DNA from: Lunularia cruciata
Taxonomy: Eukaryota; Streptophyta; Marchantiopsida; Lunulariales; Lunulariaceae
Reading direction: 5' to 3'
Length of the DNA: 64,000 nucleotides
Assembly (NCBI GenBank): GCA_948567375.1
Contig: OX419757.1
Span: forward strand, 10,492,974-10,556,973
Shown here: positions 1 to 64,000 of the stretch, one piece after another
Numbering within the stretch: the first letter of the stretch is position 1
How the letters are laid out: each line of letters opens with the position of its first letter
Position numbers and translations under genes: made by a program
Notes under the pieces: model-generated
Databases searched by the model: none
What the model was told of the DNA's origin: nothing
What the model saw: the letters and a program-made list of their open reading frames with translations, nothing else

Positions 1-689
1 CTTAAGAATTAAAGTAGTAGACTCTCTTGAGAAACCTCTTCTTATTAATCAAATAAGGGACTTACATTTCTGGATTGACTAATTATTCCAAGACTTTCGG
101 AATCCAAAAACTCCCTATCTATGTTAGAAAAAGTTAAAGTTACATGAAAGGACGGCTTGAAACTTCTTGGGAAATTCTTGTACATCAATATATTTATACT
201 TCTTGATATTTATACTTCTCTTGTACATCAATTTCAATAAATAAATATGTCCGAGTATATTTTTTCTGCAATAACATATAACAAATCAATTAAAATAGTT
301 TCAGTCTTTATGTGTTTGATATTTATTTGAGATGTTCTAAACAACATGTAGAACTACTGTAGCCATCCATAGAGGTTAGTATTGTTAAAATTTGTTTCAA
401 TCTTCTAGTTATCATCAAATAGAATTCTAGTACAAAAGTTGTGATACAAAAGTATCTTAGATGACATCAAATATCTTATTGATTTTCTTGCTCTTGTGCA
501 AGTTTTCTTCCATCACCATTCAGATCACAAATATCAATATGTTTGAAAATATGAAACAAAAGAAATCACTTGCATCTAATGTTAAGTACATGCTCTTTCA
601 ATTTAAAATTCATTTGACTCTGTTATTGTTACTTATGTAAAGACCATCATAAGATAAGATAATTATTTTCTTCCTTCTTGTCTTCCCAT
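1..689. other. AT-rich sequence, nothing recognised
   Basis: No reading frame of convincing length, no tRNA-like fold and no LTR terminus could be recognised here. The sequence is AT-rich and is probably degraded repeat DNA flanking the reverse transcriptase relic that starts near 690. Confidence 0.5.
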
Positions 690-1345
690 CAGTTTGTTGT
701 GGCTACTCTAGAATGCCATGAGATGGTTATTGTGGGGATTCAAGCATCCTTGGTCATTCATCCAGATTGGGTGGTGGTCCAAGTTGATGTCTCTAATGTC
801 TTCAATACCATTTCTTGTTTAATATTGTTCCATGCTCTTTGCATAGTTGGCAATCAGATTCACTCCTTGATCCCATTTTTTCATACTTTCTATAGTATTA
901 AGACACCTCTATTGTTTAACCACTGCATCATTACAAGCTAGTTCACACAATTGACACTGGTTGGGAGTACATGGTAGGGGGATCCCCTTGGAGGGCTACT
1001 CATTGCTATTGTGCATTATATGGCTTTTATGACAAGTGGTAATGGTCTATTTGTCTTTTCCCATCCCTCTCACATTACATACATATTGTAAGCCCATTGG
1101 AGGAGGTAGTTAGAGCCATACTTAAAGGCATTGGATTTACAAGTCTAGACTTGTAAATCCAAAGCTTGGAGTCCATTTATGGTCCTCACTTCCTTTGACT
1201 TCCCACCAAGATTATAGTTCCCCTAGGTGATTTGAGAGTTTTGGGCTCTCCTTTGGGATAGGAGGATTTTTGTACTTTGTTCATCTTGGACACATTAGTA
1301 CAGGCTATAGCTTATGCTCACCTCTTCTGCCAAGTGGTGGAATAC
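690..1345 (+). pseudogene. Degenerate non-LTR-type reverse transcriptase fragment
   Basis: Several frames together recall a plant reverse transcriptase of the RVT_1 / LINE type. Near 770-900 the frame reads DWVVVQVDVSNVFNTIS, which fits the RT palm motif with the first catalytic aspartate in VDVSNVFN. Near 971-1080 a second frame gives GDPLGGLLIAIVHYMAF, matching the QGDPLGG motif that follows the palm. Near 1215-1270 a third frame gives RVLGSPLGIGGF, a motif seen downstream of the catalytic region in this type. Frameshifts and stops separate the pieces, and the active-site YADD/ADD segment is not recognisable. It would have copied element RNA into DNA. The order of the motifs supports the call, but the subfamily is uncertain. 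It lies next to an oppositely oriented copia relic. Confidence 0.5.
1131..1162. repeat. Perfect 32-bp palindrome
   Basis: The two 16-base halves are exact reverse complements with no loop, centred on TCTAGA. The symmetry stops at 1130/1163. It lies inside the reverse transcriptase relic, so it is not explained by coding constraint. Confidence 0.95.
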
Positions 1346-1401
1346 CCAAGTAGCCTAGTCCATTCTTATACGGTGTTACTTGTCAATAATCTCCAAACTC
1401 A

Positions 1402-1405
<4 letters not shown>

Positions 1406-1489
<84 letters not shown>
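1406..1489. repeat. Compound GA/GT microsatellite
   Basis: An uninterrupted GA dinucleotide run (1406-1459) passes directly into a GT run (1459-1489). On the minus strand it lies just downstream of the TATA-like stretch in the probable copia LTR, where pyrimidine-rich microsatellites are common. Confidence 0.98.
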
Positions 1490-1490
<1 letters not shown>

Positions 1491-1731
1491 ATGAATCAAG
1501 AGAATGAATAGGTAGGCAACACCCCCTAGTATATATACATATTAGAGAACAATGTGCTACCCACATGAAGGGTAGGCTAAGAACCTAGTGTGTCATGTAG
1601 GTGCCATGTCTAACTTACTCAATAACAAGTATATTGAGTGGGAATGCAATGCTATACAAGTTCAATCTAACCCTAAACTAGTTCACACTTATAGAGAGCT
1701 TGGAGTCTCAACACTCTGCTTCAAGCTCCTA
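1490..1731 (-). mobile_element. Probable copia 3' LTR segment
   Basis: On the minus strand this follows the copia pol stop codon directly. It holds a TATATATA stretch at 1530-1537, upstream of the GA/GT microsatellite in the direction of transcription. The position just after pol, the TATA-like sequence and the lack of coding suggest the start of a 3' LTR. The LTR ends and a second copy are not in view, so this is an inference from context. Confidence 0.35.
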
Positions 1732-2152
1732 TCAATGCATTTGTACACCTAATTGATCTTGGAACACATCAAATGTGTCACTAGGCAAGGCCTTTCTAAA
1801 GATATCAACTACTTGCTCATCTATACCTAGAATTTTGCTTCATTGAGGACCAGCTAATTGTTGCACTCCCAAAACTGAATGCATAGCAAACATGGAACAC
1901 CTACCTGAAGTACTCCCTGCCCAATCTACATTTCTAAACCCACACAACGGCACATTCTCTGTGGCTACATAATGAAGTCCAAACTATATAGTGAACTTCA
2001 CATATTGCATAATCCTCCAAAGTACATCAAGCTGTGGCTTTCAAGAAGTCTACATGAACCAACTCACAATCCCCATAATCTAGCTCAAGTTTGGCCTATT
2101 GATAGTGAGGTGGATCAAACTCTCCACCATCTGTCTATACATAACATGATCT
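1732..2152 (-). pseudogene. Ty1/copia pol C-terminus (RT tail and RNase H), broken
   Basis: One minus-strand frame of about 140 codons matches the end of a copia polyprotein. It begins with YRQMVESLIHLTINRPNLS (the usual form is YR-x-VGSLIYLT-x-TRPD), continues with a block like LDVLWRIMQYVK (usual RILRYVK), then NVDWAGSTSGRCSMF (the DADWAG RNase H motif) and ends with DEQVVDIFRKALPSDTF, the hallmark copia tail (DIFTKALP). Five in-frame stops interrupt it, four of them before the DWAG block. The fragment starts exactly where the B-type LTR begins at 2153, so that LTR probably inserted into or next to the copia gene. The intact protein would have been the replication polyprotein of a copia element. 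Confidence 0.85.
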
Positions 2153-2764
2153 TGTAATAGCATTAGCTACACAAATTAGCTACATGTGAAATGGGCTTGG
2201 TAATATCTTTATAGATCTTATGATTGATGATCTAAGTAGATAAGATAGAGGAGTATCCAACAGAGGACTTCCACTAATAGGGTAGAAGCCAAAAACACAT
2301 TGAAAACTTCAAAGAAAATTTTGGAAACCTAAATGAAAGAATTAGGCCTCAAAAATGGAATTTTACACTCCCTTTGGTAGAACACAAGCCATTGCTTCCT
2401 TCCTTGTCTTTTGTCTCATCAAGATCTTCCAATGATACCTCTTCTATGCTCTTATGAGCTTCTTATAGGAAGATTCTCCAAAGATTCTCTTTGGACAAAC
2501 TTGTTTGACTAACCAAATAGGACAAGGATCAACATGTCACCAAACTATGCATCTAATCTAAGGGTGTAGCTTAGTGACTTGTGACCAATCCATCCATCTA
2601 ATTAAAGGTGTTAGTCATTGACATATTAAAAATCCATGTATTTAGTCTAATAGTATAACTCCTTTTGAGGTATCCTTATTTGCTATATAATGAAGACAAG
2701 GTTCTCCTTTGGAGCATTGGAGTTTTTGAGACTTCCAATCTTATGTGATTCTTGGGCTATTATA
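2153..2764 (+). mobile_element. B-type LTR, copy 0 (5' LTR)
   Basis: It begins TGTAATAG and ends with TATTATA. It shares long blocks with the LTRs at 7220-7956 and 9535-10227, including the stretch on AATTAGGCCTCAAAAATG and the one on TCTCATCAAGA. It is directly followed by a primer-site-like sequence at 2766-2776, which marks it as a 5' LTR. It interrupts the copia relic on its left. No clear target duplication was found. Confidence 0.7.
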
Positions 2765-2765
2765 A

Positions 2766-2776
2766 TGGCATCAGAG
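2766..2776 (+). other. Primer-binding site, initiator tRNA-Met type
   Basis: TGGCATCAGAG differs by one base from the start of the classical plant primer site TGGTATCAGAGC, complementary to the 3' end of initiator tRNA-Met. It lies one base after the end of the LTR, the normal spacing. Confidence 0.6.
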
Positions 2777-3699
2777 TAGGTGCTTTAATCCAAGCAAGTT
2801 GGTCACCTTGCTTGGAAGAACACATGCTATTGAGATTGAGTAATTCTAAAGGTAGAAAGAGTAGTGCAGATTGCAAGGTTGGGTGTTTTGGAAAACAGTT
2901 TGGATGGATTCTCTTAGAAGATGATTTCCAAAATCAAATTTCCCTTCCTCAATCTTTTCCACATCAAGACTATGCACATCTAATGTGAGCAAGTAAGAGT
3001 GGACCTTGTTTACCATTTTGGAGTAGATTTTATAGACTTAATAATGAACTTGCCAAACCTTGTGATTCTACTTGTTATGATATACTATAGAGAGTAAGAT
3101 TTGATAACTAACATTTTGTTATGATGCAATGGATTTAATTATACTAAATCATTGTGGTAGCCTACTTTGCATCTTTATATGCAGATTTCCTTGTTTTTTC
3201 TTTTTTCTTGCAATTAGTCAAGTATCCAAATTAGAATAACTTTAGTACTTAAGACTTAGGGCTTGTGTCCCAATTGCCAAGAAAAATCCACTAAATATGC
3301 AATTAAAAGATATCATCAAGGTGAGCAACCCAACACCAGAGAAGATGATGGTCCAAAAATCACAATAATTACAACACTCCCAAGGCCACAATACCACAAA
3401 CACCATCACAATCACTAGTATGAGTTGCCATGTCAATGTTTGGTTGTTAGTCTTTAGCGGTTTGACTTCCTTGAAGCAACTGCCATTGTGTAGGATGAAG
3501 AACCGGTTTTAGTTGCCATCAATCATCATGTTGCTTCACACATATAGGAACAATGACATTTCACTATTGGTGACTAATGAAAATCTGCAATGGGCCAATG
3601 TAAATTTTGTAAATGACTTGTCTTGAAAGGAAGTAAGTTTAAGTCAAGTGAATTTGCACCGCGTCCAAGGTTTACAAAATTAGGTGACTTTGCAATTTA
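2777..3699. other. Unassigned repeat-like stretch
   Basis: No conserved protein motif was found on either strand. The left part should be the internal region of the B-type element that starts at 2153, but no gag is recognisable. The right part may include the start of the family A LTR, whose 5' boundary I could not place. Confidence 0.4.
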
Positions 3700-3859
3700 G
3701 AGTCTTAAGTCTTGAGGTTTAGCACAAGGCTTTGTGGGAGCAAGTAATCAGGATCAAGAAGAATATGGAGGCAATCAAGTGAATTAGAGCTTGAAGAGCA
3801 AGATAACATGATGTCTCTAATGAAGAAGACTCTAGCCACAATTTCCTTACATTATTTGG

Positions 3860-5670
3860 GAGTGAAGAAATGGGCACATAATTTCTACATAAAGTATCTC
3901 AATTCCAAGAATCTATGATTCTTGTTACGGATGTGGAATTTGAAGTATCTCTTGATGGTGTTGGAAATCAAAGAAAAGAAGAATCCAAACTTCACTAACC
4001 TGTGTAGTAACATGTTTGCTTGGATAGAGGAGCATTGGTAGAAGGTTCTTGGGTCCAACTATATGCATGGAGCAATGTACCTTGACCAAGAGTGGCCTTG
4101 ACCAATAGAGGAGATGATAAGGAAATATGAAGCCTCATTTAAGTATGCCAAGATGGACAATGGTTGGAAGATGTATGGGTATAATGATCCTACCAAGCAT
4201 ACCATGGTAACCCCACTCATGAAGCTCTTCAAATAAATAGGGACAACTAACATCAACAATGAGCAAGCCACTTTCTCCTAGCTAGTACATGAAGAAAGAT
4301 ATGGCAAAGATGTTTTATCCTTGCAAGATGATGGAGTAATTGCAGACACACAAGGGGACCACTTTCCTCTCTTTGTTTGTCTTGCACTTTTACATCAAGG
4401 TGAGGCTATTGAAGAAGGAAGAATAGCTGCTCTTCCTAGCACATTACATCCCTATGGGCTATCATCAAGCCCAACCCAAGCATGCAATAGAGACCAAGAA
4501 GTACAAGGATGCATTTCTCAAGTATCAAAAGATTGGAAAATGTTATACCAATCAAAAAGGTTGTGGGAGAAAGCACAAGCAAATGGAAGGCAACCACAAT
4601 GCCAATCTAGACAAGGAAGAGGTACCAGCCTATCTCAAAGTTGTGGACTCTTTAGATGAGGAGAATTCCCAATCCAAGGGTGAATTGGTATTGAGAAGCA
4701 AAGGTGGGAGTGACCAAAACTCATGAGAAACTCCATGTGTAGAACAACTCTAAGTGAGTGTGGAGAAAGAATTGTCACAAGTTACGGAGGTAGTACCTCT
4801 AGAGAGGCAGACTTCTTTCTCCCAAATAGAAATATCCTTTGAAAGTGAAAGAGGCAATGTGGAGCAAGGCATGGAGGTGCAATCCACCCCCATGGCCATG
4901 CTGGGGTTGAGAGTACTAGACCAACTTGCCACCAAAATTGAAAGAGAAGGATGACAACATGGCCTTGATGAAGAAGGAGACATCAAGATCACAACAATGG
5001 GTCTCCTAATTGGACTCCAATTCACTAACCATTAAGGGGAGGTCCAAGCATCATGAGGAGGAGATGAAGAAGAAGCACAAGGAGAAGTTGAGTGCTAGGG
5101 ATGAGGAGTAAGCATCTCTCAAGAAAGAACTAAAGATTTCTTTGTTTTTAGAGCACAAAGGATAAGCAGGCCTTCAATGCAAATGTTGAAAAGACCTCAA
5201 TGTGCATTGAGGAACTCACCATAATTGTCAGCAATGACAAGGACCATGAGCAGATCCTCCACATGCAAGTCAAGCAAGAAGTGGACATGGAATTGTAGTC
5301 CATCCAAGGTGCGTTGGATGAGGAGAAAATGTGGGTAATCACCATAGTAGAGGATACCATGAATTGATTGAAAACTTAGGAGAAGTGGTTGCTTTGACTC
5401 AAGTTCATCCTGCAAATCTTTGAGAGTTGAAGTTGGAGGTACATGCTTTGGAGTCAAAGAAGTATTAAACCAAAAAATTGGCTATATTGGATGAGAAGTT
5501 GTAGAAGCTTATCAATGACAAATTTGAGAGCATTTTAACCAAGGTCAGCCAAGAATTGGAGGAGTACAACAAATATGTAGATGAATTGATCTAAAGGTAC
5601 AAGGGAGTAGATGCATCAAGAAAGCCAAGTGGGTTAGGGAAGTATTTTGGCCATGTAATTACAAGTGTAC
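3860..5670 (+). pseudogene. LTR-embedded ORF (LORF), family A copy 1, broken
   Basis: A plus-strand frame near 4130-4300 reads NGWKMYGYNDPTKHTMV, which aligns with NGYKVESYKDPVRRGIV in the LORF of element I. Further on, 4740-5660 is lysine/glutamate-rich with heptad-like spacing, as in the coiled-coil half of that protein. Stops occur every 30-100 codons. The function of LORF is unknown. The recognisable blocks are the Y-x-DP motif and the coiled coil. Assignment rests on order and spacing shared with the element I protein and with the second family A copy. Confidence 0.6.
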
Positions 5671-5867
5671 AAATGTACAATAAGTAACAATCTTGGAGTG
5701 CAATTAGCATATCATGACCATCAAAGTTCTCCAACCATCGGAGTTGTCTTGTCATTGGAATCAGACCTCATCATGGTGGGAGACCATCAAAGTCAAGCAT
5801 CATCGTGATGGCCTACCATCAAGGAAAGGATATTGGCAAGGTGGCACTAGTCTAGTGCAACCATGTG

Positions 5868-5875
5868 TATATAAT
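5868..5875 (+). promoter_or_regulatory. TATA-like box of family A LTR
   Basis: TATATAAT occurs at the same place in both family A copies (also 28836-28843), downstream of the LORF and about 1 kb before the LTR end, as expected for the U3/R border. Conservation between the copies is the main support. Confidence 0.45.
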
Positions 5876-6920
5876 CAAAGGGATGACAATAGTCATGTAT
5901 AGTAGAACAATTTTGCCAATACCATGTCATCAAGACCATTCTTCAGACATCTTGTCAGAGTCTTTTGAGTGGTAGAGTATTCAATAGGCACCCTTTGTAG
6001 GTGGCACTGTCCCAACATTAATTTGGTACAATATAGTAGGTACATTAGGATTAATTAGCATTAATGCCAGTTAACTCAAGGATTGTAACATTGCACAACC
6101 ATGGATGTGCTCCACCTTTTTGTAGTAGAAGGTATCATGAGAATCACCTTGATATAATACAAGTTCAGGCCTGTAAAAAATTCTAGTTTTCATTGTCTAC
6201 ATTTGTGTATGCTCAGTTTGCGATTGCCTTTGTATGTATGAATTGGATTCTGAATTGTGGAAGGTGTAATGAGTACCTCCATGATCCTTAATGCATCAAT
6301 GTCAATATTGTGTATCTTTTGTGATTGTTGGGTGGAGTAGCGGTGAGGAACTCAAAGTACAAACACAAGTGCTAAGGTTCAAGAAGGAAATTAGGCTTGA
6401 TTGGGATGTTAGATCCCTAGGTATTTTGAAGGATTAAGGCAATACATTGATTTGTCATGCAAGCTATAAGCATTGTGAAGTACCATGTGTAACAAAAGCA
6501 CATCTATTTACAAACTTGTAGTATAGCGGTGAGGAACACCTTCTAGGAAGGAGAGAACATTCTTATTTTCATTGTGGTATACATGATATACGTAACTACA
6601 AGTGTACAAGCCTTTGTGGCCAATGAACTTTAATATAGATTGGACCATCACCTTTAAGAGCTAAGTTGACAAGATATCTTTCATGAATGTGGTGATTTGA
6701 TTCCTTTGAGCTTTTCTATACTACACCATTGTGGAGTGCATTACCTTCTTCTGGGAATTGTCTTGCCCTAGAGGACAAATATATAGTCAATAGATGACTC
6801 ATGACAAAGTGACACTTTTTCCTTCATGCCTAGCCATTTCCAACTTGTATCCTTGTGAGAACTACCTATTCTTACCAATTATACTATTAATACATCAACA
6901 TTGGGTTGTCTCAATTTTTT

Positions 6921-6938
6921 TGGTACCACTACCAGGGA
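6921..6938 (+). other. Primer-binding site, tRNA-Asp type (degenerate)
   Basis: TGGTACCACTACCAGGGA is a degraded form of the element I primer site TGGCGCCGCTGCCGGGGA, complementary to tRNA-Asp(GUC). It lies eight bases after the LTR end. Confidence 0.7.
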
Positions 6939-7219
6939 TACACTCCTTGGAATGATTGGACAAGAAGGCAGTCAATTCAATGGATGTCATTGGGGAAGAT
7001 ACTACCTACCAATATTTTGACCCCTCAAGAGTAGAGAGCAACTCAATGAAAGAGGCAACAAGAAGATGTATGGCACTCTGTCCACAACCAAAACACTCAA
7101 GTAGGAACTTCACACCTTAAGAGAAAAACAAAAGCATGATATGGAGCTTGTTGATTGGTGGTTACTGTTGAATAAAAAAGAAGGGGGACTTAAGACCATG
7201 CCCTAGGGTCTTCTGTTGC
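6939..7219 (+). other. Remnant of family A internal region
   Basis: This follows the primer site and should hold the gag leader. Short stretches resemble the start of gag in element I, but no open frame survives. A purine-rich run (AAAAAAGAAGGGGGA, near 7176-7190) lies about 30 bases before the next LTR, too far from it to be called a polypurine tract with confidence. Confidence 0.35.
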
Positions 7220-7956
7220 TATAATACCAAGAGCTAGCCATATGATCTAGATGTGAAATTTGGTTTGGTAACATCTGGAATGATGTTATACAGGATGGTC
7301 AAAATAGATCAGATAGAAATAGCACCAAAAGAGTACTTCTACTAATAGTGCAGAAACTAAAATAGACTTGAAAACCTTAGAACCTATAGCTAGACATATG
7401 ATTTAAAGGTGAGAATTGATTTGGTAACATCAGGAAGGATGTTACACATGATGGACTAAATAGACCAGAAAGAAGTATCACCAAAAGGGGACTCCTACAA
7501 ATAAAGTAGGAATCAAAATATACTTGAAATCTTTGAAGGCAATTTTGGAGGCCTAAACAGATGAATTAGGCCTCAAAAATAAGTAGATCCCCCCCTTGTA
7601 GAGGAAAGGCTGGCCTTCCCTCCCCCTTGCTTTGTCTCATCAAGAGCTTTCCAATGGTACCTCACCCACATGATTCAAAGATTCCTATAGGAAGATTCTC
7701 TAAAAGATTCCTTTCAGTCAAAGCTTGTTTGACCAACCAAATAAGACCAAGACCGACATGTCACCCATCCAAGTAAGTAAACCAAGGGTGGAGCTTGTTG
7801 ACATGTCACCTATCTGTGTGCTTAATATTATGGTGGAGCTTCCTTGGAGGAGATCCTATTTGTCTATATAATAAAGAGAAGGTACTCCTTTGGGGCATCA
7901 GATAATTGAGTGTGAAATTTGTGTTTTATCTCTTCTCTTGTCCTTGGAGTATTATA
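7220..7956 (+). mobile_element. B-type LTR, copy 1
   Basis: It is closely similar over its whole length to the solo LTR at 9535-10227. The termini are TATAATACC and GTATTATA, each one base off the TGTAATACC / GTATTACA of the intact copy. Like that copy it contains a two-unit internal repeat with 156-bp period (unit starts 7232 and 7388). The flanks GTTGC and GCTGG are not a clear target duplication. Confidence 0.8.
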
Positions 7957-8179
7957 GCTGGTCATTTCCCCAGATTTCACGGTTGCATCCTCACTTAAAA
8001 CCATCAACTAGACATTACCAACAAGGAGGGAAGGAAGGAGGTACTATAGGAAGGTTATCATAGATTGACTTCTATTCTCACCTTTGGTCAATGAAGAAGT
8101 ATGATTCCATCACCATTGGTGCATAATTTTGTCAAACTCTTGTTGAGGAACTTGAGTTTGGAGTTCCTAGAACTTGAAC
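7957..8179. other. Unassigned flank
   Basis: About 220 bases between the B-type LTR and the G2 LTR. No motif or coding sequence is recognised. Confidence 0.4.
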
Positions 8180-8871
8180 TCAAGATGAACCTCTCTCTCA
8201 CTCAAGATGAACCTCTGATGGCTATTATGGTAGCACACCATGGACTAAGAAGGCAAGGAAACCCAACTCCATCATACACCTCCAAGGCTAACACTCCAAG
8301 ACTCAAGACATTGCTCACTAGAGAACTCAACGAGAGAGAGATAGTTGCAAATGAAAGGATGATGAGTACCTCCTCACCCCTTGTTTATATACTTGTGAAA
8401 TAGTTACGCACCAAAGTTACTAATTACTGGAGTAACACAAGTTACTAGGCTAAAAGTCAAGTATAGTCAAAAATTAGAAAGGAATATCCATTCACATGGG
8501 CATATTCCCCTAAGCATGTGGTCTTATCTTGACCCAACCACTAAGTCAAGGATTCCTTCACATGGGCTATCCTTGGACTAAAGAAGAATCCAAAACAAAA
8601 AGGCTTGCGGGCCCAAGAGTTCTCAACTCTTTCCTAAAAGCCAAACACCTAGGAATAATACCAAGTTAACACACTAAAATCCAAAATAGTGGTGCTCATC
8701 TTTTCTACTTCCTCTAAAGTAAGATCCTCTCTATCTTAGCTATGACTAACTTTAGCTAATCATGACTAATGTAGAATCATCCTTTATCTCTACATAAATA
8801 ATATCTCTCAAGTACTTGTAATACCAAGCTAAATATCATAATACCACACACATGCATAAATGAGTGTTATA
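8180..8871 (-). mobile_element. G2 3' LTR (C-type LTR)
   Basis: It matches the reverse complement of the solo LTR at 27245-27936 over nearly the whole length. Its element-sense start is TATAACACTC where the solo copy has TGTAACACCC. A conserved TATA box (TATATAAA, reverse of 8384-8391) lies about 200 bases before the end. The low-coordinate border is approximate because of a small local duplication (ACTCAAGATGAACCTCT twice). Confidence 0.8.
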
Positions 8872-8919
8872 TTTACCCTCAGACTAAGTTTTCACTTTGT
8901 CCTCAAAGTGAAGGTTTCT

Positions 8920-11900
8920 CTACCTTCTATGGTACAGCTTCAACTTATCATGGTTAACCCTATCAAAGTGTCTTCCTCTCAACTCCTTGAGATCATAGGT
9001 GTAATTGCCCCACACCTTCTCTACTGTGAAAGGTCCAAAGTACTTAGGCAAAAACTTCTTTTGCACTATCTTGAATCAAATGGAATCAAACAACATTATC
9101 CAATCACCTTCTTTGAAAGGCTCCACCTTCTTCTTGCCTTGCCTCTTGTCATAGCTCTCCTTTTGCTTCCTTTGGGCTTGCTCCACTCAAACCATAGCAA
9201 CTGCTCTTGCCTCTTCCAACTCCATGAGTTGATCCTTCCTTGACTTCTCTACATCACCCCCTTGTGCTTTCTTCAATCTCTTATGAATGCTTTGGAAGGT
9301 AGGAAGATCAAAGTGAATAGGTAAGGTAGACTCAATACCATATACGAATTGAAATGGAGAATATCCAATGGAAGTCTTCATGGTTGTCCTATACTCCCAA
9401 AAAACTGCATGAATCCTCTTGTCTCAATGATGTTTAGCCCCCTCCATTTCTGCATCTTTGGCCAACATCATGCACAAGGTCTGATTGGTTCTCTCTACCA
9501 AGCCATTGGAATTTGGCTTATAGGATGTAGTTACTGTAATACCAAGGGTTAGCCATATGATCTAGATGTGAAATTTGGTTTGGTAACATCTAGAATGATG
9601 TTATACATGATGGTCAAAATAGATCAGATAGAAGTATCACCAAAAGAGTACTTCTACTAATAGGGCAGAAACTGAAATAGACTTGAGAACCTTAGAACCA
9701 ATAGCTAGACATATGATTTAAAGGTGAGAATTGATTTGGTAACATCTGGAAGGATGTTACACATGATGGACTAAACAGATCAGAAAGAGGTATCACCAAA
9801 AGGGGACTTCTACTAATAGAGTAGGAACCAAAATATGCATGAAATCTTTGAAGGCAATTTTGGAGGCCTAAACGGATGAATTAGGCCTCAAAAATGTGCA
9901 CATTCCCCCCCCAACGGAGGAAATTTTGGCCTTCCCTCCCCGTGGTTTGTCTCGTCGAGAGCTTTCCAATGGTACCTTACTCATGTGATTCTGAGATTCC
10001 TACAGGAAGATTCCCTAAAAGATTCCCTCCGGTCAAAGCTCGTTTGACCAACCAGATAGGACCTAGACCAGACAGGTCACCCATCCAAGTAAGTAATCCA
10101 AGGGTGGAGCTTCCTTGGAGGAGATCCTCTTTGTCTATATAATAAAGAGAAGGTGCTCCCTTGGGGCATCAAATGTTTGAGTGTGCAATCTGTGTTTTCT
10201 CTCTTCTCTTGTCCTCGGAGTATTACAGTTACTCTATGCGTGATAGAGAAATATTGTAGCATAGCTGTAGTGATGCTTCTTGTAAACTCTCCTCCTCTAT
10301 CAGAAACCAACTCCAAAGGCACCCAAACCTAGTGATAATGCGTTCATAAAGAAATCTCCCAACTTCATCTTCATTCTTGTCCCTCAATGGTCTAGCCTCA
10401 ACCCACTTAGTAAGGTAATCATTAACTACCACAATGTACCAATTGTTCCTTGGGGTTCTATTGAGAGGACCTACAAAATCAATTCCCCACTTCTCAAAAG
10501 GTCCTAGCAATGGAATTGATCTAAGTGGTGGAGTGGAAGTAGATTTTCTAGCAAAAGCTTGACAAACATGACAAGTTTTGCAATAATCTAGACAATCCTT
10601 GAAAATCCCTCTCCAATGGTAACTTGCATCTAGAATCTTGAAAGCAGTCACCTTTCCTGCAAAGTGTCCTCCACACACTAAACCTTCATGAAACTCCTTT
10701 ATGAGTAAGATAGACTCTTCCTTACCCATTGCTCTTTGAAGTAGACCATCTGCTCCTTGGTGAAAAAGAATATCCTCCACCATTGTGTAAGGTCTAGATC
10801 TTGCTGTTAGGGCCTTCCTCTCCCTAGCATGCATCGCTTCTAGATAGTTACCTATTGTCACAAAATCCACAATCTCTTTGTACTCCATTAGAACCTCTTG
10901 AGTGACTGAGATTGTCATGAGCTCCTCATCCGGGAAGGAATCATCCACTAGCTCATCTCCATCATGATCATAGGCCCTAGGTAACAAATTAGCATTTGCA
11001 TGTTTTTTTCCTGGCCTATCCTCAATGGTGTTGTCATACTCAGACAAGAGTATCATCCACCTTGCTAGTCTCCCTTCAAAATTAGGCTTGTTGAAGATGT
11101 ACTTCAAAGCCTTGTGATCTGTGACAATGGTGGTTTTCCCTCCAATCAAGTAGTGTCTAAACTTCTTGAGACCAAAGATCACTGCCAACCCTTCTCTCTC
11201 TGTGACAGAGTAGTTCTTCTCTGCTGAAACCATCTGCCTACTAGCATAAGCTATTGGATGATCATGCCCATCTTGGTCTAATTGACTAAGAGTGCATCCC
11301 ATAGCTACATTAGAAGCACCATTGTAGAGGATGAAAGGCTTACTCCAATCAGGTTTAGCAAGAATTGGAGCTACAACAAGGGATTGCTTGAGCTCCTCAA
11401 AAGCTTTGAGAGCCTCCTTGTCTTCCAAAATCACCATGTAATCTACACCCTTCTTCATGTAGATGGTTAATGCATAAGCCTTGTTGGAAAATGAGAAGAT
11501 GAACCTCCTATAGTACCCAACCATCCCCAAGAATTAGCGTAACTTTGTCAAGCTTGAAGGGAATGGAAGGTCTGAGATTTTCCTCACCTTCTTAGGATCA
11601 ACTGCTATTCCATCCTTGGAGATGATGTGCCCCAAAAGTAGACCTTCTTCACATCCAAAAATTCACTTCTCTGGGTTGAGTGATGCACTTGCCTCATCCA
11701 AGCATTGCAAGACTTTGATTAGGTGTTCAAAGTGCTCCTCCTTGCTCCCATAGACACAAAAGTCATCAATGAAGTCTCTCACAAATTTCCCAATGAAAGG
11801 TTCAAATACCTTGTTCATGAACCGTTGGAATGTGGCTGGAACATTGCAAAGCCCAAAAGACATGACCTTGAAAGCATAAGTTCCCCAAGGTGTGGTGAAC

Positions 11901-12737
11901 GTGGTGAGTTGTTGATGCTCTGGTGCAATCTTGATTTGGTTATATCCACTATAACCATCTCCAAAATTGTACCTCTTATGACCTACAACCTCTTCTAAGA
12001 TCTCATCAATGAATGGCAATGGGAAGTAGTCCTTCTTGGTAACAACATTGAGCTTCTTGTAATCTACACATACCCAAAGCTTGCTATTCTTTTTCTTCAC
12101 AATGACAATTGGAGACACCCATTTTGAATTCTCCACCTCAAAGATAAATCTGGCCTCCTTGAGCTTATCAATCTCCTCCTTCACAACCAAAGATATTTGT
12201 GGGCTAATGCGACGTTGCTTTTGGCAGATTGGTCTTGCATGTGACTCCACCTCTTTCTTGTGCTCCTCCAAGGTGACTTCCTTCAAATCCTTGTAACTAA
12301 AAGCAAACACATGGATGAACTTGCAGAAAATATCCTCAAATCTCATCTTCTCCTCCTTGGTAACATTTGGGCCATACTTGAGGGTAGCTAACCTTCTCTC
12401 TACCTCCTCAAGTGTCAATGCTGATTTATCTGGGTCCTTCAAAACCTCTAGCTTAGGTGCAAAATCCATAGCACACAAGGGATACACATCTGAATCAGAT
12501 TCAGATTCATCCTCCTCCGTGGAAGTCTCCTCCTCCATGCTTGTGTCCACACCTGAAGCTCCTTCTTCAGAATCTGATTCCCAATAATCAGAAGATGGTG
12601 TATTTGAATGTGAAGTGTTGGTGGTGTTAGTCACAGGAACTGTGACTCTATGGTTTGATGGCCCAATCCTCAAGTACCCTTTGTGCCATCTATCAGTTGT
12701 GCGTGTTGCTCTCAACCATGGCCTTCCAAGAAGTAAG
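8920..12737 (-). pseudogene. G2 pol: protease tail, RT, RNase H, integrase
   Basis: At the start LLLGRPWL is the end of a retroviral-type protease. RT: WVSPIVIVKKKNSKLWVCVD, then FIDDFCVYG, which carries the catalytic aspartate pair. RNase H follows around 11400-11000 with TDHKALKYIF. Integrase has CKTCHVCQ (zinc-binding cysteines), GIDFVGPL and VSDRGGEF (the two catalytic aspartates), and NGLVERTN (catalytic glutamate, spacing D-35-E). The C-terminus has KKFLPKYFGPFTV and ends with a stop at 8920-8922. Defects: stops near 11660 and 11530, a frameshift near 10322, a stop near 9430 and the solo LTR at 9535-10227. The intact protein would be the replication and integration polyprotein. Confidence 0.92.
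9535..10227 (+). mobile_element. B-type solo LTR inserted in G2 integrase
   Basis: The 693-bp unit begins TGTAATACC and ends GTATTACA and is flanked on both sides by GTTAC (9530-9534 and 10228-10232), a perfect 5-bp target duplication. There is no internal region, so this is a solo LTR left by LTR-LTR recombination. It splits the G2 integrase between the second catalytic aspartate and the catalytic glutamate. It contains the two-unit repeat of 156-bp period (starts 9547 and 9703). Confidence 0.95.
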
Positions 12738-12773
12738 TCAAAGACTCATTTAAGTATACCAAGACAAGGAATG
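12738..12773 (+). mobile_element. Family A copy 2, left piece
   Basis: CTCATTTAAGTATACCAAGA matches family A copy 1 near 4128-4150 and continues, after removal of element I, at 26476. Its last five bases GAATG are one copy of the element I target duplication. Confidence 0.8.
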
Positions 12774-13441
12774 TGTGACAACCCGGCAAATATCACTTTT
12801 GCGGTAATCGGTAAGTAAAGTTTGTTCCCGCAGAGATACGAGTCAGAAATGTCCAAATACGAAGCAAAGTAACAATTTAGTTCTTCTTGAGTTCTTCTTT
12901 AGTCTCTCAGGTAGAAACCACACCCAGAAGAGAGTAACAAGCACTGATTTGCAGTCTTGTCACAAATTCACACTCCTTAATCACAAATCCTTCAATTCTT
13001 TCCAAACAATCTTGATTGTGATGATTCAAGCTCTCCCAAAAACGGCACTTCATTGCAAAACAACTTCGCCTCAGAATTGTGTTCCACCCCTCCACAGAAG
13101 GCACAACTTCCTCGATCAAAATTGCTTCACATCAACTTCACACTGCACTCACAAATGTAGAATACTACCAACACTACAATTCCTCTCAGATCTGTCAGGG
13201 CATTGCTTTGATTGCACTTCACTCAGGATCAAACACACAGAATGAAGATCAAGGCTGTGGAATCCAACATCCAACAAGCACTCTGACTTGCACTTCAAAT
13301 TTCTCCAAACACTCACAAACACAATTGCAAAATTGATACTCGGAATCAAGCTCAAGCGACAAGCACTACTTCACAGCACTTTGCGTTATCTATTCTCAGA
13401 AATAATGAGTACTGAACAACAATTTCCTGCGAATGCCACTC

Positions 13442-13448
13442 TTAAATA
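13442..13448 (-). promoter_or_regulatory. TATA box of element I 3' LTR
   Basis: TATTTAA on the minus strand within CACTATTTAAGAGTGGCAT. The same motif lies at the corresponding place in every LTR of this group (23368-23374, 55462-55468, 57341-57347; reduced flanks at 50657-50663). It lies downstream of the LORF stop, so the LORF is in U3. Confidence 0.7.
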
Positions 13449-13564
13449 GTGAAGCAATCGACAGTTCTAACAACTATACCGTTCTACAACAACTGTTCTA
13501 ACCTGCAGATCCAAAATGACAATGCACCTCTTCATATCTGCCCCTTCAAATCTCAAATCAGTTA

Positions 13565-16117
13565 CTAATCCGATCCGATGTCTACTTCTTCCTTGGCTTT
13601 CAAACCCGAACCCAAAGTAATCTTACTTCCTACTATCTTTTCCTCGGGTTTCATAACTCCTACTTCTTCTACCAGATCCAACAATTCTCTTTCTTGATTT
13701 GAAATTGCACTAGTGGGTAGTCTATCTAACTCTTCATCCTTCGACTTACTCTTCTCTAATGTCTCTGAGGGCAACTCCAAAGACATTTGGATTCCTATGT
13801 TATCTACTTTGGGTTTTGCCTTAACATCCTGTCGAAGCTTTTCTAACTCTATTCTCACTAAGTCTAATCTAATTGAAATATTGTCTTCTACTTCTAAGAT
13901 CTTCCTGTCTACACGAGTTCTGAGACTAATCAACAAGGCATTCAAATCTGTATCTTTCGCTTGTCTTTGCCTCATCTCCTGCACCAACAACTTCAACTCG
14001 TGCAGTCTTGTTTCTTCAATCCGAACGCTGGCTTCTGTACTTAACATTGCATTCACTCTTAGGACTATTTCCTTCAATGGCTCCAATCTTGTCTTTCGTT
14101 CTTGTTCCCGATCTGCAAGCCATTCCTTTTGATACATTGCCAACTCTTCTTCGAATTCGGCCTTCACCGCTTCCTTCTCTTTCTCCTTCTGTACGATTTT
14201 CTCTTCCTGATTACGAAGTAATTCTTGTAATCTCTCTTCTTCTCTATACCGCACAGACAACTCTCTTTGCCAGAGTTGCTTCTTCTCCTCCATACTCTCC
14301 ATCACTCGATTGAGCTCTTGATCCTTTGATGCTACTCTCGCCATAGCATGGATAAGCTCTACTCTTGAATCAGCAAACTGCTGCTTCAAGATTTTGTGCT
14401 CCGCTACCTGTCTCTCCCTTGCGATGTCACTCTTCCTCGCAAGATCCTCTCGATAACTCACTTCTCTCTTTAGGTCTTTGATTACCTGACTTCTCTCTAC
14501 TGCTTCCGCTCACAGTACTTCTCTCTTGTCCTCACTCTGGGTTATACTCTTCTTCAACTCCGAGTTTTCTTCTTCTAATCTTGATAAGACCTGCAAAAGA
14601 GTCTTTACCTCTGGACAAGTAGACTGCATCTCCTTCTTCTTCTTCTCCAACTTCACCAACAGCAGGCATACTACCTTACTGGCAACTTCTTCCTCCCGCG
14701 GAGTGGTCTCTCTTCTTTCTTCGTGTTCTCCCGATACTCGCCTTCTTCTCTGGAGTCTTTGTATCGGAATTGACGCCTCACTGCCTGAGCTTTCTTCTAT
14801 CTCTTCCTTCACTCTACTCGGCCCCGCTTCACACTTTGCCTTACGTCTCGAGCAAACTCCTCGCTGTACTGCGATCTTCTTCTCCTTGAGCACCGGTACT
14901 TCGTCTTCCAGCGCCGCATTGTCTTCGGCTTCTACTTCGGCTTGCACTTCTTCTTTGTATTCTTCAGCCGTTGGTGCCAAGGTCATTTCTCCACCATCTT
15001 CACTATCACTGCTAGTATCTCCACTTTGCAGTGTTAGCTCAGGTTCCTCCTCACGTTCCGAGTCCTCCGTCTTGAGCTCAGCTTTGCCTTCTGAGTCTTC
15101 ATCTTCTGACTCAATCACCACCATTCCTCGCCTCGGGTTATTTTTTTGCATCTTTCGAGGTTTCTTGTTTTCTTTGGCTTCTGCTTGCCGAGTTCTCTTC
15201 TTCGTCGGGGTACTTACAACGACCTCCATGTTTTTCCCTGTCTTTGCGTAGTTATCGTCCGTGCTCCGGATTCATAGAATGTATTGCTGCTCCTCGGCGT
15301 CAACTTCTCTTCTCAAGTCAGGATGGAAATGAGACACCATTCTATTGCGCTCCACCAAATTGAGCAAATTCAACCCAAGGTAGAAATGTGCTGCAAATGG
15401 TACAATGTAGTGTGGAGGCGACTTATCCCACAGATTCCACACCATTTGCCTCGTTCTCCCGTGAAAGCACCTTGCCCAATTGATCGGTTCTCTTGCAAAT
15501 AACTTGTGAAAGAACACCGCTTGGTGTTTCATCACATAGGTAGTTCTCTCCGGCTTCAGGATGGCCATTAGTGCACTCACAATTCCTCTCCTCACAGGGT
15601 CTTTGTAGCTCTCAACTTTGTACCCATTCTTTGTCCTCTTCGACGAGAAGGCATCTTTCACCTCCTACGTTTCTTGGGCTATCTCTCCTTTCCCCAAGAA
15701 CGTGGCTCCCTGCTCCAAACCCGCCTCCTTCCTAAGTACGAGTCTCCAATCCGACTCTGTCCAGCGAGCCGGATTTCCTCTCTTCCCTTCTTCCTTGGGA
15801 CCATCGAGACATTTACTCTCGATGATTTCTGTCATGAATCCTGGAAAACTTACGTTCCAATTCCATGCCAAAAAAGTGATCCAAAGTCGGCTCAAGACTT
15901 CGATCCTCGCTACTATATCTAATCTCCAAATTGCATGATTTCTCACTGCAAATTCGGAGTTCTTCTTCCCTCCTCCCATCTCTTCTGCTTTCTTACTGTC
16001 TCTCGATTTCTCTCTTGTGACTTCTCCCTTGCGCACTAACACGAGTCCAGCTCTATTTCCCTTTCCCCGATCACCTGCAAGACAACTCCTCAACGGCGAA
16101 GGAAAATTGCTTGACAT
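13565..16117 (-). pseudogene. LTR-embedded ORF (LORF), element I 3' LTR copy
   Basis: About 850 codons in a single frame, broken only by stops at 15665-15667, 15272-15274 and 14510-14512; two of these are glutamine codons in the other LTR copy. The start at ATG 16117 is chosen because that methionine (EMS) is conserved in element IV; an upstream GTG replaces a second possible ATG. Order: basic N-terminus; conserved block around residues 90-270 with NPARWTESDWRLVL, GYKVESYKDP and INWARCFHGRT; a lysine/arginine patch (PTKKRTRQ, KKPRKMQK) like a nuclear signal; an acidic Ser/Glu linker; then about 400 residues of coiled coil rich in E, K, R and L. No signal peptide or membrane segment, so it is not a typical env. 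Function unknown; an assembly or nuclear-trafficking role is a guess. Confidence 0.85.
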
Positions 16118-16530
16118 TTCGTCATTGCAGTTTCGATTTTTATAGAGTTGCACTTCTTTGTCTTCCGTCACTTTGAGTTTCTACCGAGAAATCACACCTC
16201 CGGCATGCACTTGTCACTGTCAATCAACCTTCTCGCGTATGAGCCGCTAGTTTTGAAATGGCCCCTTCTTGAATTTCTTGCCCCGACGAAAGGTTGTTAG
16301 ACAGTCTTCACCTCGGGTTGAGCTCCCCCCGATCCGAAGACAAGTTACTTCGTATTGTATGCTAACACGGCATTTTTGAGTACTTTGTCTTATAACCCGA
16401 AGTCACTTTACTTCAGGTTTCATCCCGAAGACAATTTTCTTTGCCTTCTTCGGCCATACAGGCGCAATCCGACTTCTCTATACACTTCTTCTCCTTTATT
16501 TTGAAAAAAACAAAAAATGTGGGCACCACA

Positions 16531-16546
16531 TACCCCTCCCTCAAAT
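16531..16546 (-). other. Element I polypurine tract
   Basis: On the minus strand ATTTGAGGGAGGGGTA directly precedes the TGTGG start of the 3' LTR. This is the plus-strand DNA primer site. Element IVa has an almost identical tract at the same place. Confidence 0.93.
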
Positions 16547-16621
16547 GCAAGCGTCCCCACGAACATAGACCTTGGGTGTCTTAGAAACTTCCGAGTCTAT
16601 GGTCCAATATCTCCGAACTCT

Positions 16622-19335
16622 TCACCTGTTTACTTGAGTGGAAAAAGGATTACCTTCCAAATCGACGAGTTGCATGGATCCATTTTTGTAAAGATGAAGA
16701 ACTCGATAGGGACCCATCCATCTCAAATGCAACTTGCCTGGAAAAAATATTTGGCGATTGTCATATAACAAAACCAAATCTCCTTCTTGTATAGTCACAG
16801 GCTTGATTCTTTGATCGTGCCTGACTTTCCCCTGTGCTTGTACTTCTTTCGTGGTTTGCATTGCATTGTCTCTTTTCTCTTGTAACCACATCAGTTGATG
16901 AATCCGAAGATCCTGACTTTCCTCTTCCGACATTCGTTCTTCGTACAGAACTCGATATGTCGGAACTTCAAATTCAACTGGTAGTATGGGATGCAAGCCA
17001 TATGTCAAGAAGTATGGGGTTTGTTTGGTTGTAATCTTCTCTGTCGTTTGATAGGCCCATAACGCGGCTGGTAATTTTGTATCCCAGTCATAGGCATAAT
17101 TGATAGTCACCTTATTCAAAATTTTACAAAGTAACCCATTCGCTTTTTTTGTTAAGCCATTTGCTTTTGGGTTATAAGGAGTCGTCTTCCGATGTTTAAT
17201 CTGAAAATACTTGGTTAATGCCTCCATTACAGAGTTCAAAAAATGTGTTCCTCGGTCACTGACCAATTCCAAAGGACACCCATATTGGGAGATGATGTTT
17301 CGAAAGAAAAATTCCGCCACAATTTCAGCATCATCTCTGCGAGTTGCCTCCGCTTCAACCATCTTGGTAGCATAGTCAGTGCAAACTAAAATGTATTGCT
17401 TTCTTGTGACTCGTGTCACTGGTTGAATGGGACCCACAAAATCAATCCCCCATTTCTCAAAGGGGGCCAAAGGCAAAATTGGTCTCAAAGGCCATTGAGA
17501 AGTAGCCATTGGCTTCCCCGTTCTCTGACACGCATCACAGCTTCGGATATGAGCATGTACATCTTTGTACATTGTAGGCCACCAATACCCTACCGAAAGA
17601 ATTTTCTTTACCATATTCTTTAGAGCATAGTGTCCTCCCGATGCCTCGGAGTGTAAAGATTCAATTACTCCTCCTACTTCGTATGACTCCAAGCATCGCC
17701 GAAGTACTTCGTCTTCGCCCATCTTAAATAAAATGTTGTGTTTAAGTTGGTACGGCCCCATTTTCCTGAGAAAGACTGCCCACTGTTCCGGATCCATCCA
17801 CTCAGGACAATGGAGAGTATTCAGATAATTATATTCATCTGCATACCTCGTACTTCTCATTGCTGATAGGTGATACAACTCTTTGTCAGGGAACCGATCG
17901 TCAATTTCCCACTCCTGGTCTTGAGTTTCTAACCTGGACAGGAAGTCCGCATTCGAATGCGAAGCTCCCTTCCTCACTTGTACAGTATACGTGAACTCTT
18001 GTAATAACAAGATCCATCTTGCAATTCGTCCCGATAAATCTACCTTCTTGACCAGATGTTGCAATGCATAATAGTCAACATAGAAGACAAACTCATACCC
18101 CAACAAATAATGACAAAATTTCTTGCAGGCATACACCATTCCGAGTGCTTCTCTTTCAGTCGTGGAATAGTTCTTTTCAGAAACTGAAAGTTGTCGGCTG
18201 GCATAAAACACCGGGTAGTCCTTCTTCTTCTTGTCCTTCTGACTTAAGACAACCCCGATGGCCGTGGACAAAGTGTCCACATACACATGAAAAGGGATGT
18301 CCCAATTCGGGGCCCTCATGACTGGTGCTTCAACCAGTTTCTTCTTCAACACCTGGAAAGCTTCTTCTTGATGTGCTTCCCACAGATAGTCTTTGGATTT
18401 CTTCAGAAGCTTTGTAAGTGGTGTAGCAAGCACTGCATAATTTGACACGAAGCGTCTGTAATATACGACATGTCCCAAGAAGGCTCTCAGCTCCCGGATG
18501 TTATTCGGGGATTCAAAAGCTACGATTATCTTAACCTTCTCAACATCGACTTCAATACCTCGGCTTGACACCCAATGCCCCAGAAGAATTCCCTCCTTCA
18601 TGGCAAAGAAGCATTTCTCCGGGTGTAATGACAAGCCGGCAAAACGACACCTTTCAAACGTTTGGCAAAGGTAATCTGTATGTACATCTCTTTGCCCAAA
18701 CACACAAAAGTCATCAATAAAAAATTCGACAAATTTGCACAAGAAATCCTTGAAGATCGAATTCATCATCCGCTAGAAAGTAGCGGGAGCATTACACAAG
18801 CCAAAGGGCATTTGATTGTAAGCAAAAGTGCCCCAATCGGTCGTGAATGTAGTTTTATCCTTGTCTTCTTCTCAAATGGATACGTGATTGTACCCTGAAA
18901 ATCCATCGAGAAAACTATAACAAGGATGCCCAGCTACCTGCTCTAAAATTTTATCGATAAAAGGCAAGGGATGATGATCTTTCCTTGTAACTGCGTTCAA
19001 TTTTCGGAAGTCTTGGCACACTCGGATCTTCCCTGTTTTCTTCTTCGGGACAATGACAATGGGGGAGACCCATTCACTGCTTAAGACAGGGAAGATGATT
19101 CCAGCCCCTAAGTACTTATCGATTTCATCTTTTACCAAAAGCGAGTACTTCGGGTTCAGGCGGTATTGTCGCTGCCAAACCGGAACTACACCTTCAATCA
19201 AATCAATCCGGTGTTCTCCGAATTCTCATGGAATACCCGGCATTTGATCAATCGACCAGGCAAATACATCCTGGAACTCTATAAACAGGGCAGTGTATCC
19301 TGCCAACTCCTCCAAAGTAACTATCTTCGAGATCT
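16622..19335 (-). pseudogene. Element I pol: RT, RNase H, integrase
   Basis: RT begins with the EFGEHRIDLI and WVSPIVIVPKK blocks and has the catalytic aspartates in FFIDDFCVFG (codons at 18710-18718). RNase H has YASRQLSVSEKNYSTTEREA and KGASHSNADFLSRL. Integrase has the zinc-binding H and C residues (GGHYALKNM, CDACQR), the two aspartates in GIDFVGPI and VSDRGTHF, but a lysine (17147-17149) exactly 35 residues after the second aspartate, where the catalytic glutamate should be. The frame ends at 16622, about 90 bases before the polypurine tract. Stops lie near 19230, 18870 and 18770. It is out of frame with gag-protease, which may be decay or a genuine frameshift site. The product would copy and integrate the element. 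Confidence 0.94.
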
Positions 19336-20535
19336 TTAAAAATTTTCCTTCAGTGAGTAACACCCTTGACAGTCATCGGGGTTGATGACTCCTTCAACGT
19401 GGCTTACTCGGCTTATCTTGAGGCAAGCGGACATCAAACCCCCTTCCTCCAAGTCAGGTTCACCCGAGGTGAGGTCATATGGATCTTCGTTGTCAACCTC
19501 TACCTCGTAGCATTCCAAGTAATTAACTTGGACTTTGTCTTTGGATTCGTCTGAAGACGGAGACGATGAGTCTTCGGAGTCATCCTCCTCTTTTGATGAA
19601 CTTGTTTTCCCAAGATGGGGAACCTTTGTCCAACTCACAGTCACCAGCTTCTGATCTTCGGACGAAATGTCCTTGAATCTTAACTTTTGCTGATGCCAAT
19701 CCACTACAACTTGGGCACTATATAACCAGGGTCTGCCGATCAACAAAGGGTAACCAATTTTTGTCACTGGCCGCAATACGATGTAATTCAACTTGAAGGG
19801 TACCCCTCCAATGATCGTGGTAATGTTTGACAGCATGCCCAAGGGCCGTCTCCTGGTTTGGTCTGCAAACTTCAAAACTTGGGGTGTTGGTTCAAACATA
19901 TGATACCCGAGTCAATTTGCAGTATCTTCAGTCATGACATTCACACCGGACCCAGAGTCAATGGGTATCAATGTGATCATGCACCCTGCAATCTCCGCGT
20001 CTACCTTGGGAGATCCCAAATCTTCTTGTTCAATACGATAGATAGCAGGCAGGTCCTTCTTTGACATCGACCTCACCTTCTTGAGGGCCAAATTAAGCTG
20101 TCTCTTGTACAGCTTGTTATCTTCCCACAACTGCTTAAATGTAACATTGGCATTTGTGGTGGCCAAATCGGCTACAATATCATATTGGGGAACTCCTCCC
20201 AATTTGACCGTCTTTGTCTTTGGCTTTGGGTCTGAGGACTCTCCATGTTCCCTCTTGACTTCAGGACGCTTCAAAATGGTGACGGGCTTGCTGATGGCCT
20301 TAACCCGAGCTTCCTCGGGTTGGCCTACCTTGGCTTGGATCAGACCCTTTACTTTGGATCGGATGTCCGCCGGAAAAATTGGAGACTTCGTCTTCGTCTC
20401 TTCTTCCAAACTCAGTTCCCGAGTCCTGAGTAATGCCTCTATTAATTCTTTCTGCAAGGCTTTAGCTTTAGCTTTTGCAAGGATCTTTTCCTCCTTGGCC
20501 AAAAGAATGGCTTTTGGCCGCTGTCTCTTCGCCTT
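19336..20535 (-). pseudogene. Element I protease region
   Basis: It continues the gag frame after a stop at 20536. The linker is rich in lysine and alanine. Then comes a retropepsin core: PIDSGSGVNVM, with the catalytic Asp-Ser-Gly at 19951-19959, and GYPLLIGRPWLYSAQ, the family-typical flap-to-core end. A stop near 19912 splits the domain just after the active site. An acidic Ser/Asp/Glu segment follows, leading into RT. The protease would cut the polyprotein into mature parts. Element IVb has the equivalent domain at 36507-37500. Confidence 0.88.
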
Positions 20536-22614
20536 TCAGGAAGACGACGAGGTCGTACTCAGTTCTTTGGGATCACGCTTCTTCTTGCTGGAGCATGTCT
20601 CAACTTTCAAAACTTCAAGGTCTGGCCATTCTCCTTTTGAGGCCGGACTCCCTTCTTGAGGTCTTTCTTCCTCAAGCGTAATACAATTTACATTCGTATC
20701 CCCCTTCGGCTGAAGTGCTGCACGCTCAGCGGGGGTCTGTACATATTTTACCGGTGGCTTTGGGTTTGGTGGGTGAGGGCATTGGTTGCCCGTATGCCCC
20801 GATCCTTTAGAATTTCCACACAGGGGAACGTACCCAATTTGCCTTCTTGGCTCAGGACAATTTGGAGACCAATGTCCCATCGAGCCACAATTATAACAAG
20901 CTCCGGGCGCAACATTTTGAGGGCAATTTTGGTTGCTCATCGGTGGTCTTCGCGGAGGAGCATTGGGGTTATACTCCCTGGGTCCAAACCTCGGACCTTG
21001 ATACGATGTGCTCGGTTGAGGCTGTACCTCCTGAGTTTGGTACACCGCCTCTTTGTCCTTGTCTTGGTTCCATCCCGGAACCCAATCAATTTGTTGCACC
21101 GGGAATGCATTATGAGTATTGCATTTTGTGTTGGCGTGGCCAGATTTGCCACATGCGGTGCACCACACATTAGATCGTCCAAATGCTGGGGCCTTTCTTT
21201 GGTCCTTAGCCCCAATCATCTGGATCTTGAAATCCGAAAACTCCTTGATGAGGGCATCCAGCTTCGTATCCGCCTTATGTACACTCTTGGCTAGAGGAGT
21301 CACTGGTTTCTTGCCTCCACGTCTTCTGACTCGTCTTGGCTTTGATTCTTCTTCGGATTCCAAAGAAGAGCTCGAAGACATAGAGGATTCGTCCGAAGAA
21401 GGGGAGGTGCTGTGCGAAGCTCTCCTTCTAGGCTTCTTGCCCTTCTTCTCCCGATTTCTCCAGTTATTGGCAGAGTGAGAGTAGGCCGCTTCATAACAAG
21501 CGACATGTTTGAGTACTTTGTCCAGGGAAGTTACGTTCCTCTCCCTGGCAAAGATTCGTATCTCTGGTGAAAGGCCCCCGAGGAACCAAGTAATGGCTTG
21601 GGCATCGGAGTATCCCACCACCCCCGATTGCTTGGGAACTCGGTTCAATAATGCCATGAACCGCTCAGAGTAGTCTCTCAACTTCTCCTTCTTGCCCCGG
21701 TCCAAATTGTTGAGTGCCGCAAAGACACTTGTATCGTAGTCAACCTCCCGGAATCGTTCCAAGAAGTTGTTTCTCAAGTCTGCCCAGTCCGATGGTACAA
21801 ACCCCTTCTGAGTCACATGGGTGTACCAGCTCCAAGCTTTCTTGCAAAGCAGACTTGGAAAAATTCTTAGTCAATCCGCCGAGTCATGCTCCTTGTTAGC
21901 AAAGGAGATGACTTCGAATTCTTCGATGAATTCATCGGGGTCTTCGTCTTGTTCTGTCTCCTTATACTTCTGATAGGCTTGTCGGGTGACAAGAAGCAAA
22001 GTCATCGTTCGATGCACTGGGATTGGCTGAGGTAATGTGGAACTTGACGGAATGGAAGAATTGGCTAGAATTGACGCCGTGTTGTCAACCCAGGGATTCA
22101 AATTCGTCAAATTCAAAGTAGGATCTTCTTCAACAATTTCTACTATGAGGGGGTCGACTTCAATCCGAGTGGAAGATTCAGGATCAACACCTTCGATGGG
22201 TTCTTCAAAATTCCTTCGGGACAACCGAGGAATCGTTCGTAGAAGATATTGACACTCGTCTTTAGTAAGTGTTCGTGCTGTCTTTTCTCGAACAAAGGTC
22301 TTCAAGGAAACAACTTCCTTTACAGCTCAAGGAGAAGTTGGTGTACTGGGCCGCAATGCATATGTTTGCCCACTCGATTCTTTCTTCTTCTTGGAAGAAG
22401 AGGGAGATGCGAAGTAGCCTTGCCAACCGCCTTCGTGTTTCTTGTAGTCAAGTTCTTGCAGGGCTTCTTGCACTTTGTGAAGGAGTTGAAACTCCACGCC
22501 TCTCGCTCAGTTTCGTCAACGATGGATGGGACGTTCAGACGTTCGTCTTCTTCACGCTGAAGTGCTCATCTTTGAGCTCTCTCTTCCCGTTGTTCTTTCA
22601 ATCCAGACATTCAT
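20536..22614 (-). pseudogene. Element I gag
   Basis: The ATG at 22614 is chosen because the MNV start is at the same distance (about 85 bases) from the LTR in element III and similar in element VI. The N-terminus has a frameshift. The middle part is a typical plant gag core (DEDPDEFIEEFEVISFANKE, then SWYTHVTQKG, NLDRGKKEKLRDY, AITWFLGGL). A basic, Ser-rich segment follows. Zinc knuckles: CTACGKSGHANTKC (21121-21162) and CYNCGSMGHWSPNC (20867-20898 region). A third, CGNSKGSGHTGNQC, has lost one cysteine that element IVb retains. A stop near 21870 interrupts the core. Gag would form the virus-like particle and bind RNA. Confidence 0.92.
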
Positions 22615-22673
22615 ATTGCCTTGATACCTAGTTTCCAATTTGGCTTTGTATTCTTCCACTTCTGAGATTTGTA

Positions 22674-22691
22674 TCCCCGGCAGCGGCGCCA
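22674..22691 (-). other. Element I primer-binding site (tRNA-Asp)
   Basis: Minus-strand TGGCGCCGCTGCCGGGGA, seven bases after the LTR end, matches the complement of the plant tRNA-Asp(GUC) 3' end at nearly every base. It primes minus-strand DNA synthesis. The same tRNA is used by Athila/Tat-type elements. Confidence 0.93.
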
Positions 22692-23367
22692 AAAATCATG
22701 TGACAACCCGGCAAATATCACCATTGCGGTAATTGGGTAAGTAAAGTTTGTTCCCGCAGAGATACAAGTCAGAAATGTCCAAATACAAAGCAAAGTAACA
22801 ATTTAGTTCTTCTTGAGTTCTTCTTTAGTCTCTCAGGTAGCAACCATACCCAGAAGAGAGTAACAAGCACGAATTCGCAGTCTTGTCACAAATTCACACT
22901 CCTTAATCACAAATCCTTCAATTATTTCCAAACAATCTTGATTGTGATGATTCAGGCTCTCCCAAAAATGGCACTTCACTGCAAAACAACTTTGCCTCAG
23001 AATTGTGTTCCACCCCTCCACTGAAGGCACAACTTCCTCGATCGAAATTGCTTCACATCAACTTCACACTGCACTCACAAATGTTGAATACTACCAACAC
23101 TACAATTCCTCTCAGATCTATCAAGGCATTGCTTCGCTTGCACTTCACTCAGGATCAAACACACAGAATGAAGATCAAGGCTATGGAATCCAACATCCAA
23201 AAAGCACTCTGACTTGCACTTTGAATTTCTCCAAACACTCACAAACACGATTGCAAAATTGATACTCGGAATCAAGCTCAAGCGACAAGCACTGCTTCAC
23301 AACACTTCGTTTTATCTATTCTTAGAAATAATGAGCACTGAACAACAATTTCCTGCAAATGCCACTC

Positions 23368-23374
23368 TTAAATA
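23368..23374 (-). promoter_or_regulatory. TATA box of element I 5' LTR
   Basis: TATTTAA on the minus strand, the equivalent of 13442-13448. In this 5' position it would start the genomic RNA; R/U5 is about 670 bases. Confidence 0.7.
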
Positions 23375-23490
23375 GTGAAGCAATCGACAGTTCTAACAAC
23401 TATACCGTTCTACAACAATTGTTCTAACCTGCAGATCCGAAATGACAATGCACCTCTTCATATCTGCCCCTTCAAATCTCAAATCAGTTA

Positions 23491-26062
23491 CTAATCCGAT
23501 CCAATGTCTACTTCTTCCTCGGCTTTCAAACCCAAACCCGAAGTAATTTTACTTCCTACTATCTTTTCCTCGGGTTTCATAACTCCTACTTCTTCTACCA
23601 GATCCAACAATTCTCTTTCTTGATTTGAAATTGCACTAGTGGGTAATCTATCTAACTCTTCATCCTTCGACCCACTCTTCTCTAATGTCTCTGAGGGCAA
23701 CTCCGAAGACATTTGGATTCCTATGTTATCTACTTTGGGTTTTGCCTTAACATCCTGCCGAAGCTTTTCTAACTCTATTCTCACTAAGTCTAATCTAATT
23801 GAAATATTTTCTTCTACTTCTAAGATCTTCCTATCTACACGAGTTCTGAGACTAATCAACAAGGCGTTCAAATCTGTATCTTTCGCTTGTCTTCGCCTTG
23901 TCTCTTGCACCAACAACTTCAACTCGTGCAGTTGTGTTTCTTCAATCCGAACGCTAGCTTCTGTACTTAACATCGCGTTCACTCTTAGGACTATTTCCTT
24001 CAATGGCTCCAATCTTGTCTTTTGTTCTCATTCCCGATCTGCAAGCCATTCCTCTTGATACATTGCCAACTCTTCTTCAAATTTGGCCTTCACCGCTTCC
24101 TTCTCTTTCTCCTTCTGTATGATTTTCTCTTCTTGATTACGAAGTAATTCTCGTAATCTCTCTTCTTCTCTATACCGCACAGACAACTCTCTTTGCCAGA
24201 GTTGCTTCTTCTCCTCCATACTCTCCGTCACTCGATCGAGCTCTTGATCCTTTGATGCTACCCTCGCCATAGCATGGATAAGCTCTACTCTTGAATCAGC
24301 AAACTGCTACTTCAAGATTTTTTGCTCCGCTACCTATCTCTCCCTTGCAATGTCACTCTTCCTCGCAAGATCCTCTCGTTAACTCACTTCTCTCTTCAGG
24401 TCTTTGATTACCTGACTTCTCTCTACTGCTTCCGCTTGCAGTACTTCTCTCTCGTCCTCACCCCGAGTTATACTCTTCTTCAACTCCGAGTTTTCTTCTT
24501 CTAATCTTGATAAGACCTGCAAAAGAGTCTTTACCTCTGGACAAGTAGACTGCATCTCCTTCTTCTTCTTCTCCAACTTCACCAACAGCGAGTATACTAC
24601 CTTCTGCAGGTAATCTACTCCATTACTGGCAACTTTTTCCTCCGCGGAGTGGTCTCTCTTCTTTCTTCGTGTTCTCTTGATACTCGCTTTCTTCTCTGGA
24701 GTCTTCATATCGGAATTGACGCCTCATTGCCCGAGCTTTCTTCTATCTCTTCCTTCACTCTACTTGGCCCCGCTTCACACTTCGCCTTACGTCTCGAGCA
24801 AACTCCTCGCTGTACTGCGATCTTCTTCTCCTCAAGCACCGGTACTTCGTCTTCCAGCGCCGCATTGTCTTTGGCTTCTACTTTGGCTTGCACTTCTTCT
24901 TCGTATTCTTCAGCCGCTGGTGTCGAGGTCATTTCTCCACCATCTTCATTGTCAGTGCTAGTATTTCCACTCTGCAGTGTCAGCTCAGGTTCCTCCTCAC
25001 GTTCCGAGTCCTCCATCTTGAGCTCGGCTTTGCCTTCTGAGTCTTCATCTTCTGACTCAATCACCACCATTCCTCCCCTCGGGTTATTTTTCTGCATCTT
25101 ACGAGGTTTCTTGTTTTCTTTGGCTTCTGCTTGCCGAGTTCTCTTCTTCGTCGGGGTACTTACAATGACCTCCATGTTTTTCCCTGTCTTTGCATAGTAA
25201 TCATCCGTGCTCCGGATTTGGAGAATGCATTGTTGCTCCTCCGCGTCGACTTCTCTTCTCAAGTCAGGATGGAAATGAGACACCATTCTATTGCGCTCCG
25301 CCAAATTGAGCAAATTCAACCCGAGGTAGAAATGTGCTGCAAATGGTACGATGTAGTGTGGAGGCGACTTATCCTGCAGATTCCACACCATCTGCCTTGT
25401 TCTCCCGTGAAAGCACCTTGCCCAATTGATCGGTTCTCCTGCAAATAACTTGTGAAAGAACACCACTTGGTGTTTCATCACATAGGTAGTTCTCTCTGGC
25501 TTCAGGATGGCCATTAGTGCACTCACAATTCCTCTCCTCACAAGGTCTTTGTAGCTCTCAACTTTGTACCCATTCTTTGTCCTCTTCGACGAGAAGGCAT
25601 CTCTCACCTCCTATGTTTCTTGGGCTATCTCTCCTTTCCCCAAGAACGTGGCTCCCTGCTCCGAACCCGCCTCCTTCCCAAGTACGAGTCTCCAATCTGA
25701 CTCTGTCTAGAGAGCCGGATTTCCTCTCTTCCCTTCTTCCTCGGGACCATCGAGACATTTACTCTCAATGATTTCTATCATGAATCCTGGAAAACTTACA
25801 TTCTAGTTCCATGCCAAAAAAGTGATCCAAAGTCGGCTCAAGACTTCGATCCTCGCTACAATTCTAATCTCCAAATTGCATGATTTCTCACTGCAAATTT
25901 GGAGTTCTTCTTCCCTCCTCCCATCTCTTCTGCTTTCTTACTGTCTCTCAATTTCTCTCTCGTGACTTCTCCCTTGCGCACTTACATGAGTCCAATTCTA
26001 TTTCCCTTTCCCCGATCACCTGCAAGAAGACTCCTCAACAGCGAAGGAAAATTGCTTGACAT
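23491..26062 (-). pseudogene. LTR-embedded ORF (LORF), element I 5' LTR copy
   Basis: Partner of the copy at 13565-16117, with the same domain order. The conserved-block part is open from about 25607 to 24705, and the coiled coil is open in the next frame from 24708 to 24379. A frameshift near 24705 and stops near 24375, 24275 and 24015 separate the rest. The stop at the ETxEVxDAFSS site is shared with the 3' LTR copy and was therefore present before insertion, whereas two 3'-copy stops are absent here. So the two LTR copies decayed partly independently. In the proviral arrangement this copy lies upstream of gag, but in U3 of the 5' LTR it is not part of the genomic RNA. Confidence 0.85.
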
Positions 26063-26475
26063 TTCGTCGTTGCAGTTTCAATTTTTATAGAGTTGCACTT
26101 CTTCGTCTTCCGACACATCGAGTTTCTATTGAGAAATCACACTTCCGGCATGCACCTGTCACTATCAATCAACCTTTGCGCGTATGAGCCGCCAGTTTTG
26201 AAACGGCCCTTTCTTGAATTTCTCGCCCTGACAAAAGGTTGTTAGACTGTCTTTGCCTCGGGTTGAGCTCCCCCCAATCCAAAGACAATTTACTTCATAT
26301 TGTATGCTGACACGGCATTTCCGAGTACTTCATCTTATGACCCGAAGTCACTTTACTTTGGGTTTCATCTCAAAGACAATTTTCTTTGCCTTCTTCGGCC
26401 ATACAGGCGCAATCTGACTTCTCTATACACTACTTCTCCTTTATTTTGAAAAAAACAAAAAATGTGGGCACCACA

Positions 26476-28700
26476 GAATGGTTAGAAGGTGTTTGAGTAT
26501 AACAATCCTACCATGCGTGCCATGGTGACCATGCTCATAAAGCTCTTCAAATCACCAAGGACAACTTACAACAACAATGGGCAAGCCACCTTCTTCCAAC
26601 TATTACATGAAGGAAGATCCATGGATTGGGCAAAAATGTTTTATCATCACACTTGTGAGATGACAAAGCAATTTCAAACACATGAGGGAAAGACTTTCCT
26701 CTCTTTGTTTATCTTGTACTTTACATCAAGATGACTCTACTAAAGAAGGAAGAATGGTTGATCTTCCCAACATATTACTACCCCACGGGCTATCATCAAG
26801 CCCAACTCAAGCATGCGGCATAGACCAAGAAGTACAATGACACATTGCTCAAGTATCAAAAGTTTGGGAAATGAGTACCAATTGATAGGGTTGTGAGAGC
26901 AAGCACAAGCAAATAGAAGGCAACCACAATGCAAGTCTAGATACATTGGCCTAATCCCTATATCATGGACTAGTTAGATGAAGAGAATTCCAAATCCAAG
27001 AGAAAATCTAGATTGGGAAGCAAAGGCAAGAGTGCCCAAAAATCAAGAGAAATTCCTCATGTAGAAGAACCTCAAGTGATTGTGGAGAAGGAATTGTCAC
27101 TTATTATAGAGGTAGTGCCTCTAGAGTTGGAGACTTCATTCTCCCAAATAAAAGTGTACTCCGAAAGTGATAGATGCAATTTGGAGCAGGGCACAAAGAT
27201 GTAGCACACCCTTGTGGCCATGGTGGGATTGGGAGTACTTGACCTGTAACACCCATATGTGCATGTGTGTGGTATTGTGATATTTAACTTGGTATTACAA
27301 GTACTTAAGAGATATTATTTATATAGAGATAAAGGATGGTTCTATATTAGTCATGGTTAGCTAAAGTTAGTCATAGCTAGGATAGAGGGGACCTTACTTT
27401 AGAGGAAGTAGAAAAGATGAGCACCACTATTTTGGATTTTAGTGTGTTGACTTGGTATTATTCCTAGGTGTTTGGCTTTGAGGAAAGAGTTGAGAACTCT
27501 TGGGCCCGCAAGCCTTTTTGTTTTGGATTCTTCTTTAGTCCAAGGATAGCCCATGTGAAGGAATCCTTGACTTAGTGGTTGGGTCAAGATAGGACCACAT
27601 GCTTAGGGGAATATGCCCATGTGAATAATTATTCCTTTCTACTTTTTGACTTTACTTGACTTTTAGTCTAGTAACTTGAGTAACTACGGTAATTAGTAAC
27701 TTTGGTACGTAACTATTTCACATGTATATAAACAAGGGGTGAGGAGGTACTCATCATCCTTTCATTTGCAACTATCCCTCTCTCATTGAGTTCTCTAGTG
27801 AGCAATGTCTTGAGTCTTGGAGTGTTAGCCTTGGAGGAGTATGATGGAGTTGGGGTTCCTTGCCTTCTTAGTCCATGGTGCGCTACCATAATAGCCATCA
27901 GAGGTTCATCCTGAGTGAGAGACAGGTTGGCTCACAGACCAACCCACCACCAAAGTTGAAGGAGAAGGATGACAAGAGGCCCTATTGAAGAAGGAGATAT
28001 CAAGATCACAATAGTGGATCTCCTTATTGGATTCCAATTTACTAATAATTAAGGGGAGGTCCAAGCATCATATCATATGGAGGAGATGAAGAAGAAGCAC
28101 AAGGAGCAATTGAGTGCTAAAGATGAGATGGTAGCATATCTCAAGCAAGAAAAAAAGGTTCTTTGTCTCTAGAGCACCAAGGACAAGTAGGCCCTCAACA
28201 TAGATGTTAAAAACTTCAAATGCATATTGAGGAACTTACCTCAATTATCAGCAACCACAAGGACCATGAGCATATCCTCCACATCTAGGTCAGGCAAGAG
28301 GTGGATATTGGAGTTTTAGTCCATCCTAGATGCGTTGGATGAGGGGCAAACACAAGTTATCACCATAGTAGATGATACCATGAATCAATTGAAAACTCAA
28401 GTAGAAGTGGTGGCTTTGACCCAAGTTCATCATGCAAAACTCCGAGAGTTGAAGTTGGACACACATGCATTGGAGGCAAATAAGTATTCAATTGAACAAT
28501 TGGCTAAACTAGATGAGAAGCTATGGAAGCATAATGAAAATAAAATTAAGATTGTCTTATCCAATGTCAACCACAAATTGGAGGAGTACGGTGAGCATGT
28601 TGATGAATTGATCCAATCATGTAAGGGAGAATATGCACCAAGAGAGCCAAGCAGGTCAAGGAAGGAGATTGGCCACATAATTACAAGTGTACAAATTTAG
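26476..28700 (+). pseudogene. LORF, family A copy 2, broken
   Basis: The frame at 26489-26734 contains YNNPTMRAMVTMLIKLFKSP and GRSMDWAKMFYHHT, aligning with YKDPVRRGIVSALMAILKPE and REPINWARCFHGRT of element I. The coiled-coil end survives as 121 open codons at 28335-28700 (LKTQVEVVALTQVHHAKLREL) and ends at a stop matching the end of copy 1. Between them lie stops and the C-type solo LTR. Similarity at the protein level across clearly diverged DNA indicates that LORF was a real gene in the common ancestor. Confidence 0.7.
27245..27936 (+). mobile_element. C-type solo LTR
   Basis: It begins TGTAACACCC and ends CTCACA. It matches the G2 3' LTR in reverse. It is flanked by GACC on both sides (27241-27244, 27937-27940), four certain bases of a target duplication. 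Removing it restores the family A alignment (GGGAGTACTTGACC / AACCCACCACC against copy 1). TATA box at 27725-27732. Confidence 0.9.
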
Positions 28701-29861
28701 TTGAATACTTCTTTGCGTAATTTGAGTTGTCATATCATTAGAGTCAAACCTCATGTGGAGTCAAGCATCACAATGATGGCCTACCATAAGGGACAAGATG
28801 TTGGTGGGGTGGTACCACTCCAATGAAACTATATGTATATAATCTAAGGGATGAAAATAGAGTCATGTATAGTAGAACAATCTTGCCATTGTTATGTCAT
28901 CAAGACCATTCTCTTGATGTCTAGCTAAAGGCTTATGAAAGGTAGACTATACTATAGGCACCCCTTGTAGATGGTGCCATCACAACATTAATTTGGTTCA
29001 ATAGAGTAGGTACATTATGGTTAGCCTAAATGAGAGTTAACTTGGAGATTGTACCATTGCACAATTATGGATGTTACAATCTCCAATCATAGATGTGCCC
29101 CACATAATACAAGTTCATGCCTATGCACAAGCTACGTTTCATCAATTCATTGTCTACATTTGTGCATGCTAAATCTGCAATTTCCTTTGTATGCACGAAT
29201 TGGATTCTATAATGGGGAGGTTATAATGAGGACCTCTATAATCCTTAACACATCAATGTCAACATTGTGTATGTTTTGTGATTGTTGGGTGGAGTAGTGG
29301 TGAGGAACTCAAAGTAAGAATGTAAGTGGTGAGATGTGGGAAGGCAATCAAGCTTGATTGGGATGTTGGATCCTTGGGCATTCTGAAGGATAGGGGCAAT
29401 GCATTGATTGACTTTAAGGGCTATGAGCATTGTGAAGCACCACATGTAACAAAACCCCATCCAATCAAGAACCTACAGTATAGCAATGAGGAATACCTTT
29501 TGGGAAGGGTAGAATATTCTCATTTGCATTGTGGTAAACATGATATAGGTAACTACAAGGGTACAAACCTTTGGGGCCAATGATCTTCAATATAGACTAG
29601 CCATCACCTTCAAGATTTGACAAGATATTTTTTGTGAATGTGATTTGATTGTTTTGAGTTTTTTTTGTACTATGCCACTATGAGGGCATTACCTTCTATT
29701 GGGAATTGTCCCACCCAAGAGGATAAAGACATAAAAAATAGACAACTTATGACAAAATGACACTTTTTCCTTCATCCCCAACAATTTCAGACCTATGTTG
29801 TGATCCTTCTCCTTCCTCTTTAACTGAGTTGCTCTTCCATTCTTCTGAGTAAACCATGCAA

Positions 29862-31887
29862 TCACTCTTCTTCCCCATTTCGTGTAGCTAATTCCCTTTG
29901 CCAAGCTCTATCTTTCTTTGCTGCCCTTGTCTTTAAGCTCTCCAATTCTTGCCCCATTACAGCTGCCATTTCTTTCAAGTGAATGACCTCCACTCGCATA
30001 TCATGCACTTCTGCCCTCAAAATCTTAGACTTCTTACCTGCTCCCTTCTTTCTTCCTCTTGCTTTGCCATGGCTTTGGCTCTCTTCATGAAGTCCCATGT
30101 CAAGCTTTAAATCTCCTTCTTTCTAAGCTCTACTTCAGCCTTGAGTTTTACTAATTCTCGCTTTCCACAAATTAACTTCCTTCTCAACTCTGAACTTTCC
30201 TCACTAATATACTACACTACTGCAAATTCATCTTTCACTTTTGAGTGATCTCTCTTCAACTCTTCCCTCTTCTTCTTTAATTGCAACAACAAAGGAAAAA
30301 CTATCGATAAATATTCTACCCCATCAAAGTACTTTGAACTCTCAAAGTCTTCTCGCCTTACTTCTTCCACTGGAGCTCTACTTTGAAGTTGTAACCTCCT
30401 CACTCTCAAGGGCATGTCATTTGAGCTCTCCCCCTTCTCCACTACTGGGCTTACATTGCTCACTTTTTCACCCATAGTAGGAACACTCCTCCTCAATCTT
30501 CTACCCTTCTAAAACTCTAACTTTGGCTTGGCCTCTAGGTCTCTTCCATCTCCACATTTGGCAATTCTGGGCACAAATTTCCTCCTCCTTCCATATGATT
30601 GATTGCCGCATGGAACTCATGTTCTTCATTGTTAGCATCATCTTTGCCTCATTGCTGAACTTTTTCCTCACCTTCACTTCTGCTGCTTGACCCTTTGCTC
30701 TGTAGCGTCAACTTTGGTTCTTCTTCTTCTCTCGAGTCTTCTGACTTGTACTCAGCTTTGCCTTCCGACTCTTCTGCTCCTGATTACTCATGAATTACCA
30801 TGACATCTTGCCTTGGTTTCACCTTTTGTGTCTTCTTTGGCTGAACTCGCAACATGCTCTCCTCAGGACAACTTTGCTTCCTCATCTTTGGGATGTTCAC
30901 TACTACCCTCACGTGTTGCTCCATTCTTGCATAGTGTTCATTGCTACTTTGGACGTGTTGGATATACTACTATTCCTCCTCATCTGCAGCCTTTTATAAG
31001 TTTGGATAAAAGTGTGACACCATCTTCCTTTGCTCAGTCTCCTTCATCAGATTTAGTCCAATGTAGAAATGCACAGAAAATGGCTCCAAATAGTGAGGAG
31101 CATCTTGATCTCTCCAACACCACACCATCTATTGCGTTCTTTGGTGAAAGCACTTTGCCCAATTCACCGGTGCTCCTACAAACGTCTGATGGGAAAACAA
31201 AACAGATGCTTCATTACATACGTCATGCAATCCAGCTTGAAGAGTGCCATCATTGCCCCAATGATGCTTTGCCTGACCGGGTCCCAATAAGTATCAACTT
31301 TGTACCCATTCTTTGTACACAGTGAAGTGAAGGGATTGTGGATTTTCTCTATCTCCTCCAAAGCTCTCCCTTCCCAAGGAACGTCACCCCAATTCCATGC
31401 CGGCCTCTCTTCCCAACACCAATCTCCAATCCAAATTTTTCCATCAAGCCGGATTTCCTCTCTTTCCCTTAGTCTTAGGTCCTTCCTCGTAAACACTTGC
31501 AACTACTTCTGCCATGAACCCTAGAAAACTCAAGTTCTAGTTCCAATTCTAGGCCAAAAATGTGATACAAAGCCTACTTTAGTACTTTGATCTTGGCTAT
31601 CATATCTAATCTTTGAATAACAAGTTTCTTACTGCAAGCAACAAAGTCTTCTTCTCACTTTTCCTCTGCATTGTGTGATCTCTAATGCTAGGTAGCTAAA
31701 AAATAATTCTACCCTCTTCTGGTCTTGAGATCCTAACTCCCTCAGAACTGTTAAACATCAAACTATTGATTGGCTTCACTACAAGCTTTCCTTTGGGTCT
31801 GCTACTCAATGGCTTAGGATACTTCAATGACATTTCAAAACCCCCTTGACAAAGTTTTGATTTTATATTGCTTTGCTGATCGGTCAT
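29862..31887 (-). pseudogene. LORF, element IVa 3' LTR copy, truncated
   Basis: It starts with an ATG at 31887 (MTDQQSN), with the conserved EMSLKYPKP that supports the element I start choice. NGYKVDTYWDPVRQSIIGAM matches the Y-x-DP block. An RVRRLQLQSR-like basic part, an acidic Ser-rich part and the beginning of the coiled coil (EESQSHGKARGRKKGAGKKS onward) follow. Stops and frameshifts are frequent. The coiled coil ends at the junction with family A near 29800. Confidence 0.75.
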
Positions 31888-32248
31888 TCTTCAGTTAGTC
31901 TTCACTGAAACTCACACCTTCTATATGAGTTCATCTTGGCACTATCAAGATTTAGTTGTTTGCACCTTAGCCATTTTCTTACCTGTCCTTTCTTGATTGA
32001 AAAATCCAAAGGAAAGTTGTTATGCCTTTTTTGCATCGGGTTGATCACCCCAGGACAAAGTGTCCTTTCTTTGGGTTTCTTTGGCCAAGTCTAATCCAAG
32101 CACTTTGGTTCTAATAGAAAGTCACTTTACTTTGGGTTGCAAACCAAAGACACAATTCTCCTTCTTTCAATGCCATTTGGGTTCAATACAACTTTGTTTG
32201 TACACTTCTTCTTCAAAACAGAACCAAAAAAAAAATGTGGGTACCACA

Positions 32249-32265
32249 TACCCCTTCCCTCAAAT
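32249..32265 (-). other. Element IVa polypurine tract
   Basis: Minus-strand ATTTGAGGGAAGGGGTA directly before the LTR start TGTGGTACCCACA; nearly the same as that of element I. Confidence 0.9.
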
Positions 32266-34820
32266 GTGAGAATCCCCGCAAACACCTACTTTGGGTTCTT
32301 TATACAAGGCCAAGTCCACGGTCCAATATTTTCTAACTCTCCACCCGTTCACTTGAGTGGCAAAAGGATTCCCCTGCAGGTCTACAAGTTGAATAGAGCC
32401 ATTATCATAAATGTGCATAGCACGATAGGGCACTATCCACCTTAGATGCAGCTTGCTTGGAAAAAGTATTTGGCAATTTTCATATAACAACACCAAATCA
32501 CCCTCTTGAATAGCAATAGGATTGATTTTCTTATCATGCCTGACCTTTCGTTGTGCTAGTACTTCCTTTGTGGTTTGCATTGCATCATCTCTTTTCTCTT
32601 CTAACCACATCAGTTGATGGATCCAAAGATCCTAGCTTTCTTCTTCCAACAATTGTTCCTCACAAAGAATTTGATATGTTGGTACTTCAAATTCAACTGG
32701 CAGTATAGGATGCAATCCGTATGTTAGGAAGAAAGGCATTTTTTTGGTGTAATCTTTTCAGTTGTTCTATAAGCCACAAAGCTGCAAGTAACTTTGTGTC
32801 CCAATCATATGCATAATTGACTATCACCTTATTCAAAATTATGCATAACAATCCATTGGCCTTCTTTGTTAGTCCATTCACTTTTGGATTACAAGGAGTC
32901 ATCTTTTGATGTTTCATTTGGAAGTACTTGGTTAATGCTTCCAGAACGGAGTTCAAAAAATGAGTCCCTCGATCACTGACAAATTTCAAAGGACATCCAT
33001 AATACAAAATGATGTTTTGGAAGAAAAATTTGGCAATTGTTTACACATCATCTCTCCAAGTTGCCTTAGCTTCAATTATCTTGGAAGCATAATCAGTGCA
33101 CACCAAGATGTATCTCTTCCTCATGAATTGGGTCACTAGTTGAATCAGACCTACAAAATCAATGCCCCATTTCTCAAATGGAGTTAATGGCAAAATTGGT
33201 CTCAAAGGCCACTGAGAAGTAGCTATCGGCTTTCCTATTCACTGATAGGCATCACAACTTTGTATATAGGTCTGAGTATCCTTATACATTGTAGGCCATC
33301 AATACCCTAAGGAAAAAATATTCTTTACAATATTCTTCAGGGCATAGTGTCCTCCCAATGCTTCTTATGTAAGGACATAAGAAGCATCCCAATAAACAGT
33401 GGCAAAACTTCTTGCAAGCATACACCATTCCAAGTGCTTCTCTTTTAGTCATTGGATAATTCTTTTTTGAAACTGAAAGCTGTTGATTGGCATAGTAAAT
33501 TGAGTAGTCTTTCTTCTTCTCATCCTTTTGGCTTAAGATGACTCTGCTTGCCATGGATGAAGTATCCACATACACATGAAAAGGGGCATCCTAATTTGGG
33601 GCCCTCATAATTGGTGCTTCAACCAATTTCTTCTTAAACTCTTGGAAAGCTTTTTCATGTTCTGCTTCCTACAAGTAGTCTTTGGACTTCTTCAAAAGCT
33701 TTGTTAGGGTGCAGCAAGCACCACTTAGTTTGTTACAAAGCATCTATAGTATCCAACATGTCCCAAGAAAGCACTCAACTCCCAAATTGTTTTAGGGGAT
33801 TCCAAAGCTGAGATGACTTTCACCTTCTAGACATCGGCTTCCATACCTTAGCTTGACACTAATACCCTAAAAGAATTGCTTCCTTCATTGCAAAGAAGCA
33901 TTTCTTTGGGTGTAATGACAAATTGGCAAAATGACACCTTTCAAAATTTTGGCAAAGGTAATCCAAATGTACTTTTCTTTGCCCAAACACACAAAAATCA
34001 TCAATGAAGACTTCCATAAATTTGCACAAAATATCTTTGAAGATTGCATTCATCATCTACTAGAAAGTAGCGGGAGCATTACACAACCCAAAGGGCATTT
34101 GATTGTAAGCAAAAGTGCCCCAATTGGTTGTGAATGTGGTTTTTTCCTTGTCCTCTTCTTGGATGGATACTTGATTATAGCCTGAAAATACATTGAGAAA
34201 ACTATAGCAAGGATGACCAGCTTCTTGGTCCAAAATTGTACTAGTGAAAGGCAGGGGATGATGATCCTTCCTTGTATGCATTCAGCTTACAAAAATCTTG
34301 GCACGCTCAAATCTCTCTAGTCTTCTTCTTTGGAACAATGACAATGAAGGAAACTCACTCAATGCTCAAGACAAGAAAGATTATTCTGGCTCCTAAGTAC
34401 TTGTCACTTTTATCTTTCACCAAAAGTGAGTACTTTGGGTTCAAGCGGTACTGTCTTTGCCAAACCAGAATTGCATGTTCAACAAAATCAATCTAATGTT
34501 CTCCAAATTGGCATGAAATACCCAACATTTGATCAATAGACCAGGCAAATACATCATGGTACTCTATAAATAGAGCAGTGTATCCTACCAACTCCTCCAA
34601 AATGATTGTCTTTGAAATCTTCAAAAATTTTCCTTCGAACAAGACAACGTCTTGACAATCATTGGGGTGATGACTCCTTCAATGTGACTGACTCGGCTTT
34701 ACCCAAGTTGATCTGCAGTCAAACCTCCTTCCTCCAAATCTTTTTCACCCAAGGTGATGTCGTATGGGTCTTTGTTTTTGACCTCTACCTTGTAGCACTC
34801 CAAGTAATTGACTTTGAATA
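32260..34820 (-). pseudogene. Element IVa pol: RT, RNase H, integrase with deletion
   Basis: RT carries VFIDDFCVFGQRKVHLDY (the aspartate pair near 33995). RNase H has YYANQQLSVSKKNYPMTKRE. Integrase has VSDRGTHFLNSVLEAL and, 35 residues on, lysine at 32864-32866 in place of the catalytic glutamate, as in element I. About 450 bases between RNase H and the integrase zinc region are deleted compared with element I; the junction carries a hairpin (33358-33387). Many stops. At the upstream end the homology stops near 34820, in the region leading from protease to RT. Confidence 0.88.
33358..33387. repeat. Hairpin at deletion junction
   Basis: Perfect 13-base arms (33358-33370, 33375-33387) with a 4-base loop lie exactly where about 450 bases of integrase/RNase H coding are missing relative to element I (positions about 17645-18097 there). 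One arm is native integrase sequence; the other looks like a templated copy. Confidence 0.9.
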
Positions 34821-35934
34821 ACTTGTCTCATTAGGCCTACAAAACACCTATCTATTTTATTGATAGTTATTTTCCCTATGACATGAAGAGGCAATTCTTG
34901 CCTTTGGGATAAGATTGTATCTATGTTGCTCCCATTTCTCAAATTTTCTTTTATTGATCATATTAAGCTTAAATGCTAAAGAGAACCACCAAAACTAATA
35001 GAATTGTTAGGAGAAGTGCCTCAAAAGAGAGGTACTTGAAAAAGTGACCTTGGCAAGGTCACATGGTAGAAGCACCTAGAGTGATGTAGGATAATCTCAA
35101 GTGTTGAAAGGAAGAAGGAAGTTGGAGGTCATATGAGCTCTATGGCCAAGTATGAAGGTGGTAAGCAAACTTGTGTCACTTAGGAGATGAGAAGCACTTA
35201 GAGAGGTGTAGAATGATCCCAAGTGCTTGAAGATGGAATAGCACTCAGAGTGTTGGGGGACCATTTGGAGTACTTGCAAGAGTTGAAGCACTAAGAGTGC
35301 CGATAGGTGAGGTATACAAGCTCAAGTGTTGATTGCAACCATGGTACTTAGAGGAAAGTGCCATTGCAATTTGAACTGGCCGTCAATGGCACTTACATCT
35401 AAGGGCACTTGCTGCCAAGTGCCATTACCTACAAGATAATCGTTGGCACTTGGAGCGTTAAAGTATTTAGGACAAGTGCCCTTGGAATGGAATTGCACTT
35501 GGAGTTGCATATACTTGTAGAGGAAGGTCCTAAGGTTTGTACAAGTACTCAAGCTTGTACACTAAAAAAAGATTAGGTTGGGTTGGGTACCTCTCCTAAA
35601 ACATGTAGGAGCCTAATCATTATGCAAATGATTAGGATAAGATAGGATTATGACAGTGGAATCAATGATGGACAATGTAGACATATATTTTTTAGGATTC
35701 ACTTGGGATTCTGATCCTTTCAGCTTGGAGCCAAATCTGTATATAAGGTAGAGTGTTGCTAGCACTCGTGTTCATTCTTTAATTTTTTATAGTACAAGCT
35801 TTGATTACAAGTAAAGAGTGCTCTCACTTCTTTTCAAGTTCTATGTCCTACTTTTTGCATGCTATTTCAAGGTCTAATGCATAGTAGAGGTGAGGAATTT
35901 CACAATAGGTCTTCAATGCTTAGTGTCAAGCAAG
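34821..35934. mobile_element. Intervening sequence between two pol pieces, LTR-like
   Basis: This 1.1-kb stretch separates two partly overlapping pol fragments. It contains several related AGTGCC/AAGCACTT-rich segments, a TATATAAGG box near 35740 and a pyrimidine-rich end, which recall an LTR. No paired terminus, primer site or target duplication was found, so the identity is open. Confidence 0.35.
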
Positions 35935-37500
35935 TTTGGCAAAGGTAATCCAAATGTACTTCTCTTTGCCCAAACACACAAAAGTCATCATTGAAGACTT
36001 CCATAAATTTCCACAAAAAATCTTTAAAAATTGCGTTCATCATCCATTGGAAAGTAGCATGAGCATTCACAACCCAAAGGGCATTTGATTGTAGGCAAAA
36101 GTGCTCCAATTGGTAGTGAATGTGGTTTTATCCTTGTCTTCTTCTCAAATGGATACTTGATTATAGCCTAAAAATCCATCAAGAAAACTTTAGCAAGGAT
36201 GACCAACTACTTGGTCCACAATAGTATTTGTGAAGGGCAAAGGATGATGATCCTTTCTTGTAATTGCATTCAGTTTTCAAAAATCTTGGCACACTCATAT
36301 CTTCCCTTTCTTTTTCTTTGGAACAATGACAATGGGAGAAACCCATTTATTGCTCAAGAGTAGAAGATTATCCTAGCCTCCAAGTACTTATTGATCTCAT
36401 CTTCCACCAAGAGCAAGTACTTTGGGTTCAAGTAATATTATCTCTGCCGAACCAAAATTGCATCTTCAACAAGATCAAGTTGATGTTCCCCAAATTGTAT
36501 TGGAATTCATGGTATTTGATTGATAAACCAGTCAAATACATCTTGGTCCTCAATGAAAAAGGTAGTGTATCCTGCCAACTTGTCTAAAGTGACTATCTTT
36601 GAAATTTTCAAAATTTTGCCTTTAGACAAGACCATGTCTTGACAATCATCGGGGTTGATGACTCCTTCAACATGGCTGACTTTGCTCAATCTGAGTTGTA
36701 CAAAGTTGAAACCTCCTTCCTCCAAATCATTTTCACCCAAGGTGATGTCATAGGGATCTTTGTCTTTGACCTCTACCTCATAGCATTCCAAATAGTTGAC
36801 TTGAACCTCTTCATCCGAGACTTCAAAAGACAAAGACAATGAAGATGAAGACAAAGATTGGATTCATCTTCATCTTTTGACAAAGTTGTTTCCCCAAGGT
36901 AGGGAACCTTTGTCCAACTCATGGTCACCAGCTTCTAGTCTTTGGACAAAATGTCCTTCAACTTCAACTTCTATTGGTGCCAATCTACAACAACTTGAGC
37001 ACTATACAACCAAGGTCTTCCAATCAATAGTGGATAACCAGTCTTGGTCACTGGTCCCAACATGATATAAGTCAACTTGAAGGGCACTCTGCTGATGATC
37101 TTGATTATGTTAGACAACATGCCCAATGGTCATCTGTTGGTCTAATCCGCAAGTTTCAAAATTTTGGGTGTAGGCTCAAACGTATGATTCCCTAATTGGT
37201 ATGAGGTATCCTCCATCATGACATTCACACCTGAACCTGAGTCAATGGGTGTAGATGTTATAATACATCCCGTAATCTCCACATCCACTTTGGGAGATCT
37301 CAAATCTTCTTGCTCAACATGGTATATGGCATGCACTTCTCTCTTGGTCATCAACCTTACTTTTTTGAGGGCCAAACTTAGCTGCTTCTTATACAGCTTG
37401 TTGTCTTCCCATAATTTTTTAAATGTAATGTTGGCCTGAATGGATGCCAAATCTTCCATAATATTGTATTGTGGTACTTCTCTAAGTTTCACCTTCTTGC
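35935..37500 (-). pseudogene. Element IVb protease and partial RT
   Basis: The protease has PIDSGSGVNVM with catalytic Asp-Ser-Gly at 37235-37243, preceded by KKLWEDNKLYKKQLSLALKK as in element I. The acidic linker has VQVNYLECYEVEV and GVINPDDCQD. RT sequence (equivalents of WVSPIVIVPKK and IDDFCVFGQ) continues to 35935, where homology ends abruptly. Frame is broken in several places. Role as for element I. Confidence 0.85.
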
Positions 37501-37983
37501 TCTTTGTCTTTGGGTTTTAGATTTCCTCCTTCTCCAGCCTTTCTTTGGGATGCTTTAGGATACTTACTAGAGTGCCGGTGGTCTAAACCCAAGGTACTTT
37601 GAGATTACCCACCTTGGCTTGTATGAGATCCTCTACTTTGGATCAGATGTCTACCAGAAAAATTGAGGCTTAGTCTTTGGTCCTCCTTCAACCTCATTTC
37701 TCCAAGTCTGTTGTATTGCCTCTTGTATCTCTTTTTGCAAGGCTTTGGCTTTAGCTTTAGCCAAAATCTTCATCTCCTTTAGAGATAAAATTGCTTTAGG
37801 CCAAAGTCACTTTGCCTTTTTGGAAGATGAAGAAGTGGTACCTACTTATTCAAGATCATGCTTCTTCTTCCAAGAGCGTGTTTCAACTCGCAATACTTCA
37901 AGATCTGGCCATTCTATTTTTGGAGCTGGACTTCCTCCTTGAGGTCTCTCTTCTTCCAAAGTTATACAATTGATAGTGGCCTC
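37501..37983 (-). pseudogene. Element IVb gag-protease linker, right of E insertion
   Basis: Lysine/alanine-rich sequence equivalent to element I 20200-20690, ending where element E starts. Joined with 48013 onward it rebuilds an unbroken alignment to element I (CNCITLEEERPQ region). Confidence 0.75.
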
Positions 37984-38090
37984 TGTCGTGCATATATACA
38001 TTGCTACACAACATACATTGTTGTCAACATCATACACTATAGAAGCACAACTCACACATAAGTCATACATAGACTCTAAAGTGCCACAAT
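37984..38090. repeat. 107-bp repeat X, outer copy
   Basis: It differs from the copy at 38540-38646 at four positions. It lies between the target site and the 38090-38537 LTR copy. It is absent beside the LTR at 47565-48012. Confidence 0.95.
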
Positions 38091-38537
38091 AATCAGATTG
38101 CTTACCACTCTCAACTCAACTCAACTCAGATCAGTACTTGATCTGTCACTCTATAAACTGTCAACAACTGGGCACTGATTACAATCAAGCCACACCCACT
38201 CAAGCATAGAGAATCCAGGTGACGCTCGCCGGCCTCTGTCCACCATAGCCAAGAACTCGAAGGATCAACATCAAAGAAGTGAGCTCTCTAGAGCTCACTT
38301 CAAAACTATACCCCTGGACTCGAGCTAGCTCTGAAACCCTAATGGTCCCATTGACGGCACACTCGACGGTGCAAACGGTGCAAAGTGACAGTGGGCCCCA
38401 CCATGAAGTCAGTAGCCTGAACACGAAATCTAACCGTCGGAAAGTAGTCTATGAGAAACTACTAGAATAACTCTAACTACTATCATAGGAACTCCAGTGT
38501 ACGAGCATCTAGATGCGGAACTACAAATGGCATGATA
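38090..38537 (-). mobile_element. Element E 3' LTR copy
   Basis: It matches 47565-48012 throughout, with scattered substitutions. It is flanked on both sides by the 107-bp repeat X, so the original LTR may have been longer (X plus this segment). A hairpin at 38276-38301 is conserved in both LTR copies. Confidence 0.85.
38276..38301. repeat. Hairpin in element E LTR
   Basis: 12-base perfect arms with a 2-base loop (GAAGTGAGCTCT and its complement). The equivalent at 47753-47778 retains the arms with one mismatch. Confidence 0.85.
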
Positions 38538-38539
38538 GT

Positions 38540-38646
38540 TGTCGTGCGTATATACATTGCTACACAACAAACATCGCTGTCAACATCATACACTATAGAA
38601 GCACAACTCACACATAAGTCATACATAGACTCTAAAGTGCCACAAT
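38540..38646. repeat. 107-bp repeat X, inner copy
   Basis: Second copy of the repeat at 37984-38090. On the minus strand it is preceded by a purine run (AGCTAGGGGG, 38648-38657) that could be the polypurine tract, with X then forming the start of the 3' LTR. Confidence 0.95.
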
Positions 38647-38812
38647 CACCCCCTAGCTGGCGATTAGGTCTCTCTAACTCCAAATAGCCGTCTACTCTAA
38701 GTATATAATATACCCTCTAATGGGCAAAGATCAGGAGGCCGGGTGCTATGGAGCCCCATCGTTAGTCCCTTGTCTGCAATCTATACCATATAAAGAATGA
38801 ACTAGCTATAGG

Positions 38813-39112
38813 TCAAGTACATCTAGGACATAACCACTGTCCTTGAGAAACCACCGTGAGGGGAGGAGTCATATATGCCATATGCCATCCTCTTGAACAG
38901 CCATCACACACTAACATAGTAGCAGCTCCACCAGAAGAGCCACATAACATACACCTCAAGCCTGCACGTACAAGTGCCAAGCTTGGGTCCATAGTACCAT
39001 CAATGTTTGGAAGGTGGCATGGCGCACAATTGCACACATGATCCTTCCAAACAACACCATCACGTCCTTCTAACACAAGGACTCCAGATGGCAAAACCTC
39101 GCGCACTCTCAA
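38813..39112 (-). pseudogene. PHD finger at the integrase C-terminus of element E
   Basis: An open frame of 99 codons ends with a zinc-binding Cys4-His-Cys3 pattern (38953-38819): CMLC, then CDGC after twelve residues, WH four residues later, and WLCPRC before the stop. The fifth cysteine, expected three residues after the histidine, is tyrosine (a TGT-to-TAT type change), so this copy is probably impaired. Upstream, LRVREVLPSGVLVLEGRDG fits the integrase C-terminal strand region, so the finger was part of the integrase polypeptide, where chromoviruses carry a chromodomain. PHD fingers usually bind the histone H3 tail; a role in choosing integration sites is inferred. Confidence 0.85.
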
Positions 39113-40486
39113 GATAGTGCGGCCTGTAGAAACATCAAGTGTTGTCGGTGCTGTCTGCTATAGATATACATAGTCGCCTGGATGAAATTGACAGATCGAG
39201 GGTCTATAACCTCCTCCTCGAATGGTAGCATAGTGTAAAGTATCTCTATGCTGAGCAATTGCCAAGTTCTCAAAGGCCATTGGCATCACTCTCCAAAAGA
39301 TCTCTGCCCGTTAAGAACATGCGCTCATCCATACATCGGGGTCATCCAAGTCCAAAACTATAGTAGCATCTTGACGAATGGCTGCAGGTAAATCTGGATC
39401 TCATCTATAGAGTAGAAAGTATGGAGAGAAGGATGCTAAGGAGGCTTGCCAGCTGAACCTATAGCCCATGGCCAACCAAGGTAACTAGAGACCCCAAGCT
39501 CCTAAGTGGCCTCTCTGCAAACCATACTTTCGCAATCCTCTCTTCACCGTCTGAACCACTCTCTCTGCTAATCCATCTGCCTCAGGGTGATCTCGGGATG
39601 TAGTACAATGATCAATCAAAGCCTTGTCACACAAGACCTGAAACTCCCCCAAGAACTCTGTACCCTGATCAGTCAAAACCTTAGCTGGTGCACCAAAATG
39701 ACTAAGAACTTGATCTAGGAACGAGTAAGCTGTCCTTTCACTAGACTTGTCAGGAACTGCCACCAACTCAATCCACTTGGAGAAGTGCTCCACCATCACC
39801 AAAACATACCAATGATGTCTCACAGTCAACAGTAAAGGTCCGGTGAAGTCCAAACTCCAATGGTAACCCAATCCCATGATAGGTAATGGGTGAAACTGTG
39901 GCGTAGGAGCATTGAATGATGCTCTAACTTGGTCACAAACCACACATCTGGCAACAAACTGCTGTACCTCGGTCTGCATACCACGCCACCAATAATGACT
40001 GTGAAGTAAGCTATTTGTATGCTTTACTCCAAAATGTCCTAGGTCCTCATGAGCATGACGGACCAACTGTGGTCTCTGAGATGGAAGTGGTACTACTTGC
40101 ACTCTACCATCCTCCCATACATGCAAAAGGTGTCTACCCTCCAATCTGAACCGTCTGGCTCGCTGAAGAACATGGTCTCTCTCCTTGGCCTCAACTGTGC
40201 CACCCACAACACCAGTGCGAAGATAGTCCATCACTAAGACATCATCATGAATGTCTTGCTGAACTATACCAATATCTTCACTCTCTGGATCTGTGACCTC
40301 AATAACTCCTCCTGTATGAGCTGAGAGAGAAACCACCAAAGCCTCTGCAAATATACCCAGAAAGGCTGATGCATGCCAACTTGGCACCATCTCCTCATCT
40401 GTCTCCCCATGCCAACATGCTCCGGTCTGATCCTGCTGGTTGGGACATGGGTTTCTACTCAACCCATCTGCATCACGGTTCACCAC
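39113..40486 (-). pseudogene. Element E integrase
   Basis: 333 open codons (40486-39485) hold the zinc-binding HHCC region (HEDLGHFGVKH, CVVCDQ), catalytic aspartates in SLDFTGPLLL and LTDQGTEFLG and the glutamate in DGLAERVVQ. The downstream part (39484-39113) continues with PYFLLYR and GDYVYL blocks but has stops near 39410 and 39165 and one more near 39310. The catalytic triad is intact, unlike elements I and IVa. It would insert element DNA into the genome, with the PHD finger attached. Confidence 0.92.
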
Positions 40487-41812
40487 TCCAGGTCTATGAA
40501 CAACCGTGAAATCATACTCCTATAAAATCAGAGCCCATTGTGCAAGCTTCCCTGAAAGCTTGTTGGACTCCATCAACCACTTCAGCGGCTGATGATCAGT
40601 GATGAGAGTGAAGGGGTTACCAAATAGGTAACATCAGAAATGTGCTACTGCCCAAACTGCTGCCAAGCACTCTCCCTCATATGAACTATACTTCGCCTCC
40701 GCTGAATTGTTGGAGCAACTAGCATAGGCCACTACAAACTCCTCTCCTCATCATCATGCTAGGTGAGCTCCAAGCCCCAACATACTCCAATCAGTGTGAA
40801 CCTAAAATGGTTGTCCCTTGATTGGTCTCCTCAAAATAGGAGCAAATGTCAACCTCTCCTTGAGCTCTACAAAAGCTCTCTCCTGCTCATCTCCCCAACA
40901 CCACTTTTGTGTAAGCTTGGTCAGCTTTGTCAAGGCCTTGGCAATGGTACTAAATCCTCTAACATAGCGGCGATAGAAGTTTACCAACCCAAGGAATGCT
41001 TGCACTCTGCTCACATCCGTAGGCCGAGGAATATGTGCAATAGCCTCCACCTTGGTCTGCTGGACACCAAGTCCTCCGGGGTAGATAGTGTGACCCAAAT
41101 ACTCAACCTGCTTGTGGAAGAACCTACACTTCCCAAGATGTAATTTGAGTCCATGAGATCTCAACCTCTCAAACACCTCCAAAAATTGTCTCTCATGCTC
41201 CTCCACAGTAGTGCTGTAAACCAAAATGTCATCAATGTAGCACCAAGCAAAATCTAATCCAACTAGGATCCTATCCATGACCCTCTGGAACTCAGCAGGA
41301 GCATTCTTCAACCCAAATGGTAAGAACCTCCATTGATATAACACATCCTTACCGTGAGGATCAATAGCCCAAAATGTTGTCTTGGACTTATCCTCCTCCT
41401 TGATTGGCAATTGATGATATCCCGCTCAAAGATCCAAAGTATTGAAGATCTTTGCATGCCCAATCGCATCAAAAATCTCCTCCGGTGTAGGCATGGCATA
41501 CCAATCAGCCCTTGTCTGTCGGTTGATAGGACAGTAATCTCCACACATCCGCCTATCTGTATAGTTGCCATGCATATCCTTCTTGGCTGGCATCACTGTC
41601 GCTAATGCATACTCTCCATGTGAAATCTCCACCAAACCAGCCTCAAAAACGTCACTACTCCGGCTCTGAATCAATGTCCTCTCCATATCACTATATTGAT
41701 AAGGACGTTGGAAAACTAGTGTGTTGCTAGTCATCTCAGTCCGTATACCAGGTCCTTTTAGAGCACCCAAATCCTTCATACTGAAGGCAAAACAACTCGT
41801 GTGACTCCTCAA
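40487..41812 (-). pseudogene. Element E reverse transcriptase and RNase H
   Basis: RT: MCGDYCPINRQTRADWYAMP, LDLxAGYHQLPI, FLPFGLKNAPAEFQRVMDR and the catalytic YIDD in WCYIDDILVYS. Thumb/connection: HTIYPGGLGVQ, FLGLVNFYRRYVRGF. RNase H: EGECLAAVWAV, LITDHQPLKWLM and HRPGVVNRDADGLSRNP, running into the integrase. Stops: near 41429 (before AGYHQL), 40801, within 40760-40730, and near 40522. Typical gypsy pol sequence, but clearly separate from the I/IV lineage in detail. Confidence 0.93.
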
Positions 41813-41990
41813 GAACCTCCAAGATCTCCGTCTTTCCTCTCCAATAAGCTTGGGTCCAAGATCTGGCTCCCAAGTATCCTCTGTAATTGTAGTAGGAGTG
41901 GAAGACGTACTGACTGATTGCTACACTAGGCCCTTGGGAGCAATAGTGTCATGCTCCCGACCACTAGAGGTCCCAACCTTTGTGTGAAAA

Positions 41991-42282
41991 ACTCCCTCCA
42001 CTCTGGCTGCAAGCTCCACACGTCCTCTAGCTGCCTCCCATATGGACCAAGGGTGTAATCCAAGTAGCCCACACTCACCTGGATGGACTCCAAGTAGACT
42101 TCTCTCCCTAGTAGCTACTGGATGTGTCCCAAGAATACTCCCTCCACTCTGGCTGCAAGCTCCACACGTCCTCTAGCTGCATCCCATGTGGACCAAGGGT
42201 GTAATCCAAGTAGCCTACGCTCACCTGGATGGACACCAAGTAGACCACTCTCCCTAGTAGCTACTGGATGTGTCCCAAGAAT
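41991..42282. repeat. Two-copy tandem repeat of 146 bp in element E
   Basis: 41991-42136 and 42137-42282 are near-identical head-to-tail copies. The period is not a multiple of three, so the duplication shifts the reading frame between methyltransferase and RT. Confidence 0.93.
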
Positions 42283-42384
42283 ACCATGTCCACTCGGTCC
42301 ATCGGCCCCCGCATGTGCCTGAATCGTCTTGATAGGCACAAGGCTCACAAGTGTCCGAGTGGTGATGCCTATCAAGCGCATCCT

Positions 42385-43478
42385 ACGCTGCTCTGCCAAG
42401 CCAAGGCTCACAATCCAGGTCAAACAATTCAGGTCCATAGCCTGACCTAACACCTGACCCCTGGATGCCCTAACACTATTGGAATAGCGGTAATACCGGT
42501 GCAAAAACCCATCGCCCGCTCTCTCTCATCAGCATTGAGCTCCACCAACTGCTGTAATTGTGAGTTCCAAACAAGTCTAGGTCCTCCCTCTTGAAAAGCA
42601 TGAGAGGTTGGGAAACTCATGAGTGTGGGAAATGCAGCTCTAGGCTGTCCAACTAGGTTCACCACTGCCATAAGTGACCTATCAGCCACTACCACTGTCT
42701 GAGACTGATGCCCAACATCCAAGATATCATCAACAAGAATGTGGTCCAGTCGCTGAATCCCATCATAAGCACGCTGTAGAACCTCTCTGGGTAAGAGGTT
42801 TGTCCACCAAAGACAAAGATGATGAGCCCGTGATCCCACTCTGGCTGCATCTAACAATACAGCAAGTCCCATCCAAGAATGGACTTGATGTGTACTCACC
42901 GCCACTTTGGTGTGAGAATCACCCATCAAAGGAATGTTCTCCAAAAGGTAAGCTGGAGAAACAGACTGATGAACCTGTAGATGTTGTAATATCCATAACA
43001 TCTCCCAAAACACACCAAAATGAGGATCCTGAAGACCCAAACCGTGGCCTGCACGTGTATGTCCCTAACGTGGCCATCCAGAAATCACCAAGTGAATAGG
43101 CCTATGTCTCTCTAGGTCATGTGCCCCCAGTAAGGAAATGTCTCCTGGTAGGGCCTTCTGGTAACCTCTTACTGCTGACATCGGTAATAACTCCGGATAC
43201 CAATAAGCCAAGTGTGCCACATGATGTAGAGAGACTTGCCTAGCAGTCTCATCTCTCTCTACATACAAGTACCTCTGTACTCGGATACTCGCCTGTAACA
43301 CCGCAGCTAGTCCGGTGCTGATCCCACCAAACAACTCCAATAGGCATATCCCCTCTACTGGATATTGCCAAGCAATGAGTGTGGTATCTAGAGGTGTCAA
43401 AGCAATTGCCTCTGGAGGCTCATCCTCACACTCATCCCTTGATGGTACAAAGGCTCCACTCCAAGCCTGCTGCACCAA
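42385..43478 (-). pseudogene. Cytosine-5 DNA methyltransferase in element E (DNMT3/DRM-like)
   Basis: One frame runs from 43478 to 42447 with a single stop. Motifs in order: I, LLELFGGISTGLAAVL (near 43343), the AdoMet-binding loop; II, YLYVERDETARQVSL; III, LPGDI; IV, SGWP followed by Arg-stop-Gly at 43070-43065, where the catalytic Pro-Cys-Gln is expected; VI, LLENIPLMGD (42941); VIII, GSRAHHLCLWWTNL (42833), like the SAAHRARYFWGN of DNMT3; X, LNADERERAMGF (near 42527), then after a small frameshift LGQAMDLNCLTWI. About 330 residues, the size of a catalytic domain. Motif order I to X is linear, not rearranged as in DRM, so DNMT3-type is the better comparison. It would methylate cytosine C5 with AdoMet. 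It lies between protease and RT and belongs to the element, not the host. Confidence 0.88.
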
Positions 43479-43479
43479 C

Positions 43480-44435
43480 TGATCTGCATGCTACTGCAAT
43501 GCCTCTTTTGAACTCCACAATGAAACATCCAAGGTGGATAGAACAATCCCACTTGTACTCCAAAGCCGAGTGATCTCCTCTGGTACTGGAGTATCCTCTG
43601 CATGGGCGTTCCCCTCCACAAGTCACAGGCCAAGTAATTGCACCACTGAAAGCTAAAACTGATGCTGCCATGGTCTCGGACTGTAGTGAGCCAAGACTAC
43701 CACTACTAAAGCATACTGGTAGGCGACATACCTGTCCCTCACTAGACTGCCAACCAGGACTATAAGAGGTTGTCTCCTCCCAATAGTCAATGCTGAAACC
43801 CATGGGGTATAACACTGCTCCCCCAACTAGCACATCATATGACTCAGCTATCGTCGCAATAGCCTGAGCTCTCACCACCAAGCTATCAGTCGGATGACCA
43901 GGCTGAACCTGGACAACAAGCTCCCCACGTGTGATGTACTATGTCGAACCACCACCTAGAGATGTCTGGATTTGAAATGGACACCTCTCTACATCGGTCT
44001 TTCGTACTCCAGACCGACAACTGCAGCCTTCCCCAACAGAAGGGGTTGCACACCAGAGTCTAACAAGACTCTCTGTGGTGTATAGACCTTCCCTGAAGGT
44101 CCCACCAAACAAAAAATACCCCTCTAGTTATCCAATAGGACAACACTAGGTGTAAACCGCGCTCTCTCAAAGGCCGGTCTAGCTAGCAACTCCTCCAATC
44201 TAGCCGCAGCTACCTGCCATAAACCACTGGTCGCTGAACGGATCCCATGCTCCTCAACCAAGTCAGCTCCACTACCAACCACCTCTACTCTAGCAGTACA
44301 AACTGCACCATCCCTACTCTCACACAACATGGCAGCCAACCGGAACATTGGGGCTGGGTCAACTCCCAATGTAAACATGTCACTAGCTGAAAACAAAGGA
44401 TGCCGCATAATCAGCTGAGCCGCCCCCAACATCAT
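43480..44435 (-). pseudogene. Element E protease
   Basis: The active site RVLLDSGVQPLLLG (Asp-Ser-Gly at 44052-44060) identifies a retropepsin. Downstream, in another frame, VLVGGAVLYPMGFSIDYW and SYSPGWQSSEG form the expected C-terminal core. The active-site frame is the same as that of the methyltransferase, but the C-terminal core is shifted, so at least two frameshifts, or a stretch read in another phase, lie between 43880 and 43480. Upstream, 44435-44124 is open with no recognised fold. Confidence 0.8.
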
Positions 44436-46246
44436 GCTAGACTCAGTCTATGTAGTAGCAGGTGGCTAACTAGCAGGTAGTCCATCATGTACTCCATCAC
44501 CACCTACCACACCTACATTGGGACGTCTAGGAACCATGGATGTCGTCTGTAATGCCTCAGATAGTGTGAAAGACTAGGGAAGTCTGACCTGTCTCCCAAC
44601 CTCTCCTCTCTGTGGGTCCAACTCCATTGATGCTCCTCTAGGCTCTGGAGCACGTACTGCACTCCTAGTCATTGTTGCAGATGCATCCACCTATGCTGCT
44701 CCGCACATGAAGTCCAAAGCATCTCTATCACCAGCATATGAGGTGGAAGCCTCAGCACCAGAATCTGATCTCCTCCGAGCAATAGCCATACTAGCCAATC
44801 TCTGCTCCAACTGCTCAATCCGAGTAGCCATAGCTGTGTCAGAAGTAAGGGCAGTTATTGCACCCCTACTGGGTGTAGATCCTCTACCACCACCTCTACC
44901 ACCTCATCCTCCATGAACTGGAGCTCCTCTACTACCTGCCATAGCAGCCCTACCACTCCGTAACTCCGGGTGTAGGTCAAAACACCGGTCACTAGTGTGA
45001 CCAAATCTGTGGCAGTGCTCACATTGCCTTTGTGCTGGCTATGATGCACCTGAGGTATCAGGTCCACTGCCTTAAGTACACTCTCTCCGATGGTGAGGTC
45101 CACCACAAGTCCAACAAGCAACACCACCACTCACTGGCTGTTGTTGACTCAAAAATGAAGGTAAGGGTCTAACTCCACTAGGCCCTCCACTCGCTCTATA
45201 GGATCTGGGCTGTCCACCCTGTCCTCAAAAACCAACTGGGCGTGGTGCACTCTGCTGCACTCTAGAAGAAGTCACAGCCGTGGATGAGGTCTCCCTACCA
45301 AATCCAGATGTCACCACTCTCTCCTCCACCATGTTGAGCTCAATACGCTTAGCCAAACCAAAGACTACTACCAAAGTGGGCAAAGTAGCCTGCAACAACG
45401 TAGCATCACGAACTCTACGTCGTAACTCCTTGTCCAGTATCCCATACCAAAACTGGACTGCCTGGGCCTTAGTAACTCCCTGAGTGAAACTGATCAGCCG
45501 CATCATGCGAGTGTATGCCTCGTGTAGGCTCTCTCTAGCCTTCCGCTGGAACTCCTACAAGCTCCTCAGCCTGTCAGTCCGCACTCCTTGGTAGTTTTGC
45601 CTCAAACACAGGAAGAACTCCACCATGGGGTTAAATCCTGGTACCACACCACCTCCTGCAGCGGTACCTCCACTGGTAGTAGCACTATCTCTAGCTAGTG
45701 CACCTCCACTAGCTCCACCCACACTACTCGAGCTAGAACTCGTAGGTACAGCCGATCTACTCCTGGCTACCGAGCCTAAAGTAATGGAGACATAGTGTGG
45801 AGACCAATATTGTCTCCATAACTCAATCTCCTCCAAATGAGCTCCCCTGAACTCATGGTAGTCATCCATCGGCGGACCCTCCAAGTGCTGAAGCAACCCC
45901 ACCATGCCATGAAGGGTGTGAACAAAGTTGGGTTCTGCATTTGCTGCAGATCACACCAACTATCAAACTCCTGGATGACGTCATCCAACTCAATGGTACC
46001 CAATGTTCCAGAGCAATGCCTAGGGTCTTAGGAGGCCCCATAAATCTTGTTCATGTCCCATAACAACGGTGCGGACACACCAAGTGCACTCTTGACTGAA
46101 TCAGCTCCGGTGTCGAACTCCAACTCAAAGTCAATCTCCTCCCTCACTGGGACCTGAGATACAAGTTGATACCAAGCACCACTCCGAGTAAACCCACTGC
46201 GTACTGCAGGGCTAACTCCTCTGGAATCTCCAAATAACTCCATCAT
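44436..46246 (-). pseudogene. Element E gag
   Basis: The start at ATG 46246 (MMELFGDSRG) is the first methionine of the best coding stretch. LDDVIQEFDSWCDLQ is followed by a low-complexity Ser/Gly/Ala segment, FLCLRQNYQGVRTDRL, and a gag core with SLHEAYTRMMRLISF and AVQFWYGILDKELRRRV. Zinc knuckle CEHCHRFGHTSDRC at 44982-45023, preceded by a second, CWTCGGPHHRREC, with shorter spacing. Then a coiled segment (RIEQLEQRLASM). Stops and frameshifts break it about every 80-120 codons. Gag would package the RNA. Confidence 0.85.
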
Positions 46247-47564
46247 GACAAAGTAACCACAACAGCAAACCCGAACCACCAACTACAACCGCAAGTCGCA
46301 ACCGCAAGTGCCCCACCAAGTGCCAACACCACCAAGTGCGAATACCAACTAAGCACCACCCACTAATGTAACTCTAACCGAGATAACTACAGTAAGGGAC
46401 GGGCAACCTGTAACCTGCCATCATAACACGCACTCTCATGGTCTGCAGGTCATCACTTCTTGCCTCACCGGAGAGAAACAAAGGTAGTCTAACTGGTCAT
46501 CACTCCAACCTCACCACTAAGAGCACACTAGAGTACCAATGCTCAAAAGTCAAGGCACCTCACACAAACTTGGTGCACAAACAGGAAGCAAAGAATGGAA
46601 GGGATCCAATCACAAGAAATCTAAACAAAAAACCTCCATCTCATAACACAACACGGGATTGACTCTACCACCATTTGGCATTTGACATAAGAGAAGTTTG
46701 TATCTAAGTCCTAAGTTACCAGGATCACCAAGAATGGGATCAAACTACCTCTCCTAGCCAAAGCTACATGTGTATAGATAACAGTGGCACAATCACTAGG
46801 ACAACAAGTGAAGGTGGACCAGTTAGCTAGGGCACCAGTCTAGGAACAAGAGATCTAGGGGTCAAACTCTGTTGCGCACAATCTAGCAAGAAAGGCAGAT
46901 TTTGCCAACCAATGATCAAGATCTACTCTAAACTAGCTAGCCTCACGCCAGCAAGTTGGCTTGCTGGCCCTTCTAGGCCTTCGTAGCCTCTCATAGCCCA
47001 CAGCTCTATGCCTTGAAGCCTCTAAATGCCAAAATTCACCCAAATGAGGCCTTTCTTGTTGCCACTTCGAACCTCCTCCAAAATTGGCAAAACTTCTCCA
47101 AATCTGCAAAACTCCTCCAAATCTGGCCAAAATCTGACATGAATCTCAACCAAAATCTGACGTAAATCCTAAAGATGGCTGTCTGCCAAATCCCCCGCTA
47201 ACTTTCCACTTGAGCTAAATTGACAACAAGGGTTTTTCCAAATCACAAATTCATGAGAAGAGCTTCCCAACTCCACCTTCAATTTGACTTTTTGAGCCCA
47301 ACTCGTAGCAAATTGGTCCTACCTTCACCTCCTAAGCTCAAAATCACAACCACTACTCGAAATTTGCTCCTTCTTTGCTCAAAATTTGGCCAGCGCTTCC
47401 GCACACCATCCGTCTAACTGCCAAATCTGCATCAAGTGAACGAGCTTCTGCACACTAGGGAAACACTGAACTTGAATTGAGCTACCAACAATCCACCGAG
47501 CTTAGAGATACCACCAACACTCAAAGTTCCTACACCCGATTTCCCCCTGACTTCACTTCTCTGA
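46247..47564. other. Element E untranslated leader
   Basis: 1.3 kb between the 5' LTR and gag with no convincing frame. The start after the LTR (minus-strand TCAGAGAAGTGAAG) has only a weak match to the initiator tRNA-Met primer site. 46380-46600 has a diverged relative at 58070-58290. Confidence 0.55.
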
Positions 47565-48012
47565 TGTAATCAGATTGCTTACCACTCTCAACTCAACTCA
47601 ACTCAAATTAGAACTTGATCTGTCACTCTATAAACTGCCAACAATTGAGGACTGATTACAGTCAAGCCACACTCACTCAAGCATAGAGAATCCAGGTGAC
47701 GCTCGCCGGCCTCTGTTCACCATAGCCAGGAACTCAAAGGCTCAACATCAGAGAAGTGAGCTCTTTGGAGCTCACTTCAAAACTATACCCCTTGGACTCA
47801 AGCTAGCTTTGAAACCCTAACGGTCCCACTGACGGCACACTCGACGATGCAAACGGTGCAAAGTGATAATGGGCCCCATGAAGTCAGTACCCTGAACACG
47901 AAATCTAACCGTCGGAAAGTAGTCTCTGAGAAACTGCTAGAATAACTCTAACTACTATCATTGGAACTCTAGTGTCTAAGCATCTAGATGCGGAACTACA
48001 AATGGCGTGACA
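47565..48012 (-). mobile_element. Element E 5' LTR
   Basis: 448 bp with TGTCACGCC and CTGATTACA as element-sense termini; it abuts IVb gag at 48013. Match to 38090-38537 includes the AACTCAACTCAACTCA repeat and the hairpin (47753-47778). No copy of repeat X adjoins it. Confidence 0.88.
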
Positions 48013-49900
48013 CCTTTCCTTTGGACTGCAATGTAGTGCACTTAGTAGGAGTCTATAGGTATTTCACAAGAGGCTTTGGGTTGTGTGGTTGAGGGCACTG
48101 ACTTCCAACATGGCCCAAACCTTTACAATTTCCACAAAGTGGAACATACCCAATCTGTTGCCTTGGCTCAAGACAATTTGAAGACCAATGGCCCATAGAG
48201 CGACAATTGTAACATGCTCATGGTGCAACATTTTGAGCCCTATTTTGGGTGCCCATTGGTGGTCTTTATTGAGGAGCATTATTCTTATACTCTATTGGTC
48301 CATACCTTGGACCTTGGTATGGTGTGCTTGCTTGAGGTTGTACCTCTTATGTTTGGTACATTGCCTCTTCTTCCTCATTTTGGTCCCAACCTAGGACCCA
48401 ATCAATCTGCTGCACTAAAAATTGCAATTTGAAGTAAACACTCCATGTTGGCATGATCTGACTTGCCACATGCAGTGCACCATACATTTGGTCTTCCAAA
48501 TGAAGGGGAGTTTCTTTGGTGCTTTGTCCCAATCATTTGGATTTTAAAATCCACAAATTCCTAATCAAATTCTCTAGCTTATTGTCCATTTTATTTATAG
48601 GTTTTGCTAGAGAGGTCAATGCTTCCTTTCCTTTGCATCTTCACATTCTCCTTGGCTTAACATCTTCTTTGGATTCTAAAGAAGAATTGGATGACATAGA
48701 GGATTCCTTTGAAGAAGGGGAGGTACTACAAGAAGCTCTTTGTTTGGGCTTCTTGCCTTTCTTCTCCTAATTTCTTCAGTTACCGGACAAATGAGAGTGG
48801 GCCACTTTGTATCCGGCAACATGTTTGAGCACCTTGTCCAAGGAAGTGACATTCCTTTCCCTGGCAAACTTGCAAATCTCTGGTGACAATCCACCAAGGA
48901 ACCAAGTGATGACTTGGGCATCAGACTAACCCACTTCACCATATTGCTTTAGCTTTTGGTATAATAAGGCCATGAACTGCTCAAAGTAGTCTCTTGACTT
49001 CTCTTTCTTTCCCCGGTCCAAATCATTGAGTGCCGTAAAGACACTTGTATCATAATCAACTTCCCAGAATCATTCTAGGAAGTTGTTTTGCAAGTCTGCC
49101 AAGACGGCTAGTTTGAACCCCTTTGGGTCACATGGGTATACCTGCTCCTTGCCTTCTTTTGTAGTAGACTTGGAAAAATCCACAGCCAATCAATAAAATC
49201 ATGTTCCTTATTGGCAAAGGGGATGACTTTAGATCCCTTGATGAATTCATTAGGATCTTCATCTTGTTCCATCTCCTTATACTTTTGGTTTGCATGTTGG
49301 TGATGGGTAACAAACTCATTCTCTAACTTTGAAGAGTAGGTTGTGAAAGTGTAGAACTTGATGGACCCAAGGTACGAGTTGGTGATTGTGCATCTGATTC
49401 AGCCTAGGAGTTTCAATTTACCAAATTCAAAGTTTGGTCTTTTTCAATAGGTTGTTCTTTTATGGGTACGTCAACTTCAACCCAAGTTGGAGAAAGATGC
49501 TCAATATCTTCAGTTTGCTCTATAGGATCCCTTTGAAGTAGTCGAGGAATTTTATGTAAGAGGTATTGACACTCTTTTTCAGTTAGTATTTGTGCTATCT
49601 CTTCACAAATAAATTTCCCTTTATGAAATTGGCTCCCTTGATAGCTTTAGAGGAAGCCAATGTATTGGGTTGCAACAAATATGTTTTTCCACTTGTGCTT
49701 TTCTTCTTCTTGGGATTTGGAAATGCAAAGTAGCCTCACCACCCAATCTCATGTTTCTTTGTTCAAGGTCTTTCAAGGCTTCTTAACTTTGTGAAGAATG
49801 TGTAAATCTAATATCTCCTTCATAGATTCTTCACTTGTGAATTGGCTCTTTTAGCGTTCTTCTTCTTCATGTTGCAAATTTTATGAGCCCTTTCTTCTTG
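48013..49900 (-). pseudogene. Element IVb gag
   Basis: Equivalent to element I gag. Zinc knuckle CYNCRSMGHWSSNC at 48173-48214, and a second intact one (CGNCKGLGHVGSQC) just downstream near 48100-48140, where element I has lost a cysteine. The core has FAKLGGLSPE-like and LNDLDRGKKEK-like blocks on the minus strand near 48900-49060. Frameshifts and stops are frequent. Its end is in 37501-37983, on the other side of element E. Confidence 0.82.
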
Positions 49901-49977
49901 TTGTTCTCGCAATGCAAACATTCATAATTTTTGGATTTAAGATTTGGCTTCATATTCTTCCACTCTTGAGATTTGTA

Positions 49978-49995
49978 TCCCCAACAATAGTGCCA
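49978..49995 (-). other. Element IVb primer-binding site (degenerate tRNA-Asp)
   Basis: Minus-strand TGGCACTATTGTTGGGGA, seven bases after the LTR end, is a decayed form of the element I primer site. Confidence 0.75.
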
Positions 49996-50002
49996 AAAAT
50001 CA

Positions 50003-52565
50003 TATGACAACTCGACAAGTATCACTTTTGCAATTATCAATAAGTAACAGTTTGTTCCCACAAAGATATGAGTCAAAAATGGTCAAATACAAAGTAAATA
50101 ATAACCAAAAAGTTTTCCTTGAGTAGAAACCACAGTCCAAAGAGAGTAACAAGTGCTCAACAACAATTCTTGTCATAAATTACACACCCATAATCACAAT
50201 TCATCAAATCTGTCCAAACCAACCTTGATTGTGATGATTCAATTTCTCTTGAAGAAGGGTACTTCACTATGACATGACTTCACCTTGGAATTTTGTTCCA
50301 TCCTTCCACTAAAGGCACAACTTCCTCAATCAAAATTGCTTTGCATCAATCCAATGTTGCACTCACAACAATTGCAAAATACTACCAACACTACAATTCC
50401 TCACAAATTTGTCAAGGCATTGCTTTGATTGCTATCCACTCAAGATCAAACACACAAAATGAGATCAGAGTTGTGGAATCCAACATCCAACAAGCTCATT
50501 GACTTGCACTTTGATCTTCTCTAAACACTCACAAACACACAGACATGATTGATACTCGAAATTAAGCTGAAACAATGAGCACTGTGTTACAACACTTTGC
50601 TTTACTCAACTTCAAAAATATGACTATTGAACAACAGAATAATATGAATGCATCCTTTAAATAGTAAAAGCACTTGACAGTTATCTAACTAAATACTCTT
50701 CTATAACAACTTTACCAACCTGCAGATCCAAAATGAGAAACCACCTCTTCATATTTGCCTCTCCAAATCTAAAATTTGTTACTAATTTGATCTGATGTCT
50801 ACCTTGATTTGGCTTCTAAACCCAAGTTACCTTCAATCACTTTCTCTACTTTGGCTTTATATACAACTTCTATATCTTCTTCTAATTTTGTCACATCTTC
50901 ACTTTGAACTGCAATTGATGTCATCACTAAATTATTTGCCTTCTCCTTTTCTACTCTAACTTCTCCAGACAACTCAGATATCTGACCCAAAGACAAAAGC
51001 ACTCCTACTTACTACTTTGCATATAGCTTCTTCCTTCACAACACTTTGAAGTTTGTCTAATTTGGATCTTACTAAATCTAATTTGAGACTCACATTGTCT
51101 CCTACTTCTAACATCCTCCTATCTACCCTCTTTCTTAAACAAATTAATAGATTATTCAGCTCAATGTCCTTTGCTTTTCTCTTTTGAATCTCTTGCACTA
51201 ACAATTTCAAGTCATGTAGTCTTGCTTCTTCCATCTTCTCTTTTGCTTTTATACTCAACATCACCTTCCTTCTCTTGATGATCTCTCCTACCAATTTTGA
51301 TGTATACCCACAAGTATGCTCTACCTTCAACTTATCTTGATACATCTGTAATTTGACTTCATACTCAGCCACCTATACCTTCTTCTCCTTTGCATACTAA
51401 GCAATCTGGCCTTCTACAATTCTTACCAGACCTCGTAGTCTTTCTTTCTCCTGATGTCTACTTGTCAACTTGCACTACCATGCTTGATCTTTCTTCATTG
51501 CACCTGACCTTAAGCTCTCCAACTCTTGCTCCATTACTGCTATGATGGCTTTTGAGTGTATGACTTTGATGCACACCTCTCCTAATTTGCTCTTCATCTT
51601 CTCAAATGCTACCTTCTTATTCCTCAACTCTTCGGCTTGATAGTCAAGGTCTATTCCACGCTTCTCAAAACTCTCTTGCAAGTTCTCTAGAGTCTTCTTC
51701 CAAAGTATTGAATCCACCTGAAGTTTTTTGGCTTCTTCTTCTCTTTTGGTTAACCTCTCCTTTAATTCCCACACTTCTTCACTAAGATACTTATCACCTG
51801 CAAGTTGTTCTTTACATCTGGATGATCCTTTTGTATCTTCTCCTTCTTTCACTTTAGTTGCAACAACAAAGACACATGATCATTGACAAATACTTGATTC
51901 CATCAATCTCTTACACCCCTTCCTTGTGGTCTTCATCTTTGGCTTTGATAGGTGGATCCTCCTTCAATGCCTTACCCCAAAGTCACGATCATACCTTCAA
52001 GGTCATCTCTTCCAAGCTTTGTTCTTTGTCCTCCTTCACTCGGCTTGGACCTGCAATTGTAGTCTGCAATCTTTCCTTGACCTTACTCCCTTTTGGATCA
52101 CCACCTTTGGCTCTTTGTCCATCTCCTCCATAGGTAACTCCAAACAAGGGACATCTCTTCCTTCCATATGATCAATCACCGCATAGAACTCTTCATCATC
52201 TTCTCTCGCCACTAATGACTAAACTTTGGGCTCACTTTCACTCTCATTGCTAGACTCTTAACTTTGCAATGGGAGTATTTCTTCTTCTAAGTCTTCTCCC
52301 TTAGACTTTGCTCCTTAAGATAGGTCCATTGCCACTACCTTGCCCCTTGGGTTTAGTCTTCTTGTCTTTTGTGGCTGGACAGGAGACACTACTTCTTTGA
52401 GTTTAGTCCACTTCTTTGTCTTTGGACTTGTCATTGCTATGATCTTCTTTTGTCTTGTCTTGGCACAGTGTTCATTGCTTGACCAAATCTGCACGATATA
52501 ATAGTGCTTGTTTTCATCCGCTTCACGACGGTCTTGTACTTTTCTTTTATCTCTCGGGGAACACA
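50003..52565 (-). mobile_element. Element IVb 5' LTR, truncated
   Basis: The element-sense 3' end (GAGTTGTCATA at 50003) matches element I. The sequence matches R/U5 and the coiled-coil half of the LORF, then stops near 52565 inside the LORF, where unrelated sequence begins. TTAAATA at 50657-50663 is the TATA box. Confidence 0.85.
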
Positions 52566-52566
52566 C
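50799..52566 (-). pseudogene. LORF, element IVb 5' LTR copy, N-terminus missing
   Basis: It begins within the conserved region (DKRKVQDRREADENKHYY, equivalent to DLRREVDAEEQQ in element I). Then a basic patch (KTKKWTKLKEV), an acidic linker and a coiled coil in open stretches: 51852-51475 (KGSSRCKEQLAGDKYLSEEV) and 51372-50974 (ARLHDLKLLVQEIQKRKAKD). The last of these nearly equals TRLHELKLLVQEMRQRQAKD in element I, despite many DNA differences. Confidence 0.78.
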
Positions 52567-52967
52567 AAGGTGCCTAGCTATGGAGATTGTAGATTAGAGG
52601 CTATAGGTAAACCTATAACTACTATGGTGCCCATATTTTTTGTTTTTTTCAAACTAGAGAAGAAGAAGTGTATAGAGAAGTCGGATTGTGCCTGTATGGC
52701 CAAAGAAGGCAAAGAAAAGAGTCTTTGGGATGAAACCCAAAGTAAAGTGACTTTGGGTCATAAGGCAAAGTACTTGGAAATGCCCTATCAGCATACAACC
52801 CAAAGTAAGGAGTCTTTGTATTGGGGGGAGCTCAACCCAAGGTGAAGTCAGTCTAACAACCTTTTTTCGGGACGAGAAATTCAAGAAGAGACCGTTCAAA
52901 ACCGGCGGCCCATATGCGTGAAGTACGATTGATAGTGATAAGCGCATGCAAGAGGTGTGATTTCTTG

Positions 52968-55346
52968 GTAGAAACTCAAATTGAAGTGAGACAAAGAAAG
53001 CGCCGACTTTAGATTACGTTCTTGGCATGGAATTGGAATGTTAGTTTTCCAAGTTTCATGACTGAGATCATCGAGATAAAGTGTCTCGATGGCCCCGAGG
53101 AAGAGGGGAAGAGAGGAAATCCGGCTCGCTGGACAGAGTTGGATTGGAGATTAGTACTCGAAAGAGAGGCAAGTGCAAAGCAGAGTGCCACATTCTTGGG
53201 GAAGGAAGAAGTAGCCAAAGAAACCCAAGAAGTGAGGGATGCATTCTCTTCAAAGCGGACAAAGAATGGATACAAGGTTGAGGGTTACAAGGATCCAGTG
53301 AAGAGAGGGATCGTGAGTGCTCTCATGGCCATCCTGAAGCCGGAGAGAACAACGTATGTGATGAAACACCAAGCGGTGTTCTTTCACAAACTGTTTGCAG
53401 GAGAACCAATCAATTGGGCGAGGTGCTTCCATGGAAGGACGTGAAAAATGGTGTGGAATCTGCGGGATAAGTTGCCTCCACATTACATCGTGCCGTTTAC
53501 ATCACACTTTTACCTTGGGTTGAATTTGCTCAACTTGGCAAAGCAAAATCAAATGGTGTCGCATTTCCATCCTGACTTGAGAAGAGAAGTCGACGTAGAG
53601 GAGCAATAGTATATCCTTCAAATCCAAAGCACAAACGAGTACTACAAGAAGACGGGGAAGAACGTGGAGATAGAAGCGAGTACTCCAAAGTCGAAGAAGC
53701 AAAGGTGGCAAGGCAAAGCCAAAGACAAGACAAAACCTTGGAAGACCAGGAGAGGAAACCCAAGGCGAGCATGGTGGTGATCGAGTCAGAAGACGAAGAC
53801 TCGGAAGGTGAAGCCGAGTGCAAGTCCAAAGACTTGGAACGGGAGGAAGAACCAGAGCTAACGCTGCAAAGTGGAGATATGAGTAGCAATAGCGATGAAG
53901 GTGGAGAAATGACATCAGTTCCAGCTGCTGCAGTAGAAGAAGAAGTTCAGGTAGAGCTTGAGCTAGAGGACATCACGAAGTTGGAAGATGAGATACCTGA
54001 GCCCAAGGAGCAGAAGTCTGCGATTCAAAGGGGAGTTCATTCAAGACATAAGACGAAGTGTGAAGCGGGGCCAAGTAAGGCAATGGAAGAAGTGAATGAA
54101 AGCTCGGGAAGTGAGGCATCGATTCTGATACAAAGACTACAGAGACGAAGGCGAGTATCGAGCAAACAAGAAGTGAAAAGAGAGATTGTGACGCAAGAGA
54201 AGGTAGTTGCGAGTGATGGAGTGGAGTACTTGTGGGAGATTGTGTGCCCATTGCTGATGAAGTTGGAGCACAAGAAGAAGGAAATGCAATCGACTTGTCC
54301 AGAAGTGAAGATTGTCTTGCAGGTGTTATCGAGATTAGAAGAAGAGAACTTGGAGTTGAAGAAGATTATAACCCGAGGTGAGGAAGAAAGTGAATTATTG
54401 CAAGTGGAGGCAGTAGTGAAGACTCAAGTAATTGAAGAATTGAAGAGAGAAGTGATGTATTGAGAGGAGCTTGTGAAGAAGAGTGACATAGCGAGGGAGG
54501 GACAAGTAGCAGAGTATGAGATTTTGAAGCAACAATTTGCTGATTCAAGAGTAGAACTTATCCATGCTATGGCGAGGGTAGCAGCAAAGGAACAAGAACT
54601 CAATAGAGTCATGGAGAGCGTAGAAGAGAAGAAGCAACTCTGGCAAAGGGAGTTGGCAGTAAGATATAGGGAAGAAGAGAGATTACGAGAGTTACTTCGT
54701 AATCGGGAAGAGAAGATTGAACAGAAGGAGAAGGAGAAGGAGAAAGAAATGGTGAAAGTCGAGTTTGAAGCGGAGTTGGTGATGTATAGAGAGGATTGGC
54801 TTGCAGATCGGGAGCAAGAAAGAAAGATGCAATTGGAGCCATTGAAGGAGATTGTCCTCAGGATTAATGCAATGTTAAGTACACAGGCCAGCATTCGAAT
54901 TGAAGAAACGAGGCTGCACGAGTTGAAGTTGTTGGTGCAGGAGATAGGCAAAAGACACAGATTTGAATGCCTTGTTGATCAGTCTAAGAACTCGTGTAGA
55001 TAGGAAGATATTAGAGGTAGAAGATAATATTGCAATTAGATTAGACTTAGTGAAATTAGAGATAGACAAACTTTGAAAGGATGTCAGAGCCAAACCCGAA
55101 GTAGACAAAGTAGGACTACATATGACTTCGGAGTTAGCAATAGAGACATTAGAGAAGAGTGGCTTGGGAAGTAAGGAGTTAGATAAGTTACCCACAAGTG
55201 GAATTTCAGATCAAGAGAGAGAATTGCTAGATCTAGTAGGAGAATTAGAAGTTGTGAAACCCGAGGATAGAGTCGTAGGAAGTAAAGTTACTTTGGGTTC
55301 AGGTTTGAAAGCCGAAGAAGAAGTAGACATTGGATTGGATCAGTAA
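52968..55346 (+). pseudogene. LORF, element III, N-terminally deleted
   Basis: The first roughly 110 codons seen in element I are missing. The conserved block is open at 53022-53444 (NPARWTELDWRLVL, GYKVEGYKDPVKRG, INWARCFHGRT). Here the ETQEVRDAFSS site keeps the glutamine codon that is a stop in both element I copies. A frameshift near 53700 is followed by the basic, acidic and first coiled-coil parts (53705-54463), one stop near 54462, a further 176 codons of coiled coil, a frameshift near 54950 and the tail (55122-55346). It is among the better-preserved LORF copies in the window. Confidence 0.85.
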
Positions 55347-55461
55347 CCAATTTGAGATTTGAATAGGCAGATATAAAGAGGTGCATTGTCATTTTGGATC
55401 TATAGGTTTGTAGAGTCATTAGGAAGAGGTGCATTAGGAAGATAACTATCAATTGTTTCAC

Positions 55462-55468
55462 TATTTAA
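55462..55468 (+). promoter_or_regulatory. TATA box of element III 5' LTR
   Basis: TATTTAA in CACTATTTAAGAGTGGCAT, about 650 bases before the LTR end, same context as in element I. Confidence 0.7.
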
Positions 55469-56121
55469 GAGTGGCATTCGTAGTCAGATGTTGTTCAGTG
55501 CTCATTATTTTTAAGAATAGATAAAGCAAAGTGTTGTGAAGCAATGCTCGTCGCTTGAGCTTGATTTTGAGTATCAACTTTGTGTTTGTGTTTGTGAGTG
55601 TTTGGAGAAATTCAAAGTCCAAGTCAGTGTTTTTGTTGGATGTTGGATTCCACAACCTTGATCTTCATTCTGTGTGTTTGATCCTGAGTGAAGTGCAATC
55701 GAAGCAATGTCTTGACAAATCTGAGAGGAATTGTAGTGTTGGTAGTATTTTGCATTTGTGAGTGCAATGCGAAGTTGATGTGAAGCAATTTTGATCGAGG
55801 AAGTTGTGCCTTCAGTGGAGGGGTGGAACACAATTCTGAGGCGAAGTTGTTTTGCAATGAAGTGCCATTTTTGGGAGAGCCTGAATCATCCCAAACAAGA
55901 TTGGAGTTGTGATTAAGGAGTGTGAATTCGTGACAGAACTGCGAGTTAGTGCTTGTTACTCTCTTTTGGGTGTGGTTTCTACCTGAGAGACTAAAGAACA
56001 ACTCAAGAAGAACTACATGTTACTGATTGACTTTGTATTTGACCAATTTTGACTCGTATCTGTGCGGGAGCAAACTTTACTTACCGCAAAAGTGATATTT
56101 GCTGAGTTGTCACATGATTTT

Positions 56122-56138
56122 TGGCACCACTACAAGGA
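56122..56138 (+). other. Element III primer-binding site (tRNA-Asp type)
   Basis: TGGCACCACTACAAGGA, seven bases after the LTR end, is a decayed form of TGGCGCCGCTGCCGGGGA; one base is missing. Confidence 0.85.
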
Positions 56139-56197
56139 TACAAATCTCGGAAGTGGAAGAATACAAAGCCAAATTTGAAAGTGGGTATCAACACAAT

Positions 56198-56771
56198 ATG
56201 AATGTATGCATCAAGAGAACAACGGGAAGAGAGAGCTTGAAGACGACACTACAGCGTGAAGAAGATGAACGTCTGAACGTCCTATCCACTGTTGATGAAA
56301 CCGAACGAGAGGCGTTGGACTTTCAACTTCTTCATGAAGTGCAGGAAGCCCTGCGAGAACTTGACCACAAGAAACATGAAGGCGGTTGGCAAGGCTACTT
56401 CGCATCTCCCTCTTCGTCCAAGAAGAAGAAAGACTCGAGTGGCCAAACATATGCATTGTGGCCCAGTACACCGACTTCCCCTAGAGCTGTAAAGGAAGTC
56501 ATGTCCTTAAAGAATTTTGTTTGAGATAAGACATCACAAACACTTACGGCAGAAGAGTGTCAACATCTTCTACGAACGATTCCTCGGTTGTCTCAAAGGA
56601 ATTTTGAAGAACAAATTGGAGGTGTTGATCCTGAATCTTCCACTCGGGTTGAAGTCAACACCCTCATAGCAGAAATTGTTGAAGAAGACCCCACCTTGAA
56701 TTTGACAAATTGGAACCCTTGGGCTGACAACACGGCGTCAATACCAGCCAATGGCTTGGTATGCAAAGTTC
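56198..56771 (+). pseudogene. Element III gag fragment
   Basis: Starts with ATG at 56198 (MNVCIKRTTGRESL), 84 bases after the LTR. It matches the gag N-terminus of element I and is better preserved: 109 codons open to one stop near 56522, then TLTAEECQHLLRTIPRLSQR and DPTLNLTNWNPWADNTAS. It ends abruptly at the deletion junction, where LTR sequence follows. No zinc knuckle or later gag domain. Confidence 0.88.
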
Positions 56772-58018
56772 GGGTTGAAGAAACGAGGCTGCACGAGTTG
56801 AAGTTGTTGGTGCAGGAGACAAGGCCAAGACAGGCAAAAGATATAGATTTGAATGCCTTGTTCATCAATCTAAGAACTCGTGTAGATAGGAAGATATTAG
56901 AGGTAGAAGATAATATTGCAATTAGATTAGACTTAGTGAAATTAGACATAGACAAACTTTGGAAGGATGTCAGAGCCAAACCCGAAGTAGACAAAGTAGG
57001 AGTACAGATGACTTTGGAGTTAGCAATAGAGACATTAGAGAAGAGTGGGTCGAGAAATAAGGAGTTAGATAAGTTACCCACTAGTGGAATTTCAAATCAA
57101 GAGAGAGAATTGTTGGATCTGGTAGAAGAATTAGAAGTTGTGAAACCTGAGATAGAGTAGTAGGAAGTAAAGTTACTTCGAGTTTGAAAGCCGAAGAAGA
57201 AGTAGACATCGGATCGGATCAGTAACCAATTTGAGATTTGAATAGGCAAATATGAAGAGGTGCATCGTCATTTTGGATCTGTAGGTTTGTAGAGTCATTA
57301 GGAAGAGGTGCATTAGGAAGATAACTTTCAATTGTTTCACTATTTAAGAGTGGCATTTGTAGTCAGATATTGTTTAGTGCTCATTATTTTTGAGAACAGA
57401 TAAAGCAAAGTGTTGTGAAGCAGTGCTCATTGCTTGAGCTTGATTTCGAGTATCAACTTTGTGTTTGTATTTGTGAGTGTTTGGAGAAATTCAAAGTGCA
57501 AGTTAGTGTGTTTGTTGGATGTTGGATTCCACAACCTTGATCTTCATTTAGTGTGTTTGATCCTAAGTGAAGGGCAATCAAAGCAATGCCTTGATAGATT
57601 TGAGAGGAATTGTAGTGTTGGTAGTATTCTGCATTTGTGAGTGCAATGCAAAGTTGATGTGAAGCAATTTTGATCGAGGAAGTTGTGCCTTCAGTGGAGG
57701 GGTGGAACACAATTTTGAGGCAAAGTCGTTTTGCAGTGAAGTGTCATTTTTGGGAGAGCCTGAATCATCCTAATCAAGATTGTTCAAAAAGATTTGATGG
57801 AGTTGTGATTAAGGAGTGTGAATTTGTGACAAGACTGCGAGTCAGTGCTTGTTACTCTCTTTTGGGTGTGGCTTCTACCTGAGAGACTAAAGAAGAACTC
57901 AAGAAGAACTACATCTTACTGATTGACTTCGTATTTGACCAATTTTGACTCATATCTCTGCGGGAATGAACTTTACTTACCCGATTACCGCAAAAGTGAT
58001 ATTTGCCAAGTTGTCACA
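56772..58018 (+). mobile_element. Element III 3' LTR, 5'-truncated
   Basis: Matches 54890-56114 of the 5' LTR: LORF coiled-coil end, TATA box (57341-57347), R/U5 and terminus. The U3 start and the polypurine tract are lost in the deletion. Confidence 0.9.
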
Positions 58019-58023
58019 ACTAC

Positions 58024-60180
58024 TCATCTGAACACACGTGTTACCTAACAGTTGGAACCCTCCACTCTCGTAACTAGTATTCTTGCTATTGAGTAGGGTA
58101 GTGACAGGCAACCTAACCTGTTATCAGAACATGCACTATTGGTCTGTTGGTCATCACTTCCAACATTACCAATGAGAAACACATAGCACTCCTAAAAGGA
58201 AAGAACCTAAGCACAATGCCCGCACACCAATCCAAACCAACTAGGCGTACATACAAGCATGCAAGCACAGAGAGGATCCAATCATAGGAATGCGGCAACA
58301 ACTCTCTATGGTTTTTTTTGGAAAAGAGCTTTAGAGCCTTTGTGCTCTATCATCAAGCTAGTTACAACCTGTACTCCAAGTCTCCTCCAAGCTGTACTTC
58401 AGATCTCAACAAATTCCTACTCCATGTGGGGATTTCCTATGTCTTCTTGATGGGGAAAACTCTATGCAGCTCATATGAACATAACTCTTTTTGTATAGCT
58501 TGGATTCAAGTGTTTAACAATTTATTGGAAAGCTTGTAAGATAAGATTTCCAATGATATAAAATAGACTTCAATGAGATAACTAAAACTCCCCTACAATC
58601 TCTCAAAGTTTGCCATGTTTTTGCAACTCTCACCCTAATTTAAAAATCCCCTTTTTAGGGTTTTGCCCCTGGTTCTTGCCAACTTTCCCCTAATTTCTAA
58701 ATCAGATGTACACTTGATCCTCAAAAAATTCTCTGGAAATCTGAACTCTCAATCATAGTCACAAAAGTGAGAGAATTGACATTCAATTAGGGTTGAAGAA
58801 AGAAATGCTCCTCAGAGCTTACAATAGTCTTTTTAGTAAAACTTATTGCATCAGATCTCACTCTCTATGAGTCCAGAGCCAACTAAAGTTTCCAAAGTAC
58901 TTGGTCGTCTGCTTGGTTAACACTCTACATTTTTTTATGGCCTAATCAAACCCCAATCCCTAGATATGGATCAATTCTTGAGCTGGGCTAACTTGTGAGC
59001 CATGCAGACCCATGTATACTTGATCCAAGACCTTGAATTCTCTATTTGAAGAATTCACATGAAACCTTCACACAAAGATGCACACTCTAACCAACAACAA
59101 AACTGGAAATTTTCATAAGGTATCTTGAACCAAAACTTGGGGAGTGACCAAAACTCCAAACCTGATCACTAGCTCTTCTCCATCACCTTGCACCTCAAGA
59201 GCTTCATCTTCAATCAACCAGATCTAATTCTAGGTTGATCCAAAAAACTGAAATTTCTTGTGCTCAATACTGTAAGCACTTTGTCTACTCTCCAATCCCA
59301 CTAACAAATAGTAAAAATTTCTCAAGAAGCTCACTCAATTGCCTACTTTGTGCTCTTGGGTATGAATTTTACCCCCTTGATTCAATTGATCATATCCCTC
59401 TTAGAATCAGCTTAAATTGTGTGATTTCTATCTTCAGATTGTAGCCTGTTAGCTCCTCTTTCCAACCATGTCCTTTGTTCCCCAAATGGCATCCCCGAAC
59501 TTCTTTGATGGTCAAAAAACTTCAGACTTTTCTCTTGGGACCTAATTTCTTGCACATTTGTCCTTTAGTCATTTTACTTTTTGACAAATGGACCTCACAA
59601 CTCCACCTTGAAGCTTATGAGCAAAACTTTAGGCATTCTCCAACTATAGAAGCACATATATTATAAAGTCCCATACATGTTCATAAGTAAGCACAAGAAG
59701 GATGATAGGATCCGAGTTTCCCATCACCGACTCCACGAATACCGCCCCAAAATGTACCACCAACCAGCTCCGTAAGCCATCACGGTGCAAAATCTGAAGC
59801 CTGATGAGAAAAGGATGCGGGAGTGGCAGATAGAGATCATGGGACATCTCATGCTCAAACGCTTGCTCTGATGTTCTACCACTCACACACTACTACAACT
59901 CTCACTCCCAATGTCCTCCTCCCCCTCAAGACTACTTGACTGACACACCCCCTCATCTCTCCACTCGCACTCATCTTTATTCATCAGAGCCCTCAAACAT
60001 GATAAGATTCTAACCCATGTGGCCAATCACATACATGTACATAGATTGCTCATATGGCAGCATCTCATCCGTTGGATCTAATAGGCAACCTACTCCACTA
60101 TTGTGGAGATACAATTGATAAGTCACTTTTTTACGGGCTACACAAACCACAACACAACAACGGAGATTAGGATGCAAATG
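58024..60180. other. Unassigned repeat sequence with a segment like the element E leader
   Basis: 58070-58290 resembles 46380-46600 in the element E leader. The short piece 52566-52617 left of element III should belong to the same unit. No coding sequence is recognised. 59640-59690 has weak similarity to repeat X. Probably a remnant of another E-related element. Confidence 0.45.
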
Positions 60181-61382
60181 CAAGACCATTCATTGTTTCT
60201 TCTTTGTCATCAACAAGTTTAACCTTAGACAAAAGTATGTTACAAATGGTATAAAGTATTGAGGTGGCATATTTGTCCTCCAATTGACAAGCATTTTGCC
60301 CAATTCACCTTCTCTCTTATGAACATTTGGTGGAAGAAGACCGCTTGATATATCATTACATACATAGTTCACTCAGACTTGAACAGTGCTATCATTGCTC
60401 CAAAATTGCTTTGCTTTATTGGGTCCCAATAGGTATCTACCTTGTAACTATTGTTGGTGCCTCAAGCAAAGAAATAATTTCTCATATCTACGGTCTCTTC
60501 CAAAGCCTCACACTTTTGATAGAAGGTAACTCCATCTACATCTCCTGCTTCTTTCTCTAGGACTAACTTCCAATTAGACTTTGTCCATCAAGCTGGATTT
60601 CCTCTCTTCCCCACTACTTCAAGGCCATCCTCACAATTGCTAGCAGCTATCTCTACCATGAAACCTGGAAAACTCAAGTTCCAATTCCAGGCCAGAAATG
60701 TAATGGGAAGTCTACTTAGGGCCTTGATTTGTGCCACTACATATAATCTACAAATTGAAGGACTCCTTATTGCAAGTGAGGAGCTCTTCTTACCATCTTT
60801 CTTGGCTGTTATGTGCTCACGGGTTGTTTGGCATTGGAAAATATCCCCTCTCCTAGATGCATGATTCTAACCACCTTTGGACTTTGGAGAATTAAACTCT
60901 TGTTTGGCTTCATGACTTTTATTCCTTCAGGATACTCAAAGGAACAAGATATCTTCTTGGCATTTCCAATCTCCCTTGGTGAAGTCTTCATTTAAAGTGC
61001 TCTATGATGCAGTCATTTTTCAATTGATTTCGAAATTGACTCACACCACTTTTGTGTGTTTATTTCTTGTCACTCTCAAAGCATTTGTCTCACAACTCAA
61101 TTGCTTCTTTAATTGTTCCTTCTTGACTGGCCTGCCTTAAAGAAAATTTGTTACAAATTCTTTGGATCAGATTGAGCCTCCAGATACAAAGATGCCCTTC
61201 TTTGGGTCTACCACTCTGTAAGTCTCATCCGAGTACTTCTTTCCCTGACCTAAAGTTGACTTCTTTGGGTCTACTCTAAACACACACAATTCCATTTTTT
61301 TTCTTCTTCACTTGGCTGCAATTTGGTTTCCATAATACACCTCTTTAAAAGTTGTAAAAATAAAAAATGTGGGTCCTGCACA
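60181..61382 (-). mobile_element. LTR fragment F with LORF
   Basis: Element-sense start TGTGCAGGACCCACATTTTTT at 61382 is like that of element I (TGTGGTGCCCACATTTTTT). It lacks the rest of the LTR beyond about 60181. No polypurine tract precedes it, so it may be a 5' LTR or a solo fragment. Confidence 0.7.
60190..60991 (-). pseudogene. LORF, fragment F
   Basis: The start at 60991 (MKTSPREIGN) is followed by KPNKSLILQSPKVVRI, matching KPINSLMFNSSEGVRI in element IVa, then NPAWWTKSNWKLVLEKEA (element I has NPARWTESDWRLVLRKEA), YKVDTYWDPIKQSN, and MPPQYFIPFVTYFCLRLNLL (element I PPHYIVPFAAHFYLGLNLL). Frameshifts lie between blocks. The coiled-coil half is missing. A third diverged family with the same N-terminal protein supports LORF as a real gene. 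Confidence 0.75.
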
Positions 61383-61439
61383 TGTGGATTAGGAAGCTCA
61401 TTGCTCAAGTAGTACCATAGAATCCAAAAATCTAGACAA

Positions 61440-61816
61440 AAGTAGCAAAAAGTTTAGTCCTACAAGTTGTGCTTTCTAGGAAGGGTAGAACACAGTTGCA
61501 AACACTACATTTTGGAATGACATGGCACTTGGAGTTGAATGATTCATCATATTCAAGAGCAATCCCAGCTAGATTTTAGAGTGAAAGTGATTAGTTGATG
61601 ATTTCTTTGTGATTTATTATGTCATAGAAGGTGACCCTACACTCTTTTGGGAGTGTTTTTTACCAAAGAGGTTAAAAAGGAGATAATAGAAAAAATTGAG
61701 ATTTGGTGACAAGTGCATGTTTCACTTCACTTCTAGGCATTTCCAAAAAATATCCTTATTGGAATGAACTGTTCTTATTTACTATACTACAAGTAATTTG
61801 ACAATGAGCTATCACA
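61440..61816 (+). mobile_element. Element VI 5' LTR, 3' part only
   Basis: Similar to the R/U5 end of element III (GTTGTGC-x-TTC, GGGTAGAACACA, CTCTTTTGGGAGTG). It ends in ATCACA, followed by a primer site. The left limit is unclear; fragment F abuts it head-to-head at 61382/61383. Confidence 0.7.
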
Positions 61817-61823
61817 TATGTTT

Positions 61824-61841
61824 TGGGACCGCTGCCAGAGA
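61824..61841 (+). other. Element VI primer-binding site (tRNA-Asp type)
   Basis: TGGGACCGCTGCCAGAGA resembles TGGCGCCGCTGCCGGGGA at most positions and lies seven bases after the LTR end. Confidence 0.8.
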
Positions 61842-61883
61842 TACACTCCTTGGAGTGCCCAAAAGTGAAGTTGTGCAAAGACA

Positions 61884-63940
61884 ATGAATGTTGTCCAAGG
61901 ACCTAGGAGCTATTCAAACACCTTGTGAATTGAGAGCAATAAAGAGAAACCAAGGATGTGCTATCAAGAGATGTCTAATCAACAAGAGAAAAGCTCAAGA
62001 AGGGTCTCATTCTCTTGAGAGAAAAATAGTTTTGGAAGATGAATTACCCCGACAAGTGGTAAACTTGTAGGAGAGTGACATCTTCCTCATAGACTTGACT
62101 AATCCACCAATTTTTGGAGGAGTGCACTTGTCTATTCTTCTATAGGATACCAAGGAAGGTTCTTGCTTACAAACCATGGAGAGTGCCATTCAAGGACAAG
62201 CTGAAGGAGAGTACTTGAAGTACTTCTTGCCAGAGAGCACTTAAAGTGCACAATAAAAGGAGTATAAACACTTTTGCTTCTCCAATCTCTCTTTGATAAA
62301 GATGTAGATTTTAAAGTTCCCCTAGAAATCACACTTACTATTGATCAAAGCAAGCACCAAGATTGCATCAGTTTGGATGTGTTGTCTTCCTTGACAGAAG
62401 ATAGTGATGGATTTTTTGCTAGTGCACCAGATTGGGACTTATCCTTTTATTCACCGATAAGTTTGCATCTTGCTTTTGATCATATCCTTAATCACAACCC
62501 TATGGCAAACCATGCCCCCTTCACAAGGCAGAACTATAAGAAGTTCAAAGGCAAAGATGAAGATGGGGATCCCGACACCTTCATGAAGGAGTTTGAGTAC
62601 ATCTCTATAGCCAATAGAGAAGATATGGTAGATGATCTACTTTGGATATTTCCAAATCTTTTGAGTAAGGAGGCAAGGAATTGGTACACTCATGTGCGCC
62701 AAGATCCTATCAATGTTGATTATTGGCCAGCACTCAAGTGCCAATCTTTGAAGCATTCTAGGGAATTGGACTATGAAGCAAATCTGTTTGCTACTCTCAA
62801 TAACCTAGAAAGGAGGAAAAATAGGAAGTTGCAAGATTATATGGTGAGGTTCCAAAGTTTGTTAAACCAAGTGCCAAGAAGAGGAGTGACTATAGGGTAC
62901 TTGAATTCACAGGCAGTAGCTTGGTCCCTAGGCGGACTTCCAATTGACTTGTGAGTCTTTGCCAAGGAACAAGATCATGATACACCACACTGAGTGCTCA
63001 AGTCAATCAAGTTGTATAAATCTTCTTTGATGAACTCCTCAAGTAATCTATGCCAAGCAACTTGTCAGTTTGTCCTCATAGTCATCTAGTACATCTTCAT
63101 CTTCAGAATCTTCCTCAAAGGAGGAAGAGAAGGAGAGGCACAAAGAGAAACAAGGCATTTGATGGCCCAAGGTGCAATCCAACTCAAAGAAACCTGCATA
63201 GCTAGGTTCAAATCTAGAAGACTTAATCAAAGTGTTTGTTGACTTCAAGCTTTAGATAGTTGGTTCAAGAGAATGACAAAAGGTCCCTTCATATGCTTGA
63301 CCAAATGTGTGGTTCATGCAAGAAGTTTGGATTAGCATTAGCTTCTTGCTATAGATTAGCCATTTACAAATATGTACCACTAGAGAATGATGCTATTGGG
63401 CAACAAAGAAGGATTTCATCTCTTAAGTAGAATCCGCCCCCTAGAGTGTGCTATAATTGTAGAGGCACTAGTCATTGGGTATCCAATTGTCCAAAACCTA
63501 GAGGATTGACCCCCTATAACTTGTTGTGTGTGAATTGTGGGGGCTCTAGGGCATCCAAGGTCCATCTGCCCTTATCTTCTAGTTCTGAGGCAGCGAATAG
63601 AGTGTGTACCTTACCCTCTACCACCTATAGGAGATACCACAGTCAACTATATGCCATTAGAGGAACATGAAGGAGACCGTTTGCCCAATTTAGAAGTCAA
63701 TTGGATGCATATTGGATCAAAGAAGAAGAAGGTGAGTACCATGTCAACATCAGAATTGTGGAACTCTCCTTGACTAGATAAATTGCACAAAGATGAGAAT
63801 CAGGAATTCTCCAAGAAAGAACTCAAACTATTGGAAAAGGTCAAGTGGAGTAAGGGAAAGCAACAAATGCACAACAAAATGCTTCCTACCAAATGATGGT
63901 GCTTCCATTCCAAGTGCAAATGCTATAGAGGAAAGCACTC
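61884..63940 (+). pseudogene. Element VI gag
   Basis: An ATG at 61884 (MNV) is at the place of the gag start in elements I and III. The longest open part (62274-62954) holds the gag core: DEDGDPDTFMKEFEYISIAN, then NWYTHVRQDP, LNNLERRKNRKLQDY and AVAWSLGGLP, matching element I domain by domain. A zinc knuckle CYNCRGTSHWVSNC lies at 63449-63490, with a second (CVNCGG, then GHPRSIC after a frameshift) near 63530-63570. LPNLEVNW near 63690 matches WPDLEVLK in element I. The rest of the element lies beyond the window. Confidence 0.85.
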
Positions 63941-64000
63941 TAAGTACTACAACCACCGGCAATTTGCCCAACTTTCTAGCCAATATTTGTCAAAAAGTGT

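What the first reader, a model, noticed from the sequence alone, without database searches (positions are those of the whole stretch)
42385..43478. Gypsy retrotransposon carrying its own cytosine-5 DNA methyltransferase
Between protease and reverse transcriptase of element E, a frame with methyltransferase motifs I, II, III, VI, VIII and X in linear order is seen. Its closest comparison is the DNMT3 type. Plant gypsy lineages do not normally encode one. From memory, capture of methyltransferases by retrotransposons was reported for dinoflagellates and charophyte algae (de Mendoza and colleagues, 2018); a vascular-plant-like genome with this arrangement would widen that picture. An element that methylates its own new DNA could hide from or exploit host silencing; that purpose is inference.
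Basis: partly seen in the sequence, partly recalled or inferred. Interest (0 to 1): 0.93.

Follow-up and report, generated by a model that had tools for sequence, protein, structure and literature searches.

The report
Retrotransposon family carrying its own methylase
This is a decayed copy of an abundant bryophyte-type mobile element that carries its own DNA-methylating enzyme and whose end repeats are shuffled in a way that suggests it inserts from a circular DNA form.

Summary
Element E lies on the minus strand (37984-48012) and encodes a DNMT3-type cytosine-5 methyltransferase between protease and reverse transcriptase. This copy is dead: Arg at the catalytic Cys position, then TAG, then a frameshift. 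It is no one-off capture: 22 further copies in the window's 566-Mb genome were checked and probably over 100 exist. Relatives occur in Marchantia, Calypogeia, Riccia and Sphagnum and, more distantly, in Closterium and metagenomes, some fused to RT or to a PHD finger. DNMT3-carrying Gypsy elements are published for the alga Klebsormidium (de Mendoza 2018), so the kind is known; my searches found no report of them in land plants. The bigger surprise is the anatomy: repeats run A1-body-B1-A2-B2 (DIRS-like), yet there are a DDE integrase, TG...CA ends and 4-bp target duplications. A self-priming site abuts A1, so standard linear cDNA would end where A ends; proviruses end 107 bp later, in B2. The B1-A2 joint is, in most copies, a palindrome of abutted ends, like the foamy-virus circle junction that integrase cuts. 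I infer integration from circular cDNA. DNMT lies on the Gag side of a conserved leaky-type TAG. Its function, methylating new cDNA, is inferred.

The parts
47567..48012 (-). Repeat A1, the 5' end of the element; starts TG
48013..48016 (-). 5' flank AAGG, likely half of a 4-bp target duplication (3 of 4 bases match the 3' side)
47746..47759 (-). 14-nt stretch inside A1 complementary to the priming site
47553..47566 (-). Priming site abutting A1, complementary to the stretch inside A1 (self-priming)
44450..46054 (-). Gag region, broken; inner border approximate
   Evidence: tblastn with Marchantia relatives
44030..44070 (-). Protease active-site motif (LLDSG), approximate
   Evidence: motif read by eye
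42447..43490 (-). DNMT3-type methyltransferase frame with one internal TAG
43065..43070 (-). Motif IV lesion: Arg at the catalytic Cys position, next codon TAG
42295..42465 (-). C-terminal part of the DNMT region, in another frame
41921..41923 (-). TAG between ORF1 (Gag-PR-DNMT) and ORF2; followed by CAATCA
40802..41920 (-). Reverse transcriptase (two ORFs, one stop between)
39485..40519 (-). Integrase, zinc-binding and rve core (H2C2 2.2e-16, rve 6.4e-15)
38813..39157 (-). Integrase C-terminus with PHD finger (PF00628 2e-9)
38540..38646 (-). Repeat B1, preceded by a short G-rich purine run
38538..38539 (-). 2-bp spacer between B1 and A2 (GC in 22 of 28 other copies, AC here)
38090..38537 (-). 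Repeat A2
37984..38090 (-). Repeat B2, the 3' end of the element; ends CA
37980..37983 (-). 3' flank GAGG

Best explanation
SHOWN: E is an old, broken member of a high-copy Gypsy-type family. ORF1 encodes Gag-protease-DNMT3. After a conserved TAG comes ORF2: RT-RNase H-DDE integrase-PHD. The repeats are A1-body-B1-A2-B2, with TG...CA outer ends, 4-bp target duplications and a priming site complementary to the element's own A repeat. INFERRED: reverse transcription is self-primed, as in Tf1/sushi, and makes linear cDNA whose LTR is B-A. The ends are joined into a circle, and integrase cuts the palindromic B|A joint (CA-GC-TG) and inserts the permuted molecule, placing one B at the far end. INFERRED: TAG readthrough makes DNMT at Gag level, so it is packaged and methylates the new cDNA before or soon after integration. 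The PHD finger would help choose chromatin. INFERRED: the host is a bryophyte, probably a liverwort.
For: DNMT identity. Linkage: RT, RNase H and PF00145 in one Marchantia protein (P0078); of 78 relatives 11 carry RT, 11 carry PHD and 3 carry both with RNase H, integrase and PF00145 (precomputed domains). ORF order seen in 6 of 6 copies read. Boundary TAG in 18 of 18 copies and the window; CAR-YYA context in 17 of 18 and the window. Repeats: both ends seen in 12 of 18 copies, in each A1 / B1-A2-B2; 33 further A loci are 14 A1, 16 B1-A2-B2 and 3 solo A-B. Target duplication perfect in 11 of 12, in 2 of 2 further end pairs and 3 of 3 solos, all read by eye. Self-priming match of at least 14 nt in 23 of 29 A1 loci including the window. 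Purifying selection: pN/pS 0.39 in 55 pairs without stops. PFV integrase cuts the palindromic LTR-LTR junction after CA, leaving 2-nt 5' AT ends (PMC1180852, passages).
Against: A two-LTR circle has two B|A joints; cutting the other would give A-B-A-body-B, and none of 29 A1 loci shows it, so a strong unexplained bias is needed. In the window itself, and in copies with a changed spacer, the joint is no longer a perfect palindrome. The purine run before B1 is short and broken by C. Seven bases of the priming site (ATCAGAG) would also pair with initiator tRNA (recalled). Copy e05 has no matching target duplication and 45 differences between A1 and A2; it may join ends of nested copies, as its flank holds other DNMT sequence. 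Copy e10 lacks the CAR-YYA context. No circular DNA was seen. Enzyme activity is untested; in yeast the Klebsormidium Gypsy DNMT gave no detectable methylation, called inconclusive by its authors. PN/pS of 0.39 is only moderate and pairs are not independent. A1/A2 decay is enriched at CG and CHG, which host enzymes alone would also give.
Confidence: 0.7

Rival explanations
1. A host DNMT3 gene fragment was captured once, by this copy only.
For: The window copy alone, of 23 examined, has Arg at the catalytic position.
Against: 22 other copies in the genome carry the same DNMT (123 PF00145 matches, not all inspected); fusions to protease, RT or integrase-PHD occur in Marchantia, Sphagnum and Calypogeia proteins. 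A host DNMT3 exon is 28% identical to the relative used as query and the gene is intron-split.
Confidence: 0.01
2. The A-B-A-B pattern is an assembly error or a local duplication in an ordinary LTR element.
For: Only the 3' end carries the extra repeat.
Against: The same pattern and borders at independent sites with different target duplications.
Confidence: 0.02
3. It is a DIRS/PAT-type element that uses split repeats with a tyrosine recombinase.
For: The repeat order is that given for DIRS elements (A-coding-B-A-B).
Against: rve integrase, TG...CA ends and 4-bp target duplications; no tyrosine-recombinase family among the hits for the 10 window ORFs and 8 relatives scanned (not every ORF was scanned).
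Confidence: 0.04
4. The permuted provirus comes from linear cDNA made by an unusual strand-transfer scheme (transcript running into B2), not from a closed circle.
For: Would explain why only one of two possible permutations is seen, 0 of 29 A1 loci showing the other.
Against: The priming site abuts A, so minus-strand DNA should begin at the A end and exclude B2 (follows from standard reverse transcription).
Confidence: 0.3
5. The DNMT does not act on the element's own cDNA but on competing elements, host DNA or RNA, or serves only as a nucleic-acid binding domain.
For: Gag-side placement would give high dosage (inference); an antiviral role has been proposed for such domains (PMC6338049, passages).
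Against: Catalytic Cys kept in 22 of 23 copies examined, which speaks against mere binding; copies were picked by methylase score, so the sample favours intact motifs.
Confidence: 0.35

Closest known systems
KnitGypsy-Dnmt3 of Klebsormidium nitens (de Mendoza 2018, PMC5890265; section 9 and passages read)
   Same: Gypsy domains, DNMT3-type enzyme in the coding region, repeats in DIRS order, purifying selection
   Different: Reported only in the alga and placed in the Pol ORF; no PHD (word absent), priming site, target duplication or integration route in what I read; sequence kinship not tested (no protein named Klebsormidium)
SymbioDIRS-Dnmt3 (same paper, passages)
   Same: DNMT3 plus A-body-B-A-B repeats; shown there to methylate CG de novo in yeast
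   Different: Tyrosine recombinase, dinoflagellate, described there as unrelated to the Gypsy case
Tf1/sushi and Tcn1 Ty3/gypsy elements
   Same: Self-priming instead of a tRNA site (PMC6317226, passages)
   Different: Ordinary LTRs, no DNMT, chromodomain rather than PHD (recalled)
Foamy virus PFV-1 two-LTR circle junction (PMC1180852, passages)
   Same: Palindromic joint of the two ends, cut by integrase in vitro after CA to leave 2-nt 5' ends
   Different: There the joint exists only in circles; here it is written into the provirus as B1|A2
Orchid Gypsy elements with an AlkB RNA demethylase (PMC9289625, passages)
   Same: Plant Gypsy with a captured nucleic-acid modifying enzyme
   Different: RNA demethylase, separate ORF, angiosperm

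Membership tests
DNMT3 cytosine-5 methyltransferases | Sequence closer to DNMT3 than to other C5 methylases | tested here: met
   Profile: DNMT3A 2.8e-19, next non-DNMT3 chain 3.9e-10, M.HaeIII 1.2e-5
DNMT3 cytosine-5 methyltransferases | Motifs in unrearranged order I to X (unlike DRM) | tested here: met
   model residues 17-329 align to DNMT3A 621-890
DNMT3 cytosine-5 methyltransferases | Catalytic Cys in motif IV | tested here: met
   Family: Cys in 22 of 23 copies; window copy not
DNMT3 cytosine-5 methyltransferases | Methylates DNA | not testable with these tools
   No assay
Ty3/gypsy retrotransposons | RT-RNase H-integrase order with rve integrase | tested here: met
Ty3/gypsy retrotransposons | RT groups with Ty3/gypsy in a tree | not tested
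   No RT tree was built
Ty3/gypsy retrotransposons | TG...CA ends and 4-5 bp target duplication | tested here: met
   11 of 12 copies, 4 bp
Ty3/gypsy retrotransposons | Two identical LTRs flanking the body | tested here: not met
   A1 alone at 5', B1-A2-B2 at 3'
DIRS/PAT elements | A-body-B-A-B split repeats | tested here: met
DIRS/PAT elements | Tyrosine recombinase and no target duplication (the latter recalled) | tested here: not met
   rve integrase, target duplications
KnitGypsy-Dnmt3 | Gypsy Pol with DNMT3 and DIRS-order repeats | tested here: met
KnitGypsy-Dnmt3 | Common descent of DNMT and RT | not tested
   No protein named Klebsormidium; length limits apply
Self-primed elements (Tf1/sushi, Tcn1) | Priming site complementary to the RNA's own 5' region | tested here: met
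   At least 14 nt in 23 of 29 loci; transcript start itself not mapped

The most novel reading that the evidence does not exclude
A retroelement with a retrovirus-type DDE integrase that integrates circular cDNA by cutting a genome-encoded circle junction, giving proviruses with circularly permuted LTRs; it is self-primed, and delivers a DNMT3 enzyme at Gag dosage by stop-codon readthrough so that the new DNA is methylated before silencing systems read it.
Probability: 0.45. Interest if true: 0.92.

Novelty: new variant of a known kind. Interest (0 to 1): 0.82.

Why it matters
It moves methylase-carrying Gypsy elements from one alga into land plants; [quoted passage not shown] Marchantia, a tractable model, carries them in annotated genes, although a 2018 methylome paper counts five DNA methyltransferases there (PMC5784723, passage). 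More broadly, proviruses with split repeats and DDE integrase signatures make an old question testable: can integrase use circular DNA as a true integration substrate?

Tried and rejected
Rejected: capture in a single copy; assembly error; tyrosine-recombinase element; an ordinary tRNA priming site (the site does not begin with TGG; the self-complement explains it better). A fold of the window's B1|A2 joint as single-stranded DNA is no better than shuffles (z 0.36). Viral contigs gave no relative. tRNA and Rfam scans of the window gave nothing. A weak penicillin-amidase hit below its Pfam cut-off was taken as chance. The structure searches list many DNMT3 chains; a family not listed there is not excluded.

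Left open: whether DNMT-less copies exist; kinship with KnitGypsy; the host's name; the RT's place in a Ty3/gypsy tree; a DNMT tree with more outgroups (one search has only two host rows, one of them 26% filled, and several long branches flagged by the program). Of the 41 matches, the window, one partial reverse match and six in copies already fetched were left out of the 33 classified.

Full report
1. What is there. The reported segment is real but on the minus strand. The + strand frame is full of stops. On the minus strand 43490-42447 is one frame broken by a single TAG. It contains LFGGISTGL (motif I), GWPR-stop-GH where relatives have GWPCQGH (motif IV), LENIP (VI), GSRAH (VIII) and a NADERERAMGF stretch near the C-terminus; motif names are recalled. 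The copy is dead as a methylase. The rest of the element is readable around it: Gag, protease motif, RT, RNase H, integrase and a PHD finger.

3. It is a family, not an accident. The window is C6:10492974-10556973 of a 566-Mb genome in 74 contigs. There, 123 PF00145 matches were scored out of 2161 candidates. The four best are host genes (intron-split DNMT3 in L001 and L004, DRM order in L002, a CMT/MET-like fragment in L003; labels by eye). Twenty-two others were inspected and all carry the element's DNMT (18 chosen copies and L005-L008). The remaining 97 were not inspected, but most cover the same profile stretch. A search with the window's RT scored 150 matches of 40,419 candidates, all 91-100% identical over essentially the full length. 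Fourteen RT matches pair with a listed DNMT match at nearly constant spacing (1547-1646 on the + strand, 1941-1956 on the minus strand, equal once match ends are allowed for). If the two lists were independent samples this would mean roughly 1,300 copies; both lists are best-first, so take it as order of magnitude only. In other genomes the fusion recurs: Marchantia Mp_2g26090 (P0078) holds DNMT, RT and RNase H; Mp_7g09570 (P0080) holds part of the DNMT, integrase sequence by eye and a PHD finger; P0127, P0144 and P0150 carry RT, RNase H, integrase, PF00145 and PHD in one frame. Of the 78 proteins, 11 carry RT and 11 PHD.

4. State of the copies. Of 23 DNMT frames examined (18 chosen copies, L005-L008, window) the catalytic Cys is kept in 22 and 12 have no stop; the sample was picked by methylase score, which favours intact ones. 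pN/pS is 0.44 over 136 pairs of the chosen copies, 0.39 over 55 pairs without stops, 0.33 over the 33 stop-free pairs with dS above 0.05, and 0.57 for the window against 12 stop-free frames; two sequences were dropped for frameshifts. That fits purifying selection diluted by post-insertion decay. Between A1 and A2 of one copy 3-12 of about 447 bases differ in 11 copies, 45 in e05, 32 of 443 in the window, so the window copy is old. In 13 such pairs there are 139 transitions and 27 transversions; transitions fall on CG and CHG sites about 5 and 4 times as often as on CHH, as expected for methylated DNA. This does not say which enzyme methylates.

5. ORF layout. In the six copies read, ORF1 runs Gag-protease-DNMT (the protease pattern was matched in 5 of 6) and ORF2 is RT-RNase H-integrase-PHD in the same frame after one TAG; all six carry some further lesion, ORF1 being undivided at 1428 aa in two and ORF2 at 1037 aa in one. 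The TAG is at the same place in 18 of 18 copies and in the window; the next six bases fit CAR-YYA in 17 of 18 and in the window. UAG-CAR-YYA is the tobacco-mosaic type of leaky stop (recalled). So DNMT would be made at Gag level rather than at Pol level.

6. The repeats. Of 18 copies fetched, both ends were seen in 12, and in each the order is A1-body-B1-A2-B2; three more show B1-A2-B2 with A1 missing or cut off by the stretch, two A1 only, one B1 only. Thirty-three further A loci, found by DNA search with A1, are 14 A1, 16 B1-A2-B2 and 3 solo A-B. The outer ends are TGTCACGCC and ACGCACGACA in most copies. Four-base target duplications are perfect in 11 of 12 copies, in two further end pairs (L069/L078, L077/L096) and in all three solos, read by eye; in the window 3 of 4 bases match. 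So a DDE integrase most likely acts at these ends. B1 and A2 are joined by GC in 10 of 12 copies and 12 of 16 further loci, which with unmutated ends makes GACAGCTGTC, a perfect palindrome of the two abutted ends; in the window the joint has decayed.

7. Priming. The 14 bases after A1 are the exact complement of a stretch inside A1 in 23 of 29 loci, the window included; the other six differ by about one base (by eye). The match begins at the very first base after A1. This is the arrangement of self-primed Tf1/sushi and Tcn1 elements (PMC6317226, passages). It fixes the right end of a standard linear cDNA at the end of A. A short G-rich purine run precedes B1, none precedes A2. A standard reverse-transcription product would thus have LTRs B-A. 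The provirus is instead cut at the B|A joint and carries B at its far end: a circular permutation.

8. How it would integrate. Foamy-virus integrase cuts the palindromic junction of two-LTR circles just after CA on both strands, leaving two-base 5' ends (PMC1180852, passages); HIV-1 integrase cleaves its own junction palindrome in vitro (PMC1905944, abstract). The B1|A2 joint has the same geometry. I therefore propose circularisation and integrase cleavage at this joint. The weak point: a circle holds two such joints and only one of the two products is seen, 0 of 29 A1 loci having the other. The choice must be strongly biased, or the route differs. Closed circles themselves are unproven.

9. 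What the DNMT does. Inferred: it is carried with Gag and methylates nascent DNA. The Symbiodinium DIRS enzyme methylates CG de novo in yeast, while the Klebsormidium Gypsy enzyme gave an inconclusive negative (passages). Alternatives (action on rivals, host DNA or RNA) are open.

10. Known or new. DNMT3-bearing Gypsy elements with DIRS-order repeats are published for Klebsormidium, the repeat order in one legend sentence. A 2025 survey mentions streptophyte and dinoflagellate cases by citing that paper in the passages I saw (PMC12344493). My searches listed no title or abstract reporting such elements in land plants; I opened only a few of the papers, and subscription journals are mostly not held. 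In a 41-row tree the element DNMTs (39 rows) separate from two host DNMT3 rows; the window sits in a 15-row clade (100/99) with Calypogeia, Marchantia, Sphagnum and four unnamed metagenome rows; Closterium and Monoraphidium fall outside (with long-branch warnings). That it is a bryophyte is inferred from these relatives, and its intron-split DNMT3 genes fit a non-flowering plant, since DNMT3 is reported lost in angiosperms (PMC6453930, passages).

Noticed in passing
L080, L084, L086, L074, fetched copies e06 and e18: Six fetched ends have an inverted A or B copy close by (within the stretch fetched); whether this exceeds chance in so repeated a family was not tested. It may mean insertion next to kin.
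   Followed up: no
window 41988-42279: 146-bp tandem duplication (95% alike) between the DNMT region and the boundary TAG in this copy.
   Followed up: no
window 47753-47778 (inside A1): An inverted repeat with 11-bp arms (GAAGTGAGCTC/GAGCTCACTTC) overlaps the self-priming stretch and could compete with it; one arm base differs in some copies.
   Followed up: partly
window 12774-16530, 22699-26475, 53002-58018: Long direct (94%) and inverted (about 81-86%) repeats of other elements; E sits nested in a gypsy-like element (breakpoints near 37971 and 48048).
   Followed up: partly
L001 and L004: Two intron-split host DNMT3-type genes (by eye); the host also shows a DRM-order gene (L002).
   Followed up: partly
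P0145, P0148, P0130: Relatives (Closterium, metagenomes) with a CCHC knuckle (PF00098) and PF00145 in one protein, suggesting Gag-DNMT linkage outside bryophytes.
   Followed up: no
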